From Anaerococcus degeneri (GTDB taxonomy: Bacteria > Bacillota > Clostridia > Tissierellales > Peptoniphilaceae), in assembly GCF_017874475.1 (NCBI RefSeq), contig NZ_JAGGLO010000005.1, positions 1 through 64,000 of the forward strand: a DNA stretch of 64,000 nt, given 5' to 3'. Shown one piece after another: positions 1 through 64,000 of the stretch (the stretch's first letter is position 1; the number at the start of each line of letters is the position of its first letter). A program made the position numbers and the translations under genes. The notes beneath the pieces are model-generated. The model saw nothing but the letters and a program-made list of their open reading frames with translations, searched no databases and was not told where the DNA came from.

Positions 1-26
1 GTGATTTTGTTATGATATTCTATCAT
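1..26 (-). CDS. Start of an unidentified gene running off the left edge
   Basis: An ATG at 26-24 on the minus strand is preceded by a strong AAAGGAGG Shine-Dalgarno sequence 7 bases upstream. Only nine residues (MIEYHNKIT) are visible before the edge. It starts about 50 bases after the premature stop of the VirD4-like gene, so it probably belongs to whatever was inserted there. The N-terminus would suit a large serine recombinase of the TnpX/TndX kind, but that is a guess from very few residues. Confidence 0.35.
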
Positions 27-77
27 GGCATTATCCTCCTTTTCTCGTGTCTATATATCACTCCTGTTCAGTTAATA

Positions 78-416
78 TTATGCAACCCATCTTGCCGAAC
101 CATACTCTTTCCCCTGTCTAAACTTTTTCGCATTTTTGCCTTTGGTATAGACGATAAATTTAATTAAAGCTGCCACGCCCACACCCATTAAAACATCTAT
201 TGGATGAACGCTTGGAATAAAGCTCATGGTATTAAGCTCTAATATTCCTTGAAAGATTTTGTCTATCACATCGCCACCAGTATAGGCTCGTACATGGTGA
301 GAAAAGATATTGCCAAAATAGAAAAATGCAAGATAGGGAATATTCTGCTTTAGAAACTTTGCCTTATCTTGCACCTTAAATAAGCCTTTGATGTCTTTTA
401 GTATCTTATCTATCAT
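78..416 (-). pseudogene. Truncated VirD4/TraG-type conjugative coupling protein (N-terminus only)
   Basis: The 112 residues match the N-terminal membrane anchor of VirD4-type coupling proteins of Gram-positive conjugative elements, which link the relaxosome to the secretion channel. There are two hydrophobic segments (about residues 27-38 and 73-90), then the family hallmark YGSARW. In intact proteins (about 600 residues) this hallmark leads into the ATPase domain. Here a stop follows two residues later, and the Walker motifs are missing. The start ATG overlaps the stop of the upstream pcfB-like gene (ATGA), so it was the next cistron of that operon. The break inside a conserved motif points to an insertion rather than a short relative. 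Confidence 0.7.
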
Positions 417-898
417 AGGATCTGCTCCTTTTGTTTATTCTTGACTTTATCTTTAGAAACAGTGTTCTTTGCCATCTCCTTGAACTTCTCAATATTTTTG
501 TGAATGGACTCTTTCCTTTCCGTTTTCTTTTCTGATTCTGAAAGAGCGTGTTTAAAGGCTTTATCCATCACTTTCATGTCTTTTGCCTGAAAGAATACGG
601 AGTATTTACCGCTTTCCTTATCTTTCATTACTGAAAACTTTACCCCATACCGATTAAGTTCCTTTTTCAGTTCCTTCAGCTCTGCTTCTTCTACCGGAAT
701 TTCTTCAAGCTGTCCCTTTTTAACCATATCTTTGAGCTTCACTTCATTTCCTTTGCTACTAACGAGCTTTTCCAGTCCTCCGAGTTTCTCAGCCTCTTTC
801 ATCAGTTTCTTGAGTAAAGTCAAAAGAAGTTTTGCTGTTACTTTTCCGGCTTTAACCTCCATATTCAGCGTTTTTCTTGCAATTTCTTCATTGATCAA
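413..898 (-). CDS. pcfB: PcfB family protein (DUF3801), conjugation accessory
   Basis: This is a 161-residue lysine- and glutamate-rich protein of the PcfB/DUF3801 family. In pCF10-type and Tn1549-type systems PcfB works beside the coupling protein and helps bring the relaxosome to it. The recognisable part is the N-terminal 115 residues, with the stretch 'YGVKFSVMKDKESGKYSVFFQAKD' split around its central KDKESG turn; the C-terminal tail is highly charged and likely flexible. The start is a TTG at 898, supported by GGAGGTGAGAGAAC directly upstream. The gene overlaps the dnaC-like gene by 4 bases and virD4 by 4 bases, so the three are probably translationally coupled. Confidence 0.8.
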   Translation of the reverse strand: MINEEIARKTLNMEVKAGKVTAKLLLTLLKKLMKEAEKLGGLEKLVSSKGNEVKLKDMVKKGQLEEIPVEEAELKELKKELNRYGVKFSVMKDKESGKYSVFFQAKDMKVMDKAFKHALSESEKKTERKESIHKNIEKFKEMAKNTVSKDKVKNKQKEQIL

Positions 899-1746
899 GT
901 TCTCTCACCTCCAGTCAGTAATCTTTCTTTATTCCTCTTCAATTTTTCTTCCTGAATAACTTTCCTGTAATCTTCTCCAAGCACCATCACAGGAATACAC
1001 ATCTCGATAATCCTTGAGTAAATTCTTTGGTATTCCACACTCTCCGTACAGTTTTCAATTTGGCTGTATGAAAGATTTGTGGTAAAGATTGTTGGTTTAT
1101 GCTTTAAGTACCTGTTATTCACAATGTTATATACCTGCTCTTTTGCATAGCTTGTATCTCTTTCAATTCCTAAATCATCTAAGATGAGAACGGAAGTGTT
1201 TACAAGGGATTCGATATATGCGTTTTTATCAAGGTCAAATCCGCCTTTTTGCAGTTCGTTGATTATCTGTGCAAAGTTTCTAATCTTAACGCTTATCTGA
1301 TACTGTTCAATCAGAGCATTGGCAATAGAGCAGGCAAGATAGGTCTTTCCGCTACCCACCGAACCATAGAATAGGAGTCCGATATTTTCTTTTCTCATCA
1401 GCTCATAGTCTTTTACAAAATTCTTTGCGATGATAAGACTCTGATTTTCTTTTCCCTCATAGTTTTCAAAGGTATATGCCCATTGAATCATGGATGTGAA
1501 GCAGATACTTTTTAATCTCTCGATTTCAAGCTGCTTTTGTCTTTCTTTTTCTTTTGCTTCTCTATCTCTATCGCATTTACAAGCTGTCTTAAATATCATC
1601 TGCTTTCCGAAAAATTCTAATGCTTTTCCATCTTTTCTTTCATGGCACACTTTACAGTAGGCGTGTCCGTCTTTGATGTATTCTTTTTCAGGATCAAAGC
1701 TGTATTCCACATCTTCTATCATCACTTTTTCTAATTCTTTAATCAT
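895..1746 (-). CDS. DnaC/IstB-like AAA+ ATPase
   Basis: A 283-residue AAA+ helicase-loader type ATPase. A cysteine cluster near residues 32-58 (CKVCH then CKCD) probably binds zinc. The Walker A sequence GSVGSGKT lies near residue 128 and the Walker B LILDDLG near residue 186, followed by the sensor TTN. In Tn1549-type elements this gene follows the RepA-like initiator and is thought to load helicase for element replication. It starts at ATG 1746, overlapping the repA stop by 4 bases, and ends inside the start of the pcfB-like gene. Confidence 0.8.
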   Translation of the reverse strand: MIKELEKVMIEDVEYSFDPEKEYIKDGHAYCKVCHERKDGKALEFFGKQMIFKTACKCDRDREAKEKERQKQLEIERLKSICFTSMIQWAYTFENYEGKENQSLIIAKNFVKDYELMRKENIGLLFYGSVGSGKTYLACSIANALIEQYQISVKIRNFAQIINELQKGGFDLDKNAYIESLVNTSVLILDDLGIERDTSYAKEQVYNIVNNRYLKHKPTIFTTNLSYSQIENCTESVEYQRIYSRIIEMCIPVMVLGEDYRKVIQEEKLKRNKERLLTGGERT

Positions 1747-2513
1747 AAATGTACTCCTTTGTTATATTCCTCCCATGTAGGGATATTGGTTTTTTTCTTA
1801 CTTCCCTGATCTTTATAGAACCAAGAAAGGATTGTTGCTTTATGGTCTTTATATGTCTTTCCGGTACTTTGAAGATAGGTTGATAGTCTTTCAATGTAGT
1901 TATCAAGCTCTCCTGCCATTTTTATTTGTAATTCTCCTATATCCTCATCTTTCAAAAAGACATTTTGAAATGTTCCAAGTCCGCTTTTCCCAAAACTATA
2001 TTCTCTCTTACTATATTTACTCTTATTATTCTCTATATAGTTAGAGTCAACATTTTGAACTTCCTGAAGTTCATTTTCTTTACTTCTGAGGTTAAAATCT
2101 TTTACTTCTGAAGTTAAGTTTTTTGACTTCTGAAAGTCATTTTCTTTTACCGCTATTATGCTCATAAAATCTTTAACATAAATGACATTCGGCTTACCAA
2201 GTCCAAGCCTTACTCTTTCAATCAGTCCTATTCCTTTTTTGCTGTCTAACTCGTCCAATGTTTTTATAGCTGTCGGCTTTGAGATATTTCTTCTTCTCAT
2301 AATTTCTTCAACAGTAAAATAGATAAATACTCTGCCTTCCTTGTCCACCCAGTTATTCTTAAAGGACATTCCTGTGCGTTTCAAAAGCATGGAGTATAGG
2401 ATAATGGCTTCAGCAGACAGTCCCTTAAATTCTTCTCCGTCTACCAATATTTCAGGCACTTTTAGAAAGTTAAATCTTTCCGCTTCTCTGTTATAGAAAT
2501 AGTCAAAGTTCAT
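1743..2513 (-). CDS. RepA N-terminal domain replication initiator of the conjugative element
   Basis: A 256-residue protein with the RepA_N/replisome-organiser signature: a tyrosine-rich N-terminus, then 'LSAEAIILYSMLLKRTGMS' and a winged-helix segment (ISKPTAIKTLDELDSK, about residues 97-113). The C-terminal part ends in a short helix-rich domain (ATILSWFYKDQG) typical of DnaD-like tails. It likely binds the element's replication origin and recruits the downstream DnaC-like ATPase. A GGAGGTGATCCTGC ribosome site precedes the ATG. It is first in the repA-dnaC-pcfB-virD4 run, with an 89-base gap to the gene upstream. Confidence 0.75.
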   Translation of the reverse strand: MNFDYFYNREAERFNFLKVPEILVDGEEFKGLSAEAIILYSMLLKRTGMSFKNNWVDKEGRVFIYFTVEEIMRRRNISKPTAIKTLDELDSKKGIGLIERVRLGLGKPNVIYVKDFMSIIAVKENDFQKSKNLTSEVKDFNLRSKENELQEVQNVDSNYIENNKSKYSKREYSFGKSGLGTFQNVFLKDEDIGELQIKMAGELDNYIERLSTYLQSTGKTYKDHKATILSWFYKDQGSKKKTNIPTWEEYNKGVHL

Positions 2514-2602
2514 GCAGGATCACCTCCTCTCTTAAAAATTTGCAAAGAAAAAGACGATAGTTTTTTCTCTATCGCCTTTGGTAACCATTTTTATGAAATT
2601 TT

Positions 2603-2887
2603 TTAGGTTGATTTTATTGCTTCATTGATACCTTGTAAAAAAGCTATAACAGTTGCTCCAACCATCGGTATTCCGTATGGACTTAACAAGAAACCTAATA
2701 TCAATGCTTCTATTCCGATGGTAACTTCTTTTTGCAGAAAAGAGGCAATTGCTCCAAATATGCAAAACATCATCAGCAAATATAGTAGGGCTGTTCCAAT
2801 ACCAAGTAGAAATGTCAGAAATGCTGTGAGGATACTTAATGCCAAGCTAATTGGAAACAAAATTATTTTTATTATCCATCTCATCAT
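2603..2887 (-). CDS. CD1845-family small membrane protein
   Basis: A 94-residue, strongly hydrophobic protein with about three membrane spans (roughly residues 5-28, 31-52 and 60-88). It resembles the CD1845-type membrane proteins that recur in clostridial conjugative elements next to repA. Its molecular role is unknown. It begins one base after the stop of the preceding small gene, which suggests co-transcription. Confidence 0.6.
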   Translation of the reverse strand: MMRWIIKIILFPISLALSILTAFLTFLLGIGTALLYLLMMFCIFGAIASFLQKEVTIGIEALILGFLLSPYGIPMVGATVIAFLQGINEAIKST

Positions 2888-3091
2888 TTAGTAGTCCTCA
2901 CTTTCTAAAGCATTCTTTGTATCTCCACACACCATATCAATGCAAACATTCACATCCATATAATTTTTTAAGACTTTTTTTCGTCCTCCCTCTCCGTCTT
3001 CTACAAATACATAATGTTTGTAAAACTGCTTAAAATGCAGTATTTTCACGATTTCACTCTTTGTATCAACGCTATGCACTCTACATGGCAC
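2888..3091 (-). CDS. Hypothetical conjugative-element protein, possibly missing its true start
   Basis: I do not recognise a domain in this 67-residue product, which contains several cysteines and a charged C-terminus. The first usual start is a GTG at 3091 with no ribosome site. The same frame stays open upstream to a stop at 3205-3203, and the extra codons look protein-like (PFNDSLVLSLK, LDKFPRTDN). The gene may be a 5'-truncated remnant, or may start at an unusual codon. It abuts the CD1845-like gene downstream and lies after the broken sigma-like gene, so decay of this junction is plausible. Confidence 0.4.
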   Translation of the reverse strand: MPCRVHSVDTKSEIVKILHFKQFYKHYVFVEDGEGGRKKVLKNYMDVNVCIDMVCGDTKNALESEDY

Positions 3092-3151
3092 GCAAAAACA
3101 GTATGAATAACAAGTCGTATTGTCCGTTCGTGGAAACTTGTCGAGTACACT

Positions 3152-3182
3152 TTTTAACGATAGGACAAGGCTATCGTTAAAA
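3152..3182. repeat. Perfect 12-bp inverted repeat with 7-nt loop
   Basis: TTTTAACGATAG (3152-3163) and CTATCGTTAAAA (3171-3182) are exact reverse complements around GACAAGG. No T-run follows on either strand beyond a few bases, so it is not a clear intrinsic terminator. In a conjugative-element fragment an oriT-type stem or a regulator site is possible; the sequence alone does not decide. It overlaps the upstream open extension of the 2888-3091 frame. The rest of 3092-3644 holds the sigma relic and a terminator and no other gene that I can see. Confidence 0.5.
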
Positions 3183-3270
3183 GGTTTAAGCTGTAATGAT
3201 AATTATTTTCTAACATTTTATTATAAACGAAATTTTAATATTTACAATCCACTGATTATGTTGATTTTTT

Positions 3271-3333
3271 TTATATCTGCTCTCTGACTTTGACCTTTTG
3301 TCCGTTGACATAAAGGTAATATTCTTTGGGCAT
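3271..3333 (-). pseudogene. 20-codon relic of the element's sigma-like regulator
   Basis: After a GGAGGAAACATAT ribosome site, an ATG at 3333 opens a 20-residue product beginning MPKEYYLYVNGQKV. That N-terminus is typical of the small sigma-70-like regulators of Tn1549-type elements, normally about 140-200 residues. A stop follows at 3273-3271, so only the first 20 residues remain. It is most likely the edge of a deletion linked to arrival of the transport cassette. Confidence 0.55.
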
Positions 3334-3350
3334 ATATGTTTCCTCCATTT

Positions 3351-3413
3351 CTTTTTTGTCTGCGTTTTTAGACAAAAAAGGAGGACTTCTGCACATAGGC
3401 ATAAGAAGTCCTC
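3351..3413 (-). terminator. Tandem hairpins, intrinsic terminator of the transport cassette
   Basis: On the minus strand GAGGACTTCT (3413-3404) pairs with AGAAGTCCTC (3390-3381), followed by CTTTTTTGTC. A second perfect 11-bp hairpin (arms 3380-3370 and 3361-3351) follows at once. The first has classic terminator form for transcripts coming from the MATE/ABC genes. It lies about 230 bases beyond the MATE stop; the interval 3414-3644 shows no gene. Confidence 0.65.
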
Positions 3414-3644
3414 TAAAATGAAAGAAACTTGCTCTTCCTTTAATTATATTTAATTGTTTAGAAGAGCATATGGAAAGACAAACAGCTATAAAGCTTATAG
3501 GAAAAAGGACTATTTTTATTGTGGTTTATTCTTTCAAATAAATATATAGACTTTTCCATTTCTATCCCTCCATTTTATAGCTAACTATTTTCCATAAATT
3601 AAGTCCTTCTAATGTTTCAAATTCTAAACACCTAATAAGAAATT

Positions 3645-4997
3645 TTATGCTTTAACTTTTTCTTTCCCCATTTTATTAAGTTCTCCAAGCATCATGAAGA
3701 TTCCAACAACAATCATAATGAAATCAACAAGGGGCTGTGTGAACCAAACAGCTTTTACTCCAAATACCATTGGCAAAAGAATCATTGCAGGGACAAACAG
3801 GAACAGCTGTCTAAGCATAACAATAATCCCCGCTTTCTTTCCGTTTCCAATAGATTGGAAAAATGTAATGCTCATGACCATTACTCCATATAAAATAAAT
3901 ACGGAATAGAACAGTCTGAAATTTCCTACCCCTTGTTCTATGATATTTGTCTCTACTCCAAACAAAGAAAGTATCTGACTTGATAGCAATAATGATGGAA
4001 TCCAAAAGATTGCCGCAAGCACAAGTCCTCCGATAGAAAATACCTTCATTGCTTGCCTTACTCTGTCATATTGCTTTGCTCCGAAGTTTGTTCCGACAAC
4101 AGGCTGCAATCCTTGACTCATTCCCCAAAGTGGAATGAACGAAAAGGCATATACACGAAGCGATGCTGCCATCAAAATTCCGTTTGGATCTCCGCCATAC
4201 TTAAATGCCATTTTATAAAGCATAGTTTGTTGTATCATAAATAAAAGCTGCATCATCATAGCTGATGATCCTACCCCAAACATTTCTTTTTTTATCTCCG
4301 GATTAGACTTTATCTTATGGATTTTAACAACTTTACTCTTTTTCAAGAAATAATGTAGTGTTGCCACTGCCTGAACAAATTGTGCTGTGATGGTTGCAAG
4401 GGCAGCACCTTCAATCGCATATTCACCCATAACAGTCATTAAGATAGGGTCAAGAATAATATTCAGTAATGCCCCAAATCCCATAATCGTCATAGCTTTT
4501 TTCATCAGTCCTTCACCACGCATAACCATGTTTGCGGACTGTGTGAAGTTTACAAACAAAGAGCCTATAAAGATCACTCTAAGGTATCTAATGCCATAGG
4601 CTTTGATTTCACCTGTTGCTCCAACCATAGACAAGAAATGTGGAGCAAGAAGTATTCCTCCAACTGTAATAATTACAGAGAAGAAAATCACCCAATAGAT
4701 TAGGTTGCCCATTATTTTATCTACAGTTTTTTGATCTCCTTTACCGATTGCTCTTGAAAGTACAGATGCAGAACCTACACCAAGTAAAGTTGAAACACCG
4801 CTGTTAAAAAAGGTAAGTGGCATTGCAACGCCGCAGGCAGTCATTGCTGTTTGCCCTATGATTTTTCCAGCAAATATTCCATCCATTAACGGATATAAGC
4901 CGATAACAATCATTCCGATAACAGCCGGTATAGATAATTGAAATAACAAGTCTATTGGTCTTTTTGTTAATAATTGTTCTTTCATATCTTGTTTCAT
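3645..4997 (-). CDS. MATE family multidrug efflux transporter
   Basis: A 450-residue inner-membrane transporter of the MATE superfamily with about 12 predicted spans, of the usual length. These proteins expel cationic drugs by Na+ or H+ antiport. The N-terminal bundle shows the typical 'PAVIGMIVIGLYPLMDGIFAG' region (around residues 24-44) and the second half repeats the pattern (GMSQGLQPVVGTNFGAK near residue 285). It is the last gene of the TetR-linked cassette, 26 bases after the ABC half-transporter, so it is probably in that operon. The substrate cannot be told from sequence. A second, different MATE gene lies at 26666-28009. Confidence 0.85.
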   Translation of the reverse strand: MKQDMKEQLLTKRPIDLLFQLSIPAVIGMIVIGLYPLMDGIFAGKIIGQTAMTACGVAMPLTFFNSGVSTLLGVGSASVLSRAIGKGDQKTVDKIMGNLIYWVIFFSVIITVGGILLAPHFLSMVGATGEIKAYGIRYLRVIFIGSLFVNFTQSANMVMRGEGLMKKAMTIMGFGALLNIILDPILMTVMGEYAIEGAALATITAQFVQAVATLHYFLKKSKVVKIHKIKSNPEIKKEMFGVGSSAMMMQLLFMIQQTMLYKMAFKYGGDPNGILMAASLRVYAFSFIPLWGMSQGLQPVVGTNFGAKQYDRVRQAMKVFSIGGLVLAAIFWIPSLLLSSQILSLFGVETNIIEQGVGNFRLFYSVFILYGVMVMSITFFQSIGNGKKAGIIVMLRQLFLFVPAMILLPMVFGVKAVWFTQPLVDFIMIVVGIFMMLGELNKMGKEKVKA

Positions 4998-5023
4998 CGT
5001 CTTCTCCTCTCTTAGACCAATTT

Positions 5024-6769
5024 TTATATAATTTTTAGTCCTTTATTTTTTTCTTGCAGTTGTACCATATTTTTATAGATTCCATCTAAAGTCATTAAAT
5101 CACTGTGATTTCCTTGTTCTGCAATATTCCCATCTTTTATTACAATAATATTATCAGCCTCTTTGATTGTGCCTAATCTATGGGCAATCACAAGCAATGT
5201 CTTGTTTTTTACCAATTCACTGATTGCTTCCTGTATATAGCTTTCATTGTCCACATCAACACTTGCTGTTGCCTCGTCAAGAATTACAATAGGAGCATCT
5301 TTTAATATGCAGCGAGCAATAGAAATTCTTTGTTTTTCACCACCGGATAGAGTTGCTCCTCCTTCTCCAATCATTGTGTCAAATCCATCAGGAAGTGCCA
5401 TAATAAAGTCATAACATCTTGCTTTTTTTGCGGCTTCTATAACTTCTTCTTTCGTCGCATTTTCTTTCCCCATGGCAATATTATTAAAAATCGTATCTTG
5501 GAATAAATAAACTCTCTGGAAAACCATACTAATTTCCGACATCAATTCAGATAGTGAAACATCCTTTATATTCACTCCTCTAATCAAAATTTCACCGGAG
5601 TCTACATCCCAAAATCTCGCTAAAAGGTTGGCTACTGTAGATTTTCCTCCACCAGATTGTCCAACTAAAGCTGTCATTGTATTCTTTTTCATTTCAAAAT
5701 TCATATCATGCAAAACCTCTTTTTCTCCATAAGAAAATTTCACATGATTAAAACTAATTTCCGGCTCACCAAACTTAGCCTTTAAGATATGTTTTTTACC
5801 TGTATCCTGTAGTTCCGTTTCATTTAATACTTCTTCAATACGATCTAAAGCAGCATTCATAACTGTTAGCCTGCTTGCTTCTCCATAAAGAGTTTTTAAT
5901 GGACTGAATAAGTCAAATACAAATAGTATCAGTCCTAACACATAAGGAAGTTTCAACATTCCTTGTAAATGAAGATACAAAGCAAGTGCCAAAATAAATG
6001 TAATTCCGATACCATAAATGATGTTCAATCCGCTTGTCCAAGGTGTCATCTTCTTTTCAAACTTTATAGAAGTGTCTCTTGATGAAGCAAAGCTATCTGT
6101 AAGAGCCTTTGAATTGTCGCCTAAAAGGTTATAGCTTTTGATTACACTAATTCCTTCTGCAAATGACAAAACTGAATCTGTTAGCTTCTCTCCTTGCTCT
6201 TGCCTGATAACAGCTTCAGATAAAGACATCTTATTCATGCCGTTTGCAATCAGTGTTGCAACCAATATTACAAACACCGCAATCAATCCAATTCTGTAGT
6301 CCAAAACAAACATGAATATAGTAAGCACAACGGTTGAAAGCACATAACTCATCATATTAGCTATGGTACTCATGGATACTTCCTCAATGAATGCCATATC
6401 TGAACTTAAAACAGAATTGATTTTTCCTAAATTTCCTGATGTGAAATATCCCATAGGAAGTTTTCTAAGGTGATTTCCAAGCTTCATCCTTTTGTCTGCA
6501 AAAATCAGAAAGCCGGCTGCACTTTGCAATTTATCGCTTAAGAAATGAACCACCGCTTGTAATAAAACCACTAAAACAAGTCCTATTCCTACATATAGAA
6601 AAGTTTTGGAGGTATTCGTTTTTTCATAAAATCCTATCAAAACGGTAAATGCAATAAATATAGGCATTTTACTTAATATGGATTCAACAAAGGCAAAAAC
6701 AAATGCCCCTTTAATTCTATTTTTATACTTTCCTGACAAGTTTAAAATTCTTGATATTAGCTTAAACAT
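5024..6769 (-). CDS. ABC half-transporter, exporter fold (IrtB/YbtQ-like)
   Basis: A 581-residue fusion of an exporter-type membrane domain (about residues 1-310, six spans) and an ATPase domain. The latter has Walker A VGQSGGGKST near 369, signature LSGGEKQR near 475 and Walker B IVILDEAT near 496. It overlaps the next half-transporter by 8 bases, so the two almost surely form a heterodimer. IrtAB/YbtPQ-type pairs have an exporter fold but import metal-siderophores, and the adjacent ECF-type genes suit a nutrient or siderophore role. Drug export remains possible given the neighbouring MATE pump. Confidence 0.85.
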   Translation of the reverse strand: MFKLISRILNLSGKYKNRIKGAFVFAFVESILSKMPIFIAFTVLIGFYEKTNTSKTFLYVGIGLVLVVLLQAVVHFLSDKLQSAAGFLIFADKRMKLGNHLRKLPMGYFTSGNLGKINSVLSSDMAFIEEVSMSTIANMMSYVLSTVVLTIFMFVLDYRIGLIAVFVILVATLIANGMNKMSLSEAVIRQEQGEKLTDSVLSFAEGISVIKSYNLLGDNSKALTDSFASSRDTSIKFEKKMTPWTSGLNIIYGIGITFILALALYLHLQGMLKLPYVLGLILFVFDLFSPLKTLYGEASRLTVMNAALDRIEEVLNETELQDTGKKHILKAKFGEPEISFNHVKFSYGEKEVLHDMNFEMKKNTMTALVGQSGGGKSTVANLLARFWDVDSGEILIRGVNIKDVSLSELMSEISMVFQRVYLFQDTIFNNIAMGKENATKEEVIEAAKKARCYDFIMALPDGFDTMIGEGGATLSGGEKQRISIARCILKDAPIVILDEATASVDVDNESYIQEAISELVKNKTLLVIAHRLGTIKEADNIIVIKDGNIAEQGNHSDLMTLDGIYKNMVQLQEKNKGLKII

Positions 6770-8555
6770 TCATTTCACCTGCCTTTCTATCAATTTTCCA
6801 TTCCTTACTAAATATTGTCGCATCCCATAATTTACGGTAGTCTGCTGATGATTCTAACAAGTCCTTATGTTTTCCATTTGCAACTAAACGGCCATGATTC
6901 ATTACCAATATTTGGTCTGCATCTACAATTGCCGGAAGTTTATGAGCAATTACAATCAATGTTTTACCTTTTACAAGTTCAGCAATCGCAGCTTCCATCT
7001 TTTCTTCATTTTCAGGATCTGCATAGGCAGTAGCTTCATCAAGTACAACAATCGGTGCATTTTTTAAGATAGCTCTTGCAAGGGATATTCTTTGTCTCTC
7101 TCCACCTGATAACATCTTTCCTGCCTCGCCAGCCAAAGAGTAAATACCATTTGGGAGCTTATCTAAAAATTCCATACACTGAGCTTTCTTTGCAGCTTCT
7201 ATCACTTCTTCATCCGTAGCTGACAAATTTCCGATACGAATATTTTCTAAGAGTGAAGTATTAAATAAATATTGGTCTTGAGACACATAAGAAATCTCTT
7301 TATTCAGTGCCTTAAGACTCATATCCTGTAAATTTTGTCCTCCAATACTAATGCTTCCTTCTAAAACATCATAGTAATGAATTAAGAGTTTCGCTAAGGT
7401 GCTTTTACCTGAGCCTGATTCTCCAACAATGGCTGTCTTTTCTCCAACTTTTGCTGTAAAGCTCACATTATGAATCACATTTTTAATGTATGTTTCAGGT
7501 TGTCCATTCTCTCCCATCTTGCTTAGTTGATAACCAAATGTAACATTGTCATAGGAAATAGTTTGATCTATACCTTTAAACTTGTTTTCACCTTGTTTTA
7601 ATGGTTCTATATTTAAAGCATCTTCCAATGCAGATATTTTATAATTAAGCTGTGGCATCGTTGGTAAAAATCCCAAAGCCTTTAAGAGTGGTAAGCCAAT
7701 ACTCAAAGATAGGCATAAAACCAATATCAAATCAGAAAGACTAACATAGCCCATGTAAGCAAAGTAACCGCCAAGCGGCAATGTTAATATAATCGTGCAT
7801 GGGAGCAAGGCACTATACAATGCCATCCATGGCCATGCAGTCTTATACCAAGCGAGTGCATAATCTCTATAATCTCCAACATCTTTAGAAAATCTTTGAT
7901 ATGATTCCGCTTGCTTGTTAAACACTTTTACTACTTCCATACCATTCACATATTCAATAATGGTATTATTCATTTTTCCACTCGCCATATAATATGGTCC
8001 CATTTTTTTCATTCCTGCGGAATACATAATCATCATAGCGACAATGCTTAGTGGAATGGATGCCAAAGACATAAGTGCCAGTCTCCAGTCAACGAAAAAC
8101 ATTGCAATATATACCATTACAGGCACAATTAAATTGGCAATTCCTTCAGGCAATGAGTGTGCCAAAAGAACTTCCAAACTACCAATATCATCTACAAACA
8201 TCTTTTTAATAGCACCTGTTCCCTTTTCTTCAATAGCTCCTAAGGGAAGATTCTCCATCTTTTTTTGTAGAGATGTTCTAAGTCCAAATAATGTGTTATA
8301 TGCTGCCTTATGGGACATATTAAGACCCAAACCACCTAATAATGCTTGCAAAACCAAACATATCAAAATACCGGCAAGCAAAATAACTAACCTTTTGAAT
8401 TCCAAATTTTGTCCTAAAATCAAAGGATTTATAATCTGATAAGCAAATAGAAATGGCACAACTCCCATAATGACACTTAATAGCATAATAAAACTCGCTA
8501 AATGTATTGTTTTCTTATGCGAACCAGCATACTCAAAAACCTTATTTAACATCAT
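6762..8555 (-). CDS. ABC half-transporter, exporter fold (IrtA/YbtP-like)
   Basis: A 597-residue partner of the half-transporter at 5024. The membrane domain spans about residues 15-310; the ATPase domain has Walker A VGESGSGKST near 382, signature LSGGERQR near 490 and Walker B IVVLDEAT near 510. The two proteins are similar in plan but clearly diverged, as usual for heterodimers. The gene begins within the last codons of the ECF ATPase gene (14-base overlap), placing it in the same operon. The start may be the first or second of two adjacent ATG codons. Confidence 0.85.
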   Translation of the reverse strand: MMLNKVFEYAGSHKKTIHLASFIMLLSVIMGVVPFLFAYQIINPLILGQNLEFKRLVILLAGILICLVLQALLGGLGLNMSHKAAYNTLFGLRTSLQKKMENLPLGAIEEKGTGAIKKMFVDDIGSLEVLLAHSLPEGIANLIVPVMVYIAMFFVDWRLALMSLASIPLSIVAMMIMYSAGMKKMGPYYMASGKMNNTIIEYVNGMEVVKVFNKQAESYQRFSKDVGDYRDYALAWYKTAWPWMALYSALLPCTIILTLPLGGYFAYMGYVSLSDLILVLCLSLSIGLPLLKALGFLPTMPQLNYKISALEDALNIEPLKQGENKFKGIDQTISYDNVTFGYQLSKMGENGQPETYIKNVIHNVSFTAKVGEKTAIVGESGSGKSTLAKLLIHYYDVLEGSISIGGQNLQDMSLKALNKEISYVSQDQYLFNTSLLENIRIGNLSATDEEVIEAAKKAQCMEFLDKLPNGIYSLAGEAGKMLSGGERQRISLARAILKNAPIVVLDEATAYADPENEEKMEAAIAELVKGKTLIVIAHKLPAIVDADQILVMNHGRLVANGKHKDLLESSADYRKLWDATIFSKEWKIDRKAGEMNV

Positions 8556-10011
8556 TCTCCTCCTTAATCAAAGATTTTTTATTATCCATAAAATCCATAA
8601 TCACTTGTTCATTTCCTTTTACAGATATTTTTTTATAATTTTCTCTGCCAATCATTAAAACAGAATGGCAAGTTTTGAATAGTAGTTCCAAGTCATGCGT
8701 AATAATGATAAATGGAACTTCCTCTGATTTTTCTGTAATTAAATCAGATATAATACTCATACTTCTGTAATCAAGTCCAGAGGTCGGTTCATCTAAAACT
8801 ATCAATTTTCGATTGGATAAAAACGAAGTAATAATCGCAAGTCTTTGTTTTTGACCACCAGACAATTTTTGTGGGTGGCTTACTTTCTTATGCCACAAAT
8901 TTGTTTGCTTTAAGTAATCTCGTATTTCTTCCAAATCACTTTCCGTATTCTTTTCTTTACAAAATATCAGCTCATTTTCCACAGTGTCTAAAAAAATCTG
9001 AGCATCAACATCTTGCAAAACTAAATAAGAATTTTTCAATCGTTCCTTCTTGTTCTTTCCATAATTCACATCTAATCTTTTTTCGGAAAGCCCACACAAA
9101 GAATTTGCTAATGTTGTTTTCCCAATTCCATTAGAACCGATAATTCCCATGATTTCTTTTTCTTTAATGTCAAAAGTCAAATCTTTTATCAAAGTTCTTT
9201 TCCCTTGGTGAATATTTGCATTGTCGACTTTTATATAGCTTCTGGTTTTTAATGGCTCTTTTTCCGACACAAGTTCTTTTTCATTTAATGTTCTTAATTC
9301 CAGTTCTTTACACTTCCGGTTATCGAGTTCACCTTTTTTAAAAATATTTTCTACCGTTCCATCTTTCATATAGACAAGACGATCAAAAATATTTTTAAGG
9401 TAATACAATCTATGTTCAGCTATTACAATTGTCTTGCCAATCGCTTTTAACTTAACAAGTATGTTTTCAAATTTCCTTATACTGTCATAATCAAGGCTAC
9501 TTGAAGGTTCGTCGAAAAAGATAATGTCTGTATCATAAATAAGTGTTCCTGCTATCGCCACCTTTTGTCTTTCTCCACCAGACAATTCAAAGATAGATTT
9601 TTTTCTTAGATGACCTATCTCCAATAAATTTAATGCTTTATCTACCTTTTCTTTTAATAAGTTCTCATCTAACCCAAGATTTTCTCCTACCAAAGCAACT
9701 TCATCTTCAACCACATCGCAAAAGAACTGATCCTTGGGATTTTGAAATACATTTCCTATATATTTTGCAAGTTCACCTTTCTGATACGAAGATATTTCTT
9801 TTCCCAAAAGCTCAATATTACCTTCTAAATTTCCTTCGTAAAAATATGGAATGAGTCCATTTAGAAGTCTTAAAAATGTTGTTTTCCCACATCCTGAAAG
9901 ACCTGTTAATACAACTATCTCTCCTTTTTTTACAGACAGTTTTAAGTCTTTTAGTACTAAGTCCTCGCCGTATGAAAATTTGCGTATATTTGCTCCTAAG
10001 ATATTTTCCAT
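8542..10011 (-). CDS. Double ATPase of an ECF-type transporter
   Basis: A 489-residue protein with two ABC ATPase domains in one chain. The first has Walker A GLSGCGKTT near residue 38, LSGGERQK and FFDEPSSSLD. The second has SNGIGKTT near residue 290, LSGGQKQR and LDEPTSGLD. Fused A-A' subunits power energy-coupling-factor importers, which take up vitamins, metals or other micronutrients through an S component. It overlaps EcfT upstream by 16 bases and the half-transporter downstream by 14, showing tight operon packing. Confidence 0.85.
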   Translation of the reverse strand: MENILGANIRKFSYGEDLVLKDLKLSVKKGEIVVLTGLSGCGKTTFLRLLNGLIPYFYEGNLEGNIELLGKEISSYQKGELAKYIGNVFQNPKDQFFCDVVEDEVALVGENLGLDENLLKEKVDKALNLLEIGHLRKKSIFELSGGERQKVAIAGTLIYDTDIIFFDEPSSSLDYDSIRKFENILVKLKAIGKTIVIAEHRLYYLKNIFDRLVYMKDGTVENIFKKGELDNRKCKELELRTLNEKELVSEKEPLKTRSYIKVDNANIHQGKRTLIKDLTFDIKEKEIMGIIGSNGIGKTTLANSLCGLSEKRLDVNYGKNKKERLKNSYLVLQDVDAQIFLDTVENELIFCKEKNTESDLEEIRDYLKQTNLWHKKVSHPQKLSGGQKQRLAIITSFLSNRKLIVLDEPTSGLDYRSMSIISDLITEKSEEVPFIIITHDLELLFKTCHSVLMIGRENYKKISVKGNEQVIMDFMDNKKSLIKEENDVK

Positions 10012-10709
10012 ACACTCACCAAAACCAAAATTATTCCAATCATTAACATTACAATATCGATAAAAGTAAATTTTACATCATGAAAACTTGTTTTTTTGCC
10101 ATCATATTCAATGCCTTTTGATATGATTGAACAAGTTAAGGTATCGCTTATATCTATGCACTTATACATAAGAGGAACAAAATATAATTCAAATGTTTTA
10201 ATTGGTTTGAAAATACTTGCTTTAAATCCTCTAATTTTCATGCCATTGTTTATTTCCTTCATCCTAATAGAAATTTCCGGAATAAAACGAAAGAATACTG
10301 TGATTCCTATACCTATTCCACCATCAATACCAATTTTTCTAAATGCAGCAATTAGATGCGAAGAACTATACGAAGACAGCACTTTTCCCAAAATGAAAAG
10401 TGGAGCAAATTTCAACACTATAAGTAGCATTGTATATATAGAACCAACCAAAACATTTCCTAAGTGGGGTTTCAGCAAATAAATAAGCCCCCATACTATA
10501 AGCAATGAACATATCGTTCTAAATGCCTTTCTTATAGAAAATAAGAATAATAGTCCTAAGACAAAAATAAGGGAAAATAAATATTGTGATTGCTCTCCAA
10601 CAGTTAGAATAACTGAAAATAGTAAAATCAACCCAACTATAGTAAGTGGGTTGATTTTATCTAATAGTTGGTACCCTTCTATATAGTTTTTTTCACCTTT
10701 ACAAAACAC
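9996..10709 (-). CDS. ECF transporter transmembrane component EcfT
   Basis: A hydrophobic protein of about 237 residues with five to six spans. In the cytoplasmic region, near residue 160, it has the paired short coupling helices seen in EcfT (MKIRGF). EcfT links the ATPases to the S component. The frame extends to 10781, but the part above 10709 overlaps the S-component gene. No ATG is well placed, so I chose the GTG at 10709, preceded by GGAAGAAAAAA; the start is uncertain by a few codons. Confidence 0.75.
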   Translation of the reverse strand: MFCKGEKNYIEGYQLLDKINPLTIVGLILLFSVILTVGEQSQYLFSLIFVLGLLFLFSIRKAFRTICSLLIVWGLIYLLKPHLGNVLVGSIYTMLLIVLKFAPLFILGKVLSSYSSSHLIAAFRKIGIDGGIGIGITVFFRFIPEISIRMKEINNGMKIRGFKASIFKPIKTFELYFVPLMYKCIDISDTLTCSIISKGIEYDGKKTSFHDVKFTFIDIVMLMIGIILVLVSVWKIS

Positions 10710-11295
10710 TTTTTTTCTTCCTGTTGCTAAAGAATTTGTTGTAAATATATGTTCCAAAATTAGCACCAATAATTGATGCAACGATTGCGATCACTACGCA
10801 AATTGCAATGTTTTTAGGGGTGTAAAAATTATAAAGAAATGTTGCATAGTCTGTTGTAAACATCTTAGGGAATTGTTTTGTAAGACCTTCGACTCCAAAT
10901 ACGAATGTGAAATACATCGCATGAAGCGAATATATAAACATACCAGCACCAAAACCAAGTCCTACTCTCATATTTTTGTCTGAGTAATTTTCCTTTTTAC
11001 CAATCACAAGCTCTGCTAATATTCCTGCAATTGCACAAACTACTATTACGGGCCACATTCCCATAAGAGCATAGAACACGCCGAGTAATAAGAAATATAA
11101 GAATGCTGTTCCTCTTTGTGCGACTTGTTTACACATTATTACAAAAACTGGTGCGGCAATAATTGTTGCAAGTGCCGATGATAAATACAAACTCGGAATC
11201 ATTCCAAAAGAACCTGTCAAAAATCCTAATCCCATCGTAAGAACAAATCCAATAACAGAAAATACTGCTATTTTTACAATACCTTTTAAATTCAT
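10699..11295 (-). CDS. MptD-family ECF transporter S component
   Basis: A 198-residue integral membrane protein with about six spans, matching the MptD-type putative S components that bind the substrate of ECF importers. The start ATG at 11295 has an ideal AAGGAGGAGAAAA ribosome site; a longer reading from 11316 lacks one. It is the first gene of the cassette's transport operon and lies just downstream of a promoter with an embedded TetR-type palindrome (11376-11404). The substrate is unknown; association with siderophore-type ABC pairs suggests a metal chelate or related nutrient. Confidence 0.75.
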   Translation of the reverse strand: MNLKGIVKIAVFSVIGFVLTMGLGFLTGSFGMIPSLYLSSALATIIAAPVFVIMCKQVAQRGTAFLYFLLLGVFYALMGMWPVIVVCAIAGILAELVIGKKENYSDKNMRVGLGFGAGMFIYSLHAMYFTFVFGVEGLTKQFPKMFTTDYATFLYNFYTPKNIAICVVIAIVASIIGANFGTYIYNKFFSNRKKKSVL

Positions 11296-11375
11296 TTTTC
11301 TCCTCCTTGAATACATATAATATTTTTTATCTGCTTATAAAGCAGCATGTTGCCAATTTGTATAAAATTAAATCT

Positions 11376-11404
11376 TTAATATAACTAAGTTATATTTGAT
11401 GCAA
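11376..11404 (-). promoter_or_regulatory. Promoter of the ECF/ABC/MATE operon with TetR operator
   Basis: On the minus strand TTGCAT (11404-11399) and TATTAA (11381-11376) are 17 bases apart. Between and across them lies the palindrome AATATAACTTAGTTATATT, reading on this strand from 11396 to 11378. The same 19 bp stand in front of tetR at 12078-12096. Binding here would block RNA polymerase. Confidence 0.7.
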
Positions 11405-11418
11405 AAAAATTTTCCATT

Positions 11419-12057
11419 TTACAAACCTCTTATTTTGCCCCATCCTTCATTAAAGAATTTTGAAATTAGTTTGGCATTTAATTCTACTTCTTCTCTGCTT
11501 TTAGAATGAACAGCAACTTCAGATAAAGCATAATAATATGCATGGTTAATTAAGTGAATTCCCATATCGGTTATTACACTACCGACACCATCTTCACCAT
11601 AAATCATGCTTAATATTTTGATGTGATTTTTATCTTCTATTTCCACGAGTTCATCTAAAAAATTACTGTATTTTGTTCCATAAGAACCAAACACTAATAA
11701 CTCAAATGCATCTTTATTTTCAAAAAAATACAAGACCATCTTAACAGCGCCATGTGCTTTAAAGTCTAAAATTTTATAAATGGTTTCTTTCCCAAGTGGA
11801 ACTTCCTTTTTATATGTCTCAAAACTCTTATCCTCATACATAGCATAGTATTTTCGGATTTGGCTTACAATCGGCTCAACTAACTCAGAAAAAAGTGCTT
11901 CCTTATCCTCAAAATGACCATAAAACGCCCCAGTAGTAACACCTGCTTCTTTGCAAATAGCTCTTAAATTTGCCTTTTCAAATCCTTGTTCTTTGAAAAT
12001 TTTCTTACCACTATTAAGAATCCTATTATGAGTTACTTCATAATCTCCGTTTGCCAT
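11419..12057 (-). CDS. TetR/AcrR family transcriptional repressor of the transport cassette
   Basis: A 212-residue TetR-family regulator. The N-terminal helix-turn-helix covers about residues 8-55, with the typical 'AGVTTGAFYGHFEDKEALF' recognition segment. The rest is the helical ligand and dimer domain. I chose ATG 12057, preceded by AAAGGAGGGCAAATC; a longer reading runs through the promoter. It lies upstream of the ECF operon on the same strand. Matching palindromes in both promoters argue that it represses itself and the transport genes until an unknown ligand releases it. Confidence 0.85.
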   Translation of the reverse strand: MANGDYEVTHNRILNSGKKIFKEQGFEKANLRAICKEAGVTTGAFYGHFEDKEALFSELVEPIVSQIRKYYAMYEDKSFETYKKEVPLGKETIYKILDFKAHGAVKMVLYFFENKDAFELLVFGSYGTKYSNFLDELVEIEDKNHIKILSMIYGEDGVGSVITDMGIHLINHAYYYALSEVAVHSKSREEVELNAKLISKFFNEGWGKIRGL

Positions 12058-12077
12058 GATTTGCCCTCCTTTCTTCA

Positions 12078-12123
12078 AATATAACTTAGTTATATTATAA
12101 CACTTGTTATGTTTAAAAGTCAA
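12078..12123 (-). promoter_or_regulatory. tetR promoter with its operator
   Basis: TTGACT (12123-12118) and TATAAT (12099-12094) are separated by 18 bases on the minus strand. The palindrome AATATAACTTAGTTATATT (12078-12096) overlaps the -10 box and the start region, a standard arrangement for autorepression. Confidence 0.75.
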
Positions 12124-12179
12124 GATATTTATACACATACATTGACTTTTATGTTATAATTATATAACAAATTTGAAAA

Positions 12180-12320
12180 CTTGCTTAAAGCTTGCTAATC
12201 TAATTATTCTTTTGTAGCAAGCACAGTAAGTGTACGGACACTTACGGAAAATTGACGAAGCAGCCCTTGGGGATCTGCTTCTTTTTTTATCAATTTTTAG
12301 CTTGTTAGGGAGAACCCTAA
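12180..12320. other. Structured intergenic block with four hairpins; possible oriT or small RNA
   Basis: Four consecutive inverted repeats lie between tetR and the recombinases. They are GCTTGCTA/TAGCAAGC (12190-12197, 12215-12222), GTAAGTGT/ACACTTAC with loop ACGG (12226-12245), GAAGCAG/CTGCTTC followed by seven T on the plus strand (12257-12288), and TTAGGG/CCCTAA (12305-12320). The third is a good plus-strand terminator although no gene precedes it. The set could be a short plus-strand RNA or the transfer-origin region of the conjugative element. No protein-coding gene is visible in 12124-12344. Confidence 0.5.
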
Positions 12321-12344
12321 GACCCCGAAATACATTCAAAGGAT

Positions 12345-13928
12345 TTAATCAATCCTTATTCTTTCAATATTTATTTCTATTCCAGATTTAAAGGTTATTT
12401 CAAATTTATCATCATATATTTTTATTTGCTTGATGTATTTTCTAACAAGTTCTTCATCATATTCTGTTATCTCTCTGCTTTGAATTTTGAGAAATTTCTC
12501 CATATCCTTGATGCGTCTTTTGGCATCTTCATCAAGAGCCTTTTGAACAAGCATCTTATGTTTTTCACCCTTTAGGGTATCAACTTCATTAGCAATGTCC
12601 GTATAGTCTTTCTTAGCTCTTACCTGTGCAAGGAGTTCCTTTTGTTTTACCGCAATTACTCTATTGATGGCTTCTATTTCTTCATCGTTACTTCCAGCAA
12701 CTACTTTTTCAATATTCTTTATTAGAATTTTTTCAGTATCATCAGAAGTTTTCAAAACCTCATTCATGGCTTTTACAACTGCTTTTTGTAGTTCTTCCTC
12801 TGGTATAGTAGCTGCATCACAGCTTTTTGGCCCATGCTCAACCCTTGTACAGCATCTCCATACCACCAAACGCTCTCCACGATTATTCCAAGCAACTCGC
12901 CTATAAATATCTCCGCATTTCGAGCAAATACAAAGACTAGAAAGCGCATATTTACTTGAATAGACTCGCTTTTTCTTTTTCCCTTCTCCACTAAACATAT
13001 TAGCGCGCCTTAGCATTTCTTCCTGCACCTGTATGAATATATCTCTTGGAATAATGGCTTCATGGTTATCTTTTACATAATATTGAGGCTCTGTTCCATC
13101 ATTTTTTATACGAACTTTATTGATAAAATCTGTTGTAATTGTCTTTTGAAGTAGTGCGTCACCAATGTACTTTTCATTCTCTAGAATTCCTTTTATGTTA
13201 GAAACATGCCACTTAAGATGTCCTGCTCCATTTTTTATTTTATCCCTCTGGAGTCCTGTCGCAATTTCTCTTAGACTTGATCCAGTTAGATACTCACGAT
13301 AGATTCTTTTTACAACCTTAGCCTCTTCCTCATCGATAATCAGATTGCCATCTGCATCTTTGGTATAGCCTAAAAACCAGTTTGTGTTAATCTGTACTTT
13401 TCCCTCTTGATACCTAAACTGTATACCCATCTTAACATTCTGAGATAATGAAGCTGATTCTTGCTGAGCAAGTGATGCCATAATGGTAAGAAGAAGTTCA
13501 CCGCTTGCTTCCATAGTATTTATATTTTCTTTCTCAAATATGATAGGTATGTTGCTGTCTTTTAGCTGCCTTACATACTTCAGGCAGTCTATGGTATTTC
13601 TTGCAAATCTACTGATGGATTTAGTTATGACCATATCCACCTTACCGGCCATGCAGTCATTAATCATCTCATTAAAGCCTTCACGTTTTTTGGTATTTGT
13701 GCCCGATATACCATCATCCGCATAAATTCCCACAAATTCCCAATCACTATTTCTAGAAATATAGTCCGTGTAGTGCTTCACCTGCATTTCATAACTTCCA
13801 GCTTGCTCCTCGCTATCAGTACTAACTCTACAATAAGCTACTACCTTTAACTTAGGTTTTTCTTTTTGATTACTTATCGAATTTCCCGGTCTTTTCCTAG
13901 CGGGAATAAGCATTACATTCTCATTCAA
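12345..13928 (-). CDS. Large serine recombinase 1
   Basis: A 527-residue large serine recombinase. The resolvase-type catalytic domain has the nucleophile Ser at about residue 36 (AYCRVST) and the SRFARN motif near residue 109. A recombinase domain follows (about residues 180-300), then a zinc ribbon (CICSKCG ... CCTR ... SCDAA, about 345-385) and a C-terminal coiled coil (about 400-480). Such enzymes integrate and excise phages and conjugative elements at short att cores without a tyrosine integrase. The start is a TTG at 13928 with an AGGGAGGGATAGAG site. It is the last of three co-directional recombinase genes. Confidence 0.85.
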
Positions 13929-13930
13929 CT

Positions 13931-14341
13931 CTATCCCTCCCTAATCAAACTATATACATATTCTGCCTGCTTATATGGATCATCAAATTTCAGCTCTGCT
14001 CTGCAGCACTTAAATTCTCTAACAGGCACAAACGCTTCTGAAGGACTAATTTCTTTGATTCTGTTCCTTTGAATCGTATTATTTTTTCTAGCTTCTTGAA
14101 CCTTATTAAATAGATCTTCATCTATCAATTCTGGATAAAATTCTGTTCCAAGATATACCGTATTTCTTAATATCTTTCCAATGGAACTATGTGTTTTATC
14201 TATTCCTACAGCTTTTGCTGATGCCCTCATTGAGTTACATTCAAGATATTTTTTATATAGAGCAATCACCTTCTCAGCCTCTGGTATATAGATAACACCT
14301 TTTGCATTCTCTACTCGGTATCCATATGGTATGTGTGTCAC
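13931..14341 (-). CDS. Recombinase-domain protein without catalytic domain
   Basis: A protein of about 136 residues that matches only the central recombinase domain of large serine recombinases (PYGYRVEN ... [15 protein letters not shown]). It lacks the N-terminal resolvase domain and its serine, and also the zinc ribbon. The GTG at 14341 overlaps the stop of the upstream recombinase (GTGA) and has a GAGGAGGTGG site, so translation is probably coupled. It is compact and uninterrupted, which favours a dedicated accessory or directionality subunit over a decayed fragment, though that is inference. Confidence 0.7.
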
Positions 14342-15903
14342 TTTACTACCACCTCCTCTGTTAAATTTAAGCCGCACTTCAGATGAAAGGTGAATTTAAG
14401 TCTATCTTCTATCGTGATCTTCTCAACAAATTCCGAAAAAGTATCATCAATAAAATCTTTGATACAATCACTTTTGTTTATAAATCTTAGTAGTTTTTGA
14501 GCTTCATTTAGATGATTTAGATCTCCACTAACGATTGATGAAACACTTGCTTTTTCCTTTTCAAGGTCATCAAGCTCCAGGGAAATATTATTGTTTTCTG
14601 CATAAAATACATCTAGCTCTATATAACCACTACTTAATAGCTTTGTTAGTACCTGAGCTTGTTCATTCAGCTTTTCTATTTTTTTATCAAGTTCTAAAAT
14701 ATGCCTTAGCCGATCCTTGTTATTGCCACCTCGCAAAGTGTCTACAAAAGGCTTCAGCATAGTATTTTTGCCTGCTATAAGCTTATTCATCATTTGAACA
14801 TATGCTGCTTTGATATGTTCTTCTCTTATATACTTCATGTTGCAGCTTTTCTTATCTTCAATATGCCTAACGCAGGTCCAAGCAGCATAGTCTCCACTTT
14901 GTGCATATCTCATGCACCTTTTTACTTTTGAACCACATTCACCGCAATATACCTTTCCGGAAAGAGCGTATCTTTTTTGATATTTGTTATCTGAACCATC
15001 TATATTTTTTTCTTTTCTTCTCTGACCTACTACAGTTTTTACCAGTTCAAAATCCTCATGGCTAATAATAGGTTCGTGGTGATTTTTCATCATATATCTG
15101 ACCTTTTCTCCACGATTTTGATGTCTGTTAAAATTCTCGTCTGTATAGGTTTTTTGAAAGATAACATCTCCTGTATATTTTTCATTCTTTAAAATAGCTT
15201 GAACTGTTGAAGAGTGCCATTTAATGTTTTTCTTTGTAGCTATGCCTCTTTTGTTTAGTTCATTCGCTATTAGATATGATCCCAATCCTGATATTGCCAT
15301 TCTAAAAATTTCCTTCACAATCTCAGCTTCACTTGGAACAACAACCATCTTTCCATCAACATTTTCATAGCCGTAGGGTGGATAGGAAATAACATAAGTC
15401 CCATTTTCAAACCTTCTTTTTAACGACCATTTGCTATTTTCCGAAATAGATCTTGATTCGCTTTCTGCAATAGAACTTAGAATTGAAAGCATAAGTTCTG
15501 AGCTCATATGCTCAGTATCTATATTTTCCTTTTCAAAATAGATGGCTACTCCAAGTCCTGTAAGTTTTCTTACCATTTCAAGGCAGTCCACTGTATTTCT
15601 TGCAAATCTACTGATAGATTTTGTGATAACCCTATCAATTTTTCCTTTTTCACAATCATCAAGTAATTTCAGCAGGCTCTCCCTTTTTTCTATTTTTGTT
15701 CCACTGATACCTTCATCAAAATATAGCCCTGCGTATTCCCAGTAAGAATTTGCCTTTATGTAATTTTCATAGTGTTCTTTTTGAACTTCAAGACTAAGGA
15801 GTTGTTCTGCACTTTCTGTTGAAACTCTAGCATAGGCTGCTACTCGCATTTTCTTAACTCTGTTATTTTGCTGTCTTTTCTCTATTTTTGTTATCTTTGC
15901 CAT
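14338..15903 (-). CDS. Large serine recombinase 2
   Basis: A 521-residue large serine recombinase. The catalytic Ser is at about residue 28 (AYARVST), with SRFARN near residue 101. The recombinase domain covers about 170-300, the zinc-ribbon cysteines (CGECG ... CVRH ... SCNM) lie near 335-380, and a coiled coil follows to about 470. I chose ATG 15903, directly after an AAGGAGGTGAGACG site, rather than a longer reading from 16035. It is clearly diverged from recombinase 1, so the pair is not a recent duplication and may act as a heteromeric integrase. Confidence 0.85.
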   Translation of the reverse strand: MAKITKIEKRQQNNRVKKMRVAAYARVSTESAEQLLSLEVQKEHYENYIKANSYWEYAGLYFDEGISGTKIEKRESLLKLLDDCEKGKIDRVITKSISRFARNTVDCLEMVRKLTGLGVAIYFEKENIDTEHMSSELMLSILSSIAESESRSISENSKWSLKRRFENGTYVISYPPYGYENVDGKMVVVPSEAEIVKEIFRMAISGLGSYLIANELNKRGIATKKNIKWHSSTVQAILKNEKYTGDVIFQKTYTDENFNRHQNRGEKVRYMMKNHHEPIISHEDFELVKTVVGQRRKEKNIDGSDNKYQKRYALSGKVYCGECGSKVKRCMRYAQSGDYAAWTCVRHIEDKKSCNMKYIREEHIKAAYVQMMNKLIAGKNTMLKPFVDTLRGGNNKDRLRHILELDKKIEKLNEQAQVLTKLLSSGYIELDVFYAENNNISLELDDLEKEKASVSSIVSGDLNHLNEAQKLLRFINKSDCIKDFIDDTFSEFVEKITIEDRLKFTFHLKCGLNLTEEVVVK

Positions 15904-15964
15904 CGTCTCACCTCCTTTTTGGTCAGTACTATATATCACTCTAAAGACATTATTTATCAAGTTA

Positions 15965-16177
15965 TTAATCCAGTATTTCCTCATAAAACGGCTCAAAATT
16001 GAGCTTATTAAGCTCGCTAATCTGCACCGCTTCATCTTCTGAAATTAATCCATTATCTACTAGCCTCTTTGTCAGCATTTGTGCCACTTCATATTCAAAG
16101 TCCTTTTGCATTTTTTCTTCTGTGAAAGATCTAGCCTCTGTTTCTATGGAGATTTGAGCACCTTTAATTATCTGCAT
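15965..16177 (-). CDS. Small SHOCT-like protein upstream of the recombinases
   Basis: A 70-residue charged protein beginning MQIIKGAQIS. Its C-terminal part (LVDNGLISEDEAVQI) resembles the short 'SHOCT'-type helical hairpin found in small proteins next to recombinase genes. The ATG at 16177 follows GGAGGTGAGCAAA; it overlaps the upstream gene by 14 bases. The position suggests a role in regulating or assisting recombination, but no function is established. Confidence 0.55.
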   Translation of the reverse strand: MQIIKGAQISIETEARSFTEEKMQKDFEYEVAQMLTKRLVDNGLISEDEAVQISELNKLNFEPFYEEILD

Positions 16178-16574
16178 TTTGCTCACCTCCAAACCTGTCA
16201 TAGATATAGCAGCTATGGCTACAATACTTACGATTCTTATTTCCATAAGAGATAAAAATCTTACCGCAGCTAACACAGGTACATTCATAGTTGGCTTTCT
16301 TACTTACTAACTCTCTATTTTTATTCCACCAGTTATTTCTGCATTTATCTGAACAAAATCTTTTCTTTTTTCTCCCCGGTTTTTGTATGACAGGTTTGTC
16401 GCAATACTCACAGAGAGATGTATCCTCATCACAAGTTTTAGTTCCACCAAGGCCATGACGCTTACAGTAACTTTTGATGGTATTTACAGAAATATTTATC
16501 TCTTTTGCTATCGCTGTATATCCAAGTCCCTTTTCTCTTAAAATCTTTATCTTTTCTTTTTCTTCTAATTTCAT
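16164..16574 (-). CDS. Helix-turn-helix protein with two zinc fingers
   Basis: A 136-residue protein. Residues 5-38 form a sigma-region-4-like helix-turn-helix (LGYTAIAKEINISVNTIKSY). Two cysteine clusters follow: CEYCDK with CSDKC, then CVSCGK with CSHSC, each probably binding one zinc. It most likely binds DNA and regulates the recombinase genes downstream, with which it overlaps. A GGGAGTAGACCG site precedes the ATG. Confidence 0.65.
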   Translation of the reverse strand: MKLEEKEKIKILREKGLGYTAIAKEINISVNTIKSYCKRHGLGGTKTCDEDTSLCEYCDKPVIQKPGRKKKRFCSDKCRNNWWNKNRELVSKKANYECTCVSCGKIFISYGNKNRKYCSHSCYIYDRFGGEQNADN

Positions 16575-16640
16575 CGGTCTACTCCCTTCTCACTGGCTAA
16601 GGGAGTTTCAAAACGATTTGTCCGACTTAATGTAAAATCT

Positions 16641-16686
16641 TCTCCCTACAAATCACAGGCAAAAGAAAAGAGAGGATAGTAAACCC
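16641..16686 (-). repeat. Dispersed phage element, copy A
   Basis: First of three copies of a conserved intergenic motif (others at 48752-48798 and 53671-53723). On the plus strand they share AATCACAGGCAAA, an A-rich link and TAGTAAACCC. In this copy the flanking stem is lost; a separate terminator lies just beside it. It follows the amidase gene and precedes the helix-turn-helix gene. Confidence 0.65.
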
Positions 16687-16690
16687 AAAT

Positions 16691-16738
16691 AAAAAAAAGC
16701 CTGAAGATTATTCCAATTAAGGAATAGCCTCCAGGCTC
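16691..16738 (-). terminator. Intrinsic terminator after the lysis genes
   Basis: On the minus strand AGCCTG (about 16737-16732) with GGCTATTCC pairs with GGAATA and CAGGCT (ending near 16699), followed by eight T residues. It lies 10 bases beyond the amidase stop and ends the long late transcript. Confidence 0.8.
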
Positions 16739-16748
16739 AATTTACTAC

Positions 16749-17735
16749 TTATAAAAGTTCATTCACTCGTCTTTGTACTGCAGTATAGTCATATCCAGCT
16801 CTTTCAAGTCTGTTCTTTCTATCTTGACCATTACCCCAGTCACCTCTAATAACTTCACGAGCTAAGGTGTCAATGGATTTTCCAGCAGGTTTACTTGCAT
16901 TTCCAGATAAGATCTCATTTACTCTGTCTTGAACAGCATCATAGTTATATCCTGCGGATGTCAGACGGTTTACTCTGTCCTGTCCATTACCCCAGTTGCC
17001 AGCAATTACCTCCCTTGCTAAGGTATCAATGCTCTTTGATTGCGAGCTTGTTACAGGGTAAACAGATCTACCATTTGCATCATAGACAGAATATCCTGAA
17101 TTTGCATTGGCACACTTTTTAGCATTTTCAAAGTTTCTAAATGCACCCTTTTGACTCTTTGCATCAGACCATGACTTTCTCACCCTATATAAAGATGAGC
17201 TTTGTGTCACAGATGGACTTGTACTTCCACCATGTAGTCTTTTGTTGACCTCACTTGCAATGTAGGTAAATTTGCTACCAAGATAAGGTCCTGGACAGTT
17301 GGTATTGGCATACCACTCATGTTTTTGTAATACGCCGTCTTTTCCACCTGTATAGGTACAATTCTTGATGCCATTTCTTCTGCAAATATCCGTAACTAAA
17401 TCAATCAAGGTAGCAAGCACTCTATCGCTTACAGGCCAATTGCCTCCGTTACTTGAATTGGCTACTTCAATAGTGATGGCTCTGTTATCACACCAAGAAG
17501 ATGATGTACACCAAGAGCGGTTACTCTCATCTACACATAAAACGATTTTGTTATCATTTCCGATTCCATAATTACACGATGCCTGTCTTGAAGTTGGCTT
17601 AAAAATTTGACCGATAGTTGCTGCACTCACAGCGCCAGCTGTATGGTGAATAGCAATTTTTGTAATGGGCTGATTTCTTCGTCCACTATGGTTTGGACTG
17701 TAATTTACTATACTAACTAATGAACTGTTACTCAT
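16749..17735 (-). CDS. Phage endolysin: N-acetylmuramoyl-L-alanine amidase with Cpl-7 repeats
   Basis: A 328-residue endolysin. The N-terminal Amidase_2/PGRP domain (about residues 15-165) shows zinc-ligand histidines in IAIHHTAG and in LQKHEWYANTNCPGP. A short SPOR-like linker domain (LYRVRKSWSDAKSQ, about 182-230) follows. Two nearly identical Cpl-7 (CW_7) cell-wall-binding repeats lie at about 237-279 and 288-328, each beginning SIDTLAREVI and containing GNWGNGQDR or GDWGNGQDR. It cleaves the peptidoglycan amide bond at the end of the lytic cycle. It overlaps the holin gene by 8 bases, has a GAAAGGAGGAAAGTC site, and is the last late gene before a terminator. Confidence 0.92.
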   Translation of the reverse strand: MSNSSLVSIVNYSPNHSGRRNQPITKIAIHHTAGAVSAATIGQIFKPTSRQASCNYGIGNDNKIVLCVDESNRSWCTSSSWCDNRAITIEVANSSNGGNWPVSDRVLATLIDLVTDICRRNGIKNCTYTGGKDGVLQKHEWYANTNCPGPYLGSKFTYIASEVNKRLHGGSTSPSVTQSSSLYRVRKSWSDAKSQKGAFRNFENAKKCANANSGYSVYDANGRSVYPVTSSQSKSIDTLAREVIAGNWGNGQDRVNRLTSAGYNYDAVQDRVNEILSGNASKPAGKSIDTLAREVIRGDWGNGQDRKNRLERAGYDYTAVQRRVNELL

Positions 17736-18138
17736 GACTTTCCTCCTTATCGTTTAGCTGCTTTAATACTGCCTTTAGCTTTTCAGGAACAGGTAGTCCT
17801 AGATGAACAGAGTTTTCAATAAGTGATAGACCCTCATTTGAAAGGTAAAAGAAAACCACTGCGGTTCTTAGTACACTTCCAGACTTAATCACCTGCACAT
17901 CAATGATGTTGGCAATACCAACAAGCATAAAAATAAGCACCTTTCTAAAGATGCCTTTAAATCCTACTGCACTGGATAACTTCCTATCTACCACAGCACA
18001 CATCACCCCTGTGATGTAATCAATGACTACAAATAAAACGAGTGCGATGATAAGTCCATCACACCCGCCTAAAAAATATCCAAGCCATCCGCCAACTGCC
18101 GTAAAGGCAAGCTGGCACATATTCCATAATTCTTTCAT
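17728..18138 (-). CDS. Phage holin (toxin-secretion/phage-lysis holin family)
   Basis: A 136-residue membrane protein of the Bacteriophage_holin_4 family. Hydrophobic segments cover about residues 8-25, 28-45, 65-85 and 88-105, and the family motif 'DYITGVMCAVVDRKLSS' lies near residues 41-57. It forms membrane lesions that release the amidase encoded directly downstream. GGAGGAATGTAGT precedes the ATG. Confidence 0.88.
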   Translation of the reverse strand: MKELWNMCQLAFTAVGGWLGYFLGGCDGLIIALVLFVVIDYITGVMCAVVDRKLSSAVGFKGIFRKVLIFMLVGIANIIDVQVIKSGSVLRTAVVFFYLSNEGLSLIENSVHLGLPVPEKLKAVLKQLNDKEESHE

Positions 18139-18139
18139 A

Positions 18140-18664
18140 CTACATTCCTCCTAATATCATACTTAAATCAACTGCCCTAATTGCCGTGACAATAACGGGT
18201 ATTTCCATTTCAGGCTTATCGCCATAAAAACGAATTCGCATTTTTTCATCAATTTCCAACCTAAAAACAAGCCCCAACTCACGGATGACATCACTCCCTT
18301 TTTCATCATCAATCTTAATAAAAGATGCAATACTGATATGATCTTCTATCTCTTGTAGTTGAAGGTGCTCCTTTATTTTGTCATAGTAGTAGATCCCATC
18401 TTCTAATTTCCACTCATTCGGCTTTATAGAGAAAATTAGAACAACCGGTGTTATCTTCAGTTCAAACTCCTCAAATATAGAGCGGTTTGCTCTTGCAAAA
18501 TACTCTCTGTTAATTACTTCTTTTCCTTTAGAATTTGGTTCATAGTCTGGTGTTTCTACTGTCGGATTTCCTTTAAAGGCAGGGCTATCAATTGGTGCAA
18601 ATTTTCCTTTTAGCTTGGCAAAGAACCTGTCTAAACCTTCTTTAGTTAAAAACTTCTTAGCCAT
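18140..18664 (-). CDS. Phage tail-associated hypothetical protein
   Basis: A protein of about 174 residues starting MAKKFLTKEGLDRFF. The N-terminal 'LTKEGLDRFFAKLKGKFAP' motif is common in phage tail-fibre or baseplate-associated proteins of Firmicutes. The remainder has no domain I recognise. I chose the ATG at 18664 because AGGTGATG lies in ribosome-site position. It sits between the fibre genes and the holin, 9 bases from the next gene. Confidence 0.55.
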   Translation of the reverse strand: MAKKFLTKEGLDRFFAKLKGKFAPIDSPAFKGNPTVETPDYEPNSKGKEVINREYFARANRSIFEEFELKITPVVLIFSIKPNEWKLEDGIYYYDKIKEHLQLQEIEDHISIASFIKIDDEKGSDVIRELGLVFRLEIDEKMRIRFYGDKPEMEIPVIVTAIRAVDLSMILGGM

Positions 18665-18673
18665 AAGCATCAC

Positions 18674-19267
18674 CTAGACAAAAAGTGTGTCTATCTCTTC
18701 ATTGGTGATGCTTGTAATATCTGTAGCCTTTAGGTAACCACTAAGATCGACTGATGTAGTACCAATCTTTTCAAACTTCTCATTCACCCAGATGAATTCA
18801 TCATAAGCATCGTTATCTCCCTTATTATTAGAAACAAGATAGATAATTGCCTTATCACCGCTAGTTGGAAGTTCCTCTACCACAGAAAATTCGATAGATT
18901 TCACATTACCAATAAGCCCTTTCACTTCTTCAGTAAGTTCTGTCTTTTTCACATAGTCTGCATAATCATCAAGCTGTGCTACTTTTTTCGGAATCGCCGT
19001 TACTTTAGCATATGCATCTATACCTTCCATCCCTTCAACGCTATGAGGGATTTCTGATTTCTTAGCATAATCACCTGCATCTGTAAGGCTCTCTACCTTG
19101 GTTGGAATAGCAGATTTCAGCGCATAGTTTTCAGCATCCAAAAGCTCTGTCACATTCTTTGGAATTGAATTTTTCACCTCATCAATTTCACCCTTTTTGA
19201 CAAAGGTGTCCTTTAGTTTCTTCCAAACATATAAAAGTCCATTGTTATCTAAATATTTTGCCTGCAT
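18674..19267 (-). CDS. Tail fibre-like protein with short repeats
   Basis: A 197-residue protein. Residues 1-25 (KYLDNNGLLYVWKKLKDTF) form a typical fibre-attachment start. Residues 30-105 hold three to four repeats of the type 'IPxKVxxLxDAxxYAKKSE', expected to form an extended trimeric stalk. The C-terminal third contains a small domain seen in fibre heads (DKAIIYLVSNN ... YDEFIWV). It is probably part of the receptor-binding apparatus. Confidence 0.6.
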   Translation of the reverse strand: MQAKYLDNNGLLYVWKKLKDTFVKKGEIDEVKNSIPKNVTELLDAENYALKSAIPTKVESLTDAGDYAKKSEIPHSVEGMEGIDAYAKVTAIPKKVAQLDDYADYVKKTELTEEVKGLIGNVKSIEFSVVEELPTSGDKAIIYLVSNNKGDNDAYDEFIWVNEKFEKIGTTSVDLSGYLKATDITSITNEEIDTLFV

Positions 19268-19281
19268 TTTTCTTCCTCCTG

Positions 19282-19494
19282 TTATTTAAGTAATTCTTCC
19301 AGTTCAATATTTGATATTGTGTTTAACCCTAGTTCTTCTAGGCTTCTATTGCCAATCAGCTTCACTTCATTTATTTTTGGCTGATTGATTAAGTTGTTAT
19401 AATCAGAAGCTGGTGTGTCTGATACTCTAATAATTGTTTCAAATGATGCATCCATCGGTGCATCTCTTTTAAAGCTTGTCGTAATTTCTGACAT
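19282..19494 (-). CDS. Small tail-fibre module protein
   Basis: A 70-residue protein containing 'DYNNLINQPKINEVKLIGNRSLEELGL', split here after NNLINQPKI. This is a common phage structural motif for fibre stalks or peptides that link to them. It overlaps the upstream gene by one base and precedes the repeat-bearing fibre gene. Confidence 0.55.
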   Translation of the reverse strand: MSEITTSFKRDAPMDASFETIIRVSDTPASDYNNLINQPKINEVKLIGNRSLEELGLNTISNIELEELLK

Positions 19495-19790
19495 TAAATT
19501 TCACCATCCTTTAAAATTTCATATGTGCTGGTTCGTATTAAAGCGGATGCTATTGCACTTCCATCAGAAAACTTTGCTCTTATTTGGATTGTCACAATTC
19601 CTTCTGTAAAAAGTAGCGTGTCCTTTTGAGATAGATGAACAGATACAATATTCTTTTGTATTTTTACTTCATCAATACTCTTCTCTAATACGACCTTGCC
19701 ATTTTGCTTATAGGTAATAAAAAGGACAGATGCATTAGTTAAATCCACATCTGTCCTAAATATGTTTGTTGGTGTTGTTCCTCTATGCAT
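19494..19790 (-). CDS. Small phage structural protein, upper-baseplate-like
   Basis: A 98-residue beta-rich protein beginning MHRGTTPTNIF, with the pattern 'TNASVLFITYKQNGKVVLEK ... SQKDTLLFTEGIVTIQIR'. This fold-type pattern (a short beta sandwich describing linear or constant input) occurs in many phage baseplate genes near fibres. No enzymatic motif is visible. Confidence 0.55.
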   Translation of the reverse strand: MHRGTTPTNIFRTDVDLTNASVLFITYKQNGKVVLEKSIDEVKIQKNIVSVHLSQKDTLLFTEGIVTIQIRAKFSDGSAIASALIRTSTYEILKDGEI

Positions 19791-19802
19791 TGGATTATCC
19801 TC

Positions 19803-20084
19803 CTATGCTTTTTCTTCATCTTTTGCCTTTAGTTTTAAGATTTCATCATTAAGTTCTTTTTCTCTATCTTCATAATATTTATCAATGCTTTCTCTAAAAG
19901 CCTCCACTTCAAGAGAATTTTCTGTGATTACTGCAGATCTTACATCAACAAGTATGCCAGATAATATCCCCTCAACCATATAAGTTGGAATGGGTATTTT
20001 TTGTTGTAAGTTTGCGATACTAGAACTTAACTCCCCTCGAAACTTCTGGTAGGCAAGGGCATAATTAATGGTTGGCTTCTCCAT
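19803..20084 (-). CDS. Hypothetical phage tail-region protein
   Basis: A 93-residue helical, charged protein beginning MEKPTINYALAYQKF. It has an AAGGAGGAATCTC ribosome site; a longer reading to 20159 lacks one. The C-terminal half (residues 55-93) is predicted coiled coil. Small proteins of this type sit after the tail-tip gene in related phages; the role is unknown. Confidence 0.5.
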   Translation of the reverse strand: MEKPTINYALAYQKFRGELSSSIANLQQKIPIPTYMVEGILSGILVDVRSAVITENSLEVEAFRESIDKYYEDREKELNDEILKLKAKDEEKA

Positions 20085-20247
20085 GAGATTCCTCCTTGTC
20101 TTTAAGTAGTAAGTCCAATTTGTGATTGATTTCTTCAAGAAGCAAGGTATTTTTATCATCCTTAGCTTCTTGCTTTTTTACTACATCTTTTTTAAGTGTC
20201 CCTTCATTGATGACTACTTCATTTGTGTTAATAATTAGTTCTGCCAT
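20065..20247 (-). CDS. Small hypothetical phage protein (XkdX-position)
   Basis: A 60-residue charged protein (MAELIINTNEVV...) with a C-terminal helical stretch, in the place where tail operons of this type carry tiny accessory proteins. It overlaps the next gene by 20 bases. I recognise no domain. Confidence 0.45.
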   Translation of the reverse strand: MAELIINTNEVVINEGTLKKDVVKKQEAKDDKNTLLLEEINHKLDLLLKDKEESHGEANH

Positions 20248-20258
20248 TTTACATCCTC

Positions 20259-23084
20259 CTAACCATAATAATTTAAATCCATTAATACACCATCTTTAAA
20301 AACCATACGTCCGCTTGAACCCCATCTAGATACAGTACCATCTGAATTCATACCAAGTATCTGTACAAAGTTAATTGTGGCATTCACTCCAAATCCTGTT
20401 TCCCACTGTGGATCTACAATCTTAAATCCATGTGCATATAGGTTACATCCAAGATGAATACCATACTGGCTATAAATACTGTTTGATCTTGAAAAACAAA
20501 GCATTGTAGTGTAACTTCCAGCATTAGCAGATTCTTCTTGAGAAAATGCCATATATTTTCCTTCGCTATCAAGGTCAAAAACTAGGCCTTTATGGGAGCT
20601 GTTACCACTCCATACATTTGTACCAATCTTTCCGATGTATTTCCCATCACGATAGAAGTGATTTCCATTTTCATCAAAGACTGCTCTTTTATTACTGCTA
20701 TCAATCGAACCGTTATATAGCCCAATCTCTCCTGCAGTAATCTGTACATATCTACTAGCACCATTAAAACCAAGTAAAAAACTGTTATAGTTTTGTCTCA
20801 TAAAAGTACCAAACTCACCTTTTTTCACCATTGATGAGATAGAGCCTTCCACAACAGATATTTTTGATATTGCTGTTTCTGCCTTTTCCTTAGCTGCACT
20901 TATATCCTTGTCCACAACTCTTATCCAGTCAAAAGATAGAGAAGAACTGATGCTCTCAGTTGATGAGTATTTCCATAGTTTTCTAGTTCCGTCTTTGTAT
21001 GGGGAATGTTCTGACTCTGGATAAGACGAACCTGAAAGTAAGACCGCATCACCTGCATCGGTTGGTAGTTTTGATTCACTGCCTATCACTTCCTGTGATG
21101 AACTCGCTTTCTTTATAGAATCAATCTTAAAACCATAATAATCATGACCAGAACCATCACTTCTCCAGTAAAGCCAAAACTTATCTGATGGAATAAATAC
21201 CGTTTGACCCGCTATACTTGTTCCACCACATCTTGGAAGTGCATATGTCTTGCCATCAAGCTCATAGAAGATTTCCACCCAGTCATATCGTTCACTTTCT
21301 GTCCTAGAGCTTGCATTGAATTTAAGCTCTAGTCCTTGCTTTTTCATAATATATCTATAAGCATATCCCGTTGTTGTATCATAGAAAAAATCACCAACAT
21401 GGGTAAGCCTTAATCTATCACTATTCCAGCTATTGGTTGGTGCTCTTGAATAATTAGGAACATAGGTGCCGTAGTAATTACCATTCTTCTGCTCAAGCTT
21501 TTGATTAATTGTTTCTACACTTGCCTCAATCTTTTTATCCGTAGCAGAAAGTCTGGTATTCACTTCACTGATGGTATAATAGTTTTTTAACTTCTTGTCT
21601 GTATCAGATATGGCCTCTTTCTTTGAATCAAGAATCTGCCTTTCCACTTGAGAGGTATAGGAAACTGATAGTTTTTCAGCATCAATAGAATGGCTCATAA
21701 TTCTTTCGCCATAGATCATTCCATCAAGTGTCATACCAACAGCATATGGACCCTTATATCCATTACGACTTCCACCAATACCGTTCATATTTATCTGAAG
21801 AACCTTTGTAGCTGTGTCCTTATCTGGTGTATCCATATATAAGTCTCTAAGCCATCTACCAGAGGAATCATATTCTGTTAGCTTATATCCACCGGTACCT
21901 GTATTCATCTGAGCCTTAAGGTTATCAATGGCACTTTGGACTCTCTCATTATCAATTTTTCTTGTAACAAGGCCTTCTTCTTTTATCTGCCTTACTGCAT
22001 CTTGAGAACTTTGGATATAGCCTTTACTCTGATTACTTCCAAGCACCACCTTAATTTCACCAGGCTTTTGCAGTGGTATGGTCTGTTTCATAACGGGAAA
22101 GATTCTATCCATTCCAAATGGATAGGCTCTGCACCTTACCCTATCCCCGCATTCAATGGTTTCTGTAAAGATTCCAAACTCAGACAAGTCAACAGCTGAA
22201 AGATTAAGTTCTACCATTTCAAACTGATTATCCTTAAGCCACTCTGTTCCTTTTCGTATAAGATTTGCAGGCACGGTCACATCATCCCATCGTACCACCT
22301 TACAAACCCAGCCAAATTCTGCTAGTGCCTCTTTAGAAACAAGATAGTTCTTACCATCATTTACCGATGTAATATCTGTATATTGTTTTAGAACAGCATT
22401 CACATCACCTTCTATTTCCTTACCAAGTGGAATGATGGCTGTTGACACATCTTCTGCAGATAAGTCTTCTGTATAATCAAGAAGGTTAAGTCCAAACTCT
22501 ATGTTCTGACCTGTGTCTTTTCCCATTTCTTCAAGCCTTAAATAATCAAGAATTAAATGACTACCTTCTCTTCTTAGTTTCAAATATCCACCAAGTTTTT
22601 CTACCATCTTTGTCATAATTACTTCTAGTGTGGTTTCATAATTGGTGTAGCGATATAAAGAGTCATTTGGATCGGTAATGGTCACTCTTCCAAGCTTTAT
22701 TCTTTTTCTTTCATCCACTTTTTCATTATGAATCTCTAGGAACTTTGATAGTAGCTGGTATGGCGTTTGGTCGTGGTATTCCCTCTGAGGCTGGATGCTA
22801 TCAGCTAGATATGATAAAAGACCTACGCACTGGACTTTCTTATTTCCTCGTAGGTCTTTTGTCTGTTCTCTTACTTCTCCTATAAAGATTTCTCTTTCAT
22901 CTCGGTATACGCTGACAATGGATTTTCTGTTGTAGATTTTTTCATAGTATGGATTTTCAGGCGGACATATAAAGCTAAGAGTTCCAGCAGTATTTAGTTC
23001 CAAATTCAGTGTAGAACTAATTAAAACTGCCTTCTCATCGCCAGGATAATAGATGGTATTCCCATCCATCACAATTTTATACAC
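20259..23084 (-). CDS. Tail-tip protein (Tal/prophage endopeptidase-tail family)
   Basis: A 941-residue structural protein. Residues 1-350 match the prophage-tail N-terminal fold (gp27-like ring, with FICPPENPYYEKIYNR and LKLRREG...LILDYLRLEEMG) that docks on Dit at the tail tip. Coiled-coil segments follow near 365-395 and 480-540. The C-terminal 400 residues are beta-rich with glycine and aromatic residues (WIRVVDKDI, GSSGRMVFKDG), suited to host binding. No peptidase motif is obvious. The start is a GTG with a GAGGGGGTGGC site, directly after Dit. Confidence 0.8.
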   Translation of the reverse strand: MYKIVMDGNTIYYPGDEKAVLISSTLNLELNTAGTLSFICPPENPYYEKIYNRKSIVSVYRDEREIFIGEVREQTKDLRGNKKVQCVGLLSYLADSIQPQREYHDQTPYQLLSKFLEIHNEKVDERKRIKLGRVTITDPNDSLYRYTNYETTLEVIMTKMVEKLGGYLKLRREGSHLILDYLRLEEMGKDTGQNIEFGLNLLDYTEDLSAEDVSTAIIPLGKEIEGDVNAVLKQYTDITSVNDGKNYLVSKEALAEFGWVCKVVRWDDVTVPANLIRKGTEWLKDNQFEMVELNLSAVDLSEFGIFTETIECGDRVRCRAYPFGMDRIFPVMKQTIPLQKPGEIKVVLGSNQSKGYIQSSQDAVRQIKEEGLVTRKIDNERVQSAIDNLKAQMNTGTGGYKLTEYDSSGRWLRDLYMDTPDKDTATKVLQINMNGIGGSRNGYKGPYAVGMTLDGMIYGERIMSHSIDAEKLSVSYTSQVERQILDSKKEAISDTDKKLKNYYTISEVNTRLSATDKKIEASVETINQKLEQKNGNYYGTYVPNYSRAPTNSWNSDRLRLTHVGDFFYDTTTGYAYRYIMKKQGLELKFNASSRTESERYDWVEIFYELDGKTYALPRCGGTSIAGQTVFIPSDKFWLYWRSDGSGHDYYGFKIDSIKKASSSQEVIGSESKLPTDAGDAVLLSGSSYPESEHSPYKDGTRKLWKYSSTESISSSLSFDWIRVVDKDISAAKEKAETAISKISVVEGSISSMVKKGEFGTFMRQNYNSFLLGFNGASRYVQITAGEIGLYNGSIDSSNKRAVFDENGNHFYRDGKYIGKIGTNVWSGNSSHKGLVFDLDSEGKYMAFSQEESANAGSYTTMLCFSRSNSIYSQYGIHLGCNLYAHGFKIVDPQWETGFGVNATINFVQILGMNSDGTVSRWGSSGRMVFKDGVLMDLNYYG

Positions 23085-23756
23085 TTATAGCCACCCCCTC
23101 TTATATGAAATATCTAGTGTGCTACTACCTGTGAAGGTAAGCACTAAGTTCTTTCTTCCTCTAACTTCGGGAAACCTGCTCATGCCTTTAGGCAAAGTAA
23201 AATTCTTTCCTTGAAAATTTAAGCTTAGAACATTTTCTGTTTTATTATGAAATTCAGGAACTATGGTCATATCTGAATCATAGGGTAATGTTATAGTTTT
23301 ACTACTTGTAATAACAATCCCATTAACTTTATGAGTAAACTCACCATTTTTCAAATCTTCTAGCCTATACTTATATGGCTCAAGCTTATAATCTAAAGTA
23401 ATCAGAGAATAATTTTTATCTGACTTAAATTCACTCACCCATATTCTTCCTAAATATACATAGTCTTTTTCTGTATCAAGTACTAGCTTTGTCTTTTTAC
23501 CATGAACTGTGCTTAGAAGTTTTCTATAGACCTCCTGCCACTTTTCCATATCTGAAACAATAAACTCAAAGGAGCCTGTTCTCATCTCATAGAGCACTTC
23601 ACCTGCAAGACTTTCCGTTATATCAATCTCACCATGTCTTCCCGGTATATCAAGATACTCTAGCTTTGGTGATGGTAAGTTAACAACCGGCTTACTTGTC
23701 GGCACAAGTCCAAAGTCTTTATAACTATGAAACTCTCCTATTTTCATTCCGTACAT
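23085..23756 (-). CDS. Distal tail protein (Dit)
   Basis: A protein of about 223 residues of the Dit/phage-tail family that forms the hexameric hub joining the tube to the tip. Family cues are the N-terminal 'GEFHSYKDFGLVPTSKPVV' and 'IDITESLAGEVLYEMRTG', then YLGRIWVSEFKSD. I placed the start at the second ATG (23756), correctly spaced from AAGGGG; it overlaps the tape-measure stop region. Order and size agree with siphovirus tails: tape measure, Dit, Tal. Confidence 0.82.
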   Translation of the reverse strand: MYGMKIGEFHSYKDFGLVPTSKPVVNLPSPKLEYLDIPGRHGEIDITESLAGEVLYEMRTGSFEFIVSDMEKWQEVYRKLLSTVHGKKTKLVLDTEKDYVYLGRIWVSEFKSDKNYSLITLDYKLEPYKYRLEDLKNGEFTHKVNGIVITSSKTITLPYDSDMTIVPEFHNKTENVLSLNFQGKNFTLPKGMSRFPEVRGRKNLVLTFTGSSTLDISYKRGWL

Positions 23757-23758
23757 TC

Positions 23759-26584
23759 TTACCATCCCCTTGCCTTTCTATTTTGTAATTTCCCTAGTGC
23801 CATATCCATCTGTGGTGCAATTTCTCCAACAAGCTCTCCAGAATCAAGAACGATGCTTGTTTCTGCAAACTGTGGGAAGTATCTATCCATAATGGCAAGA
23901 ACTCTTGTCATTACACTAAGAAGTTCTCCATTTGCTCCAGCTGTCATGTTCTGAAGAGTATCAAGTCCCATGATTACTTCCGGTCCTGCCTCTCCGCCTC
24001 CAAGAAGATGTCCACCTTTACTTCCAAAGATAGTTGCTCCATTTAAGAGCATTGGTTTATTCATCGCCTTTTTATACCAATCAATAGATAGATGTGGTAC
24101 AGATGGTGGTGCTAAAGAGAAATGCCCTCGAATACTAAAATGTGGCAGTTTGATATGTGGTAATTTTAAGCTGATACCAGCAAAGAAACCTTTAATCGCA
24201 TCTACCACATTTTTCACCTTATTCTTTGCCCCTTCGATTGGTGTAACAATGGCACTCTTTATACCATTCCAAATGGAAACGGCTGTATTTTTGATTCCAT
24301 TAAATATAGAGCTTACTGTACTTGATACAGCATTAAATACCGATGATACCTTTGACTTTATACCGTCCACCACAGATCCAATTACACTTTTGATTCCGTT
24401 CCATACATTTGTCACAACCGTTTTTACTGCATTAAAGATTGTAGTAATCACAGTTTTTATAGCATCAAGTACAGTAGAAATCGTAGTACTAATTGCATTC
24501 CATACAGTTGTAATGACTGTTTTTATGGCATTCATGACAGTAGAAATAAAGGAACTAATCGTATTTAAGACCGTCATTACAACAGTCTTTATTGACTCCC
24601 ATGCAGCCATAACAGTTTCTTTACAGTTTTCCCAAATAAATCTAAAGGGAAGTGTGATAAGTTCAAAGTAGCCTTTAATAAGCTCCACAATAAACATCAG
24701 TGCTACAGTAAGTATATTTTTTATGGTTTCCCAAACTGTAGTGAAGATACTAACTAGACCTTCCCATATTCCTTTAAAAAAGTTTGATATATTCTGCCAA
24801 ATACTCATGATTGCAGTAGATACTGTTTCCCATAAGCCTTTGAACCATTCTGTAATAGCGCCCCAGTTTTTAATAATGGCAATGATGGCCACTACCGCTG
24901 CTATGATAGCTGCAATAATTCCTATAATTGGAAGTAGCGAAACATTAAGAGCACCAAAGCCCACTGCTGCTCCACCTGCGGCAGTACCTGCGGCTGCTGT
25001 TCCTGCTGCACTTGCACCTCCTGCAACGCCCACTGCTGTAGTTGCGGTGGCTGTTCCTCCAAGTAGTCCAATGAGTCCGCCAAGTGCAGATGTAATAGTT
25101 CCAACTGCTGTGATGACTTTTCCGATGACAACTAAAACAGGTCCAACTGTTGCTGCAATAAGAGCAATTTTTACAATGGCATCTTGCATACCAGGAGATA
25201 GACTATTCCACTTTTCGTTTAATGATTTCATCATCTCAGAAAATTTGGTAAGCATCGGTGCAAGAACGCTCATAAGAGAGTTGCCGACATCAGCACCTAC
25301 TATCTTTAAGCTATTAAGAGAGGTCTGAAACTTATCGATTGGATCTAAGGTTTCATTAAATGTGCTATCTACATTTCCAATATTATCTTTTAAGGATGTA
25401 CCTAATTCTTCAAATGATAAGGAGCCGTTTTTACAAGCTTGATAAATTGCACCACCTGCTCTTTTACCAAAGAGTTCATAAGCCGCTTGTAGTCCTTCCG
25501 TTTCACTACTAGCATTCACCATGCTGTCTTGGATTTCTTTTAGTGCCTCTTTCATAGGCTTTCCATTTGCTGTAGCATTAGCAAGTGCCTTTGTAAGTCC
25601 TGTCATAACCTGTGATGTATCAGCTCCAGACATTTCAACATTTCCGAGGAAGTTTGCTGCATCACTTGCAGAAAAACCAAGTTGCTGAAGTGCTGCAGAA
25701 TTGGTCACCATGCTCCTCGCAAGAGTATCCATACTGATACCGGTTCTTTGACCAACCGCATTCATGGTATCAAGTAAGGCTCCTGCATCACTTGCTTTAA
25801 GACCAAAGGCAGATATGACCTTCTGCGTATTATCAATAGCAGTAGATACATCTGTATTATTAAGCTGAGCAAATTTTATAAATTTACCAGAAAGTTCTTC
25901 TAGCTTTTTACCAGTAAGACCAAATCTAGTATTCACCTCACCAATAGCAGCACCTGCTGTTTCAAAGTCTGTAGGAATTGAAGTCGCAAGATTTTTCATG
26001 CTATCTTGCATTTCATTTAAGGCTTTACCTGACGCACCTGTTTTTTGGACAATTATATCCATACCAGCATCAACATCATTAAATGCCTTTAAAGAAGCAG
26101 CACCCATCGCTACGATAGGTGCTGTTATATGTGTGGATAGACCTTTGCCAACTTCAGTAGTCTTATCTCCAACTTCCTTAATCTTATCCCCTGCCTCTTT
26201 CATAGAAACAGATAATGCAGATGGTACTTTCTTTGCTTCTTCCTGAAGGGACTTTAGATTATTTTCTGTTTCGATGATTTCTCTTTGAAGGGCATCATAC
26301 TTATCTTGTCCAAGCTCTCCATTTTCAAGCTGTACTTTTGCCTGCTTATCTGCCTCTTTTAAGGCATTCAACTTTTCACTAGTTTCAGAGATTTCCTTTT
26401 GAAGTAACTGCTGTTTTTGAGCAAGCAACTTTGCATTGGAAGGATCAAGTTTTAATAGCCTGTTCACATCACGAAGTTGTGACTGCGTTGATTTAATTGT
26501 AGAGTTTACACCTTTTAAGGCTTTATCAAGACCAGTAGTATCTCCACCAATCTCAACAGTAATACCTTTTATTCTATTGGCCAC
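23759..26584 (-). CDS. Tail tape measure protein
   Basis: A 941-residue tape measure, which sets tail length and later helps pass DNA through the membrane. Residues 1-130 are coiled coil. Residues 150-440 match the TP901 core (MTGLTKALANATANGKPMKEAL, quoted in part). Hydrophobic, Ala/Gly-rich segments lie at about 470-580. Residues 590-790 carry many short tryptophan-phased amphipathic repeats (for example WNGIKSVIGS, FNGIKNTAVS). The start is GTG 26584 with GAAAGGAGGGGTTAAG. The coding region is uninterrupted although a MATE gene lies just upstream. Confidence 0.9.
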   Translation of the reverse strand: MANRIKGITVEIGGDTTGLDKALKGVNSTIKSTQSQLRDVNRLLKLDPSNAKLLAQKQQLLQKEISETSEKLNALKEADKQAKVQLENGELGQDKYDALQREIIETENNLKSLQEEAKKVPSALSVSMKEAGDKIKEVGDKTTEVGKGLSTHITAPIVAMGAASLKAFNDVDAGMDIIVQKTGASGKALNEMQDSMKNLATSIPTDFETAGAAIGEVNTRFGLTGKKLEELSGKFIKFAQLNNTDVSTAIDNTQKVISAFGLKASDAGALLDTMNAVGQRTGISMDTLARSMVTNSAALQQLGFSASDAANFLGNVEMSGADTSQVMTGLTKALANATANGKPMKEALKEIQDSMVNASSETEGLQAAYELFGKRAGGAIYQACKNGSLSFEELGTSLKDNIGNVDSTFNETLDPIDKFQTSLNSLKIVGADVGNSLMSVLAPMLTKFSEMMKSLNEKWNSLSPGMQDAIVKIALIAATVGPVLVVIGKVITAVGTITSALGGLIGLLGGTATATTAVGVAGGASAAGTAAAGTAAGGAAVGFGALNVSLLPIIGIIAAIIAAVVAIIAIIKNWGAITEWFKGLWETVSTAIMSIWQNISNFFKGIWEGLVSIFTTVWETIKNILTVALMFIVELIKGYFELITLPFRFIWENCKETVMAAWESIKTVVMTVLNTISSFISTVMNAIKTVITTVWNAISTTISTVLDAIKTVITTIFNAVKTVVTNVWNGIKSVIGSVVDGIKSKVSSVFNAVSSTVSSIFNGIKNTAVSIWNGIKSAIVTPIEGAKNKVKNVVDAIKGFFAGISLKLPHIKLPHFSIRGHFSLAPPSVPHLSIDWYKKAMNKPMLLNGATIFGSKGGHLLGGGEAGPEVIMGLDTLQNMTAGANGELLSVMTRVLAIMDRYFPQFAETSIVLDSGELVGEIAPQMDMALGKLQNRKARGW

Positions 26585-26614
26585 CTTAACCCCTCCTTTC
26601 CTAAAAATAGGTAT

Positions 26615-26643
26615 AAAAAAGACACCTACCTTTTGTAGATGCC
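26615..26643 (-). terminator. Intrinsic terminator after the MATE cargo gene
   Basis: On the minus strand GGCATCTAC (26643-26635) pairs with GTAGGTGTC (26629-26621) and is followed by TTTTTT. It separates the MATE gene from the tape measure gene, so late tail transcripts would need to read through or start anew. Confidence 0.75.
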
Positions 26644-26665
26644 TTATTTTAAATATTTTATGATT

Positions 26666-28009
26666 TTAGATTATAAAATTTTTTAAACTCTTATTCACAC
26701 TAATAGCAAAAGGAATTGTGATGATTGTTGTTATTAAATCTGAAATTGTTTGAGCATATATAACACCATTTAATCCCATAAGTTTAGGCAACAATAAAAT
26801 GATAGGGATAAACACAATTCCTTGTCGCAATGAATTTAGAAATACTCCCCCTAATGCCTTTCCTGTAGACAAATACAAGGTAGAGTAAGTAAACTGAAAT
26901 CCAAATGTTATAAACATAATTACAGCTGCTCGTAATGCCGGCACTGCTATATTTAATACATTTTCATCAGTCCCAAATATAGATAATATACTTGGGGCAA
27001 ATATATAAACTATCACAGTCCACACTACACAAAATACATTTGTCCATTTAACACTTGCCTTTATAGCTTCTCTCACTCTTTCATAATTCTTAGCTCCATA
27101 ATTAAATCCAGCTAATGGTTGTAATCCTTTCATATATCCAAATACAACATTTGTTCCTAATGTTACAATTCTAAGAACAATACCCATTGCAGCTATTGCT
27201 TCTTCTCCATAAAAGGACGCTGCATAAGATATTTTGCTGATGGATATTGTTTGTAGAATTTGAAGTATTAACATGGATATACCTATCTTTAATATATCCT
27301 TGTAAATTGCAACTGTAGGTTTAAAGTTAGGTAACTTTATCTCAATTAAATTTTTATCTCCTACAAAGTAAATGAGATACATTAGACTGGTTATAACTCT
27401 GGCTATGAGTGTCGCAATCGCTGCACCTCTCACTCCTAAATTAAGTCCGAATATAAATATCGGATCTAAAATCATATTTGATATAGAGCCTACAATCATA
27501 GCCTTTAAGGAAATTTTAGCAGCTCCTTGTGCAACGGCTAAATTTCCAAGTGTTACATTTACCGTTCCCAAAATACCGCCTACTATGAATATTCCTGTAT
27601 ACGACTTGGAAATTTCAATAATAGATGGTATGGCTCCCATAAATTTCAAAACGCCATCTAAATAGCAAAACAATGCAATAGCTGTAACTATCCCTAAAAT
27701 TGCACTTGTTAGTAGAGCAACTGTCGCTACAATACTTGCTTCTTTTTTATCATTTCCTCCAAGTAGCCTTGATATATAAGAGCCTGCTCCGGCACCAAAT
27801 GTTAATCCTATCCCTAAAAAAATAAGTTGAATCGGAAAGGCAACAGAAACGGCAGCTACTGCCTCTTTTCCAAGTCCGGACACAAAATAGGTGTCCACAA
27901 CATTGTATAAGGCAGCTACCAACAAACTGATAACCATAGGTATACCTAACTTAAAAAGTGCCTTATCAATATTTTCTTCTTTCAAAATTTTTATTCTGCT
28001 TTCGTTCAT
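26666..28009 (-). CDS. MATE family efflux transporter carried as prophage cargo
   Basis: A 447-residue MATE transporter with about 12 spans. The N-terminal half has 'LGIPMVISLLVAALYNVVDTYFVS' (residues 22-45, quoted without its ends) and the C-terminal half 'MKGLQPLAGFNYGAK' near residue 285. It differs clearly from the MATE at 3645. It does not belong to the tail module in which it sits, between the tail chaperone and tape measure genes, and it has its own leader and terminator. Such unlinked genes in phages (morons) often serve the lysogen; drug or metabolite efflux is likely, substrate unknown. Confidence 0.88.
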   Translation of the reverse strand: MNESRIKILKEENIDKALFKLGIPMVISLLVAALYNVVDTYFVSGLGKEAVAAVSVAFPIQLIFLGIGLTFGAGAGSYISRLLGGNDKKEASIVATVALLTSAILGIVTAIALFCYLDGVLKFMGAIPSIIEISKSYTGIFIVGGILGTVNVTLGNLAVAQGAAKISLKAMIVGSISNMILDPIFIFGLNLGVRGAAIATLIARVITSLMYLIYFVGDKNLIEIKLPNFKPTVAIYKDILKIGISMLILQILQTISISKISYAASFYGEEAIAAMGIVLRIVTLGTNVVFGYMKGLQPLAGFNYGAKNYERVREAIKASVKWTNVFCVVWTVIVYIFAPSILSIFGTDENVLNIAVPALRAAVIMFITFGFQFTYSTLYLSTGKALGGVFLNSLRQGIVFIPIILLLPKLMGLNGVIYAQTISDLITTIITIPFAISVNKSLKNFII

Positions 28010-28054
28010 TTAAAATTTCTCCACTTCTCAATATTTTATTTTCTGTATTTATGC

Positions 28055-28148
28055 AACAAAAAAGGCATAAATACAAAATAGTATCTGCCTTTTGCTTAAT
28101 AATTTATAAAACAAAAGGCTACAGACAAAACATTGCCCATAGCCTTTT
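28055..28148 (-). promoter_or_regulatory. Attenuator-like leader of the MATE gene
   Basis: Two consecutive hairpins occupy the minus-strand leader. First, AAAAGGCTA pairs with TAGCCTTTT (28148-28140 with 28121-28113). Second, AAAAGGCAGATAC pairs with GTATTTATGCCTTTT and is followed by a run of T (28093-28055), a convincing intrinsic terminator about 45 bases before the MATE start codon. From memory, similar leaders precede ribosomal-protection tet genes. The layout suggests that expression depends on reading through the terminator, perhaps coupled to translation of the short frame inside it. Confidence 0.65.
28096..28140 (-). CDS. Candidate 14-residue leader peptide
   Basis: An ATG at the top of the first leader hairpin opens MGNVLSVAFCFINY, which ends between the two hairpins. 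A ribosome stalled here could disrupt the first stem and alter formation of the terminator. The ribosome site is weak (AAAAGG close to the ATG), so this is tentative. Confidence 0.3.
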   Translation of the reverse strand: MGNVLSVAFCFINY

Positions 28149-28252
28149 ACATTTTATTTATATATCGAGAAATGCGCACAAAAACAAAGCCAACTAAATG
28201 ACCTAATTTTTTGTATTTCCCGATGAAATCTTAAATGTAATTTATTTGCTAT

Positions 28253-28291
28253 ACTCTGTACAATGTTTCATCGGTTTCATTTGTACAGAGT
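28253..28291. repeat. 11-bp perfect inverted repeat upstream of the MATE leader
   Basis: ACTCTGTACAA (28253-28263) and TTGTACAGAGT (28281-28291) flank a 17-bp spacer that itself contains GTTTCAT twice. It lies about 110 bases upstream of the first attenuator hairpin, a good place for an operator or promoter. The rest of 28149-28371 shows no gene. Confidence 0.6.
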
Positions 28292-28371
28292 TAAGTTTGT
28301 TCTTAGGATGATTTTTTAAATATATGCTCATTACGCTACCCTTCTACTTTTTATGAATTATACTATATAAA

Positions 28372-28536
28372 TCAAAATTTATCAAACTCAGCTTGACCTG
28401 CCACCTTGCTATATTTCACTCCGTCATTTGATTTTTCAGTCCAAATATCTAGTACCATACCAATTGTAAGTAAATCAAGTTCTGAAATGCTTATCCCTAT
28501 TTCCACGCATCTTAGTAGAAATAGAGCTGTTGTCAT
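28372..28536 (-). CDS. Tail assembly chaperone, frameshift (T) part
   Basis: A 54-codon frame beginning MTTALFLLRCVEIG and containing SELDLLTIGMVLDIW, a sequence type found at the end of tail-assembly chaperones of Firmicutes phages. It lies in the -1 frame relative to the upstream chaperone gene and overlaps its stop (ATGA). A slippery heptamer at 28563-28557 would join the two into one G-T product, as in lambda. It may also be made independently from its own ATG. It is too short to be found by usual length cut-offs. Confidence 0.75.
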   Translation of the reverse strand: MTTALFLLRCVEIGISISELDLLTIGMVLDIWTEKSNDGVKYSKVAGQAEFDKF

Positions 28537-28898
28537 TTCCCTACTACTTTTTGGAAGTTTTTTTTAGACTTAACTTCTGTCTGAATATTTGCTCCCCAAA
28601 GTTCAAGTATTTCAGGAAGAACCTCATAAATAGAAAACATTTCAAACTGGTCAAGCCAATCATCAATGTTTCCTGGAATACTTCTATCTGCATGGTAAGC
28701 CATGATGTAGGCTACATTTTCAAATATCTCAAGGTCATCAATTTCAAAAGACCCTTCATTGGCCTTGAATGTTTTCTCCAGCTTTGAGAGGTCTTTGAAA
28801 ATATCTCTTTTAAATTTAATTCTATACAGTCTAGGGATTGTAGCAGATGAACGAAACTTTACATCAACCTCTCCTACTTTTACTGTTTTCTCAAGCAT
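28533..28898 (-). CDS. Tail assembly chaperone (G part)
   Basis: A 121-residue protein beginning MLEKTVKVGEVDV, of the phage tail-chaperone type that coats the tape measure during tail assembly. It contains 'RLYRIKFKRDIFKDLSKLEK' and ends KSKKNFQKVVGK. It directly follows the major tail protein, the standard position. Near its 3' end the A-rich heptamer A AAA AAC is in the correct phase for -1 slippage into the downstream frame. Confidence 0.78.
   Translation of the reverse strand: MLEKTVKVGEVDVKFRSSATIPRLYRIKFKRDIFKDLSKLEKTFKANEGSFEIDDLEIFENVAYIMAYHADRSIPGNIDDWLDQFEMFSIYEVLPEILELWGANIQTEVKSKKNFQKVVGK
28557..28563 (-). other. -1 ribosomal frameshift site in the tail chaperone
   Basis: On the minus strand the sequence reads TCT AAA AAA AAC TTC in the G frame. 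The heptamer A AAA AAC (28563-28557) has the canonical X XXY YYZ form. Slipping one base back leads to CTT CCA AAA AGT AGT AGG GAA ATG ACA, directly into the T frame without a stop. Confidence 0.7.
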
Positions 28899-28909
28899 AT
28901 TTCCCCTCC

Positions 28910-29500
28910 TTATTTTCCCGATGGCTTTGGTGTTTCAGAATTAGCCTGTGGAATATAAACGTTCTTATACCAGTTAGCATAGGTATCAGCCGATGTAGTA
29001 TCTCCAGTTCTTGATTTTACAAGTCCATCCTCTCTTGGATCTGCTGTAAGTGATAGTGTTTCTGTTCCAGGCTCTATAGTATCTTCCTTTGTTTCAGATT
29101 CAATGGACGGACGAGATGCGGAGCAATTATATAGGACGTGCCTAATTGCATTGATATCACCGTCAAATTCAAATAAGAGTGCAAACTTTTCTGTTTCTGA
29201 TACATTTGCCTTTTCTACAAGTACTCCGTTTTTATCCAGTTCTTCTTTTAGGATTTCCGTTCTAAACCATTCAGGTATCAGTGCAATCTCAAGGTCACCG
29301 CTATATCCATTGTTGGCAGTAGATCTAAAATACACAATACCATCTGCATAAAAAGGACTGGATTCTCCTTCAGCTTCAAGGCTGATACTTACCGCCCCTG
29401 GGATTGCTTTAGGATTTTCATAAGAAAATGTCCCTTCGCTTGATTTTTTAAGTTTTGCTGCATGAACATTTTTAAGGTTATATTTCACTTTATTTCCCAT
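28910..29500 (-). CDS. Major tail (tube) protein
   Basis: A protein of about 196 residues of the phi13-type major tail protein family. It begins MGNKVKYNLKNVHAAK and contains 'YFRSTANNGYSGDLEIALIP' (about residues 60-79) and 'SLTADPREDGLVKSRTGD'. The latter is the usual end of the tube domain. The ATG at 29500 has GGAGGAAGAAAATC; a 13-residue longer reading overlaps more of the upstream gene. Confidence 0.82.
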   Translation of the reverse strand: MGNKVKYNLKNVHAAKLKKSSEGTFSYENPKAIPGAVSISLEAEGESSPFYADGIVYFRSTANNGYSGDLEIALIPEWFRTEILKEELDKNGVLVEKANVSETEKFALLFEFDGDINAIRHVLYNCSASRPSIESETKEDTIEPGTETLSLTADPREDGLVKSRTGDTTSADTYANWYKNVYIPQANSETPKPSGK

Positions 29501-29822
29501 GATTTTCTTCCTCCATTTCAAAAATATATAAGATTTCATAGAGTTTTTCCGACTCTATAAAGATCTCTGTTTTGTTATAAAAAATGCCATGCTCATCGAG
29601 CACAGCTTCTACTTTCTTTTCTGTTTTCGGACTTTTGTAATCCGTATAGATTTCAATATGAACTTCATTTGCTTTAAAATACACTCTTCCGTCTGCTGAA
29701 AAGTTATCGCTCGCTGGCAAGATGTAAATAAGAAAAGGCGGCTCTGGCGATTCCCCTTCAGCAAAGTGATGATAAGCATTTGGAAGTCCTATATGCTTTA
29801 TAATTTCAAGTAACCTATCCAT
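29490..29822 (-). CDS. Tail terminator/completion-type neck protein
   Basis: A 110-residue protein in the tail-terminator position, between the gp10-like protein and the major tail protein. It begins MDRLLEIIKHIGLPNAYHHF and contains 'PPFLIYILPASDNFSADGRVY'-type text, common for small tail-completion proteins of this module. It overlaps both neighbours by about 10 bases. Confidence 0.65.
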   Translation of the reverse strand: MDRLLEIIKHIGLPNAYHHFAEGESPEPPFLIYILPASDNFSADGRVYFKANEVHIEIYTDYKSPKTEKKVEAVLDEHGIFYNKTEIFIESEKLYEILYIFEMEEENHGK

Positions 29823-30195
29823 TGGAAATAGCCTCCTTTATCTCTTCTTCAAATACCTTTACAGCCTTTTCTTCAGCTGCTGCAATATGTGGTCTAGCAG
29901 ATACTCTTCCTCCACCACGCTTTGCATGACCAAATTCGAGAAGGTGGGTAAGCTGATATTTGTTTTTTGAATGAACTACAAGCTCTAAACTGCTAGATGT
30001 TTCTCTCACAGTTTTCACAGTCCAGCTTTTCCCATATTTTCCTGTATCACTTGGAGCATTCGCACTGATTTCATCACGCACTGTCTTTCCGGCTTTTTGA
30101 ACTGCCTTCTTCACATTTTCCGTTGTAACATCAGCATATTTTTCAAGTTCCTTCATCACTTCAGATGAAAGGCTATCAATTTTCACCTTGCTCAT
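29815..30195 (-). CDS. HK97 gp10-family neck protein
   Basis: A 126-residue protein of the HK97 gp10 family that joins head and tail. The helical N-terminus is followed by 'VRDEISANAPSDTGKYGKSWTV' (residues 36-57, partly quoted) and 'HLLEFGHAKRGGGRVSARPHI', the typical gp10 signature. It overlaps the head-closure gene by 4 bases. Confidence 0.82.
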   Translation of the reverse strand: MSKVKIDSLSSEVMKELEKYADVTTENVKKAVQKAGKTVRDEISANAPSDTGKYGKSWTVKTVRETSSSLELVVHSKNKYQLTHLLEFGHAKRGGGRVSARPHIAAAEEKAVKVFEEEIKEAISNG

Positions 30196-30524
30196 CTCTC
30201 ACACCTCTTACAATGAAGTTTTAGACTTTTCTTCCTATAATTCATGTGGTCAATTCCTTCAATTTCATAAATATCATTATGAAAAATAACTCTATAGCAG
30301 GTGGAAGATAAGACCGATACTTCCTTACTGTAGCGAATGGTAAAGTCAATCTTGCTTTCATCCCATATAGCACCACTACTTGTTTCTTCCTTTGGACTTT
30401 CACTGCTGATAGTTGCATGGCAAGAGTAGTATTTACTCCACACATTTTTATGGTTTCCTATTTTATCCACTTCAATTTTGCTTTTTTCTATAGTAATGCG
30501 TTCATTTAATAGTGAAACTTTCAT
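30192..30524 (-). CDS. Phage head closure protein (head-tail adaptor)
   Basis: A 110-residue protein of the SPP1 gp16/HK97 head-closure type. Features are 'LNERITIEKSKIEVDKIGN', 'YSCHATISS' and 'RVIFHNDIYEIEGID'. It shares one base with the upstream connector gene and four with the gp10-like gene. Confidence 0.78.
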   Translation of the reverse strand: MKVSLLNERITIEKSKIEVDKIGNHKNVWSKYYSCHATISSESPKEETSSGAIWDESKIDFTIRYSKEVSVLSSTCYRVIFHNDIYEIEGIDHMNYRKKSLKLHCKRCER

Positions 30525-30802
30525 TAAAATTCCGCCTTTCTTACTCCAAATAACATGGATCTAAGTGTAATCGTTAGCTCATGATGGTCTGCCTCTTCCC
30601 TATGTTCATAAAGATAGGCGGCAGCATATAGCACTGCCACCTTGTATTCTTCAAAGTTCTCACAAATGATTTCTTCTTCCTCTTTTCTTGCTATAGAAAG
30701 ACACATTTTTTCAGAAGACTTTATAAGGGTGCTAATCAGATTATCATCTTCACTTGTATCCACCCTCAGATAGTTTTTCATTTCTTCAAGACTTACAACC
30801 AT
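30524..30802 (-). CDS. Head-tail connector protein (gp6-like)
   Basis: A protein of about 92 residues starting MVVSLEEMKNYLRVD, the typical opening of HK97 gp6-like connectors ('LEEMKNYLRVDTSEDDNLI'). The C-terminal half is helical (YKVAVLYAAAYLYEHREEAD). The ATG at 30802 has a strong G-rich ribosome site; an upstream GTG would add three residues. Confidence 0.8.
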   Translation of the reverse strand: MVVSLEEMKNYLRVDTSEDDNLISTLIKSSEKMCLSIARKEEEEIICENFEEYKVAVLYAAAYLYEHREEADHHELTITLRSMLFGVRKAEF

Positions 30803-30820
30803 AACTAGCACCCCCCTCCT

Positions 30821-32014
30821 TTATTTTGCTTTAATAGTTAAAAGATGAACCGCCTCAGGAAGAATCAGTTTTCCATCCACTCTTTCCTTTGCAATAAAGC
30901 CTGTTGTATCTGTTTCAGCATAAAGCTCCGTAAGTTCCTGCATAGACCTTGTTCCTCTGTCTGCAATGTTGTAATAAGAAAAATCACCGAATGCAATGGC
31001 AGGTTTTCCCGCTTCTACAAGAGGTGCATACGCTGATGTAAAAATAGGATAACCAAGCAGTCTATCCGGCTCTCCTTCTTTAATGGAAGGCTGCCACATA
31101 TAGTTTCCATTACCATCTTTAAGTTTTCTAATGATGGCAATGGTCTGGTCATTCATAATAAATTTAGCCTTTTGACGATATGGTCTTCCAAGTGCATACA
31201 CAAGACTGATAATATCATCAGATGAAATAGCTACTCCTGCTGTTGTTACATCACTGATTGCACCACCATCTTTATGGAAAATTCCAAGAGGCTTTTTCTT
31301 ACCGTCTCCGTTTAGAAATGCATCTTCCTCGGCATTACCGATTGCCTTACCAAATTGCTCGATAATATAGCTTTCAAGCGGGAACATGCTGTCATAAAGA
31401 AGTTCATTTGTAACCTTAACACCAACAGCAAGCTTAAATGCATCAATTGTAATCTGACCAAAAGTAGAATCAGAAAATGGAATTTTACCACCTTCTTCAA
31501 CCCAAAGAGCGGCTGGCTTAGTAGCTGTTATTGTAATTCTATGAAGACCTGATGTTGTTATCTTAGTTCCTAAGGTTCTCATTATGTTATTTTCCGTTAA
31601 TACATCAATCAGTCTCTTATCATATTCCTCCGGAACAAGATATCCTCCATCAGTGTCCACTCCTTCCTGCAAAAGGTTTGTAATCTGCTTAAAGTTACTT
31701 CTGATTGCCTTAAGCATATCCCTTCTGTATTCATCGGATGCTCTTCCCTTTTTCTCCGGATTATCATCCACTTTCATTGGCTTTGTAACAATTGCATTTG
31801 ATGTAGGTCTAGATAATTCTTTATCCATCTCTTCAATCTTCTTAAGACGCTCAATCTCCATACTGTAGTTATGGACTTTCTTTTCCATTTCATCATAGCT
31901 TAAAGCATCTTCTTCAGAAATAAGGCCGTCTTTATCTCTCTTACTTTCAAGAAAAGCCTTAGCACCTTCCCAAGCCTTATTACGTTTTTCAATCATTTCT
32001 AAAATCTTACTCAT
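30821..32014 (-). CDS. HK97-type major capsid protein
   Basis: A 397-residue HK97-fold capsid precursor. Residues 1-95 are a charged, coiled-coil scaffold-like delta domain. The core begins near 'TDGGYLVPEEYDKRLIDVL' (about residue 122) and includes the E-loop and 'PKGKKKPLGIF'-type text around 235-245, here GDGKKKPLGIF. It is probably processed by the ClpP-like protease encoded next to it. Confidence 0.92.
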   Translation of the reverse strand: MSKILEMIEKRNKAWEGAKAFLESKRDKDGLISEEDALSYDEMEKKVHNYSMEIERLKKIEEMDKELSRPTSNAIVTKPMKVDDNPEKKGRASDEYRRDMLKAIRSNFKQITNLLQEGVDTDGGYLVPEEYDKRLIDVLTENNIMRTLGTKITTSGLHRITITATKPAALWVEEGGKIPFSDSTFGQITIDAFKLAVGVKVTNELLYDSMFPLESYIIEQFGKAIGNAEEDAFLNGDGKKKPLGIFHKDGGAISDVTTAGVAISSDDIISLVYALGRPYRQKAKFIMNDQTIAIIRKLKDGNGNYMWQPSIKEGEPDRLLGYPIFTSAYAPLVEAGKPAIAFGDFSYYNIADRGTRSMQELTELYAETDTTGFIAKERVDGKLILPEAVHLLTIKAK

Positions 32015-32020
32015 AATTTT

Positions 32021-32761
32021 CTACCTCCAATTTTTCATTAAAAAAAGACGTTCCATTAAGGAATCCGCCTTTACATGAGTGTTATCTGTTTCTTTATTTT
32101 CTATTTTGCATTTAGCTGCTATTCTTTCCATCAGTGAATTTACAACCTGTGCCTTTGAATACATCATGGAAACTTGTGGTGCTTCTATGTCTGTAGTTTC
32201 ACTTCTTTTTAAGATATCATCTGCAAATCCAAGCTCCACAGCTTTATTAGCATCCATCCAAGTTTCTTGATCCATTAAATGTGACAATTTCGTTCTAGAC
32301 AACCCTGTCTTAATTTCATAAGCATTGATGATGGACTCTTTTACTTCATCTAGCATCGAGATTGCTTTTTCCATTTCTCCTTTATTTCCAAAAGCTATGG
32401 TCATAGGATTATGGATCATAAGCATTGATACCGGACTCATCATCACTTTTGTGCCTGCCATTGCAATAACCGATGCTGCACTTGCTGCTATCCCATCAAT
32501 CTTTACTGTGACATCTCCTTTATATTCCATCAGCATGTTATATATCTGGGCTGCTGCAATACAGTCACCTCCTGGAGAGTTAATCCAAACAGTAATGTTT
32601 CCATTACCCTGATTTAACTCCTCTTTGAAAAGCTGTGGTGTCACATCATCGTCAAACCACGATTCTTCAGCTATCGTTCCATTAAGGAATAGGATGCGTT
32701 CTGTCGTTTCTGTTTCTCCTTGATTTACTACTTGATTCTTCCACTTCCAAAACTTCTTCAT
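32021..32761 (-). CDS. ClpP-type head maturation protease
   Basis: A 246-residue S14-family protease. The oxyanion strand 'WINSPGGDCIAAAQIYN' lies near residue 60, the nucleophile Ser in 'GIAASAASVIAMAG' near residue 92, and His in 'LMIHNPMT' near residue 118. It likely cuts the capsid scaffold domain. I placed the start at ATG 32761 after GGAGGAAGAACCG. Even so, it overlaps the end of portal by 80 bases, an unusually long overlap for this module. Confidence 0.85.
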   Translation of the reverse strand: MKKFWKWKNQVVNQGETETTERILFLNGTIAEESWFDDDVTPQLFKEELNQGNGNITVWINSPGGDCIAAAQIYNMLMEYKGDVTVKIDGIAASAASVIAMAGTKVMMSPVSMLMIHNPMTIAFGNKGEMEKAISMLDEVKESIINAYEIKTGLSRTKLSHLMDQETWMDANKAVELGFADDILKRSETTDIEAPQVSMMYSKAQVVNSLMERIAAKCKIENKETDNTHVKADSLMERLFLMKNWR

Positions 32762-34007
32762 TCGGTTCTTCCTCCTTTCCATCTTCACCTGCAAATGCTC
32801 CTGCCCTTTTAAGCGGGAGCATATTTCCATTTATGAGATATAGGTCACCTCCATCTTCACTTGGAATACGGTCTAGGTTTTCTAATTCCCTAATATCGTT
32901 CGCTGACATCCATCCATTTTGTCTGCCGATAGCATAGCCATTCATTCTTGATTGGTAATCACCACGAAGGAGTCCGTCCACATTGAATTTGACATAGTAC
33001 TTTTTCTTTTCCTCCTCAGTAAACAGCCTTCTTACAATGGACTGCTCCCACCTTGCCACCCAAGGATCAAGCGTATACTTCACAAACTCAAGCGACTGCT
33101 GCTCAATATTAGAAAAGCTCGACTTCTCAAGGTCACCTACCATATGTGGTGGAACTCTAAAGATTCGAGCTATCTCATTGATTTGAAATTTTCTTGTTTC
33201 TAAAAACTGTGCTTCATTTGGAGATATTGAAATCGGTGTGTACTTCATTCCTTCTTCCAAAATCGCTATCTTATGACTGTTACTACCAGAGAACCCTTTT
33301 GACCAGCTTTCCCTCATAGCCTCAGGATCCTTTACTGTTCCCGGATACTCCAAAATACCACTTGGAGTTGCACCATTAGCAAAGAACTTAGCTCCATATT
33401 CTTCCGTTGCGATTGCCATACCTATGGCATTTTTAGCCATAGCAATTGGTGAATAGCCAACAAGTCCATCAAAGCCAAGTCCAGGAATATGAAGAACATC
33501 TGACTGATTTAACTTCACTCTTCCTTGTTTTTCTGTTCCTGCATCAGAATCACTGACAAAATATTCATAGTAAATTTGACCTTTATCATCTCTATCTACC
33601 TTCATCCTGTCTGGCATAAGCGGATAAAGTCCTAAGACTTCACTCTTACCATTTCTGATAATTTGAGCATAGGCATTACCCCAAAGAAGTAAATGTGTCA
33701 TCATGGTTTCTCTAAAAATAAAACTTGTCATTTCAGAATTTGGTTCATCATGAAGAACTTTATATAAAGGATGATTTATTGCTTTTTCTGTTCCTGTATC
33801 GATTCTTTCATACACATGAAGTGGCAAACTCGCTACTGCCTCTGATAATATCCTTACGCAGCTATATACTGCAGTCATCTGCATAGCTGAGCGTTCGTTT
33901 ACTCTTCTTCCAGATGATGAACCACCCATCAAAAAGCTATATGAACTACCATTTGTTCTATTACTAGGCTTATCTCTACTCTTGAATAAACCGCTTAGTA
34001 TTCCCAT
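32682..34007 (-). CDS. Phage portal protein
   Basis: A 441-residue HK97-family portal that forms the dodecameric DNA gate of the head. Conserved text includes 'SAMQMTAVYSCVRILSEAVASLP' (residues 39-61, partly quoted), 'LLLWGNAYAQIIRN' and 'EIARIFRVPPHMVGDLEKSSFSNIEQQ' near residue 290. The C-terminal 40 residues are acidic, then basic and disordered. Confidence 0.9.
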   Translation of the reverse strand: MGILSGLFKSRDKPSNRTNGSSYSFLMGGSSSGRRVNERSAMQMTAVYSCVRILSEAVASLPLHVYERIDTGTEKAINHPLYKVLHDEPNSEMTSFIFRETMMTHLLLWGNAYAQIIRNGKSEVLGLYPLMPDRMKVDRDDKGQIYYEYFVSDSDAGTEKQGRVKLNQSDVLHIPGLGFDGLVGYSPIAMAKNAIGMAIATEEYGAKFFANGATPSGILEYPGTVKDPEAMRESWSKGFSGSNSHKIAILEEGMKYTPISISPNEAQFLETRKFQINEIARIFRVPPHMVGDLEKSSFSNIEQQSLEFVKYTLDPWVARWEQSIVRRLFTEEEKKKYYVKFNVDGLLRGDYQSRMNGYAIGRQNGWMSANDIRELENLDRIPSEDGGDLYLINGNMLPLKRAGAFAGEDGKEEEPNEEVLEVEESSSKSRRNRNDRTHPIP

Positions 34008-34033
34008 TTACTTTCCTCCTAATTTTCTGTATG

Positions 34034-34057
34034 AAAAAAACACCTCCTAAGAGATGC
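34034..34057 (-). terminator. Short intrinsic terminator before portal
   Basis: On the minus strand GCATCTC, loop TTAG and GAGGTGT (34057-34040) form a stem with G-U pairs, followed by TTTTTT. It lies between the 69-residue gene and the portal gene and could modulate the head transcript. Confidence 0.5.
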
Positions 34058-34073
34058 TCTTAATAATAAATTT

Positions 34074-34283
34074 TTAACTATATACCGGCTCTACTGTTTC
34101 TTTCAAAAGACAAATATCTAGTCCAATCTTCATGGCCTCGTAAACATCTGTCATTGTGCCTCCAAGGTTAAGAACCTCATTTTGAATATCTTCTTTTGTC
34201 CATCCTTTTGAACCATCATTTTCTCTTGCAAACTTATCCATGACTTTTTTAACTACAAGTTCTAATACCTCTTTTTCTAACAT
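34074..34283 (-). CDS. Small hypothetical phage protein
   Basis: A 69-residue helical protein between TerL and portal. It begins MLEKEVLELVVKKVMDKF and has a good ribosome site (AAGGAGGGAAATATA). I recognise no domain. Confidence 0.5.
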   Translation of the reverse strand: MLEKEVLELVVKKVMDKFARENDGSKGWTKEDIQNEVLNLGGTMTDVYEAMKIGLDICLLKETVEPVYS

Positions 34284-34408
34284 TATATTTCCCTCCTTTA
34301 ATCCGTTTTAGTTGGTTTGTATAGGTTAAACGAAGTTGAATATGAGTACAACCCACTTGTAAGAAATAGGGATTTAAATGTAAGAATTAAGTATTTTAAT
34401 GTTGTTTT

Positions 34409-36001
34409 TTAAATGAACAAAATACCCCTGCCATCATATACACTTTCTGTATTTTGATTTCCACATCTAATTGCTCTATCAAGGCCCATGATAGTAGCAA
34501 TAGCTCCATCAATCTTTTCTGTTGACTTTTCCTTATCTGCTTTTATATTTCCAGCAGGATCGGTTCTAATAAAAATATTATCCATCATCCATCTAAGAAC
34601 CGGATTTCCACCGTGAGCAAGCTTTTGTTCCAGTGTTAATTTCATAAGTTCCTTAGTAGGTGGACTCATATCCTTAAAACCTTGTCCAAAAGGAACTACA
34701 GTAAAGCCCATATTTTCTAGGTTTTGTACCATCTGAACAGCACCCCACCTATCGAAGGCAATTTCTCTAATGTTGAACCTTTCTCCTAGCTTTTCTATGA
34801 ATTTTTCAATATATCCATAGTGAACAACATTACCTTCTGTTGTCTGAATGTATCCTTGTCTTTCCCAAACATCATAAGGTACATGGTCACGTTTTACTCT
34901 TAAACCCAGCGTATCTTCAGGTAGCCAAAAGAAAGGCATAATGCAAATTTTATCGTCTTCATCTATTGGAGGAAACACTAAAACAAAGGCTGTAATATCC
35001 GTTGTAGATGAAAGGTCAAGGCCTCCGTAGCATACTCTGCCTTCAAGTTCATCTTCATCTACTGCAAAGGAACAAGCATCCCATTTTTCCATTGGCATCC
35101 ATCTAATTGCTTGTTTTACCCATTGGTTAAGTCTTAATTGTCTGAAGGAGTTTTCTTCTCCCGGATTTTGCTTTGCTGATTCACAGGCAGCCTTTACTTT
35201 ATCAATTCCAACCGTCACCCCAAGAGATGGATTTGCTTTCTTCCATACTTTTGGATCTGTCCAGTCATCTTCTTCATCAGCACCATAAATCACTGGATAA
35301 AAAGTGGAATCTATTTTTCTTCCTTCTAAAATATCCTTAGCCTTTTGATGCGTTTCATAGCAGATAGAATGTGTGTCTGTACCTGCTGTTGTTATAAGAA
35401 AATATAAAGGCTGAGTTCTAGCATCACCTGAACCTTTAGTCATAACATCAAAGAGTTTTCTGTTTGGCTGGGTATGAAGTTCATCAAAGACTACACCATG
35501 AATGTTAAACCCATGCTTGGAGTAGGCTTCCGCTGATAATACTTGATAGAAAGAATTTGTTGGCTTATAGATAATTCTTTTTTGTGATGCCAGTATCTTA
35601 ACTCTACGGTTAAGTGCAGGACACATCCTTACCATATCTGCTGCAACATCAAACACTATAGTTGCCTGCTGTCTATCAGCAGCACATCCATATACCTCAG
35701 CTCTTTCTTCATTATCACCACAGCAAAGAAGTAAGGCAACAGCTGCTGCAAGTTCACTCTTTCCCATCTTCTTTGGGATTTCAATGTAGGCTGTATTAAA
35801 CTGCCTATATCCATTTGGTTTAATCACTCCAAATAAATCTCTTATGATTTGCTCTTGCCAAGGAAGTAACTTAAATGGCTTACCAGCCCAGGTGCCTTTG
35901 GTGTGGCTTAGGCATTCAATGAAATTTACAGCATAATCTGCATGATCCCTGCTATAGATAGAATCTTTTAATTTAAATTTTGTAGTCTTGTATTTTGCCA
36001 T
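34409..36001 (-). CDS. Terminase large subunit
   Basis: A 530-residue packaging motor of the HK97/Terminase_1 family. The ATPase part has 'PKKMGKSELAAAVALLL' as Walker A (near residue 88) and 'HGVVFDELHTQPN' as Walker B (near residue 180). The nuclease part has 'YGGLDLSSTTDITAFVLVF' near residue 325 and 'EIAFDRWGAVQM' near residue 420. I chose ATG 36001 with a GGGGTGAG site. It cuts and pumps DNA with the small subunit encoded at 41464, unusually far away because the modification genes lie between them. Confidence 0.9.
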   Translation of the reverse strand: MAKYKTTKFKLKDSIYSRDHADYAVNFIECLSHTKGTWAGKPFKLLPWQEQIIRDLFGVIKPNGYRQFNTAYIEIPKKMGKSELAAAVALLLCCGDNEERAEVYGCAADRQQATIVFDVAADMVRMCPALNRRVKILASQKRIIYKPTNSFYQVLSAEAYSKHGFNIHGVVFDELHTQPNRKLFDVMTKGSGDARTQPLYFLITTAGTDTHSICYETHQKAKDILEGRKIDSTFYPVIYGADEEDDWTDPKVWKKANPSLGVTVGIDKVKAACESAKQNPGEENSFRQLRLNQWVKQAIRWMPMEKWDACSFAVDEDELEGRVCYGGLDLSSTTDITAFVLVFPPIDEDDKICIMPFFWLPEDTLGLRVKRDHVPYDVWERQGYIQTTEGNVVHYGYIEKFIEKLGERFNIREIAFDRWGAVQMVQNLENMGFTVVPFGQGFKDMSPPTKELMKLTLEQKLAHGGNPVLRWMMDNIFIRTDPAGNIKADKEKSTEKIDGAIATIMGLDRAIRCGNQNTESVYDGRGILFI

Positions 36002-36087
36002 CAACTCACCCCTTTTAGACATAAAAAATACAGCCCTTTGGCTGCTACTACGAGAAACAGAGCCTAGGCTCTGAAAATCTTTTATTG

Positions 36088-36366
36088 TTAGTTTTGTTTT
36101 AATGCCCACTCAATTGCGTGACCATCATCTTTGAATCGTTCTTCGCTTACTTCCCTTAGTCCAATAAAACCTTCACATGAATGGTCATCATCTAGAAATT
36201 CATGAACTGCTGCAAAGTAGCAATTACCATCTGGGTGATAGTAGTGTCCTACAAGAATCACCCTATCTCCAAAGGTTATGACCCTACCCCATCTAGTTTC
36301 TAAATCTTCCGGTGTTGCCTGTGTTGGTATCTTGTACTTGTTAGCTAAATCTATCATTTTGCTCAT
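36088..36366 (-). CDS. Hypothetical phage protein
   Basis: A 92-residue acidic protein (MSKMIDLANKYKIPTQATPED...) with 'FGDRVILVGHYYHPDGNCYFAAVHEF', quoted in part; it may form a small alpha-beta fold. It abuts the 81-residue gene by one base. Function unknown. Confidence 0.5.
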   Translation of the reverse strand: MSKMIDLANKYKIPTQATPEDLETRWGRVITFGDRVILVGHYYHPDGNCYFAAVHEFLDDDHSCEGFIGLREVSEERFKDDGHAIEWALKQN

Positions 36367-36367
36367 C

Positions 36368-36613
36368 TTATTTCCCCTCCAATTCTAAGAATTCATCGTA
36401 GGTGATAAGACCTGCATCGTAGAGTTCAAAGTTTTCGTTTCCTTTATAGAATTCTCTTTCTTTTTCTTCTCTTGCTTTGGCTCTTTTTAGGTATTCGTTC
36501 CAGCCAATCTTGCCTTCGTCATAAAGTTTTCTTTCAGGCTCTCTTTTATAAAATGCTGCTTTCTTATCATTTAGTTTTTTTGTCGCTTCCTTAAAAATTT
36601 CTTGCTTTGTCAT
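36368..36613 (-). CDS. Small charged hypothetical phage protein with internal repeat
   Basis: An 81-residue highly charged helical protein. Two related halves can be seen: 'FYKREPERKLYDEGKIGWNEYL' and 'FYKGNENFELYDAGLITYDEFL', each quoted in part, so it arose by tandem duplication of a roughly 33-residue unit. It lies 18 bases downstream of a duplicated promoter element (36631-36674). Confidence 0.55.
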   Translation of the reverse strand: MTKQEIFKEATKKLNDKKAAFYKREPERKLYDEGKIGWNEYLKRAKAREEKEREFYKGNENFELYDAGLITYDEFLELEGK

Positions 36614-36630
36614 GTGCGTTTCTCCTTTGT

Positions 36631-36674
36631 TTTTGGTATGTGTATATTCCCGTAATTTGAAGGATATATCAAGT
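36631..36674 (-). promoter_or_regulatory. Phage promoter/leader element, copy 1
   Basis: On the minus strand TTGATA (36672-36667) and GAATAT (36649-36644) are 17 bases apart. A 24-base block covering the -10 region (36631-36654) is identical to that at 37772-37795, with the same 12-base gap to TATCAAGT. The block ends 18 bases before a start codon. Confidence 0.65.
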
Positions 36675-36719
36675 CATTTTTAAAGAAATATGTGCTTTAT
36701 TTTCATAATAATAGTAGTT

Positions 36720-36893
36720 TTATTTGCCGTATAGAATGAAATCAACATAGGCTTTTCTATCCGTTTCAAGAAAATCTACAAGTTCATAAAAATCCATTTC
36801 ATAAGCGATTCTTTGAACTACTCTTATATCAAACATATTAGTAATCCCTGTTTTTCTAATAGCAAGTATCTGTTCCTTTATCTTATCGTTCAT
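36720..36893 (-). CDS. DUF5049 family small phage protein
   Basis: A 57-residue protein beginning MNDKIKEQILAIRKTGITNMFD, shown here as its first residues. It matches the DUF5049 family, common beside C5 methyltransferases and terminases in Firmicutes phages. Start ATG 36893 has GGAGGGTTTCAG. Role unknown. Confidence 0.65.
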   Translation of the reverse strand: MNDKIKEQILAIRKTGITNMFDIRVVQRIAYEMDFYELVDFLETDRKAYVDFILYGK

Positions 36894-37113
36894 CTGAAAC
36901 CCTCCTGCAGAAATCTTCACCATAAGCTACACTTAGGCTACTTCCGTTATCCCAAGAAACCATAATAGAGCCAATATCATCAACACCTCTTACTGTTCCT
37001 GCTGTACCAATAGGCGGTGCCTGAATATCCTCCATAAAGACAAGCTCTACTCTAGTTCCAACTGGATACTTTTTTCTTAATTCTTCAACAACCTCTTTAT
37101 TTGGAAATCTCAT
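36883..37113 (-). CDS. DUF4314 family small phage protein
   Basis: A protein of about 76 residues starting MRFPNKEVVEELRKKYP and containing 'GTRVELVFMEDIQAPPIGT' and 'VSWDNGSSLSVAYGEDFCRRV'. This SH3-like DUF4314 pattern is frequent in these phages. The ATG at 37113 is well spaced from GGAGGTC. It overlaps both neighbours. Confidence 0.65.
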   Translation of the reverse strand: MRFPNKEVVEELRKKYPVGTRVELVFMEDIQAPPIGTAGTVRGVDDIGSIMVSWDNGSSLSVAYGEDFCRRVSDER

Positions 37114-37753
37114 CTTCATGACCTCCATTTCTAAATGCTGATGATCCTGAAAGCTTTTCAAGAAGTATTTTTCTATCTTTCTTAAATTCATCTCCGATAA
37201 AGCCTAGTCTTAAAAGAAAACATCTAAAGGCATACTTTTCATTGACTACTTCTTTGGAAGAATCGTTGATGCGTTTGGCATCCATACTCATCTTACAAAG
37301 TGCAGCAATAAATTTTGTATATGTCATTATATGTTCGTTATCGATATTTTCAAACCAAGGAAAACTTATTTTTTCTTCATCTTCCTCTATCTCAAGGCTT
37401 GTAATTCCTAGTGCCTTTTTGATTAAATCGCCCTTATTTTCAAAGATTTTCTCTAGCTTGGATAAATCCACCTTCTCTCTTGGAATTGCCACTGTAAGCC
37501 CCTGTGTGGCCACTGGCTCCCTTTTAATCTCTTCTTTAGGTACAAAGCCGTCACCGATAAGATTGTGAACTAACCTTTCAAGTGCGAAATCATCTTCACA
37601 TAAAACCGTTCCCGTCTTATCAATTGTAAAGATTCCAACCTCATAAGCTGTACTTGGCATTCCTAAATACTTGGATTTTTCATTTGTGATTCTTTCAATC
37701 CCTTTGACAAGCTCTTTTCTCTCTTTACCTGTAACATTAAATTTTACTTGCAC
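37097..37753 (-). CDS. Phage protein of the 'virulence-related' family
   Basis: A 218-residue protein beginning MQVKFNVTGKERKELV. Relatives in Clostridia phages and elements are usually labelled virulence-related protein without a known function. A typical N-terminal segment (YLGMPSTAYEVG, residues 30-41) and an alpha-helical C-terminus with 'MSMDAKRINDSSKEVVNEKYAFRCFL', partly quoted, can be seen. It lies 19 bases downstream of promoter copy 2. Confidence 0.6.
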   Translation of the reverse strand: MQVKFNVTGKERKELVKGIERITNEKSKYLGMPSTAYEVGIFTIDKTGTVLCEDDFALERLVHNLIGDGFVPKEEIKREPVATQGLTVAIPREKVDLSKLEKIFENKGDLIKKALGITSLEIEEDEEKISFPWFENIDNEHIMTYTKFIAALCKMSMDAKRINDSSKEVVNEKYAFRCFLLRLGFIGDEFKKDRKILLEKLSGSSAFRNGGHEDEISK

Positions 37754-37771
37754 TTGTTTTTCCTCCTTTAG

Positions 37772-37815
37772 TTTTGGTATGTGTATATTCCCGTACTATC
37801 AGAGATTTATCAAGT
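37772..37815 (-). promoter_or_regulatory. Phage promoter/leader element, copy 2
   Basis: TTGATA (37813-37808) and GAATAT (37790-37785) are again 17 bases apart. The 24-base block 37772-37795 equals that of copy 1, placed 19 bases before the next start codon. Conservation of the -10 and leader but not of the spacer suggests a site read by a specific polymerase factor or operator protein. Confidence 0.65.
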
Positions 37816-37827
37816 TATATCTGTGCA

Positions 37828-39420
37828 TTACTTAAAATAAAAGTGCTTAATTCCTGCAAGTACAAAACATACATTAGGAAGTGCCACGCCATTTCCCCAC
37901 ATCTTATATTCAGCTGAATCTGTATGAGGACTAGCAAGCCACTTTCTTATCTGTTTTTCACTTCTAGGCTTAGTAGCTTTCGTCACAACTTTCCTATAGG
38001 TTTCAAAGACTTCAGTCCAAAATATCAATTCTCCCTCTGTGGGATTGATAGTTTCTAAATCATCACACCAACCATCTGGGAAACCTTGAAGTCTTCCGCA
38101 TTCCTTTGGAGTTAGTCTTCTAACAATATATCTTTGACCCGCCACGTCATTTACAACAGGTGGATCTTTATAGTCACTTGCAACTAAAGTATTAGCTAGA
38201 TTTTCTACCGCCTCAGTATGATGGGAGTTTTTGCTGGTTGAATAGATTTCCTTTTCAACGATGAGTTTGCCTTGACCTGCCATCTCACTATGAACACCCT
38301 TTGGCCCATCCATCGCACAAAGTGTACCTGCTGTTTTGTCACAGTAGACAATGGCAAGTCCGCCTTGATTGGCTTCCGGTGAGTTTTGACCCGTGTTAAT
38401 GGTTCTTGCCACATCAGTTTCATAAACATTAGCTCTATGATTTTTGGTGTTTTCTGATGTAATACGGACATCAAAGGTTCTGGTACTATCCTCAACTACA
38501 AAAGGCTGGTTGTTTCCACCAGTTCCAAGGCTTGCTCCTATAGTATTACTCACAGCAAGAGGTCCTTTAAATCTAGAGTCCTGTCCATGATTTTCAAATA
38601 CCAATGGTGGATGATTCCCTACGCTTGCGGTGATTGTTCCACTCTTATTTTTATGAACATCCATCCTCTGACCCCCTTGGTCATTTAAGCATAGATTTGT
38701 GACTGAACTTCTAATGCTACCTTTAGAACCTGTGGCAGTTCTTTGCCACGGGCTTTTGCTCTTTTCAAGATGCCAAGGCATGCCCTCGGACTCAAATAAT
38801 ATTTTTCCGGCACTTCTTCCATTAAAATCGCAGACAAGATAGATGCGTCTTCTTCTTTGGGGAACTCCCCAGTACTGAGCATCAAATACCCTCCATGCGA
38901 GTGAGAAATCTTCTGCCATGATAAGACCTGCGTTTTGCCATTTCTTAGGTCTAGCCTCATCAATTTTATGTCCTTTGATCCCACAGATTTCTTTGAGGAC
39001 TGAAAAGAAGTCCTCTCCTTTGTTTGAGGAGAATGCACCTGGCACATTTTCCCAAACGATATATCTTGGTTTTTCTCCATGCGTTTCCTCCCTCATTTCT
39101 TTAATAATTCTAATTGCCTCATAAAATAAATTAGAGCGAGAACCACTTAGCCCCGCTCTTTTACCTGCTATAGACATATCTTGGCATGGGCTGCCAAAAG
39201 TGATAATGTCCACAGGTTCTATTTCATTTCCTTTAATACCAGATATATCTCCTAAATGTTTTACATCCGGCATTCTTCTAGTTGTTACTCTAATTGGAAA
39301 AGGCTCAATTTCTGAACAACTAATAGGCTTTATACCTACAAGTTTTGCTCCTAAACAAAATCCTCCTGAACCATCAAATAGAGAACAAAGTGTTAGAGGT
39401 TTATTTTGTTTTTTCTCCAT
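37828..39420 (-). CDS. Phage DNA cytosine-C5 methyltransferase, multi-repeat type
   Basis: A 530-residue C5-MTase. Motif I 'SLFDGSGGFCLG' is at about residue 13, motif IV 'GSPCQDMS' has catalytic Cys79, the ENV motif lies near 123, 'QRRRRIYLV' near 190, and the C-terminal 'WGNGVALPNV' near 512. Between VIII and IX lies a long target-recognition region (about 230-425) with five degenerate repeats such as SGTITASVG, NTIGASLG, ARTINTG, GTLCAMDG and NTLVASDY. It probably methylates phage DNA against host restriction. It overlaps the next MTase by 20 bases. Confidence 0.88.
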   Translation of the reverse strand: MEKKQNKPLTLCSLFDGSGGFCLGAKLVGIKPISCSEIEPFPIRVTTRRMPDVKHLGDISGIKGNEIEPVDIITFGSPCQDMSIAGKRAGLSGSRSNLFYEAIRIIKEMREETHGEKPRYIVWENVPGAFSSNKGEDFFSVLKEICGIKGHKIDEARPKKWQNAGLIMAEDFSLAWRVFDAQYWGVPQRRRRIYLVCDFNGRSAGKILFESEGMPWHLEKSKSPWQRTATGSKGSIRSSVTNLCLNDQGGQRMDVHKNKSGTITASVGNHPPLVFENHGQDSRFKGPLAVSNTIGASLGTGGNNQPFVVEDSTRTFDVRITSENTKNHRANVYETDVARTINTGQNSPEANQGGLAIVYCDKTAGTLCAMDGPKGVHSEMAGQGKLIVEKEIYSTSKNSHHTEAVENLANTLVASDYKDPPVVNDVAGQRYIVRRLTPKECGRLQGFPDGWCDDLETINPTEGELIFWTEVFETYRKVVTKATKPRSEKQIRKWLASPHTDSAEYKMWGNGVALPNVCFVLAGIKHFYFK

Positions 39421-40663
39421 GTGTTTCCACCTCTTTCACTAAATCTTTATATGATAATTTCTTACCACCACGAATCACATAGACATTTTCATTATCCCCG
39501 GTATCTTCCACATATCGTCTTAAAATAACTGATGCATACTTTTCATCAAGTTCCATCGTATGACAGATTCGATTTGTCTTTTCACAAGCAATTAAGGTTG
39601 AACCACTACCTCCAAAGGTATCAATGACGATGGCATTTTCTTGACTTGAGTTTTGAATCGGATAGGAAAGTAAATCTAGTGGCTTTGATGTCGGATGATT
39701 TTCATTTCTCTTTGGTTTATCAAAGTTCCAAATAGTTGTTTGTTTTCTATCGGAATACCATGAATGCCTACCATTTTTAAGAAAGCCATAAAGCACAGGT
39801 TCATGTTGCCACTGATAATCACTTCTACCAAGAACAAGTGAGTTCTTTACCCATATACAACAGCCTGCAAGATGAAATCCTGCATCAATAAAGGCTTTTC
39901 TAAAATTAAGTCCTTCCGTATCAGCGTGAAATATATAGGCTGCTCCACCACTTTCCAAATGCTCTGCCATATTTTGAAAGGATAGAAGAAGGAAATTATA
40001 AAACTCTTCCTCTTTCATCGAATCGTTTTTTATCGTAAGTCCACTGGCACTTTTAAATGAGACCCCATAAGGGGGATCGGTAATAATGAGATTGGCTTTT
40101 TTACCACCCATCAAAGTATCTACATCTTCCTTACTTGTTGCATCACCACACATCAGACTGTGTTTGCCAACATTCCAGATATCGCCTTTTTCTACAAAGG
40201 CAGCTTTTTCAAGTGCTGATGTCAAGTCAAATTTATCATCTTCCACCGTTTCCTTTTCAGAATTTCCAAATAACTCATCAAGTTCTGCTCCATCAAAGCC
40301 CGTTAGAGCTAAATCAAAATCCATTCCTTCTAATTCTTCAATCTCAATTCGGAGTAGTTCCTCATCCCAGCCAGCATCCAGTGCCATTTTGTTGTCAGCT
40401 ATGATATATGCTTTCTTCTGTGCCTCAGATAGATAGTCTACAAGTACACATGGCACTTCTTCCATCTTTTCTTCCTTAGCTGCCATAACTCTTCCGTGAC
40501 CTGCGATGATATTAAACTTTGAATCGATGATGACCGGATTGATAAAACCAAATTCTCGTAAAGAGGATCTAAGTTTCATAATCTGCTCTGGGGAGTGAGT
40601 TCTTGCATTATTCACATAAGGGACTAGTTTACTAATTTCCACCATTTCCATTTTTGTTTTCAT
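39401..40663 (-). CDS. ParB-fused adenine/N4-cytosine DNA methyltransferase
   Basis: A 420-residue protein with an N-terminal ParB-like nuclease-type domain (residues 8-95, with 'NPVIIDSKFNIIAGHGR') and a C-terminal beta-class N6/N4 MTase. The catalytic DPPYG is at 196-200, and the SAM site 'DTFGGSGSTLIACE' lies near 352. Such phage enzymes modify phage DNA; specificity is unknown. ATG 40663 has a GGTGAGCTT site. Neighbours are another MTase and an S-adenosylmethionine synthetase. Confidence 0.88.
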   Translation of the reverse strand: MKTKMEMVEISKLVPYVNNARTHSPEQIMKLRSSLREFGFINPVIIDSKFNIIAGHGRVMAAKEEKMEEVPCVLVDYLSEAQKKAYIIADNKMALDAGWDEELLRIEIEELEGMDFDLALTGFDGAELDELFGNSEKETVEDDKFDLTSALEKAAFVEKGDIWNVGKHSLMCGDATSKEDVDTLMGGKKANLIITDPPYGVSFKSASGLTIKNDSMKEEEFYNFLLLSFQNMAEHLESGGAAYIFHADTEGLNFRKAFIDAGFHLAGCCIWVKNSLVLGRSDYQWQHEPVLYGFLKNGRHSWYSDRKQTTIWNFDKPKRNENHPTSKPLDLLSYPIQNSSQENAIVIDTFGGSGSTLIACEKTNRICHTMELDEKYASVILRRYVEDTGDNENVYVIRGGKKLSYKDLVKEVETHGEKTK

Positions 40664-40675
40664 AAGCTCACCCCA

Positions 40676-41458
40676 TTAAAAAAGACCCCATTCAGCGAAC
40701 TTTTCAAATCCACCAATAGAGTCTATATACTTTCTTGCGATATTCACGATTTCGCTATACGGCTTACCATCAACTACTTCATCACCAATGGCACAGCTAA
40801 GTTCAATCGGTCTTTGTTCCACCTGTGCTTTAAGAAAAGCGTAGATATTTACTGATATATCTGCTTTGGATAAGTCTTTACCATGAAGACCGCCGCCTGT
40901 AACTGAATCAGCCATGTCCGATCCAAGTTTACGGTTTGTTGCTCCTGTATCTACATCAGTTCCACCAGTCCAAAAGCCTAGAGGATTAATAATAGCAGAC
41001 TGATATTTACCTTTTAATTCTTCATTATTCGCATGGCTTTGGCAGATGATTAGCTTCTTATCATCAAGGATATATTTTCCATCATAGGGATAAGTTCCAT
41101 AGATTTCTCTTGCAATTTTACTTAAAGCCTTATCTTCATCTGTTAATGGCATACCTTTAAAGATACCATTATCACCACATCGGATAGTTTCTTCTTGGTT
41201 TTTAGATAGGTGTTTATCTTGTCTTGCAATGACAATATCTTTTTTAACCTTTCCAGCAATACGAGCTATTGCCTCTTTAATTTCCTTATACTTAAAATTC
41301 ACCGTGCTTTCTATAATCACATGGCACACACCATGACCGATTAAGACTTCTACGGCAACTTTAGGATTATCACAATTTTTATATGCGATATCAACTATAG
41401 CACCTGCTATTCTATCTGCAATTTTATCTGGGTGTTTTGGATTTACTTTTTCTATCAT
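40676..41458 (-). CDS. Short phage S-adenosylmethionine synthetase
   Basis: A 260-residue homologue of methionine adenosyltransferase, which makes SAM from methionine and ATP. Cellular enzymes have about 390 residues. Conserved landmarks remain: HPDK near residue 10, CGDNGIFKG near 93, 'GGTDVDTGATNRKLGSD' near 165 and GGGLHGKD near 188. The central domain is shortened. Sitting between two methyltransferases and TerS, it would supply the methyl donor for phage DNA modification, if active. Confidence 0.82.
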   Translation of the reverse strand: MIEKVNPKHPDKIADRIAGAIVDIAYKNCDNPKVAVEVLIGHGVCHVIIESTVNFKYKEIKEAIARIAGKVKKDIVIARQDKHLSKNQEETIRCGDNGIFKGMPLTDEDKALSKIAREIYGTYPYDGKYILDDKKLIICQSHANNEELKGKYQSAIINPLGFWTGGTDVDTGATNRKLGSDMADSVTGGGLHGKDLSKADISVNIYAFLKAQVEQRPIELSCAIGDEVVDGKPYSEIVNIARKYIDSIGGFEKFAEWGLF

Positions 41459-41463
41459 TTTTC

Positions 41464-42042
41464 TTATCTCCTTCTTCTTAATAGCTGCTCCATAAGGTCA
41501 TCGCTATCTTCTTCATAAATTTCTGTACAGTTCTGTTTGACGATGTCGTATATCTCATACCAAATAAGATTTGCTGTTTTTTGAAACTGTGATGACATCT
41601 GAATAAATGGCGAAGCAATTACTCCACCTGTTGTTGGATGCTTTCCAAGCATTCCATATCTACTAATAGCATCCTCGCATTGAATATATCTGGCAAAGGC
41701 CTGTGAATATGACTCAAGCAATCTTTTATTTACTAACTTTTCGCATTTTCTCTCCTTTAGCCACAGCCATGTTTCTTTATATATTTCATCTGCGCCTAGT
41801 GGAATACCGTCCTTTTGTTTTGCAGATAGGTACTCACCAGGTTTTGGCATATCTATTCCATCAAGTTCTACACCATCAGGTAAATCTACAGAATCAAGTT
41901 CTGCATAGTACATATCCGGTATATCATTTGCAAGCAGTTTTACCTTTTCTCCATTTTGTATTTTTTCAGCTATCGGTCTTGGTTTATCTCCTGCTTTTAC
42001 TCTTCTCCCACCTCTATATGTTCCGTCTTTGGCCACATTCAT
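41464..42042 (-). CDS. Terminase small subunit (P27 family)
   Basis: A protein of about 192 residues of the P27 small-terminase family, which recognises the packaging site. Features are an N-terminal 'GGRRVKAGDKPRPIAEKI', 'DELYKETWLWLKERKCE'-type text and the C-terminal P27 signature 'GKHPTTGGVIASPFIQMSSQFQ', each quoted approximately. I preferred the ATG at 42042, spaced from AAAGGAAG; an ATG at 42060 would add six residues. Confidence 0.85.
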   Translation of the reverse strand: MNVAKDGTYRGGRRVKAGDKPRPIAEKIQNGEKVKLLANDIPDMYYAELDSVDLPDGVELDGIDMPKPGEYLSAKQKDGIPLGADEIYKETWLWLKERKCEKLVNKRLLESYSQAFARYIQCEDAISRYGMLGKHPTTGGVIASPFIQMSSQFQKTANLIWYEIYDIVKQNCTEIYEEDSDDLMEQLLRRRR

Positions 42043-42170
42043 CACTTCCTTTCCATTCATATTTTTTAGTTTTCTTTAATACCCCCTTTGAACCTGTGTT
42101 TTTGTGCATGAGACCCCACGCCCGTTCCACGGTGGCTAGGTTCGTAGAGATAATGACCGCCCCTACCCAT
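42043..42170 (-). other. Candidate cos (packaging) region
   Basis: The 128-bp gap between the HNH gene and terS is unusually GC-rich for this DNA (for example GGGTAGGGGCGGTC and CCGTGGAACGGGCGTGGGG on the minus strand). HNH-cos-terS order is standard for HK97-like cos phages of Firmicutes, in which HNH and terminase act together at cos. The nick positions cannot be read from sequence. Confidence 0.5.
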
Positions 42171-42530
42171 TTACTTTTTATTCCAACGGTCTCCTCTTTG
42201 GGCATGAATTCTCGCATGACACGATTTGCATAAAGATATCAAATTGCTTTTATTATGATTTCCACCTTCAGAAAGAGGTTTGATGTGATGCACTTCTTCT
42301 ACAGGAACTAAAATTTTCTTCTTAAAGCACTCCTCACAAAATGGATGCTCTTTAACATAAGCATCTCTTACTCTTTTCCACACTCGTCCGTACCTACGGC
42401 GTACAGCAGGATTCCTGTCGTACTTCTCGTAGCGTTGGTTCTCTTCCCTTTGATGCTTTTCACAAAACCTGCCATCAGTTAAGTTAGGACATCCAGAGTA
42501 AGAACATGGACGCTTTGGTTTTCTTGGCAA
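42171..42530 (-). CDS. HNH endonuclease of the packaging module
   Basis: A 119-residue HNH nuclease: N-terminal zinc-binding 'RPCSYSGCPNLTDGRFCEKH' and C-terminal 'CEECFKKKILVPVEEVHHIKP' with 'NLISLCKSCHARIH'. The catalytic H-N-H residues are present. It is needed for cos cleavage in related phages. The frame extends to 42632, but a TTG at 42530, spaced from AAAAGGAGGTGGAAGAC, fits the usual opening PRKPKRP. Confidence 0.85.
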   Translation of the reverse strand: MPRKPKRPCSYSGCPNLTDGRFCEKHQREENQRYEKYDRNPAVRRRYGRVWKRVRDAYVKEHPFCEECFKKKILVPVEEVHHIKPLSEGGNHNKSNLISLCKSCHARIHAQRGDRWNKK

Positions 42531-42665
42531 GTCTTCCACCTCCTTTTGGGCATAAGAAAAGCCCTGAAAGATTTCTCTCTCAAGGCTTGTATTCTTATAA
42601 TTTTTGCTAAGTATATCATACCACAAAGGCAAAACTATTAAAAGATAGTCAAACAGTATTATTTA

Positions 42666-42695
42666 GTCTCAAAGTGTCTCAAAGCGTCTCATTTT
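42666..42695. promoter_or_regulatory. Three 10-bp iterons, likely late-promoter activator site
   Basis: On the plus strand GTCTCAAAGT, GTCTCAAAGC and GTCTCATTTT follow each other with exactly 10-bp period, so they lie on one face of the helix. They stand directly behind the DUF1492 regulator gene and in front of HNH, terS and the late genes. A site for that regulator is the obvious reading. Confidence 0.65.
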
Positions 42696-42698
42696 GTA

Positions 42699-43133
42699 TC
42701 AACTTTTTATATCTATAGGATTTTCAGGCATTTTTAACTTAACTAGTGCATTCCCATGCCACCTTAAAACTGTAGCTCTTGAAGCATGAAGTTCCTTTGC
42801 TATTTCATCCCATGTCATATTGTTTAAATAACGATAGGTAAGTAGCAGTTGTTCATCCACACTTTCAAGTTTTGAAATCATGTCAAGAATTTGCTCTTTA
42901 AGCCTGATAAACAATATAAGTTTCTCATTTATCTTTGCCTCTAAGTCCATTATTTTATTTAAACTTTTCACAAAAGGTGCTTCAGTATTTTTGCTAGTTT
43001 GAACTCTGTCTATATCATATCTTGGAGAGGATACACTTGTTGCCATTAACCTAAGTCTTTTTATATCTTCTAGGTAATGCTGTATTCTTTTATCAAGCAG
43101 ATATGCTTGCTTTAAATATTCTTTTATTTCCAT
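42699..43133 (-). CDS. DUF1492/sigma-like late transcription regulator
   Basis: A 144-residue protein of the DUF1492 family, a sigma-70-region-4-like regulator type that occupies the ArpU position in Gram-positive phages. The N-terminal two thirds are coiled coil. The C-terminus is a helix-turn-helix 'LNNMTWDEIAKELHASRATV' (residues 103-122). Start ATG 43133 has GGAGGTAAGA. It probably switches on late genes through the adjacent iterons. Confidence 0.75.
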   Translation of the reverse strand: MEIKEYLKQAYLLDKRIQHYLEDIKRLRLMATSVSSPRYDIDRVQTSKNTEAPFVKSLNKIMDLEAKINEKLILFIRLKEQILDMISKLESVDEQLLLTYRYLNNMTWDEIAKELHASRATVLRWHGNALVKLKMPENPIDIKS

Positions 43134-43181
43134 TCTTACCTCCAACTTGAGGTAAGTTCTCCATAGAACCTCTTTTCCTCG

Positions 43182-44525
43182 TTACTTTAATCTTGCTTTA
43201 ACTGAATCAATCAGTGCATCTTGCATTTTCTCTTTTGCCTTTAGTGCTTTCATCACATCTTCGTCAATAGTACCTTCAGAAACAATGTGATGAATAACTA
43301 CTGTGTCTTTTTGTCCTTGTCTATAAAGCCTTGCATTGGTTTGCTGATAAAGTTCTAAACTCCAAGTAAGTGAAAACCATATAAGTGTTGATCCACCTAA
43401 TTGCAAGTTAAGTCCATGACCAGCACTTGCAGGATGAATGACTGCAATAGGAATTTTCCCTTCATTCCAGTCCGTTATATCCTTACCTGTCTTAATCTCT
43501 CTAACATCAAACCTTTCTTTTATTCTAGTTAGATCATGTTTAAACCAGTATGCTACAAGAACAGGTTTACCATTAGCACCTTCAATTAAATCTTCAAGTG
43601 CATCGAGTTTTCTATCATGAATTACGATGCTTTCCTTTTTATCGTTATACACAGCACCGTTTGCCATTTGAAGAAGTTTACTAGATAGGGCTGCAGCATT
43701 TATAGCATCGATTTCTTCATCTTCAACGGATAGCACCATATCCTTTTTTAAGGAATCATATAATTTTTGTTCCTTTTCCGATAATGAAACCACCACCTCA
43801 TTCATAATGCATTCTGGCATTTTCAGAAAGTCTTTTGATTTCATAGAAATCGTAATATCTGATATAAGGCTATATATCATTTTCTCTGCTCCATCTTTAG
43901 GTTTATATGAAAATATCATCTGCTGATTTCTTTTATCTGGTACAAAGAAGTTTTGTCTGTAGTGAGTGATATATCTTCCAAGCCTTTCTCCCATATCTAG
44001 GAGTCTAAACTCTGCCCACAAATCCATAAGACCGTTACTTGATGGAGTTCCTGTAAGTCCTACGATTCTCTTTACCTTTGGTCTTGCTTTAAGAAGTGAT
44101 TTGAACCTTTTTGCCTGATAACTTTTGAAAGATGATAGTTCATCAATTACCACCATATCAAAAAACCACTTAAAGCCACTTTTTGTAATAAGCCAATCTA
44201 CATTTTCACGGTTAATAATGTAAATGTGTGCGGGTTTCTTTAATGCATCAAGCCTTTCTTTTTCACTTCCTGTTACTACAGAATAGCTAAGATATTTTAG
44301 ATGTTCCCATTTTTTAATCTCCTCTGGCCATGTAGAAATCGCAACTCTTAATGGTGCGATAACAAGAGTCCTTGATACATCAAAGTAATCAAGCATAAGT
44401 TCATTTATTGCACTAAGGCTTATGACACTTTTTCCAAGACCCATTTCCAATAGAACTGCTGATATTGGACTATTTATGATAAAGTTCGTTGCATACCTTT
44501 GATAATCATGAGGAGAGTATTTCAT
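43182..44525 (-). CDS. SNF2/DEAD-type phage helicase
   Basis: A 447-residue SF2 helicase of the SNF2-like type common in phage replication modules. Motif I 'LLEMGLGKSVISL' lies near residue 30, motif II 'VVIDELSSFKS' near 125, motif III 'LTGTPSSN' near 157, and motif VI 'QTNARLYRQGQK' near 400. Start ATG 44525 has GGAGGTGTTATTG and overlaps the VRR-NUC gene by 20 bases. The pair probably acts in recombination or fork processing. Confidence 0.87.
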   Translation of the reverse strand: MKYSPHDYQRYATNFIINSPISAVLLEMGLGKSVISLSAINELMLDYFDVSRTLVIAPLRVAISTWPEEIKKWEHLKYLSYSVVTGSEKERLDALKKPAHIYIINRENVDWLITKSGFKWFFDMVVIDELSSFKSYQAKRFKSLLKARPKVKRIVGLTGTPSSNGLMDLWAEFRLLDMGERLGRYITHYRQNFFVPDKRNQQMIFSYKPKDGAEKMIYSLISDITISMKSKDFLKMPECIMNEVVVSLSEKEQKLYDSLKKDMVLSVEDEEIDAINAAALSSKLLQMANGAVYNDKKESIVIHDRKLDALEDLIEGANGKPVLVAYWFKHDLTRIKERFDVREIKTGKDITDWNEGKIPIAVIHPASAGHGLNLQLGGSTLIWFSLTWSLELYQQTNARLYRQGQKDTVVIHHIVSEGTIDEDVMKALKAKEKMQDALIDSVKARLK

Positions 44526-44796
44526 CAATAACACCTCCGATTTGCTCTTTATCATCAATCACAAAACATTTAAAACCTAACTTCCTAAAATCAGCCATTC
44601 TTTTTAGCTGAAGAGGTCTTGGTTTTTTACCTTTTGCCTTAAGTTCTACAAAAGCAAACTTCCCTTCCGGGAGAAGAAGTAAACGATCTGGAATACCAGA
44701 TAGACTAGGACTTACAAACTTTATTGCAAAACCACCTTTTTCTTTAATCTTACGAACTAAGCATTTTTCAATATCACTTTCTCTTAAACAGCTCAT
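44506..44796 (-). CDS. VRR-NUC domain nuclease
   Basis: A 96-residue stand-alone VRR-NUC nuclease, a PD-(D/E)XK relative acting on branched DNA. Catalytic landmarks are E in 'SDIEKCLVRKI', 'SGIPDRLLLLP' and 'FAFVELKAKGKKPRPLQ'. In phages it is regularly followed by the SNF2-like helicase, as here. Confidence 0.87.
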   Translation of the reverse strand: MSCLRESDIEKCLVRKIKEKGGFAIKFVSPSLSGIPDRLLLLPEGKFAFVELKAKGKKPRPLQLKRMADFRKLGFKCFVIDDKEQIGGVIDEILSS

Positions 44797-45103
44797 CTGC
44801 TCTCTCCTTTGCCATAGCCTTTATTTTTTCATCAATATCATTTCTTGTCTCACTAGCTAAATTGCCGTAAAACACATCAACATATTTATTTCCAAGATTA
44901 GGATAGTCAGAAAACATATTACTATCAGCCTTTGAACAGATTTCATCAATAGTATTTAATGCCTTTAATAACCTACCTGTATCCTTGGCATGAAGTACAG
45001 GACTAATTGCAACTACCGCTTTTGTCCCTACTGTCTTAAGGAGTCTCATATACGCTCCTGCATTTTCATAAACTTCAATTTTTCTTTCATTTATTGTAAT
45101 CAT
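44774..45103 (-). CDS. Hypothetical phage replication-module protein
   Basis: A 109-residue protein beginning MITINERKIEVYENAG, with no domain that I recognise. It overlaps the VRR-NUC gene by 23 bases and follows the candidate origin; GAAAGGAATAGAAATACG precedes the ATG. A role in replication is suggested only by position. Confidence 0.5.
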   Translation of the reverse strand: MITINERKIEVYENAGAYMRLLKTVGTKAVVAISPVLHAKDTGRLLKALNTIDEICSKADSNMFSDYPNLGNKYVDVFYGNLASETRNDIDEKIKAMAKERADELFKRK

Positions 45104-45140
45104 CGTATTTCTATTCCTTTCATCAAATTGTTAAAAATAG

Positions 45141-45279
45141 TTTTGTCCTATTTTGTCACGCTGTCGCTATATAGATAGCTTTTTTAAATTAATTTATTTA
45201 TATATAAAGTATTGCTACATATAGAACTGTGTATGGGACGTGGGAACAGCGTGACAAAACCCTTATATGTGTGACAAAA
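45141..45279. other. Candidate phage replication origin
   Basis: The gap holds a perfect 14-bp inverted repeat, TTTTGTCACGCTGT (45151-45164) and ACAGCGTGACAAAA (45246-45259), around an AT-only-rich tract near 45,178-45,205. Further copies of the GTGACAAAA-type motif lie at 45141 (one mismatch) and 45271-45279, all in steps of 10 or 20 bp. Iterons flanking an easily melted tract, next to the primase-helicase gene, fit an origin. Confidence 0.55.
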
Positions 45280-45286
45280 AAGTCTT

Positions 45287-47560
45287 TTACTCCGATAAAA
45301 CACTCGGATTGATGGAATACACCACATTCTTAGGTCTTCCATTTCTCATTTTTTCTGCCGGATCTATTTCTGAAAGACGGATATATCCATAGTCTTCAAG
45401 ATTGTCCAGTATGCTTTGTGCCTCTTCTGCACTTCCAACCCACCTGCAAAGTCTCATGACTTCCCTTCTTGTAATGTTTACAAGTTCTTTTTCTTTTAAT
45501 TTTTCAAGAACCATAAGAGCAGCCTTAAAGTCTGAACGAACTCCCATATCTCCATAGGCATTAACTGCATGGACTAAAAAATATTTTCCAATTTTAACAG
45601 CATTAGAAAAAACTTCTTCATCAATTACAATCGGTGAATCTTCTTCTAAAAGAGCATCTCCCACATCTTTTTTTATCACACTACTTCTTGCAAGTATCCC
45701 TGCAATGCGAAGCGTATTTCCCACTAGTTTTCCGAGCCAATCGCTGTACATAGTAAATTCACCTACAAGCTTTTGTTCCACCAAGTCAAAATACTCTTTT
45801 AAGAGTTCCTTTGCCTTTTCACTCAGCTTTATAATTTGTGTATTTCCCGTCTTTTCTTCCATCAGAATATTATCGATTAACTCCTTATATTCCCTATATA
45901 CATCTTTGGAAATGCATTCTGATTCTAAGGTCCTTTTTCCAACAAAAGATTGTGGTGTAGTGTATAGAAATCTTGCGGTTAGCCCTCTATGACGAAACTT
46001 CTTATTTCTCATTAGCTCACCAATCACTACAGGTTGAACAGACAAGAGAATGCTAAGACACGCATTTTCAACATAGATAGAATTTCTCATAATTCTATCT
46101 ACGGATATGTTTTCTCCGGAGTAGGCTTTAAGAAAAACATCAATATTTACCTTGCTGGAATAAGTGCCTGATATGACATCAAAAATTCCACCTTCAGATG
46201 AAATAATAGAAATAGCATTATTATTTTCTGCCAAACTTTCTGTGAGTTTTTCAGTAGTCGTATCATCCACATAAACCTTTAAAGGCTTACTTTCTGTAAA
46301 ATTTACAAGTTCTTCTACCACACTTCTGATTTCATCATTAAATTCACTAGAAGTTTTGTCCTCTCCCTTTTTCTTACTTTGGCTCAGAAGACTGTTTTTC
46401 TTGTTTTCTAGTCTCTGTTTGATGACTTTAGACATTTCAAATTCCACTTTATGAATTTGGTTATATTTTTTGATATATTCATCCACAGGTTTTATGACAA
46501 GCGAAATAACTGCAGACTTTCTTTCCGAAGGCTCTGCTATAATTACGCTGTAAATATTAGTTGGTTCATGCCAATCCGCTTTTCCCTCAACTTTATATAA
46601 ATTTTTCATACAAGCTGATACAGTAGCAAGAACTCCAACTGCTGCCATATCCACAGGAGTCTGTGTTGATTTTCCTACAGCAATTGCATAGTTTCGTAAA
46701 GCCTTAGGAAGGGCTTCAATAGGAAAATTTGGCATCTTTTCTCCCGTAAACGGTAATGGCTCATCCCAAGAAACTTTTTTATATTCGTCTGGAGGTATAT
46801 ATCCTTTTTGTTTAGATATATTTTCATAAAAGCTGATTGCACTCTTCCAAATGAGTGAAAGTTCTTCCCTATCCAAAGGAGGGTTACACTTTTCAGATTC
46901 CTCTAAAAATGCTTTTTTTGCCTTTTCGCTTTTCCCGTATCGTTTTAAGATAATTCCTGCAAAATGGCTTAATGTAGAATTGCGACTTCCTTCTTGTATT
47001 TGGCTACCTAATATAGGTAGATCTTCAAATTTTCTTCTTCCTAAATAGTCAGTAACTGTTAAATCCCCTTCATAAAGTTCTACTTCCGGATTTTGTGTTC
47101 CATAAATAAACCTTGCGGCATCTAAGGCATTATCATCAAAGTATGGAAATTTAGCTTGAATTTGCACTTTATAATCAGCGTATTCTCCAGCATCCTTTAT
47201 TTCTTCAATTGGGAAATATATATGAAACCTTGGTCTTGCTGACTTATTCCCCTTTACCTTCATATGGTTTCTGCTATACGATGCAAAAAAGCATACTCCT
47301 GGAAAGGCTAATGCCACATCAAAAGGTGTCACCCAGTCTTTTTCATCATCTGAGTGGTCATTATCACAGTCCATAGGTATGCAATTAGAAGTTATGAACT
47401 TATCTTTACTTCTATAACTGCCTTGAAACTCTGCTGTAACATGGTCAAAAGAGATAGCTTTTATAAAGCTATCCCTATCAGATACTGTGACCACATTAGG
47501 ATAAAGGCAGTTATTCTTATTTCCGATGCAAGTAGCATCATAACAATTAAAATTTAGCAT
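45287..47560 (-). CDS. Primase-helicase (DUF3987/virulence-associated E-like)
   Basis: A 757-residue replication protein. The N-terminal 200 residues resemble a primase-polymerase type domain with acidic residues in 'IPMDCDNDHSDD', plus a PriCT-like segment. Residues 290-600 match DUF3987, a helicase-like ATPase family. The expected P-loop position reads 'IAEPSERKSAV', which lacks the usual glycines. A winged helix ends the protein. Start ATG 47560 follows GGAGGTTAAGACAA. It overlaps the DUF4406 gene and lies next to the candidate origin. Confidence 0.78.
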   Translation of the reverse strand: MLNFNCYDATCIGNKNNCLYPNVVTVSDRDSFIKAISFDHVTAEFQGSYRSKDKFITSNCIPMDCDNDHSDDEKDWVTPFDVALAFPGVCFFASYSRNHMKVKGNKSARPRFHIYFPIEEIKDAGEYADYKVQIQAKFPYFDDNALDAARFIYGTQNPEVELYEGDLTVTDYLGRRKFEDLPILGSQIQEGSRNSTLSHFAGIILKRYGKSEKAKKAFLEESEKCNPPLDREELSLIWKSAISFYENISKQKGYIPPDEYKKVSWDEPLPFTGEKMPNFPIEALPKALRNYAIAVGKSTQTPVDMAAVGVLATVSACMKNLYKVEGKADWHEPTNIYSVIIAEPSERKSAVISLVIKPVDEYIKKYNQIHKVEFEMSKVIKQRLENKKNSLLSQSKKKGEDKTSSEFNDEIRSVVEELVNFTESKPLKVYVDDTTTEKLTESLAENNNAISIISSEGGIFDVISGTYSSKVNIDVFLKAYSGENISVDRIMRNSIYVENACLSILLSVQPVVIGELMRNKKFRHRGLTARFLYTTPQSFVGKRTLESECISKDVYREYKELIDNILMEEKTGNTQIIKLSEKAKELLKEYFDLVEQKLVGEFTMYSDWLGKLVGNTLRIAGILARSSVIKKDVGDALLEEDSPIVIDEEVFSNAVKIGKYFLVHAVNAYGDMGVRSDFKAALMVLEKLKEKELVNITRREVMRLCRWVGSAEEAQSILDNLEDYGYIRLSEIDPAEKMRNGRPKNVVYSINPSVLSE

Positions 47561-47924
47561 TTGTCTTAACCTCCAAACCCTCACTTGTAAAATACTTAAT
47601 CACTTGTTTTCTTTTTTCAGCGATTTCAATTTCTCGCTTCATGCCTTCAGTGATTTCAGTACCAAAGACCCACACCTCTTGGCATTTACCAAGAAGTATG
47701 ACATCCATAAAAAGTGCATCTTTTCTTTGTTCTAAATCTCTATCATCCATAAAAGGAAACAAGAGATGTGGAGTTACAGGAATTGCACCATTCTTATAGG
47801 CAAGTTCCGCATAATGAATGGCTTTCTTAATGTTTAAATCTTTATCACCACTATATGGAGAGCAGATATATGCAAGTGGTCTGAAGTTTGGATTTTCAAG
47901 GTGTTTCTTATATGTCTTACTCAT
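47547..47924 (-). CDS. DUF4406 family protein (nucleoside deoxyribosyltransferase-like)
   Basis: A 125-residue protein with 'PLAYICSPYSGDKDLNIKKA' and 'WVFGTEITEGMKREIEIA', the DUF4406 pattern related to nucleoside 2-deoxyribosyltransferases. It may act on nucleotides or DNA base metabolites; activity is unproven for the family. Start ATG 47924 has GGGAGGCAGATT. Confidence 0.72.
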   Translation of the reverse strand: MSKTYKKHLENPNFRPLAYICSPYSGDKDLNIKKAIHYAELAYKNGAIPVTPHLLFPFMDDRDLEQRKDALFMDVILLGKCQEVWVFGTEITEGMKREIEIAEKRKQVIKYFTSEGLEVKTNAKF

Positions 47925-48591
47925 AATCTGCCTCCCTTCCAATCTTTCCTAAATACCATTCAAGTTGTATTTTTCTTGCTTGATAATCTGGAGTAGAAAT
48001 CAAAAGACCTGCATCAATTTTTTGCAATCTATCTATTAGATACATTTGACTGGAAGATAGATACGGACGAATACTTTGGCCTTTATCGATTCCATACAAT
48101 TCCCTGAACTGTTTTGCTGACATCCCAAGAACAAGTCGATTTATCATGTCGCATTCGTTACTATAGTGATACGCCTTTGGATGGTCATGAATTAAACTGA
48201 TATTTTCAGTTAAGATAGGAAACATCTCTCTTGCTGAAATAAGCGTTGTTATGAAATCTTCCATCTCATTAAACTTTTTGATATATAGTTCTTTAAACTT
48301 CATAGCCTTTGGCCCGGTATAACCCATTGCCAAAATGGTAAAACCGTCTCTTGTTAACAGATAGCATGGTAGTTTTCTACCTGTAGAATCCTTATAGCTA
48401 CTCAACTCAAAATTGAGCTCAGTAAATTCTTCACTCAGCCCAGATTTGGGTTCAGTGATTGACTGAATATCACGAATTACATTTGAATGTCTTTTTTCAA
48501 AGAACTGTGCAACAAATCTGCTGTCTACTCTGGCGGTGTTATGCTTGTCAGCCATAATGCCATAATCATTCATTGGAATCATTGCTTTCAT
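47917..48591 (-). CDS. Rha-family phage regulatory protein
   Basis: A 224-residue protein. The N-terminal Rha domain covers residues 15-110 ('VDSRFVAQFFEKRHSNVIRDI' and 'YLLTRDGFTILAMGYTGPKA', partly quoted). The C-terminal half resembles phage antirepressor tails. Rha proteins affect lysogeny decisions in lambdoid phages; here no CI-type partner is visible. ATG 48591 has GGAGGTGTTAATC. Confidence 0.75.
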   Translation of the reverse strand: MKAMIPMNDYGIMADKHNTARVDSRFVAQFFEKRHSNVIRDIQSITEPKSGLSEEFTELNFELSSYKDSTGRKLPCYLLTRDGFTILAMGYTGPKAMKFKELYIKKFNEMEDFITTLISAREMFPILTENISLIHDHPKAYHYSNECDMINRLVLGMSAKQFRELYGIDKGQSIRPYLSSSQMYLIDRLQKIDAGLLISTPDYQARKIQLEWYLGKIGREADYE

Positions 48592-48712
48592 GATTAACAC
48601 CTCCATTCAAACATCCGCTTAATTCTTCTACTGCCACTTGGAGCTCTTTTATTTGCTGGTCTCTTACCTTATCCATTGTTTCCAAGTCGGTGATTTTTTC
48701 TTCAATAGTCAT
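48566..48712 (-). CDS. Very small coiled-coil phage protein
   Basis: A 48-codon frame starting MTIEEKITDLETM, with a strong CAGGAGGTCAAATAG site. It is largely one heptad-patterned helix (LETMDKVRDQQIKELQVAV, residues 10-28). It overlaps the rha start by 26 bases, which suggests translational coupling. Function unknown. Confidence 0.5.
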   Translation of the reverse strand: MTIEEKITDLETMDKVRDQQIKELQVAVEELSGCLNGGVNHESNDSNE

Positions 48713-48751
48713 CTATTTGACCTCCTGTAATTTTTTTGAAGGCACTATTAC

Positions 48752-48798
48752 CTTCTAAATCACAGGCAAAGAAAAAGAGCGGATAGTAAACCCCGCTC
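48752..48798 (-). terminator. Dispersed phage element, copy B (terminator)
   Basis: On the minus strand GAGCGG (48798-48793) pairs with CCGCTC (48782-48777) around a loop GGTTTACTAT, followed by a T-rich run and the conserved TTTGCCTGTGATTT. It lies just after the DNA polymerase gene. Loop and tail are shared with copies A and C. Confidence 0.75.
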
Positions 48799-48807
48799 AA
48801 AATTTTT

Positions 48808-50805
48808 CTAATCTTTTTTATAAAATTCGCATTCGTAACCATCTGCACGAAGAAGTAATCCCTTCGCCCAAGGTGGCGTTCTTCCCATTTGCTCACATAC
48901 TGCATCAAGGCTCATTCTTTTATCTGCCTCTATAATTATTTCATCGTGAATATGAGCTACTATCTGGCAGTTTCTTAATGTCTTCATAGCAAAAAGCAAA
49001 ATATCTCTCGCAGTCCCTTGAATAATGTTTTCTACAAATTTAGGACCATAACTTTCCAGCCTTTCCCACTTTTTAGCATTACCGACACCTTCATAAGTAA
49101 CTGACTCACCACCGAACTTATTCTCACCAATTCTAGGTTTTACATAGGCAAGTTTTCTTCCTGAAGGAAGTTCTATAAATAAAAATCCACTTTTCCATGA
49201 GAATTTTATGCCATGAGTTTTAGTTTCTATTCTTTGCTTTATACAAGTTTTGACCGCTCTATCAACATCCCACCAAAGGCTAGTAATCATAGGATTTGAG
49301 TTTCTCCAAGCGTCAACCAGTGGCTGAAGTTCTTCTTCAGTAAGTCCCATATCAAGTGCTCCCATAGCTTTTAATGCACCTACCGAACCCCCATAGCCAA
49401 GTGCCAGTTCTGCGATTTTACCCTTTTGGCGAAGTTCACTATTTATACCATGCTTTTCAACAGGAACTCCAAACATCTGACTTGCTGATGAACAGTAGAT
49501 ATCTTTACCTTCTTCAAAGACTTTCATTCTCCATTTTTCGCCTGCAAGCCATGCAAGGACTCTCGCTTCAATGGCTGAAAAATCAGCTACAATGAATTTG
49601 TTATTGTTTTGAGGTACAAAGGCCGTTCTAATAAGCTGTGATAAGGTATCTGGGATATCTTCATATAATATTTCAATCGCATCTACATTTCCTAATTTTA
49701 CAAGTGCTCTAGCATCAGCTAAATCTGGCAGATGGTTTTGTGGCAGGTTTTGTAACTGAACAAGTCTTCCTGCAAATCTTCCAGTTCTATTTGCACCATA
49801 ATATCGAAACATTCCTCTTTCCCTATTATCTGTGCAGGCAGCATTTTTCATAGCTGTATATTTTTTTACAGATGACTTTGATAACTGCTGTCTTAAAGTA
49901 AGGACTTCTACCAGTTCTTTAGATGCCGTCTTTATTTCTTTTGCTACTTCCTTTTTGCCTAAAGACTCCATTTCAAGTCCATGTTCAGATAGCCAAGTTC
50001 TCATCTGAAGAACTGAGTTAGGATTTTCAAGTCCGGTAATTTCTGTTAGCTTTTGCATAAGACTAGCCTTTACACCAGTATCTAATTTGATTGCTGATTC
50101 AACAAGTACAGGATCAATAGCAATGCCTCTATCGTTGATTTCCTGGTCTAGATAAAACTCATCCCAAGTGTCTCTTGACACAGGAAATCTCGATAATTTC
50201 TCTTGAATTCCCATCTCCACTTCCACATCACGCTTGTTATATGATTTGAATTGTTCCCATTTTTCTTCATCATGAAAGTACAGATTCCTTGTTCTTCCTC
50301 CGTTAGTTTTTGTCGGAGTGCAGGGTACACAAAAATACTTGATTAGGTTTTTACCTTCGCTTAATTTCTGCTTATCAAGTCCTAGCACAGCACCCACTCC
50401 TTCAAGAGATAATGGAAGTCCAAGTGTTGCAGACCAAATCATGGTACATTTCCAAGAAGTCGGATTTAAAAACATAGCCTTTGATGTACTAAGCTTATGA
50501 TTATCATAAAAAGGATCTAGACTGATACCTTTATCCCTTAAATATCTTGATAAACAAACTCTCTCAAATTGTGCATTAAATGCCCATTTACTTATTTTCT
50601 CATCAGTGAGTGCGTCCAATATTTCAGAAGGAATTTCCTCTCCTTTTGCTAAATCTATTACTTTAACATCACTACCATCAACGCTGTAAGCAAATAAGAG
50701 TATTTCAAAATCATCGGATTCGGCATATTTATATACTCCCGACTTTTTCAAATTAACAGAAGAAAAGGTCTCCAAGTCCAGTGATAGTGTCTTTATTCCA
50801 GCCAT
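48808..50805 (-). CDS. Phage family A DNA polymerase
   Basis: A 665-residue polymerase I-type enzyme. The 3'-5' exonuclease domain begins 'LSLDLETFSSVNLKKSGVY' (residues 6-24). The polymerase has motif A 'FIVADFSAIEARVLAWLAGE' (near 405), motif B 'RQKGKIAELALGYGGS' (near 455) and motif C 'AHIHDEIIIEAD' (near 620). It replicates the phage genome. Its start overlaps the homing-type HNH gene by 13 bases. Confidence 0.92.
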   Translation of the reverse strand: MAGIKTLSLDLETFSSVNLKKSGVYKYAESDDFEILLFAYSVDGSDVKVIDLAKGEEIPSEILDALTDEKISKWAFNAQFERVCLSRYLRDKGISLDPFYDNHKLSTSKAMFLNPTSWKCTMIWSATLGLPLSLEGVGAVLGLDKQKLSEGKNLIKYFCVPCTPTKTNGGRTRNLYFHDEEKWEQFKSYNKRDVEVEMGIQEKLSRFPVSRDTWDEFYLDQEINDRGIAIDPVLVESAIKLDTGVKASLMQKLTEITGLENPNSVLQMRTWLSEHGLEMESLGKKEVAKEIKTASKELVEVLTLRQQLSKSSVKKYTAMKNAACTDNRERGMFRYYGANRTGRFAGRLVQLQNLPQNHLPDLADARALVKLGNVDAIEILYEDIPDTLSQLIRTAFVPQNNNKFIVADFSAIEARVLAWLAGEKWRMKVFEEGKDIYCSSASQMFGVPVEKHGINSELRQKGKIAELALGYGGSVGALKAMGALDMGLTEEELQPLVDAWRNSNPMITSLWWDVDRAVKTCIKQRIETKTHGIKFSWKSGFLFIELPSGRKLAYVKPRIGENKFGGESVTYEGVGNAKKWERLESYGPKFVENIIQGTARDILLFAMKTLRNCQIVAHIHDEIIIEADKRMSLDAVCEQMGRTPPWAKGLLLRADGYECEFYKKD

Positions 50806-51317
50806 CCATATATCCTCCTTGTTTTGATATTACTAACGGTGGTTTGTGATACCCCATATAATTCAGCTATTTCATAGCCACGATAACCACATAAGAATCT
50901 AAATCGAATGTCGTATACATCCTTTATAGAAAGTTTTCTCCATCGTCCACCGTCGTTATAAACATCTAATATATTTTCACTTCTTGTACCGTAACGAAGA
51001 TTTTCAACTCTGTTATCCTTTGAATGACCGTTATTGTGTAGAACCTCATTTCCTAAAGGGCATTCTCCTAAAAAAGTACGTGCTATTAGTTGATGTACGG
51101 GGATTCCATTCGTTCCATGTCCAAGAACAACAGAAACATGTCCTGCTTTGCAGTATTTACCTGGTTTCAAAATTCTGCCTTGAACTGTTCTCTGAAACTC
51201 ACGCCCTGTAAAATGACAAATTCCCCTTACTTTTCTTGTTAAGCTACGTATCCGCCCCTCGCTACTTGCTTGATATTTCCCCTCATATCCAGGAATATCT
51301 TTCCATATTTCGTTCAT
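50793..51317 (-). CDS. NUMOD4/HNH homing-type endonuclease
   Basis: A 174-residue protein. Residues 1-50 are a NUMOD4 motif (WKDIPGYEGKYQASSEGRIRS, quoted without its end). The HNH core 'VLHNNGHSKDNRVENLRYGT' lies near residue 95, and the C-terminus has a helix-turn-helix (EIAELYGVSQTTVSNIK). Such free-standing homing endonucleases sit beside replication genes and spread by cutting alleles that lack them. It lies between DUF2815 and the polymerase and overlaps the latter. Confidence 0.85.
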   Translation of the reverse strand: MNEIWKDIPGYEGKYQASSEGRIRSLTRKVRGICHFTGREFQRTVQGRILKPGKYCKAGHVSVVLGHGTNGIPVHQLIARTFLGECPLGNEVLHNNGHSKDNRVENLRYGTRSENILDVYNDGGRWRKLSIKDVYDIRFRFLCGYRGYEIAELYGVSQTTVSNIKTRRIYGWLE

Positions 51318-51338
51318 TACTCCTCCTTAAACAAACAG

Positions 51339-51360
51339 GTGGCAAGGTTGCCCCCACCAC
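51339..51360 (-). terminator. Weak hairpin before the homing endonuclease gene
   Basis: On the minus strand GGTG and GCAA pair with TTGC and CACC around a short loop, followed by TGTTTGTTT. It may lower read-through into the HNH gene. Otherwise 51318-51437 is empty. Confidence 0.4.
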
Positions 51361-51437
51361 CCGATTTCTGTTATTCTTTCATTATTTGTTTCTAATGTCC
51401 TTCCATATCCTGAAAACAGGTAATGAGTACAGAGCTC

Positions 51438-51986
51438 CTATGCCAAGAAGTCATCATCTTCTAGGCTTGTGAAATCATCAGCAGCATTACTTCTTCCACC
51501 AAGTGGCTCACCATCTCTAATCTTTTGAATATTTCCAAGTCCGCAGGCAATACCTTTATTTCCATTTGAGTTAAAGGCATAAAAGCTGATTGATACACGA
51601 GCATAACAACCTGAATATACTTCACTTCTATCAAGGATAGGCTTTACAGCTTTATCTACAATTTGAGGTGCTGTTACGCTATTTGCGTTGATGAAATAAT
51701 GACCCTTATAGGCCTCATCATCACGCTCAATATCTCCATCACGAAGAGGCAGTTTAATAGCAGCCTTGTTTGGTTTCTTCCCTCCAAACTTACCGATTCC
51801 TTCTTCGATTGCAGCATCAATTGCCTTTTCAATTGCCGTAATTGTTTCTTTATCATCCTTTGGAATAAGAAGAGATACACTATACTTCTCAGGCCCTCCA
51901 TTGATTGATTTTGGCTCCCAGCCGTTAAAATATGAAAGTCTTGTGTCTTTTCCTGTGATTACCTTTGTTCTACTAATATTTGCCAT
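51438..51986 (-). CDS. DUF2815 single-stranded DNA-binding-like protein
   Basis: A 182-residue protein of the DUF2815 family, related to the T7 gp2.5-type OB fold. It begins 'MANISRTKVITGKDTRLSYF' and ends with an acidic tail (DDFTSLEDDDFLA) typical of SSB-like proteins that recruit partners. It likely coats single strands during replication or recombination, together with the DUF2800 nuclease. Confidence 0.82.
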   Translation of the reverse strand: MANISRTKVITGKDTRLSYFNGWEPKSINGGPEKYSVSLLIPKDDKETITAIEKAIDAAIEEGIGKFGGKKPNKAAIKLPLRDGDIERDDEAYKGHYFINANSVTAPQIVDKAVKPILDRSEVYSGCYARVSISFYAFNSNGNKGIACGLGNIQKIRDGEPLGGRSNAADDFTSLEDDDFLA

Positions 51987-51987
51987 T

Positions 51988-53172
51988 TTAATTTTCCTCC
52001 GTTATTTCATTAAATTCGTTTTTAACATTTGATACATTTACTTTCTGACGCTTATCTGTGTTTGGTACAAGCGTCAACTTTCCAGGTGGTTTAATTATGA
52101 GGTCACCTAGAATATCCTCAAATTTCTTCTTTCCCATCAGCTTTTGCATTTCAGTAAGTGTAATAAGACTGGTTTTAAAGATATCTGTATATCCGTTTTC
52201 TTTTGCTTTTTCGATTACAGAATCCTCATCCTTATACTTTCTTACCGACCTACCCTCTACAACCTTAAAGCCATCCCACTCTTTACCATGATTGACCGCC
52301 ATATCTGTTGCATATGCTAAGATGCTATTTGCCCATGAAGTCAAATCCGGAATAACCACTAGGATTTCTTCTACTTCGGCATCTGTTAATAGTGGGGGTA
52401 GTTTAAACTCATCTTTTGCAAGTTTTAACTTTTCTTCCGCCCTTGCTCTACACCTAACTGCAGCCTTACAAAATTTGCACCAATCACCTGAGCAATATTC
52501 TCCCTCGCCTTTTATAGCCAAATCTGCCCTAGGTTTTAGAACTTCCTCTGCCCACTTCTTTAGTTCGCTTGCAGAAATCGTCCAAGTAGAAACATTCTCT
52601 CTTCGTGGCTGAAAGATTGACATACTGACTTCTTTTATGTCATATAGACTTTCATAAATTGCTAGTGCTCCAAGTGCATAGCATTTCATTTGTGAATTCT
52701 CATAGGCATCCACAAGAACTCCCTGTCCGTATTTAAAGTCGATGATGGAAAGCCTATCATCTGAAACGATCAAGCAATCTGCAGTTCCAAATCCATCTGG
52801 AACATACTCTGAAAAATCCACTTTCTGTTCAATCAAAATAGCCGGATCCTTACACTTCTGCTTGGCTAATTCATATTGCTCCAAAACAAAATCCACATAG
52901 GCATCAGTACATTCCTGCATTTCGTCTGAGTCATAATCAGATACAGGTCGTTTACTTCGCATCTTCAATGCCTTTTTTAGTTTGTGTTCACAAAAGGCAT
53001 GTGCTGCCGTTCCTTCTTCTGCTGCTGCTGAACTGGTATTTTCAAACTCTAGTTCAAGCACTGCACTTGGTGTACAGTTCAGCCACCTATGAGAACTTGA
53101 TGGGGATAAAATTGCGTGGCCCAGGCCAGCCTCTCTTGCACCTTTGGTACAATTCACCTTCTGTCTAGTCAA
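51988..53172 (-). CDS. DUF2800 exonuclease (Cas4/RecB-like)
   Basis: A 394-residue PD-(D/E)XK nuclease of the DUF2800 family. Motif text includes 'EGTAAHAFCEHKL', 'FGTADCLIVSDDRLSIIDFKYG' (quoted in part; D and K are catalytic) and a cysteine pair 'GDWCKFCKAAVRCRAR' that may hold an iron-sulphur cluster. It probably works as a recombination exonuclease with DUF2815. It overlaps the upstream gene by 8 bases. Confidence 0.85.
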   Translation of the reverse strand: MTRQKVNCTKGAREAGLGHAILSPSSSHRWLNCTPSAVLELEFENTSSAAAEEGTAAHAFCEHKLKKALKMRSKRPVSDYDSDEMQECTDAYVDFVLEQYELAKQKCKDPAILIEQKVDFSEYVPDGFGTADCLIVSDDRLSIIDFKYGQGVLVDAYENSQMKCYALGALAIYESLYDIKEVSMSIFQPRRENVSTWTISASELKKWAEEVLKPRADLAIKGEGEYCSGDWCKFCKAAVRCRARAEEKLKLAKDEFKLPPLLTDAEVEEILVVIPDLTSWANSILAYATDMAVNHGKEWDGFKVVEGRSVRKYKDEDSVIEKAKENGYTDIFKTSLITLTEMQKLMGKKKFEDILGDLIIKPPGKLTLVPNTDKRQKVNVSNVKNEFNEITEEN

Positions 53173-53443
53173 TTTTGATTTCCTCCGCTTCCTTTAGTAG
53201 CTGACTGTAGTTTTCCGTTGGTACATCAGATAACTTCGTTCCGCCAAACTTAACAATCAGCTCTTTAACCTCTGCTGTTTTCCCATGCTGACTTAAGGTA
53301 GCAAGCACTGCCCTTAAGTCTTCCAGTTTTAACTCTTTTGACTTAGGTGTTTTTTCTTCCTTTTCATCTTTTATCAGCTCCTTTAGATTTTTGACGAGCG
53401 ATTCTAAGTCTGTGATGATGTTTTTAATTACTTCTTTTTTCAT
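53165..53443 (-). CDS. Small hypothetical early phage protein
   Basis: A 92-residue, charged helical protein; residues 1-40 are coiled coil, and the second half reads 'LRAVLATLSQHGKTAEVKEL', which resembles an rRNA biogenesis Rrp36-like or helical hairpin pattern of no clear meaning. It is often present before DUF2800 in related phages. Confidence 0.55.
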   Translation of the reverse strand: MKKEVIKNIITDLESLVKNLKELIKDEKEEKTPKSKELKLEDLRAVLATLSQHGKTAEVKELIVKFGGTKLSDVPTENYSQLLKEAEEIKID

Positions 53444-53445
53444 GA

Positions 53446-53640
53446 TTACATTTCTCCTTTTAATACTTCTTTGACATCTACAGATTCAACGGTTTCTCCG
53501 GGCTTAAGAAGATAGACCTGTGTATAATCTCCAAACAGCCACTTAATAATTTTTGATGGAAGTTTTCTGATTGCACCTTTAAGCACAGGTGTCTTTTTTC
53601 CATCTTCCTTTGTTACATTAATTACGACTTTGTGTTTCAT
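53446..53640 (-). CDS. Small basic hypothetical phage protein
   Basis: A 64-residue protein beginning MKHKVVINVTKEDGKK. It is basic in its first half, with 'KLPSKIIKWLFGDYTQVYLL' in the centre; related small proteins open the replication operon of similar phages. A GAAAGGAGGCAAAGCT site is present. Function unknown. Confidence 0.55.
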   Translation of the reverse strand: MKHKVVINVTKEDGKKTPVLKGAIRKLPSKIIKWLFGDYTQVYLLKPGETVESVDVKEVLKGEM

Positions 53641-53670
53641 AGCTTTGCCTCCTTTCTGTAGGGCTCGTAT

Positions 53671-53723
53671 TCTCCCTTACAAATCACAGGCAAATAAAAA
53701 GGCAAGGTAGTAAACCCTGCCTA
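53671..53723 (-). terminator. Dispersed phage element, copy C (terminator)
   Basis: On the minus strand GGCAgGG (53721-53715) pairs with CCtTGCC (53707-53701) around TTTACTA, followed by TTTTTATTTGCCTGTGATTT. It separates the sigma-like gene from the replication operon. Loop and tail match copies A and B. Confidence 0.75.
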
Positions 53724-53731
53724 AAAATTTT

Positions 53732-54349
53732 TTATATTTTCATGTTTTTTCTGATTACATCATACGCAGATGCCAGTCTCTTTGTTATTGCCATCTTGGT
53801 TACGCCAAGCATATCTGCAATTTCCTTTTGTGTGTATCCGTCAATAAACTTAAGATCAAGAACCTCCCGCTGTTTATCTGATAGAAGTTCCCTTATATCT
53901 TCCATCTCCTCTGACCATTCAAACTTGTCATCAAATGGAACTGCTGTTGCTGCAGTAACGCTGGCCTTGTCTTCATCAATCTCATTTTCAAAAGCAAAAT
54001 CTAAAGATAGATTATAATTTGATGGAAAAGCCTCGCTGACAGCATCTTTGATAGCGTCCTTATTTGGTTCATAACCATGTTGAAGTTTGAATTTTTGAAC
54101 ATACTCTTTTTTGAATGCCTTAATTCTTTCTTTTTCTTCATCACTTCTTTCCGGTCTAAGATTCTTACAATTGTAATAAACCTCACTATCATCCAGTGCA
54201 TGGAGTCTTTTAATGTCCATCTCAGTTACACCATCCTCTCCTGGTCTAAGTACTACAGTTTCTGTTGTGTACCCACCATTTTCCGTTCTTACTTGATATG
54301 AGTATTTATATACTCCACGCTCATCTTGTCTTGTTTTACGAATTTTCAT
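53732..54349 (-). CDS. Sigma-factor-like early regulator
   Basis: A 205-residue protein whose C-terminus (residues 155-200) is a sigma-70 region 4 helix-turn-helix: 'LSDKQREVLDLKFIDGYTQ' and 'KEIADMLGVTKMAITKRL'. The N-terminal part starts with a beta-rich segment (YKYSYQVRTENGGYTTETVV, in part) without a clear family. It is the first gene of the leftward early operon and ends at terminator element C. It may direct RNA polymerase to phage promoters such as the duplicated ones at 36.6 and 37.8 kb, which is a guess. Confidence 0.7.
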   Translation of the reverse strand: MKIRKTRQDERGVYKYSYQVRTENGGYTTETVVLRPGEDGVTEMDIKRLHALDDSEVYYNCKNLRPERSDEEKERIKAFKKEYVQKFKLQHGYEPNKDAIKDAVSEAFPSNYNLSLDFAFENEIDEDKASVTAATAVPFDDKFEWSEEMEDIRELLSDKQREVLDLKFIDGYTQKEIADMLGVTKMAITKRLASAYDVIRKNMKI

Positions 54350-54693
54350 TTGAAATCCCTCCGTTTTCTTGGAATGAAGGAATTTCTAGAAATCAGCTAA
54401 AATAAGGCACAATAAAAAGACCACAAGCTTTTCTGAAGTTTCCTTCATTCATTACTTGCAGCTCGCCTTATTCGGTTAGTGAGCTGAACTATTTAGTTTT
54501 TCCATGCTTGTTCCGAATAAACCCATAGCTAGTAGGTCAACAAACATGAATTTTTTCTTGAAGTGATAACACTTCTTAAAGCAAACCATCCATCCTTTTT
54601 GCGAACGGTAGGTTTGACCAAAGATATATTCGCGTGATATAATATGTGTAAATAACACAGTTTTTCTTTGATGATTACATTTTACAAAATCGC
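54350..54693. other. Intergenic region between the phage early operon and the defence locus
   Basis: I see no convincing gene. There is an inverted repeat CAGCTC/GAGCTG (about 54459-54486) around GCCTTATTCGGTTAGT, and a 60-codon minus frame at 54476-54658 that lacks a ribosome site. The region should hold the leftward early promoter for 54349 and part of the rightward promoter of the ABC-3C operon. Confidence 0.5.
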
Positions 54694-54746
54694 TACTTTG
54701 AACTGGTTCTTGTTAGGTTCAAAGTAGTTCAAAGAGGTTCAAAATA
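54694..54746 (+). promoter_or_regulatory. Iteron operator of the ABC-3C operon
   Basis: TACTTTGAAC (54694-54703) is the exact reverse complement of GTTCAAAGTA (54717-54726). Two more copies, GTTCAAAGAG and GTTCAAAATA, follow directly at 54727-54746, giving a 10-bp period. The array ends just before AAAAGGAGGTGG, the ribosome site of the first gene. One inverted and three direct half-sites suit cooperative repressor binding. Confidence 0.7.
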
Positions 54747-54767
54747 AAAAGGAGGTGGTTACAATAT

Positions 54768-55895
54768 ATGGAGTTTAAAAATTTTTATTCACTGCTTTTT
54801 AATAGAATCAGCGATACATTAACCTCCGGAGAATTTGTTCGTGACTTAATTGCGATGATTACATCCGTACCGGAAAATGAATGGGGATTAAAAAAAGACC
54901 CTTCAAACAGGGTCAGTTTAAAGACATATGAAAATTTTGCTAAAAGAGGTATTAACAAAACTACTTGTAAAGCAATTGTATACAGACTTACCCCTGATAA
55001 TTTCATTGATAGTTTACATACAAGACCAGAGGCAACTCTAGAACTGTTGGCGGACGATTTACACCCATATAATGCGGCTGCTACAAGGGAAAATGTTGCA
55101 GAACTACTAGCAGATATATTTGTAAATATTATTAGAACTACGGCAGGATTAACTTCTCCAGATATTCTTGAACAACAAAAGCAAATACAATCATCACTAG
55201 ATTTGAAGACAAAATACGGAAAATACTTGCTTCAAGAATGTAATAGCCATTGTCCAATGTGTGGTAGGCTGCTATTCGTTTCAGACTCTTCAAAAATTAA
55301 TGATGTCTATGAAGTAAGTAAAATAAATAAAAGTAAACAATCAACTATAGACAACACAGTTGCACTATGTCCTACTTGCTTTGCTACCTATCAAATGGAC
55401 ACCGGCACAAAAATGACTAGAGAACTAGTTAAAATAAAAAAAGCCCTTTCTAATCGTATGGAAAGCATGATTGAACTTGATGCTATACAACTAGAAAAGG
55501 GACTAACAAATGTAATTACAAAACTAAAAAAACTTAAAGAAAAAGATTTCTCTGCTCTAACAATGGATCCAAAAGAAATAGTGGAGAAAATAGATAAATC
55601 CAAGGATTTTCACTTGTACTTTCAGGTTAATAATTATGTAATGACCTACTTTGTAACAATTCGTGAAATTTTAAAAAATCTTGATAAAAGACAAGAAATA
55701 GACTATGAAGATTTGCAGCATCAAATAAGGGCAGCATATAAAAAGCTAAAGAAAACAAAAAAATCCGATATCGAGATCTTTACAAGTCTATCTGAAAGAA
55801 TACATAAAGTAACAATGCAAGAAGAAATATTTTGCCAAGCCATTGTTTGCTACTTTATTCAAAGCTGTGAGGTGTTTGATGCAATTACCAAATAA
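54768..55895 (+). CDS. ABC-three-component (ABC-3C) system protein, C-terminal component
   Basis: A 375-residue protein of the ABC-3C CTD type, first gene of a three-gene conflict-system operon (with a middle component and an ABC ATPase). The N-terminal 150 residues are helical (SGEFVRDLIAMITSVPENEW). A zinc-ribbon/HNH-like module follows at about 159-218 (CPMCG ... CPTC), but the histidines expected of an active HNH are not visible (VSKIN, CFATYQ). The C-terminal half is a long helical region that should contact the other components. Start ATG is supported by AAAAGGAGGTGG. The gene overlaps the next by 17 bases. Confidence 0.75.
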   Translation: MEFKNFYSLLFNRISDTLTSGEFVRDLIAMITSVPENEWGLKKDPSNRVSLKTYENFAKRGINKTTCKAIVYRLTPDNFIDSLHTRPEATLELLADDLHPYNAAATRENVAELLADIFVNIIRTTAGLTSPDILEQQKQIQSSLDLKTKYGKYLLQECNSHCPMCGRLLFVSDSSKINDVYEVSKINKSKQSTIDNTVALCPTCFATYQMDTGTKMTRELVKIKKALSNRMESMIELDAIQLEKGLTNVITKLKKLKEKDFSALTMDPKEIVEKIDKSKDFHLYFQVNNYVMTYFVTIREILKNLDKRQEIDYEDLQHQIRAAYKKLKKTKKSDIEIFTSLSERIHKVTMQEEIFCQAIVCYFIQSCEVFDAITK

Positions 55896-56103
55896 ATTAT
55901 ATTCATATCAAAAAAGCACCCTAGCTTTAATTCCTAGAATGCTTAGAGAAATTAAGAATGGCAATGTCAATGTTGTAGATATTTATCATGCGATTAGTCA
56001 AAATTTAGATGACCCTACAGATTTTTTGTCTGTTATGGATTGCCTATATGCTTTAAATGCAATTGAAATGACCGATGAAGGCGAGGTGAAATTATGCTTG
56101 TAG
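55879..56103 (+). CDS. ABC-3C middle component
   Basis: A 74-residue protein starting MQLPNKLYSYQKST, the typical opening of ABC-3C middle components, with a winged-helix-like remainder (DIYHAISQNLDD ... DCLYALNAIE). It is thought to bridge the ATPase and the effector. The ATG at 55879 follows GTGAGGTGTTTG. It overlaps both neighbours (17 and 10 bases), a sign of strict stoichiometric coupling. Confidence 0.75.
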   Translation: MQLPNKLYSYQKSTLALIPRMLREIKNGNVNVVDIYHAISQNLDDPTDFLSVMDCLYALNAIEMTDEGEVKLCL

Positions 56104-57755
56104 AGATATATTCTCCAGTTTTCATGGAGAATAATGAGATTAGAAAACCAATCAAACTAAAAGAAGGACTAAATGTAATCCAAGGTGCAACAAAAGGGTC
56201 TAATTCTATTGGTAAGTCATCTGCGTTACTGGCTATTGATTTTGTTTTTGGTGGAGATACTTACTTAAATAGTGATGGTGTAAAAAATATTGGAAACCAC
56301 ACAATCTATTCATGTTTCAAATTTGATAAAAAATATTATTTTGGAAGAAGTACCTTAGATCCAGATACCATCATCCTTTGTAATCCCGATTATTCAGAAA
56401 CCGAAAATACAAAAACAAAGAAAGAATTCCTTGACTTTTTATTGGAAAAATATATCAGCAATAAAACTGATCTTTCTTTTAGGCAACTAGTAAGTACCTA
56501 CTTCCGAATTGCTGGAAAACACAATAACGAAGCGAACTATCCTTTGCAAGGATATAGAAACCAAAGTACAAAAGAATCTATCAAAATATTAATGAGTCTT
56601 CTTGATTACTTTAAAGATATAGAGCCGTTCCACGCTAGGTATGATTTAGAAACAGATAAGTTGAAAACATTTAAAAATGCCAGAAAATATAGCTTTATAT
56701 CTAATCTAGTGGGTGGAAAGACTAAATTTGAAGAAAATATCAAAACCATCAATGAATTAAAGGCTGAATTAGAATCCCTTACAGATACAACCAGCGAAGG
56801 TATTACTCAAGAAGAAATTGAACAATCTAAGCATTGCGAGAACCTAAAATCCCAAAAACTATACTTTGAAACGCAGTTAGAAAGATACCAAAGAAGAAAC
56901 AAGCTGCTTAGCATTAGCATGGAGTATGGTCTTATGCCTACTGAAGCAGACATACAAAGCTTAACTGAATTTTTCCCAGAAGCAAATGTTAAGAAAATCT
57001 TTGAAATAGAAAATTACCATAAAAAACTATCTTCCATATTGAGTTGTGAATTTAGTAAAGAAAAAGAAATTCTAGAACAGACAATCACAGAATTGAAAAC
57101 TAACATTGAAAATATTAGTTTAGAACTTTCCAACCATAAAGTTAAGAACCAATTTTCAAAGGAGTTTCTAGATAAACACTCTTCTCTCCAAAGGCAAATT
57201 CAAGCTCTTGAGGAACAAAATGAAGCCTTTAAAGAAGAAAAATCTTTATCCGACTTAAAGAGTGATGCAAAAAACAAGCTAGAAACAAATGTAGCAAGTC
57301 TACTAACTGATATTACATTTAAACTTAATCAACAAATGTACGAGTTCAATGAAACTTTATATGTGGAAAAAAGAAATTCTCCAAAAATTTCATTAAAGAA
57401 TTATAACAGCTACGAATTCTTTACACCACAAGATACAGGAACAGGTACAAACTTTAAAGGTCTGATTTTATTTGATCTTGCAATGTTATACCTTTCTTCC
57501 CTTCCAGCATTAGCACATGATTCTTTGCTTTTCAAGAATATTGATGATGAAGGTGTAGATGGAATAATGAGAATTTATGATAAAGTCCATCAGATTAATA
57601 AACAAGTATTCATAGCTTTCGATAAACAAAGTTCTTATAGCGATGAAACTTATGAAATATTGCAAAATAATCGAGTGCTTCAATTAGCAAGCAACGGACA
57701 CGAACTATATGGTAAGTCTTGGAATAGAGAGGTGAAAAATGAAACTAAGTTATAA
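56094..57755 (+). CDS. ABC-3C ATPase (DUF2326, SMC/Rad50-like)
   Basis: A 553-residue ABC ATPase with coiled-coil insert. Walker A is 'GATKGSNSIGKSSALLAI' (residues 32-49, written in part). Coiled coil covers about 205-420. The C-terminal DUF2326 half has 'TGTGTNFKGLILFDLAML' near residue 455 and 'LPALAHDSLLFKNIDDEG' near 478, as the signature/Walker B region. It likely senses invader DNA or nucleoprotein and licenses the effector. It overlaps the XRE gene by 17 bases, tying the ABC-3C operon to the restriction genes downstream. Confidence 0.8.
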   Translation: MLVEIYSPVFMENNEIRKPIKLKEGLNVIQGATKGSNSIGKSSALLAIDFVFGGDTYLNSDGVKNIGNHTIYSCFKFDKKYYFGRSTLDPDTIILCNPDYSETENTKTKKEFLDFLLEKYISNKTDLSFRQLVSTYFRIAGKHNNEANYPLQGYRNQSTKESIKILMSLLDYFKDIEPFHARYDLETDKLKTFKNARKYSFISNLVGGKTKFEENIKTINELKAELESLTDTTSEGITQEEIEQSKHCENLKSQKLYFETQLERYQRRNKLLSISMEYGLMPTEADIQSLTEFFPEANVKKIFEIENYHKKLSSILSCEFSKEKEILEQTITELKTNIENISLELSNHKVKNQFSKEFLDKHSSLQRQIQALEEQNEAFKEEKSLSDLKSDAKNKLETNVASLLTDITFKLNQQMYEFNETLYVEKRNSPKISLKNYNSYEFFTPQDTGTGTNFKGLILFDLAMLYLSSLPALAHDSLLFKNIDDEGVDGIMRIYDKVHQINKQVFIAFDKQSSYSDETYEILQNNRVLQLASNGHELYGKSWNREVKNETKL

Positions 57756-57948
57756 CAAACTATGGAAACTACTAATCGATAAAGGCTTAACTAAAACCAA
57801 GCTACGTGAAATGGCTGGAATCAGCTCTTCATCAATGGCCAAGTTAACCAACTGTGGAAATGTCACTACCGAAGTTTTAATTAAAATATGCAGTGTTTTA
57901 GACTGTGACATAAGCGACATTACTGAAATTGTGAAGGAGGAAAAATAA
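57739..57948 (+). CDS. Small XRE-family regulator (possible restriction controller)
   Basis: A 69-residue Cro/CI-type helix-turn-helix protein: 'YNKLWKLLIDKGLTKTKLRE' and 'AGISSSSMAKLTNCGNVTTE', then 'LIKICSVLDCDISDI'. Such one-domain regulators are typical next to C5-MTase-based restriction systems, where they delay nuclease expression. The gene starts inside the ATPase gene and precedes the HNH nuclease. It may bind the GTTCAAA iterons at 54694-54746; that is inference. Confidence 0.8.
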   Translation: MKLSYNKLWKLLIDKGLTKTKLREMAGISSSSMAKLTNCGNVTTEVLIKICSVLDCDISDITEIVKEEK

Positions 57949-58026
57949 ATGAGCCAAAATATTTTTGAAAGGAGTAAAAAAAGAAATGGTAAAGATCGAA
58001 GATATTATCGAAATCAGAAAAGCTAA
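57949..58026 (+). CDS. Possible short leader frame before the HNH nuclease
   Basis: An ATG with the best ribosome site of this junction (GAAGGAGGAAAAATAA) opens a 25-residue basic peptide, MSQNIFERSKKRNG and on, ending at 58026. It overlaps the nuclease start in another frame. It could limit nuclease translation or be chance; evidence is only the ribosome site. Confidence 0.3.
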   Translation: MSQNIFERSKKRNGKDRRYYRNQKS

Positions 58027-58714
58027 ATTGCATGAACGTGGATATGAAATTGTCTTCCCAAACAACAAAATCATTTGGCTTACAAAAAGAAGAACCATTG
58101 CAGGTCTCCTTTTATTAATTAAATACCAAACGTGTTCTGAAGAGGATTTGGTTGGGGCAAACGATAGACTTGTAGCTATCAAAACAATTTTGAAAGGCAA
58201 ATATGAAAATAGCTGGATTAAAGACAGATATGGAGATGCCAATAAGCCGTTTAGCGAATTATGGACTGAGGAAGGCTTTTCTTGCGTTCATGCTGAAGGG
58301 TTGCAAGGGAATCGAAAATATGTTCTAAATGTTGATGATCACGAATCGTTATTTAATGAAAATGCAAAATCTGTAAGAACTCAGTTAAGTACTACGGATA
58401 AAACTACTATTCTTGACAGACAAGGCGGTGTTTGTAATATATGTGGATCTAAGCTTAAAAATAGTAGCAACATTCCGACTCACACATTTGCAAAAGATAG
58501 AGTAACATTAGAATTTGACCACAGAATTCCTATAGACCGTGGGGGAGAGAATTCCATAGATAACTATCAAGCTTTGTGCCATTATTGTAACAAGTGTAAA
58601 AGGCAAATGTGTTTTATCTGCAAAGAACAATGTGACTCAACATGTGCTTTAGTAAATCCTGAAGACTCAATAATAGTCAAAGCAACTGGTGAAGATATAT
58701 CTGATAGACTATAA
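57986..58714 (+). CDS. HNH restriction endonuclease
   Basis: A 242-residue nuclease, starting MVKIEDIIEIRK at ATG 57986 (a TTG seven codons upstream is the alternative). The C-terminal HNH module has 'CNICGSKL' (near residue 151), 'LEFDHRIPIDRGGENSIDN' with the catalytic D-H, then 'QALCHYCNKCKRQMC' and extra zinc cysteines. The N-terminal 130 residues should recognise DNA. Paired with the convergent C5 methyltransferase, it forms a probable type II restriction-modification system; the cut site is unknown. Confidence 0.8.
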   Translation: MVKIEDIIEIRKAKLHERGYEIVFPNNKIIWLTKRRTIAGLLLLIKYQTCSEEDLVGANDRLVAIKTILKGKYENSWIKDRYGDANKPFSELWTEEGFSCVHAEGLQGNRKYVLNVDDHESLFNENAKSVRTQLSTTDKTTILDRQGGVCNICGSKLKNSSNIPTHTFAKDRVTLEFDHRIPIDRGGENSIDNYQALCHYCNKCKRQMCFICKEQCDSTCALVNPEDSIIVKATGEDISDRL

Positions 58715-58716
58715 CA

Positions 58717-58756
58717 AAGAGAGCAATTGATATTATAATTTATCAATTGCTCTCTT
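58717..58756. terminator. Bidirectional terminator with 16-bp perfect stem
   Basis: AAGAGAGCAATTGATA (58717-58732) and its exact complement (58741-58756) enclose the loop TTATAATT. It serves the convergent nuclease and methyltransferase genes and overlaps the last codons of the methyltransferase. A-rich and T-rich flanks suit both directions. Confidence 0.85.
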
Positions 58757-59743
58757 AATATCATCGCAAATTGATTCAATTACAGGTGGGCATACAGCGT
58801 TAGCAAGTTGCTTTATTGCATCCGTTCTTGATACAGCAGTTAAATCAAAGCTTTCAGGGAAACCCATTATTCTCCTCATTTCAATCAAATTTAAGTGTCT
58901 TCTTTCCTTTGATAAAACTGGTATCATTGCCCCACCACCAGAATTGCTTACAGCAAATGTTGGGAAAGGTGCATCTAAAGAATATGCCCTAATTCCACTA
59001 GATCTTATTTGGAATATACAGTCATTAATGTTGCAATTTGATGACACTCTTTCTAATTTTTTTCTAGTTTTAGGCAAAGTAAATGGGATATCAGATTCTT
59101 CCTTTTTCTCCGTATATAAATCAATATATTCCTCCCATCTTTTGCTTATTGGAATTGAGTAATCACCTAGATTTAAAAAATTTCGCAATGGCGTTTTTTC
59201 TGTTAATTTTTCTGTAAATTCAAATTTGATATTTGAATATCTATCATTTGAGAATGCGACTATATATATTCTTGGTCTGCTCTGTGGTACTCCAAAATAT
59301 GTGCTATCAATTATCTTGTCATACACATTATATCCGGCATCATTCAATTGTTTTTTTATCTCTTTAAAAGTATTTCCTTTATCGTGATTTTTTAAATTAG
59401 GTACATTTTCAAAAAATACAATATCAGGTCTTTTACATCTAATTATTTCCATGAGTTTGAAAAAAATCGTACCTCGAGGATCCTTAAAACCATCTCCTCT
59501 TCCAGCTTGAGAAAAAGGCTGACATGGAAATCCTGCACATATCATGTCAAAGTCAGGTAAATTTTCTTCATTCAAGTTAAATATATCTTTTGAATTAAAT
59601 TTTTCGTTGAAATTTTTATAGTATGTTAATTCACAACGATTATCTATTTCGTTAGAATAAACTGGCATACTTTCCATTTTAGAATTAGATATACCTATTC
59701 TAAACCCTCCTATACCAGTACAAAACTCTGCGTACTTTATCAA
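58733..59743 (-). CDS. DNA cytosine-C5 methyltransferase of the restriction system
   Basis: A 336-residue C5-MTase with all main motifs: I 'FCTGIGGFRIG', IV 'GFPCQPFSQAG' (Cys74 is the nucleophile), VI ENV (112-114), VIII 'QSRPRIYIVAF', and X 'QLANAVCPPVIE'. The target-recognition region lies at about 190-270. The start is a TTG at 59743 with GGAGGTGATAGA. It probably protects host DNA from the HNH nuclease; it is much shorter than, and not close to, the phage C5-MTase at 37828. Confidence 0.9.
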   Translation of the reverse strand: MIKYAEFCTGIGGFRIGISNSKMESMPVYSNEIDNRCELTYYKNFNEKFNSKDIFNLNEENLPDFDMICAGFPCQPFSQAGRGDGFKDPRGTIFFKLMEIIRCKRPDIVFFENVPNLKNHDKGNTFKEIKKQLNDAGYNVYDKIIDSTYFGVPQSRPRIYIVAFSNDRYSNIKFEFTEKLTEKTPLRNFLNLGDYSIPISKRWEEYIDLYTEKKEESDIPFTLPKTRKKLERVSSNCNINDCIFQIRSSGIRAYSLDAPFPTFAVSNSGGGAMIPVLSKERRHLNLIEMRRIMGFPESFDLTAVSRTDAIKQLANAVCPPVIESICDDIKRAIDKL

Positions 59744-59793
59744 TCTATCACCTCCAATTTTGTTATTCTCATGCGTTAAATGATATTTAAGTA

Positions 59794-60000
59794 CTAGTAT
59801 TCTAATATATCTATTCCTGTTTTTATAAGGCGATCATATCTTTCCTTAGAAATTAATACTGCCTTTGGTTTTCCATTTTTTAATATAAAAGCAGCCTCAT
59901 CATTGTCCGATAATTTAGTTATAATTTTAGAAGACTGTCCCTTTAAAAAATCAGACATATTATAAAAATCCATTGTTGTCTTACTATCTTTTTCTTTCAT
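59794..60000 (-). CDS. Phd/YefM-family antitoxin-like protein, no toxin partner
   Basis: A 68-residue Phd/YefM-type protein. The N-terminal DNA-binding half is followed by 'AAFILKNGKPKAVLISKERYD', shown in part, the standard Phd core. ATG 60000 has GAAAGGAGCAAGAT. A toxin gene would be expected directly downstream, but 59743-59793 is intergenic and the next gene is the methyltransferase. It is an orphan or a remnant at the edge of the element. Confidence 0.75.
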   Translation of the reverse strand: MKEKDSKTTMDFYNMSDFLKGQSSKIITKLSDNDEAAFILKNGKPKAVLISKERYDRLIKTGIDILEY

Positions 60001-60082
60001 ATCTTGCTCCTTTCGTATTAAAGATTTTACCATAAAATCACTCTTTTATAAACTTAAATTGTAATTACTTTTATAATTATAT

Positions 60083-60273
60083 TTAAGTGGGTGCAGGTGG
60101 GTGCATTTTTACCAATATCCATTCTGTCTTGTCGACCTTTTACTGTCGATAAGTTTCCATACACCTATTTTATAGTCCAAAAAACAAGGCTTATTCCAGC
60201 CCATCTATAGCTTTTAACGATAGCACTGGAAGAAGCCTGTAATTTCTACACTTTATTTTACTTAGTGGGTGCA
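60083..60273. repeat. Direct repeats next to the rlmD 3' end
   Basis: AGTGGGTGCA occurs at 60086-60095, partly again as GGTGGGTGCA directly after it, and again at 60264-60273 inside the last codons of rlmD. Because rlmD/rum 3' ends are known integration sites for phages and ICEs, these repeats may be an attachment-site relic. The interval 60001-60257 has no gene. Confidence 0.4.
60177..60238 (-). terminator. rlmD terminator
   Basis: On the minus strand AGGCTTCTTCCAG (60238-60226) pairs with CTGGAATAAGCCT (60199-60187) with one mismatch, followed by TGTTTTTTGG. The long loop contains TTTTAACGATAG in plus orientation (60212-60223), the same 12-mer that forms the hairpin at 3152. Confidence 0.75.
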
Positions 60274-61517
60274 ACTCTTGTCATCAATACGACAGTCTCC
60301 ACATGCATGGTCTGCGGGAACATATCTACTGCCTTGATTTTTTCTAGTTTATAGCCTTGTTTTTCAAACCTATTTATATCTCTTGCTAGGGTTTGAGGGT
60401 TGCAGGAGATGTAGATTATTTCTTTTAGGCCGGATTTGCCTATGGATTTTATTAGGTCTTTGTCTAGGCCCGCCCTTGGGGGGTCTACTATTAAGGTGTC
60501 GATTTTTTCTTTTTTTATAAATTTTTCGTCAATGTATTTGGCGTTTTTGGCTATGAATTTAAAGTCTTTTAGGTCGTTTATTTCTGCATTTATTTTTGCG
60601 TCTTGGATGGCGTTTTTATTTATTTCTACGCCTACAAGCCTGTCGTCGTTGATGGCTATTGATGATGTTGCTGACCCGCAATAGAGGTCTAGGACTTTCT
60701 TTCCTCTTCCTAATAATTTTTTTGCCTCACCATAAAGATTTTCTATTTGAGAGTCATTGACTTGGTAAAAATCATTGGCACTTATCCTGAAGGTTTTGTC
60801 AAAAATTTTATATTCCAAATGGTCTTTTCCCGAAATATTTATATTTTCCTTGCCTACAATATTTATGAAGAAATTACTATTTTTGTATTTTTCTTTGATA
60901 TAGGATATTGGCTCTTTATTATTTTCTAAATCAAGATTTAGCATAAGGTCTTTGCTATTTGATCTTATGGTGATTTCTTTGATTGATCCTGGGAAATTTT
61001 CTGAAATATCTTTTGTTATTGCTTCTATTTTTGTAAGATTTTCACTAATTTCTTCTCTTGCTAATAGGCAATCTTTTATGTAGACTAGGTCATTTGAATA
61101 AGACTTGTTATATGCAAGACGTCCGTCTTTTTCAACTTGAAGCCTAATTTTATTCCTATATCTCAACTCTTTTGATGGGATGATTTCAATATCATCTAGT
61201 TTATAAGAAGTAGATTTGCCTAGGGCTTGCAAAATGAGATTCTTTTTTATTTGAAGTTGTTGATCATATTTTATATCCATAATAGTACAAGCTCCACATT
61301 CATAAAAATATGGACATGGAGCTTGTGTTTTAACTGGGCTTTCTTTAATTGTTTTTATCTTTTTTGCATTGTAGAAATTTTTCTTTTCTTCAATTATTTC
61401 AATGTCGCAGACTTCACCATATACTGCGCCTTCGATAAAAGCAACCTTGTCAGGAGTTTCTCCTACTCCTCTCCCATCTATTAGGATATCTCTTATATAG
61501 ATATCTTGATATTTCAT
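60258..61517 (-). CDS. rlmD: 23S rRNA (uracil-5)-methyltransferase, TrmA/RlmD family
   Basis: A 419-residue SAM-dependent RNA m5U methyltransferase. An N-terminal TRAM domain (residues 1-60) is followed by an iron-sulphur cysteine cluster 'CPYFYECGACTIMD' near 67-80. SAM motif 'VLDLYCGSATSSIA' lies near 274, 'VDPPRAGLD' near 345 and catalytic Cys in 'YISCNPQTLARD' near 375. It ends with HVETVVLM and seven more residues. The start overlaps the pyk stop by one base (TAATG), so it is in the glycolytic operon. The 3' end is a known integration target for mobile elements. Confidence 0.9.
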   Translation of the reverse strand: MKYQDIYIRDILIDGRGVGETPDKVAFIEGAVYGEVCDIEIIEEKKNFYNAKKIKTIKESPVKTQAPCPYFYECGACTIMDIKYDQQLQIKKNLILQALGKSTSYKLDDIEIIPSKELRYRNKIRLQVEKDGRLAYNKSYSNDLVYIKDCLLAREEISENLTKIEAITKDISENFPGSIKEITIRSNSKDLMLNLDLENNKEPISYIKEKYKNSNFFINIVGKENINISGKDHLEYKIFDKTFRISANDFYQVNDSQIENLYGEAKKLLGRGKKVLDLYCGSATSSIAINDDRLVGVEINKNAIQDAKINAEINDLKDFKFIAKNAKYIDEKFIKKEKIDTLIVDPPRAGLDKDLIKSIGKSGLKEIIYISCNPQTLARDINRFEKQGYKLEKIKAVDMFPQTMHVETVVLMTRVAPTK

Positions 61518-63289
61518 TAGATTACTTTTGTTTCTCCGTTATAGATTACTCCACCTATTGGGTCTACTGTTACGATTTGACCATCTTGAACTAGGTTTTG
61601 AGCGTTTGTTGCACCTACTACTGCAGGTATTCCAAAGTGAACAGCTGCTACCGCTGTATGGCTTGTTAGTCCGCCTGTTTCTGTAACTATTGCTGAAGCT
61701 TTTTCGATAAATTCTGTTATATCAGAATCTGTAAATTTAGCTACGATGATGTCGCCTTCTTCAAATTTGCATTCAAGTTCTTTTTTAGTTGAACCGATTA
61801 CAACCTTACCTGAAACGGATTTTGCACCTATACCTGTACCTGATGTGATGATGTCACCAATTACATGAACTTTGATTAGGTTTGAAGATCCGCTTACACC
61901 TAATGGAACACCAGCTGTTACAACTGTTAGGTCTCCTTCTTCTAAGTAACCTTCAGAAAGACCGCCTACTATAGCTCTTTCGATTAGCTCGTCAGTTTCG
62001 TGGGCTTCTTTGATTACTAGTGGGTAAACACCCCAAACAATTGATAGTTGTCTTGCAACGCTATCAGTTGTTGTAGCTGCAACTATATTGGTTCTAGGTC
62101 TAAATTTAGATATTACCCTTGATGTATTACCTGATGATGTGCATGAGATGATTGCTTTAGCATCTAATTCTCTTGCTATTTGACAAGTAGATTTTGCTAT
62201 AGAGTTGGTTGTGTTTCTTCTAGAAATAACTTTTGTATTGTAAACTTTTTCTATAAAGTCATCTGATAATTCTGTTGTGATACAGATGTCTCTCATTGTT
62301 TTAACAGCTTGTACTGGGTATTTACCACCTGCTGTTTCACCTGAAAGCATAACACAGTCAGTACCATCAATAATAGCGTTGGCAACGTCTGTTGTCTCTG
62401 CCCTTGTAGGTCTTGGGTTTCTGATCATAGAGTCAAGCATTTGAGTAGCAGTAATAACTGGTTTTGCAGCAGCATTACATCTTCTAATAATGTCCTTTTG
62501 AACACCTGGGATTAGCTCAGTTTTGATTTCTATACCTAAATCTCCCCTAGCTACCATGATTCCGTCAGATGCTTCAATAATTTCTTCGATATTGTCTACA
62601 CCTTCTTGGGACTCAATCTTAGAAATGATTTTAATATCTTCTCCACCGTGGTCTTCAAGGACCTTTCTTATATCATAAACGTCTTCTTTTTTACGGACGA
62701 ATGAAGCAGCTATAAGGTCGATACCGTTTTCGATACCAAACTTAATGTCATCAACATCCTTAGGTGTGATTGATGGTAGGTTTGTTTTTGATCCTGGAAG
62801 GTTTACTCCCTTGTGGTTTGAAAGTACACCATTGTTTTGAACTCTACAAACTACGTCTGTGCCATCTTTAATATCAATTACTTCAAGCTGAACAAGACCA
62901 TCATCTATATAAATTTCACTACCTATTTTAACATCTTGTGGAAGACCTGCATGGGTAACAGAAACTATGTCTTGAGTTCCTATAATGTCTCTAGTTGTTA
63001 GGGTAAAGATATCATCTGGTTTAAGGAAGATTTCCTTTACATTGTAGTTACCAGTTCTAATTTCTGGTCCCTTTGTATCTAGCATGATTGCTATTGGCTT
63101 ATTTAGCTTTCTTCTTAGTCTTCTGATTGTTTTTATTTTTTCTAAGTGTTCTTCATGTGTTCCGTGTGAAAAGTTAAGTCTTGCAACGTTCATTCCGTTT
63201 TGGATAAGTTGTTCAAGAACTTCTGGTTTTTCACTTGCTGGTCCTATTGTACAAACAATTTTAGTTTTCTTTAAAATTTCTGGTTGCAT
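61517..63289 (-). CDS. pyk: Pyruvate kinase with C-terminal PEP-utiliser domain
   Basis: A 590-residue pyruvate kinase that makes ATP and pyruvate from PEP in the last step of glycolysis. Catalytic barrel motifs are 'MLDTKGPEIRTG' near residue 70, 'IISKIESQEG' near 218 and 'KPVITATQMLDSM' near 262. Residues 475-590 form the extra PEP-utiliser mobile-like domain, with 'ETGGLTSHTAVAAVHFGIPA' in part, as in Bacillus-type enzymes. ATG has AGGAGAAAAA. Only 8 bases separate it from pfkA. Confidence 0.95.
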   Translation of the reverse strand: MQPEILKKTKIVCTIGPASEKPEVLEQLIQNGMNVARLNFSHGTHEEHLEKIKTIRRLRRKLNKPIAIMLDTKGPEIRTGNYNVKEIFLKPDDIFTLTTRDIIGTQDIVSVTHAGLPQDVKIGSEIYIDDGLVQLEVIDIKDGTDVVCRVQNNGVLSNHKGVNLPGSKTNLPSITPKDVDDIKFGIENGIDLIAASFVRKKEDVYDIRKVLEDHGGEDIKIISKIESQEGVDNIEEIIEASDGIMVARGDLGIEIKTELIPGVQKDIIRRCNAAAKPVITATQMLDSMIRNPRPTRAETTDVANAIIDGTDCVMLSGETAGGKYPVQAVKTMRDICITTELSDDFIEKVYNTKVISRRNTTNSIAKSTCQIARELDAKAIISCTSSGNTSRVISKFRPRTNIVAATTTDSVARQLSIVWGVYPLVIKEAHETDELIERAIVGGLSEGYLEEGDLTVVTAGVPLGVSGSSNLIKVHVIGDIITSGTGIGAKSVSGKVVIGSTKKELECKFEEGDIIVAKFTDSDITEFIEKASAIVTETGGLTSHTAVAAVHFGIPAVVGATNAQNLVQDGQIVTVDPIGGVIYNGETKVI

Positions 63290-63297
63290 TTTTTCTC

Positions 63298-64000
63298 CTA
63301 TCTTGATAAGCTATTTGCTAAATCATATAAACTCTCATCAAAAACTGATTTAACAGATGTAGCTTCATCTATACTTACTTCTATAATTTGTCCATTTACA
63401 TAACCTATAGCAAGGCCTGTCTTCTCTTCTGATAATAATTCAACAGCCCTAGCACCCATTGCTGAACCTAGAAGTCTATCTACTGCAGAAGGTGACCCAC
63501 CTCTTTGAACGTGGCCCAAAACTGTTACCTTTGTTTCTATGCCAGTTTTTTCTTCAAGTTCATTTGCAAGAGCATATGGATCGCCAACGCCTTCAGCAAG
63601 GGTAATTAGGTGGTGGAGTTTTCCTCTCTTCCTACCATGTTCCATTTTGGCAATTATTTCATTAATTGAAAACTTATGCTCAGGCACGATAATGGATTCA
63701 GCACCACCAGCAAGACCAGAATATAAAGCAAGGTCTCCACAATGACGGCCCATTACCTCTATAACAACAGCTCTACCGTGAGAGCTTGATGTATCTCTTA
63801 ATTTACCTATGGCGTCTGCTACAGTTTCTATAGCTGTAAAAAATCCTACAGTGTAATCTGTATAGCCCATGTCATTATCTATAGTTCCAGGAATTCCGAT
63901 AGTTTTAATTCCTAAATCTGAGAGAGCCTTAGCTCCCTTGAATGATCCGTCACCACCAACTACAATTAGCCCTTCTATACCATAGTCAGCAAGGATTTCT
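63298..64000 (-). CDS. pfkA: ATP-dependent 6-phosphofructokinase (5' end beyond the window)
   Basis: The C-terminal 233 codons of PfkA, which phosphorylates fructose 6-phosphate. The visible frame begins with 'EILADYGIEGLIVVGGDGS', carrying the ATP-site GGDGS, then 'GIPGTIDNDM' with the catalytic Asp. 'VEVMGRHCGDLAL' and 'LGHVQRGGSPSA' follow. An internal ATG at 63870 is not the start, because the reading frame runs uninterrupted to the window edge with conserved residues. It heads the pfkA-pyk-rlmD operon. Confidence 0.95.
   Translation of the reverse strand, partial: EILADYGIEGLIVVGGDGSFKGAKALSDLGIKTIGIPGTIDNDMGYTDYTVGFFTAIETVADAIGKLRDTSSSHGRAVVIEVMGRHCGDLALYSGLAGGAESIIVPEHKFSINEIIAKMEHGRKRGKLHHLITLAEGVGDPYALANELEEKTGIETKVTVLGHVQRGGSPSAVDRLLGSAMGARAVELLSEEKTGLAIGYVNGQIIEVSIDEATSVKSVFDESLYDLANSLSR

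Follow-up and report, generated by a model that had tools for sequence, protein, structure and literature searches.

Lamassu and the ABC-3C systems (LmuA-LmuB-LmuC, DdmABC) are built from an SMC-like ATPase, a middle component and a protein with an ABC-3C C-terminal domain (CTD). Krishnan et al. 2020 is reportedly the source of the ABC-3C name. The locus described here lies in a prophage of the human-associated bacterium Anaerococcus degeneri, at positions 54694-59743 of the window (the whole analysed stretch of 64,000 nucleotides). It has the same three components, and the predicted fold of its CTD matches that of LmuA. In contrast to the known systems, it carries a constant fourth gene for an XRE regulator and a leader with tandem repeats, a degenerate HNH domain stands where an effector would otherwise be recognisable, and behind the cassette lies an immune operon that can be exchanged. 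In front of a type I restriction-modification (RM) island, three direct repeats are bound by the regulator RptR (PMC12255303). In the window, three short direct repeats likewise stand at the operon front, together with a small putative repressor; whereas RptR concerns type I RM only, the regulator here is of the HTH_26 type, is paired with an ABC-3C ATPase and precedes tails of many kinds. CapK+CapS regulates diverse immune operons (PMC13373217) and, like BrxR/CapW (PMC9122601), is a single regulatory module that accompanies immune operons of unrelated kinds, but the present locus has no kinase, STAS or WYL protein and its would-be sensor is a Rad50/LmuB-like ATPase. Nuclease-protease pairs (PMC12799240) are also shared modularly among unrelated immune systems, Lamassu included; there the effector pair is shared, whereas here the common part is the sensor/regulator head and it is the effectors that differ. 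Finally, family models liken the tail of the window locus to a type II RM system of HNH endonuclease and C5 methylase which, unlike a plain one, is placed behind an ABC-3C/XRE head. A literature search that excluded the original ABC-3C paper and two Lamassu structure papers returned no recognisable description of this module. The locus is read here as a composite immune operon with a fixed four-gene head and an exchangeable tail: the genomic pattern is directly visible in the compared loci, and the function that we infer from these sequences, taken as a whole, has about an even chance of being correct.

Layout and leader of the locus

The head genes follow in the order CTD11, MC7, DUF2326 ATPase and HTH_26/XRE, with the HNH nuclease gene behind them and the C5 methylase gene opposed:

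54614-54643, plus strand: promoter-like site, TTGACC-18-TATAAT with TG before the -10 element (11 of 12 positions)
54705-54743, no strand: candidate operator, GTTCAAA three times at 54717, 54727 and 54737, with a degenerate copy at 54705
54768-55895, plus strand: CTD11 protein, LmuA-like (PF20277, 7e-38)
55879-56103, plus strand: middle component MC7, LmuC-like (PF20292, 5e-28)
56094-57755, plus strand: DUF2326 SMC/Rad50-like ATPase, LmuB-like (PF10088, 3e-17; PADLOC LmuB, 4e-10)
57739-57948, plus strand: HTH_26/XRE regulator, fourth gene of the cassette (PF13443, 1e-17)
57986-58714, plus strand: HNH type II restriction endonuclease, exchangeable tail (PF01844, 7e-10; PADLOC REase_II PDLC03431, 7e-90)
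58717-58756, no strand: perfect 16-bp inverted repeat with an 8-base loop (arms 58717-58732 and 58741-58756), between the convergent genes
58733-59743, minus strand: C5 cytosine methyltransferase, exchangeable tail, convergent (PF00145, 1e-73; HhaI methylase family, 7e-50)

Matches to family models confirmed all genes, with their positions, that an earlier sequence-only reading had listed. The overlapping plus-strand chain described there is also borne out by the coordinates, with overlaps of 17 bp (CTD11/MC7), 10 bp (MC7/ATPase) and, as had been claimed, 17 bp (ATPase/XRE). The HNH gene probably starts at the ATG at 57986, which follows AAAGGAG, rather than at the TTG at 57965. The inverted repeat between the convergent genes folds at -24.5 kcal/mol (z -6.8), and none of 200 shuffled sequences folded as well. 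The perfect 16-bp repeat proposed previously is present, and its function as a bidirectional terminator is likely rather than certain, since the repeat has no long T run and was not listed by the terminator scan.

The three GTTCAAA copies stand at exact 10-bp steps within the leader, 3' of the best promoter and just 5' of the ribosome-binding site. In 54 of 78 loci the first gene is preceded by three 7-mers, spaced 10-12 bp apart, that agree in at least five of seven positions, compared to 1.9 loci expected from shuffles. The spelling of the repeat differs between loci (GGTTCA, GGTACA, GGTGCA) and the recognition helix of the XRE protein is nearly constant where the spelling varies, so that any covariation between the two would be at best by clade; residue-level covariation, checked by eye, was unconvincing. 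As the promoter scan overall gave no excess (22 found, 27.7 in shuffles), the case for the promoter comes from a TATAAT-like block that is conserved in a leader alignment of 26 hand-picked loci. Two scans of the operon leader for known RNA families returned a DUF2800 RNA, upstream and on the other strand, as the only such family; the remaining matches of the first scan were weak, of the miRNA/lncRNA type, below gathering scores and mostly located on the hairpin.

A constant regulator gene before exchangeable tails

Clustering of the ATPases at 90% identity gave 94 clusters, of which 68 have the XRE gene directly behind the ATPase gene, and in most loci it ends about 190-310 bp beyond the ATPase stop. 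A downstream XRE gene was not detected in the other 26 clusters; some of these have one upstream, about 3.1 kb before the ATPase end, and at one locus (L012) the gene appears to have been lost by deletion. Among other DUF2326 loci, none of the ten with a gene call has an XRE or RM label within six genes; this control set numbered 11, one without a gene call, and included three loci with little or no downstream sequence (L197, L202, L204) and one member (G159) that is also a weak match to the A1 profile.

The position of homology breaks was surveyed in 55 locus pairs whose ATPases are 80-99.8% identical. Homology ends between 72 bp before and 37 bp after the XRE stop in 34 pairs, whereas in 20 others it continues for 864 bp or more beyond that codon; one pair could not be scored. 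The window and locus L003 share 96% DNA identity across 5.6 kb of prophage and head, which ends 3 bp past the XRE stop, and no homology was found beyond that point. While the head stays constant, the tail varies among several type II families, RM types I and III, BREX, sets of DrmD and methylase, and Druantia, with at least 22 changes of tail class on the ATPase tree across 46 classified rows (classes assigned by hand, 14 further rows unclassified and L155 left out).

The sequence-only reading had taken XRE, HNH nuclease and C5 methylase for a type II restriction layout within one composite system, in which modification state gates both DNA cleavage and the ABC-3C effector; XRE would then be a controller protein of the restriction unit. 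The small XRE gene does lie directly 5' of the nuclease gene, and in controller-protein systems a small regulator gene directly precedes the nuclease gene. Against this, the XRE gene is kept with ABC-3C when the restriction genes are replaced, and behind the ATPase it also precedes BREX, type I and type III tails. In addition, one locus, L218, has the HNH-C5 pair (75% identity) with neither an XRE gene nor an ABC-3C cassette. None of the comparisons favours gating by modification state in particular. This version is accordingly regarded as very improbable, and XRE was rejected as a type II controller (C) protein because the break points leave its gene with ABC-3C. Judged by these comparisons, the XRE gene is part of the ABC-3C cassette and not of the restriction unit, and the HNH nuclease and C5 methylase are a unit separate from the cassette, assigned to type II by an endonuclease match with a DNA methyltransferase beside it. 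The HNH gene as the effector of the ABC-3C system is likewise not favoured, because the HNH-C5 pair can occur where there is no head, and a different tail follows the head in most other loci. As for its own distribution, the HNH nuclease had no match in phage records, one partial plasmid match, one viral contig match and, its own genome aside, short weak matches only in 398 genomes.

The content of the tails was surveyed in 61 non-redundant XRE loci with at least 2.5 kb of downstream sequence. An RM, BREX or DrmD gene is found among the first five genes in 40 loci by own HMMs and in 46 when single-protein PADLOC annotation is added; therefore, it is not the case that ABC-3C triplets almost always occur without restriction genes, and the linkage of ABC-3C and restriction in one co-directional chain, as claimed from the window, recurs (46/61). 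The exact combination, of which the sequence-only reading knew no description, is rare: among the compared loci it is limited to the window and L010 (Anaerococcus vaginalis PH9, ATPase 100% identical), and the part that recurs is the head with another tail. Counting any defence gene raises the number to 50 of 61. Behind XRE, the nearest gene that encodes 110 aa or more is co-directional in 61 cases and opposed in six. The gap to the co-directional gene has a median of 24 bp and does not exceed 100 bp in 50 of 61.

The same slots could also be read as a defence-island neighbourhood, in which mobile elements carry the head as a stable anchor, with a recombination hotspot in the slot and no functional coupling. 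Consistent with this, no restriction, BREX, methylase or other defence gene was identified behind XRE in 11 of the 61 loci; a Streptococcus phage slot behind the head holds transporter, IS and resistance genes, and one slot (L107) holds a pilin gene. However, the tail genes are co-directional and tightly spaced, the break point lies at the XRE stop, the operator-like leader is conserved and methylases are placed on one side only: within 2.5 kb, methylase HMMs matched in 33 of 91 clusters downstream and 0 of 89 upstream, although the 12 HMMs used for labelling derive from proteins encoded downstream and thus favour that side. Pfam has no such bias; its downstream first neighbours (n=80) include N6_N4_Mtase (13), HsdM_N (7) and N6_Mtase, BrxA, DNA_methylase and ResIII (6 each), and its upstream first neighbours (n=75, 23 families) include no DNA methylase or restriction family. 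A DrmD label occurs in the upstream flanks of 5 of 89 clusters. A mere island is thus considered unlikely. The 11 loci also include a pattern of a DUF4238 gene with a serine recombinase (L061, L064, L076).

Head proteins and a possible sensing switch

The head contains a Lamassu-type SMC/Rad50-like ATPase (DUF2326 and PADLOC LmuB matches) that keeps its Walker A motif; G40-K41-S42 of this motif and His475-Asp476-Ser477 are conserved across 158 aligned sequences. The small MC7 gene sits between the two larger head genes, as in ABC-3C and Lamassu. Searches by sequence at E 0.01 returned no solved relatives for either the ATPase profile or the HNH nuclease. CTD11 combines a helical N-terminal part, an HNH-like zinc domain without catalytic His and the ABC-3C C-terminal domain. 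Residues 1-145 match LmuA in PADLOC (8e-9). In the predicted model (pLDDT 87.8), residues 247-375 match solved LmuA CTDs (VIA-align Z 6.0 for 9uxi and 5.2 for 9hr5), and the HNH fold resembles Cap5 (Z 9.3), with both His lost in the window protein. A Foldseek search with residues 1-153 returned nothing confident (best E 0.73, myoglobin-like noise), which is no evidence for a new fold, and F3, A67, L94 and N109 are the only well-conserved positions of the N-terminal part in the alignment. This helical part could be a true effector.

Both HNH His are kept in none of 65 loci with XRE after the ATPase (five unparsed) and none of nine with XRE upstream, compared to six of 19 loci without XRE; where the site is readable, the intact form is confined to short proteins of loci without XRE. 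Eight pattern matches to the first His among XRE loci were mostly false on reading, and a true His is present only in L112 and L133. Selection of loci kept one per ATPase cluster (90% identity). The CTD11 set for the structure work (A5) comprised 78 of 91 chosen CTD proteins, with phage records and some other loci left out, and a set of 43 hand-picked loci (A6) was also used. A further survey parsed 67 of 72 loci, 34 of them on new contigs and 28 after removal of near-copies; its HNH site was unreadable by pattern in 10 of 17 XRE loci.

It is hypothesized that the head genes and the first gene or genes of the tail are co-transcribed from the promoter at 54614-54643 and that XRE binds the three leader repeats and keeps the operon low. 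As has been proposed for Lamassu, the ATPase complex would detect DNA of abnormal structure, such as ends, hairpins or forks; it would then relieve XRE repression or otherwise license the tail; the convergent methylase may be expressed from its own promoter, so that modification can come before restriction. The sensing step is the weakest link of this operon-head reading. Several points count against the reading: the repeats lie 3' of the best promoter, the XRE recognition helix hardly changes where the repeat spelling does, 11 of the 61 XRE loci have no identified defence gene in the slot, 26 of 94 clusters have no detected downstream XRE, a DrmD label turns up upstream in 5 of 89 clusters, the CTD11 N-terminal part could be a true effector, and BREX and type I systems often come with their own regulators. 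A specific form of the reading is put forward tentatively: a Lamassu-derived transcriptional switch, in which an ABC-3C complex that has lost its nuclease effector senses phage-related DNA structures through its ATPase and frees an interchangeable tail from repression by XRE.

Held with similar doubt is a second line of defence, in which head and restriction system are expressed together and the head works as an ordinary suicide system of the Lamassu type: the LmuB-like ATPase would detect ends from restriction cuts or stalled phage DNA, and the N-terminal part of CTD11 would poison the cell. The resemblance of CTD11 to solved LmuA domains fits this arrangement, as does the fact that most tails act on DNA, and a review (PMC10586767) proposes DNA ends or hairpins as what Lamassu senses. 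It fits less well with the loss of the catalytic His from the HNH site in most XRE loci and with the sparse conservation and lack of a confident fold match in the CTD11 N-terminal part; moreover, DNA cleavage is not known for BREX tails (PMC9122589).

If the operon-head reading is true, SMC-like DNA-structure sensors and modification-based restriction, which are usually studied apart, would be joined in one modular operon, which would offer an answer to how restriction systems stay quiet after entry into a new host and are then expressed on demand. Under the transcriptional switch, one sensor head would arm restriction types I, II and III, BREX, Druantia or other tails. The slot behind XRE could also serve as a hunting ground for unknown restriction enzymes, for example at L004 and L021, where proteins of 363 and 287 aa, respectively, have no family match and each lie beside a convergent C5 methylase.

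Prophage setting and the place of the XRE gene

The window carries a prophage-like stretch with portal, protease, capsid, tail, replication and recombinase genes (named by ORF reading), and the ABC-3C genes begin on the plus strand directly after its replication-side genes. They form a four-gene head composed of a CTD11 protein (LmuA-like), the middle component MC7, a DUF2326 ATPase (LmuB-like) and an XRE regulator (HTH_26), followed by a tail of an HNH endonuclease and a convergent C5 methylase; host genes resembling rlmD and pyruvate kinase come after the locus. The features referred to here, of which the ORFs within the prophage were named by reading, are as follows.

12345-16035, minus strand: three consecutive serine-recombinase ORFs (527, 148 and 565 aa), in the left part of the prophage-like stretch
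26666-28009, minus strand: MATE-type transporter ORF amid prophage tail genes
37828-41458, minus strand: second C5 methylase (530 aa), ParB-like adenine methylase (420 aa) and methionine-adenosyltransferase-like ORF (260 aa) in the prophage, possibly a DNA-modification set of the phage itself
54390-54550, minus strand: DUF2800 RNA (RF02960; scoring 69 bits, gathering score 60.2), adjoining the upstream side of the ABC-3C leader but on the opposite strand
54717, 54727 and 54737: three direct repeats GTTCAAA before the CTD11 gene
54768, plus strand: start of the CTD11 gene
58733-59743, minus strand: C5 methylase
59794-60033, minus strand: Phd/YefM antitoxin-like ORF (PF02604, 6e-8), adjoining the C5 methylase

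Gene calls, family matches, a repeat check and folding bore out all six genes with their overlaps, as well as the 16-bp inverted repeat, as described in the sequence-only reading. The ATPase is present in one copy in this genome, and a genome locus with a 100% identical ATPase is that of Anaerococcus vaginalis PH9 (L010; L-numbers denote loci collected as relatives). ATPase relatives came from viral and genome contigs, phage records and 398 sampled genomes of the phylum, of which 15 gave matches (two weak). In 68 of 94 ATPase clusters (90% identity), XRE comes directly after the ATPase; in 14 more distant loci (L009, L139, L141-L151, L154) it sits some 3.1-3.3 kb ahead of the ATPase end, which places it before the CTD gene. 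XRE is therefore part of the ABC-3C cassette, with exceptions. The 26 clusters lacking a downstream XRE include members of the upstream-XRE group, clusters with little sequence and real absences. Among 11 other DUF2326 loci of the phylum sample (three with little or no downstream sequence), none of the 10 with a gene call had an XRE or RM label within six genes. The earlier assignment of XRE to a restriction layout with HNH and C5 methylase was thus not upheld, since XRE goes with the cassette and the HNH-C5 pair occurs in locus L218 without XRE or ABC-3C genes among its 13 listed ORFs.

Tail content and break points

Labelling of neighbours used 12 HMMs (C5, Mod, HsdM/S/R, two Res families, DrmD, BrxA/B/C, PglX). 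Within 2.5 kb, methylase HMMs matched in 33/91 clusters downstream versus 0/89 upstream, and any of the 12, which were derived from downstream proteins, in 53/91 versus 5/89, all five upstream matches being DrmD labels. Pfam, which is not so derived, gave for the first downstream gene (80 loci) N6_N4_Mtase (13), HsdM_N (7), N6_Mtase, BrxA, DNA_methylase and ResIII (6 each) and more among the 25 of 60 families listed; the first upstream genes (75 loci) yielded 23 families, most often Sigma70_r4_2 (16), and no DNA methylase or restriction family.

Tails were counted over the first five genes of at least 110 aa in 61 non-redundant XRE-bearing loci that extend 2.5 kb or more downstream. An HMM-labelled gene was present in 40; single-protein PADLOC annotation, partly via cluster membership, added six (L031, L115, L133, L058, L020, L044; 46/61), and other defence genes four more (L038 Druantia, L028 HEC-01, L036 Mza-like, L046 UvrD-PDDEXK; 50/61). 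By HMMs or PADLOC, 11/61 had no defence gene (L082, L018, L019, L089, L107, L109, L061, L076, L064, L125, L140). Type II tails differ in PADLOC REase family (PDLC03431 in the window, 03481 in L003, 03532 in L011, 03476 in L053, 03438 in L120, 03452 in L016 and L022, 03530 in L121). On a 60-locus ATPase tree with 46 classified rows, tail class changes at least 22 times by parsimony (shuffled mean 28.1).

The ATPases of the window and L003/L092 are 97.8% identical, and the DNA of these loci matches at 96% over a span that opens 5.6 kb upstream of the ATPase end and closes 196 bp beyond it, with the XRE stop at 193. Of 55 locus pairs, 34 lose homology within -72 to +37 bp of the XRE stop; the pairs have loci in common and hence are not 34 independent events. 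In 20 the break lies at +864 or later, and one is unscored. Separate cases are window/L003, L013/L091, L120/L160, L016/L017, L043/L108, L006/L094 and L061/L065. Taken by sequence comparison, the tail is exchangeable and its exchange occurs at the XRE stop.

Proteins without a PADLOC or Pfam match occupy the slot behind XRE in L004 (9907-10998) and L021 (10830-11693), each beside a convergent C5 methylase, and are candidate unknown restriction enzymes. The slot can also take non-defence cargo, because in L006, a Streptococcus phage record, it is filled by truncated transporter genes together with an IS6 transposase and the resistance genes optrA/fexA (7959-13635).

Leader repeats, the HNH-like fold and readings of the head

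Three 7-mers at 10-12 bp spacing agreeing at 5/7 or more positions precede the CTD gene in 54/78 non-redundant loci, where base shuffles of these stretches predict 1.9. Their spelling varies by locus (GGTTCA, GGTACA, GGTGCA, GGTTAA, CCTCAA, GGGACA, GATAC) yet recurs within each, and a TATAAT-like block, a ATTATACAAAATGG-like block and the repeats keep a constant order across 26 chosen loci. By analogy with RptR (PMC12255303), XRE may bind these repeats.

All three structural features of ABC-3C systems are present in the window head. In the predicted CTD11 structure (pLDDT 87.8), the N-terminal part is helical, the HNH-like domain resembles Cap5 (Z 9.3) and EcoKMcrA (Z 7.7), and the CTD resembles solved LmuA (Z 6.0 and 5.2). 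As to the enzymatic effector feature, the window protein has the HNH fold but neither His; alignment to Cap5 and McrA places V, S or K where those two carry it. The four zinc cysteines are retained in 91, 89, 91 and 87 of 91 sequences, and the catalytic position (185) is His in eight. Both His are intact in 6/19 non-redundant loci without XRE (L075, L078, L083, L166 and the plasmid loci L219 from Shewanella and L220 from Xanthomonas), versus 0/65 with XRE downstream (five unparsed) and 0/9 with XRE upstream; at 252-270 aa, these proteins with both His are short, and none has the helical N-terminal part. In a second set of 28 non-redundant loci on contigs new relative to the first, the site is intact in three (L222, L223, L281; 259-260 aa), all without an XRE or RM label in about 7 kb, and in 0/7 readable loci among 17 with XRE (the other 10 being unreadable). 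Because intact forms fall in few lineages, this sequence pattern is read as a correlation and does not count independent events. Most of the 158 ATPase sequences carry His-Asp-Ser at the Walker B position (His and Asp 158/158, Ser 146/158); for LmuB, the review PMC10586767 describes a Glu-to-Gln change at this motif.

The least assuming account is an operon in which the head would be an autoregulated Lamassu-like complex and the tail any of many immune systems. A bolder account, in which the ABC-3C complex has turned sensor of a switch, is suggested because it retains the ATPase, zinc fold and regulator and has lost the nuclease site. The head may instead be a suicide system, because the helical N-terminal part of CTD11 is uncharacterised. 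For the sensor switch before diverse tails, CapK+CapS, a DNA-damage-sensing pair upstream of diverse immune operons (PMC13373217), is a precedent in logic; BrxR (PMC9122601) is one for a single regulator occurring with diverse systems. The literature searched, with the key 2020 classification paper outside that scope, yielded no description of a four-gene head with exchangeable tails.

The short ABC-3C triplets of L219, L220, L222, L223 and L281, located on Shewanella and Xanthomonas plasmids and viral contigs, encode an intact HNH protein (252-260 aa), lack XRE and are likely stand-alone nuclease systems.
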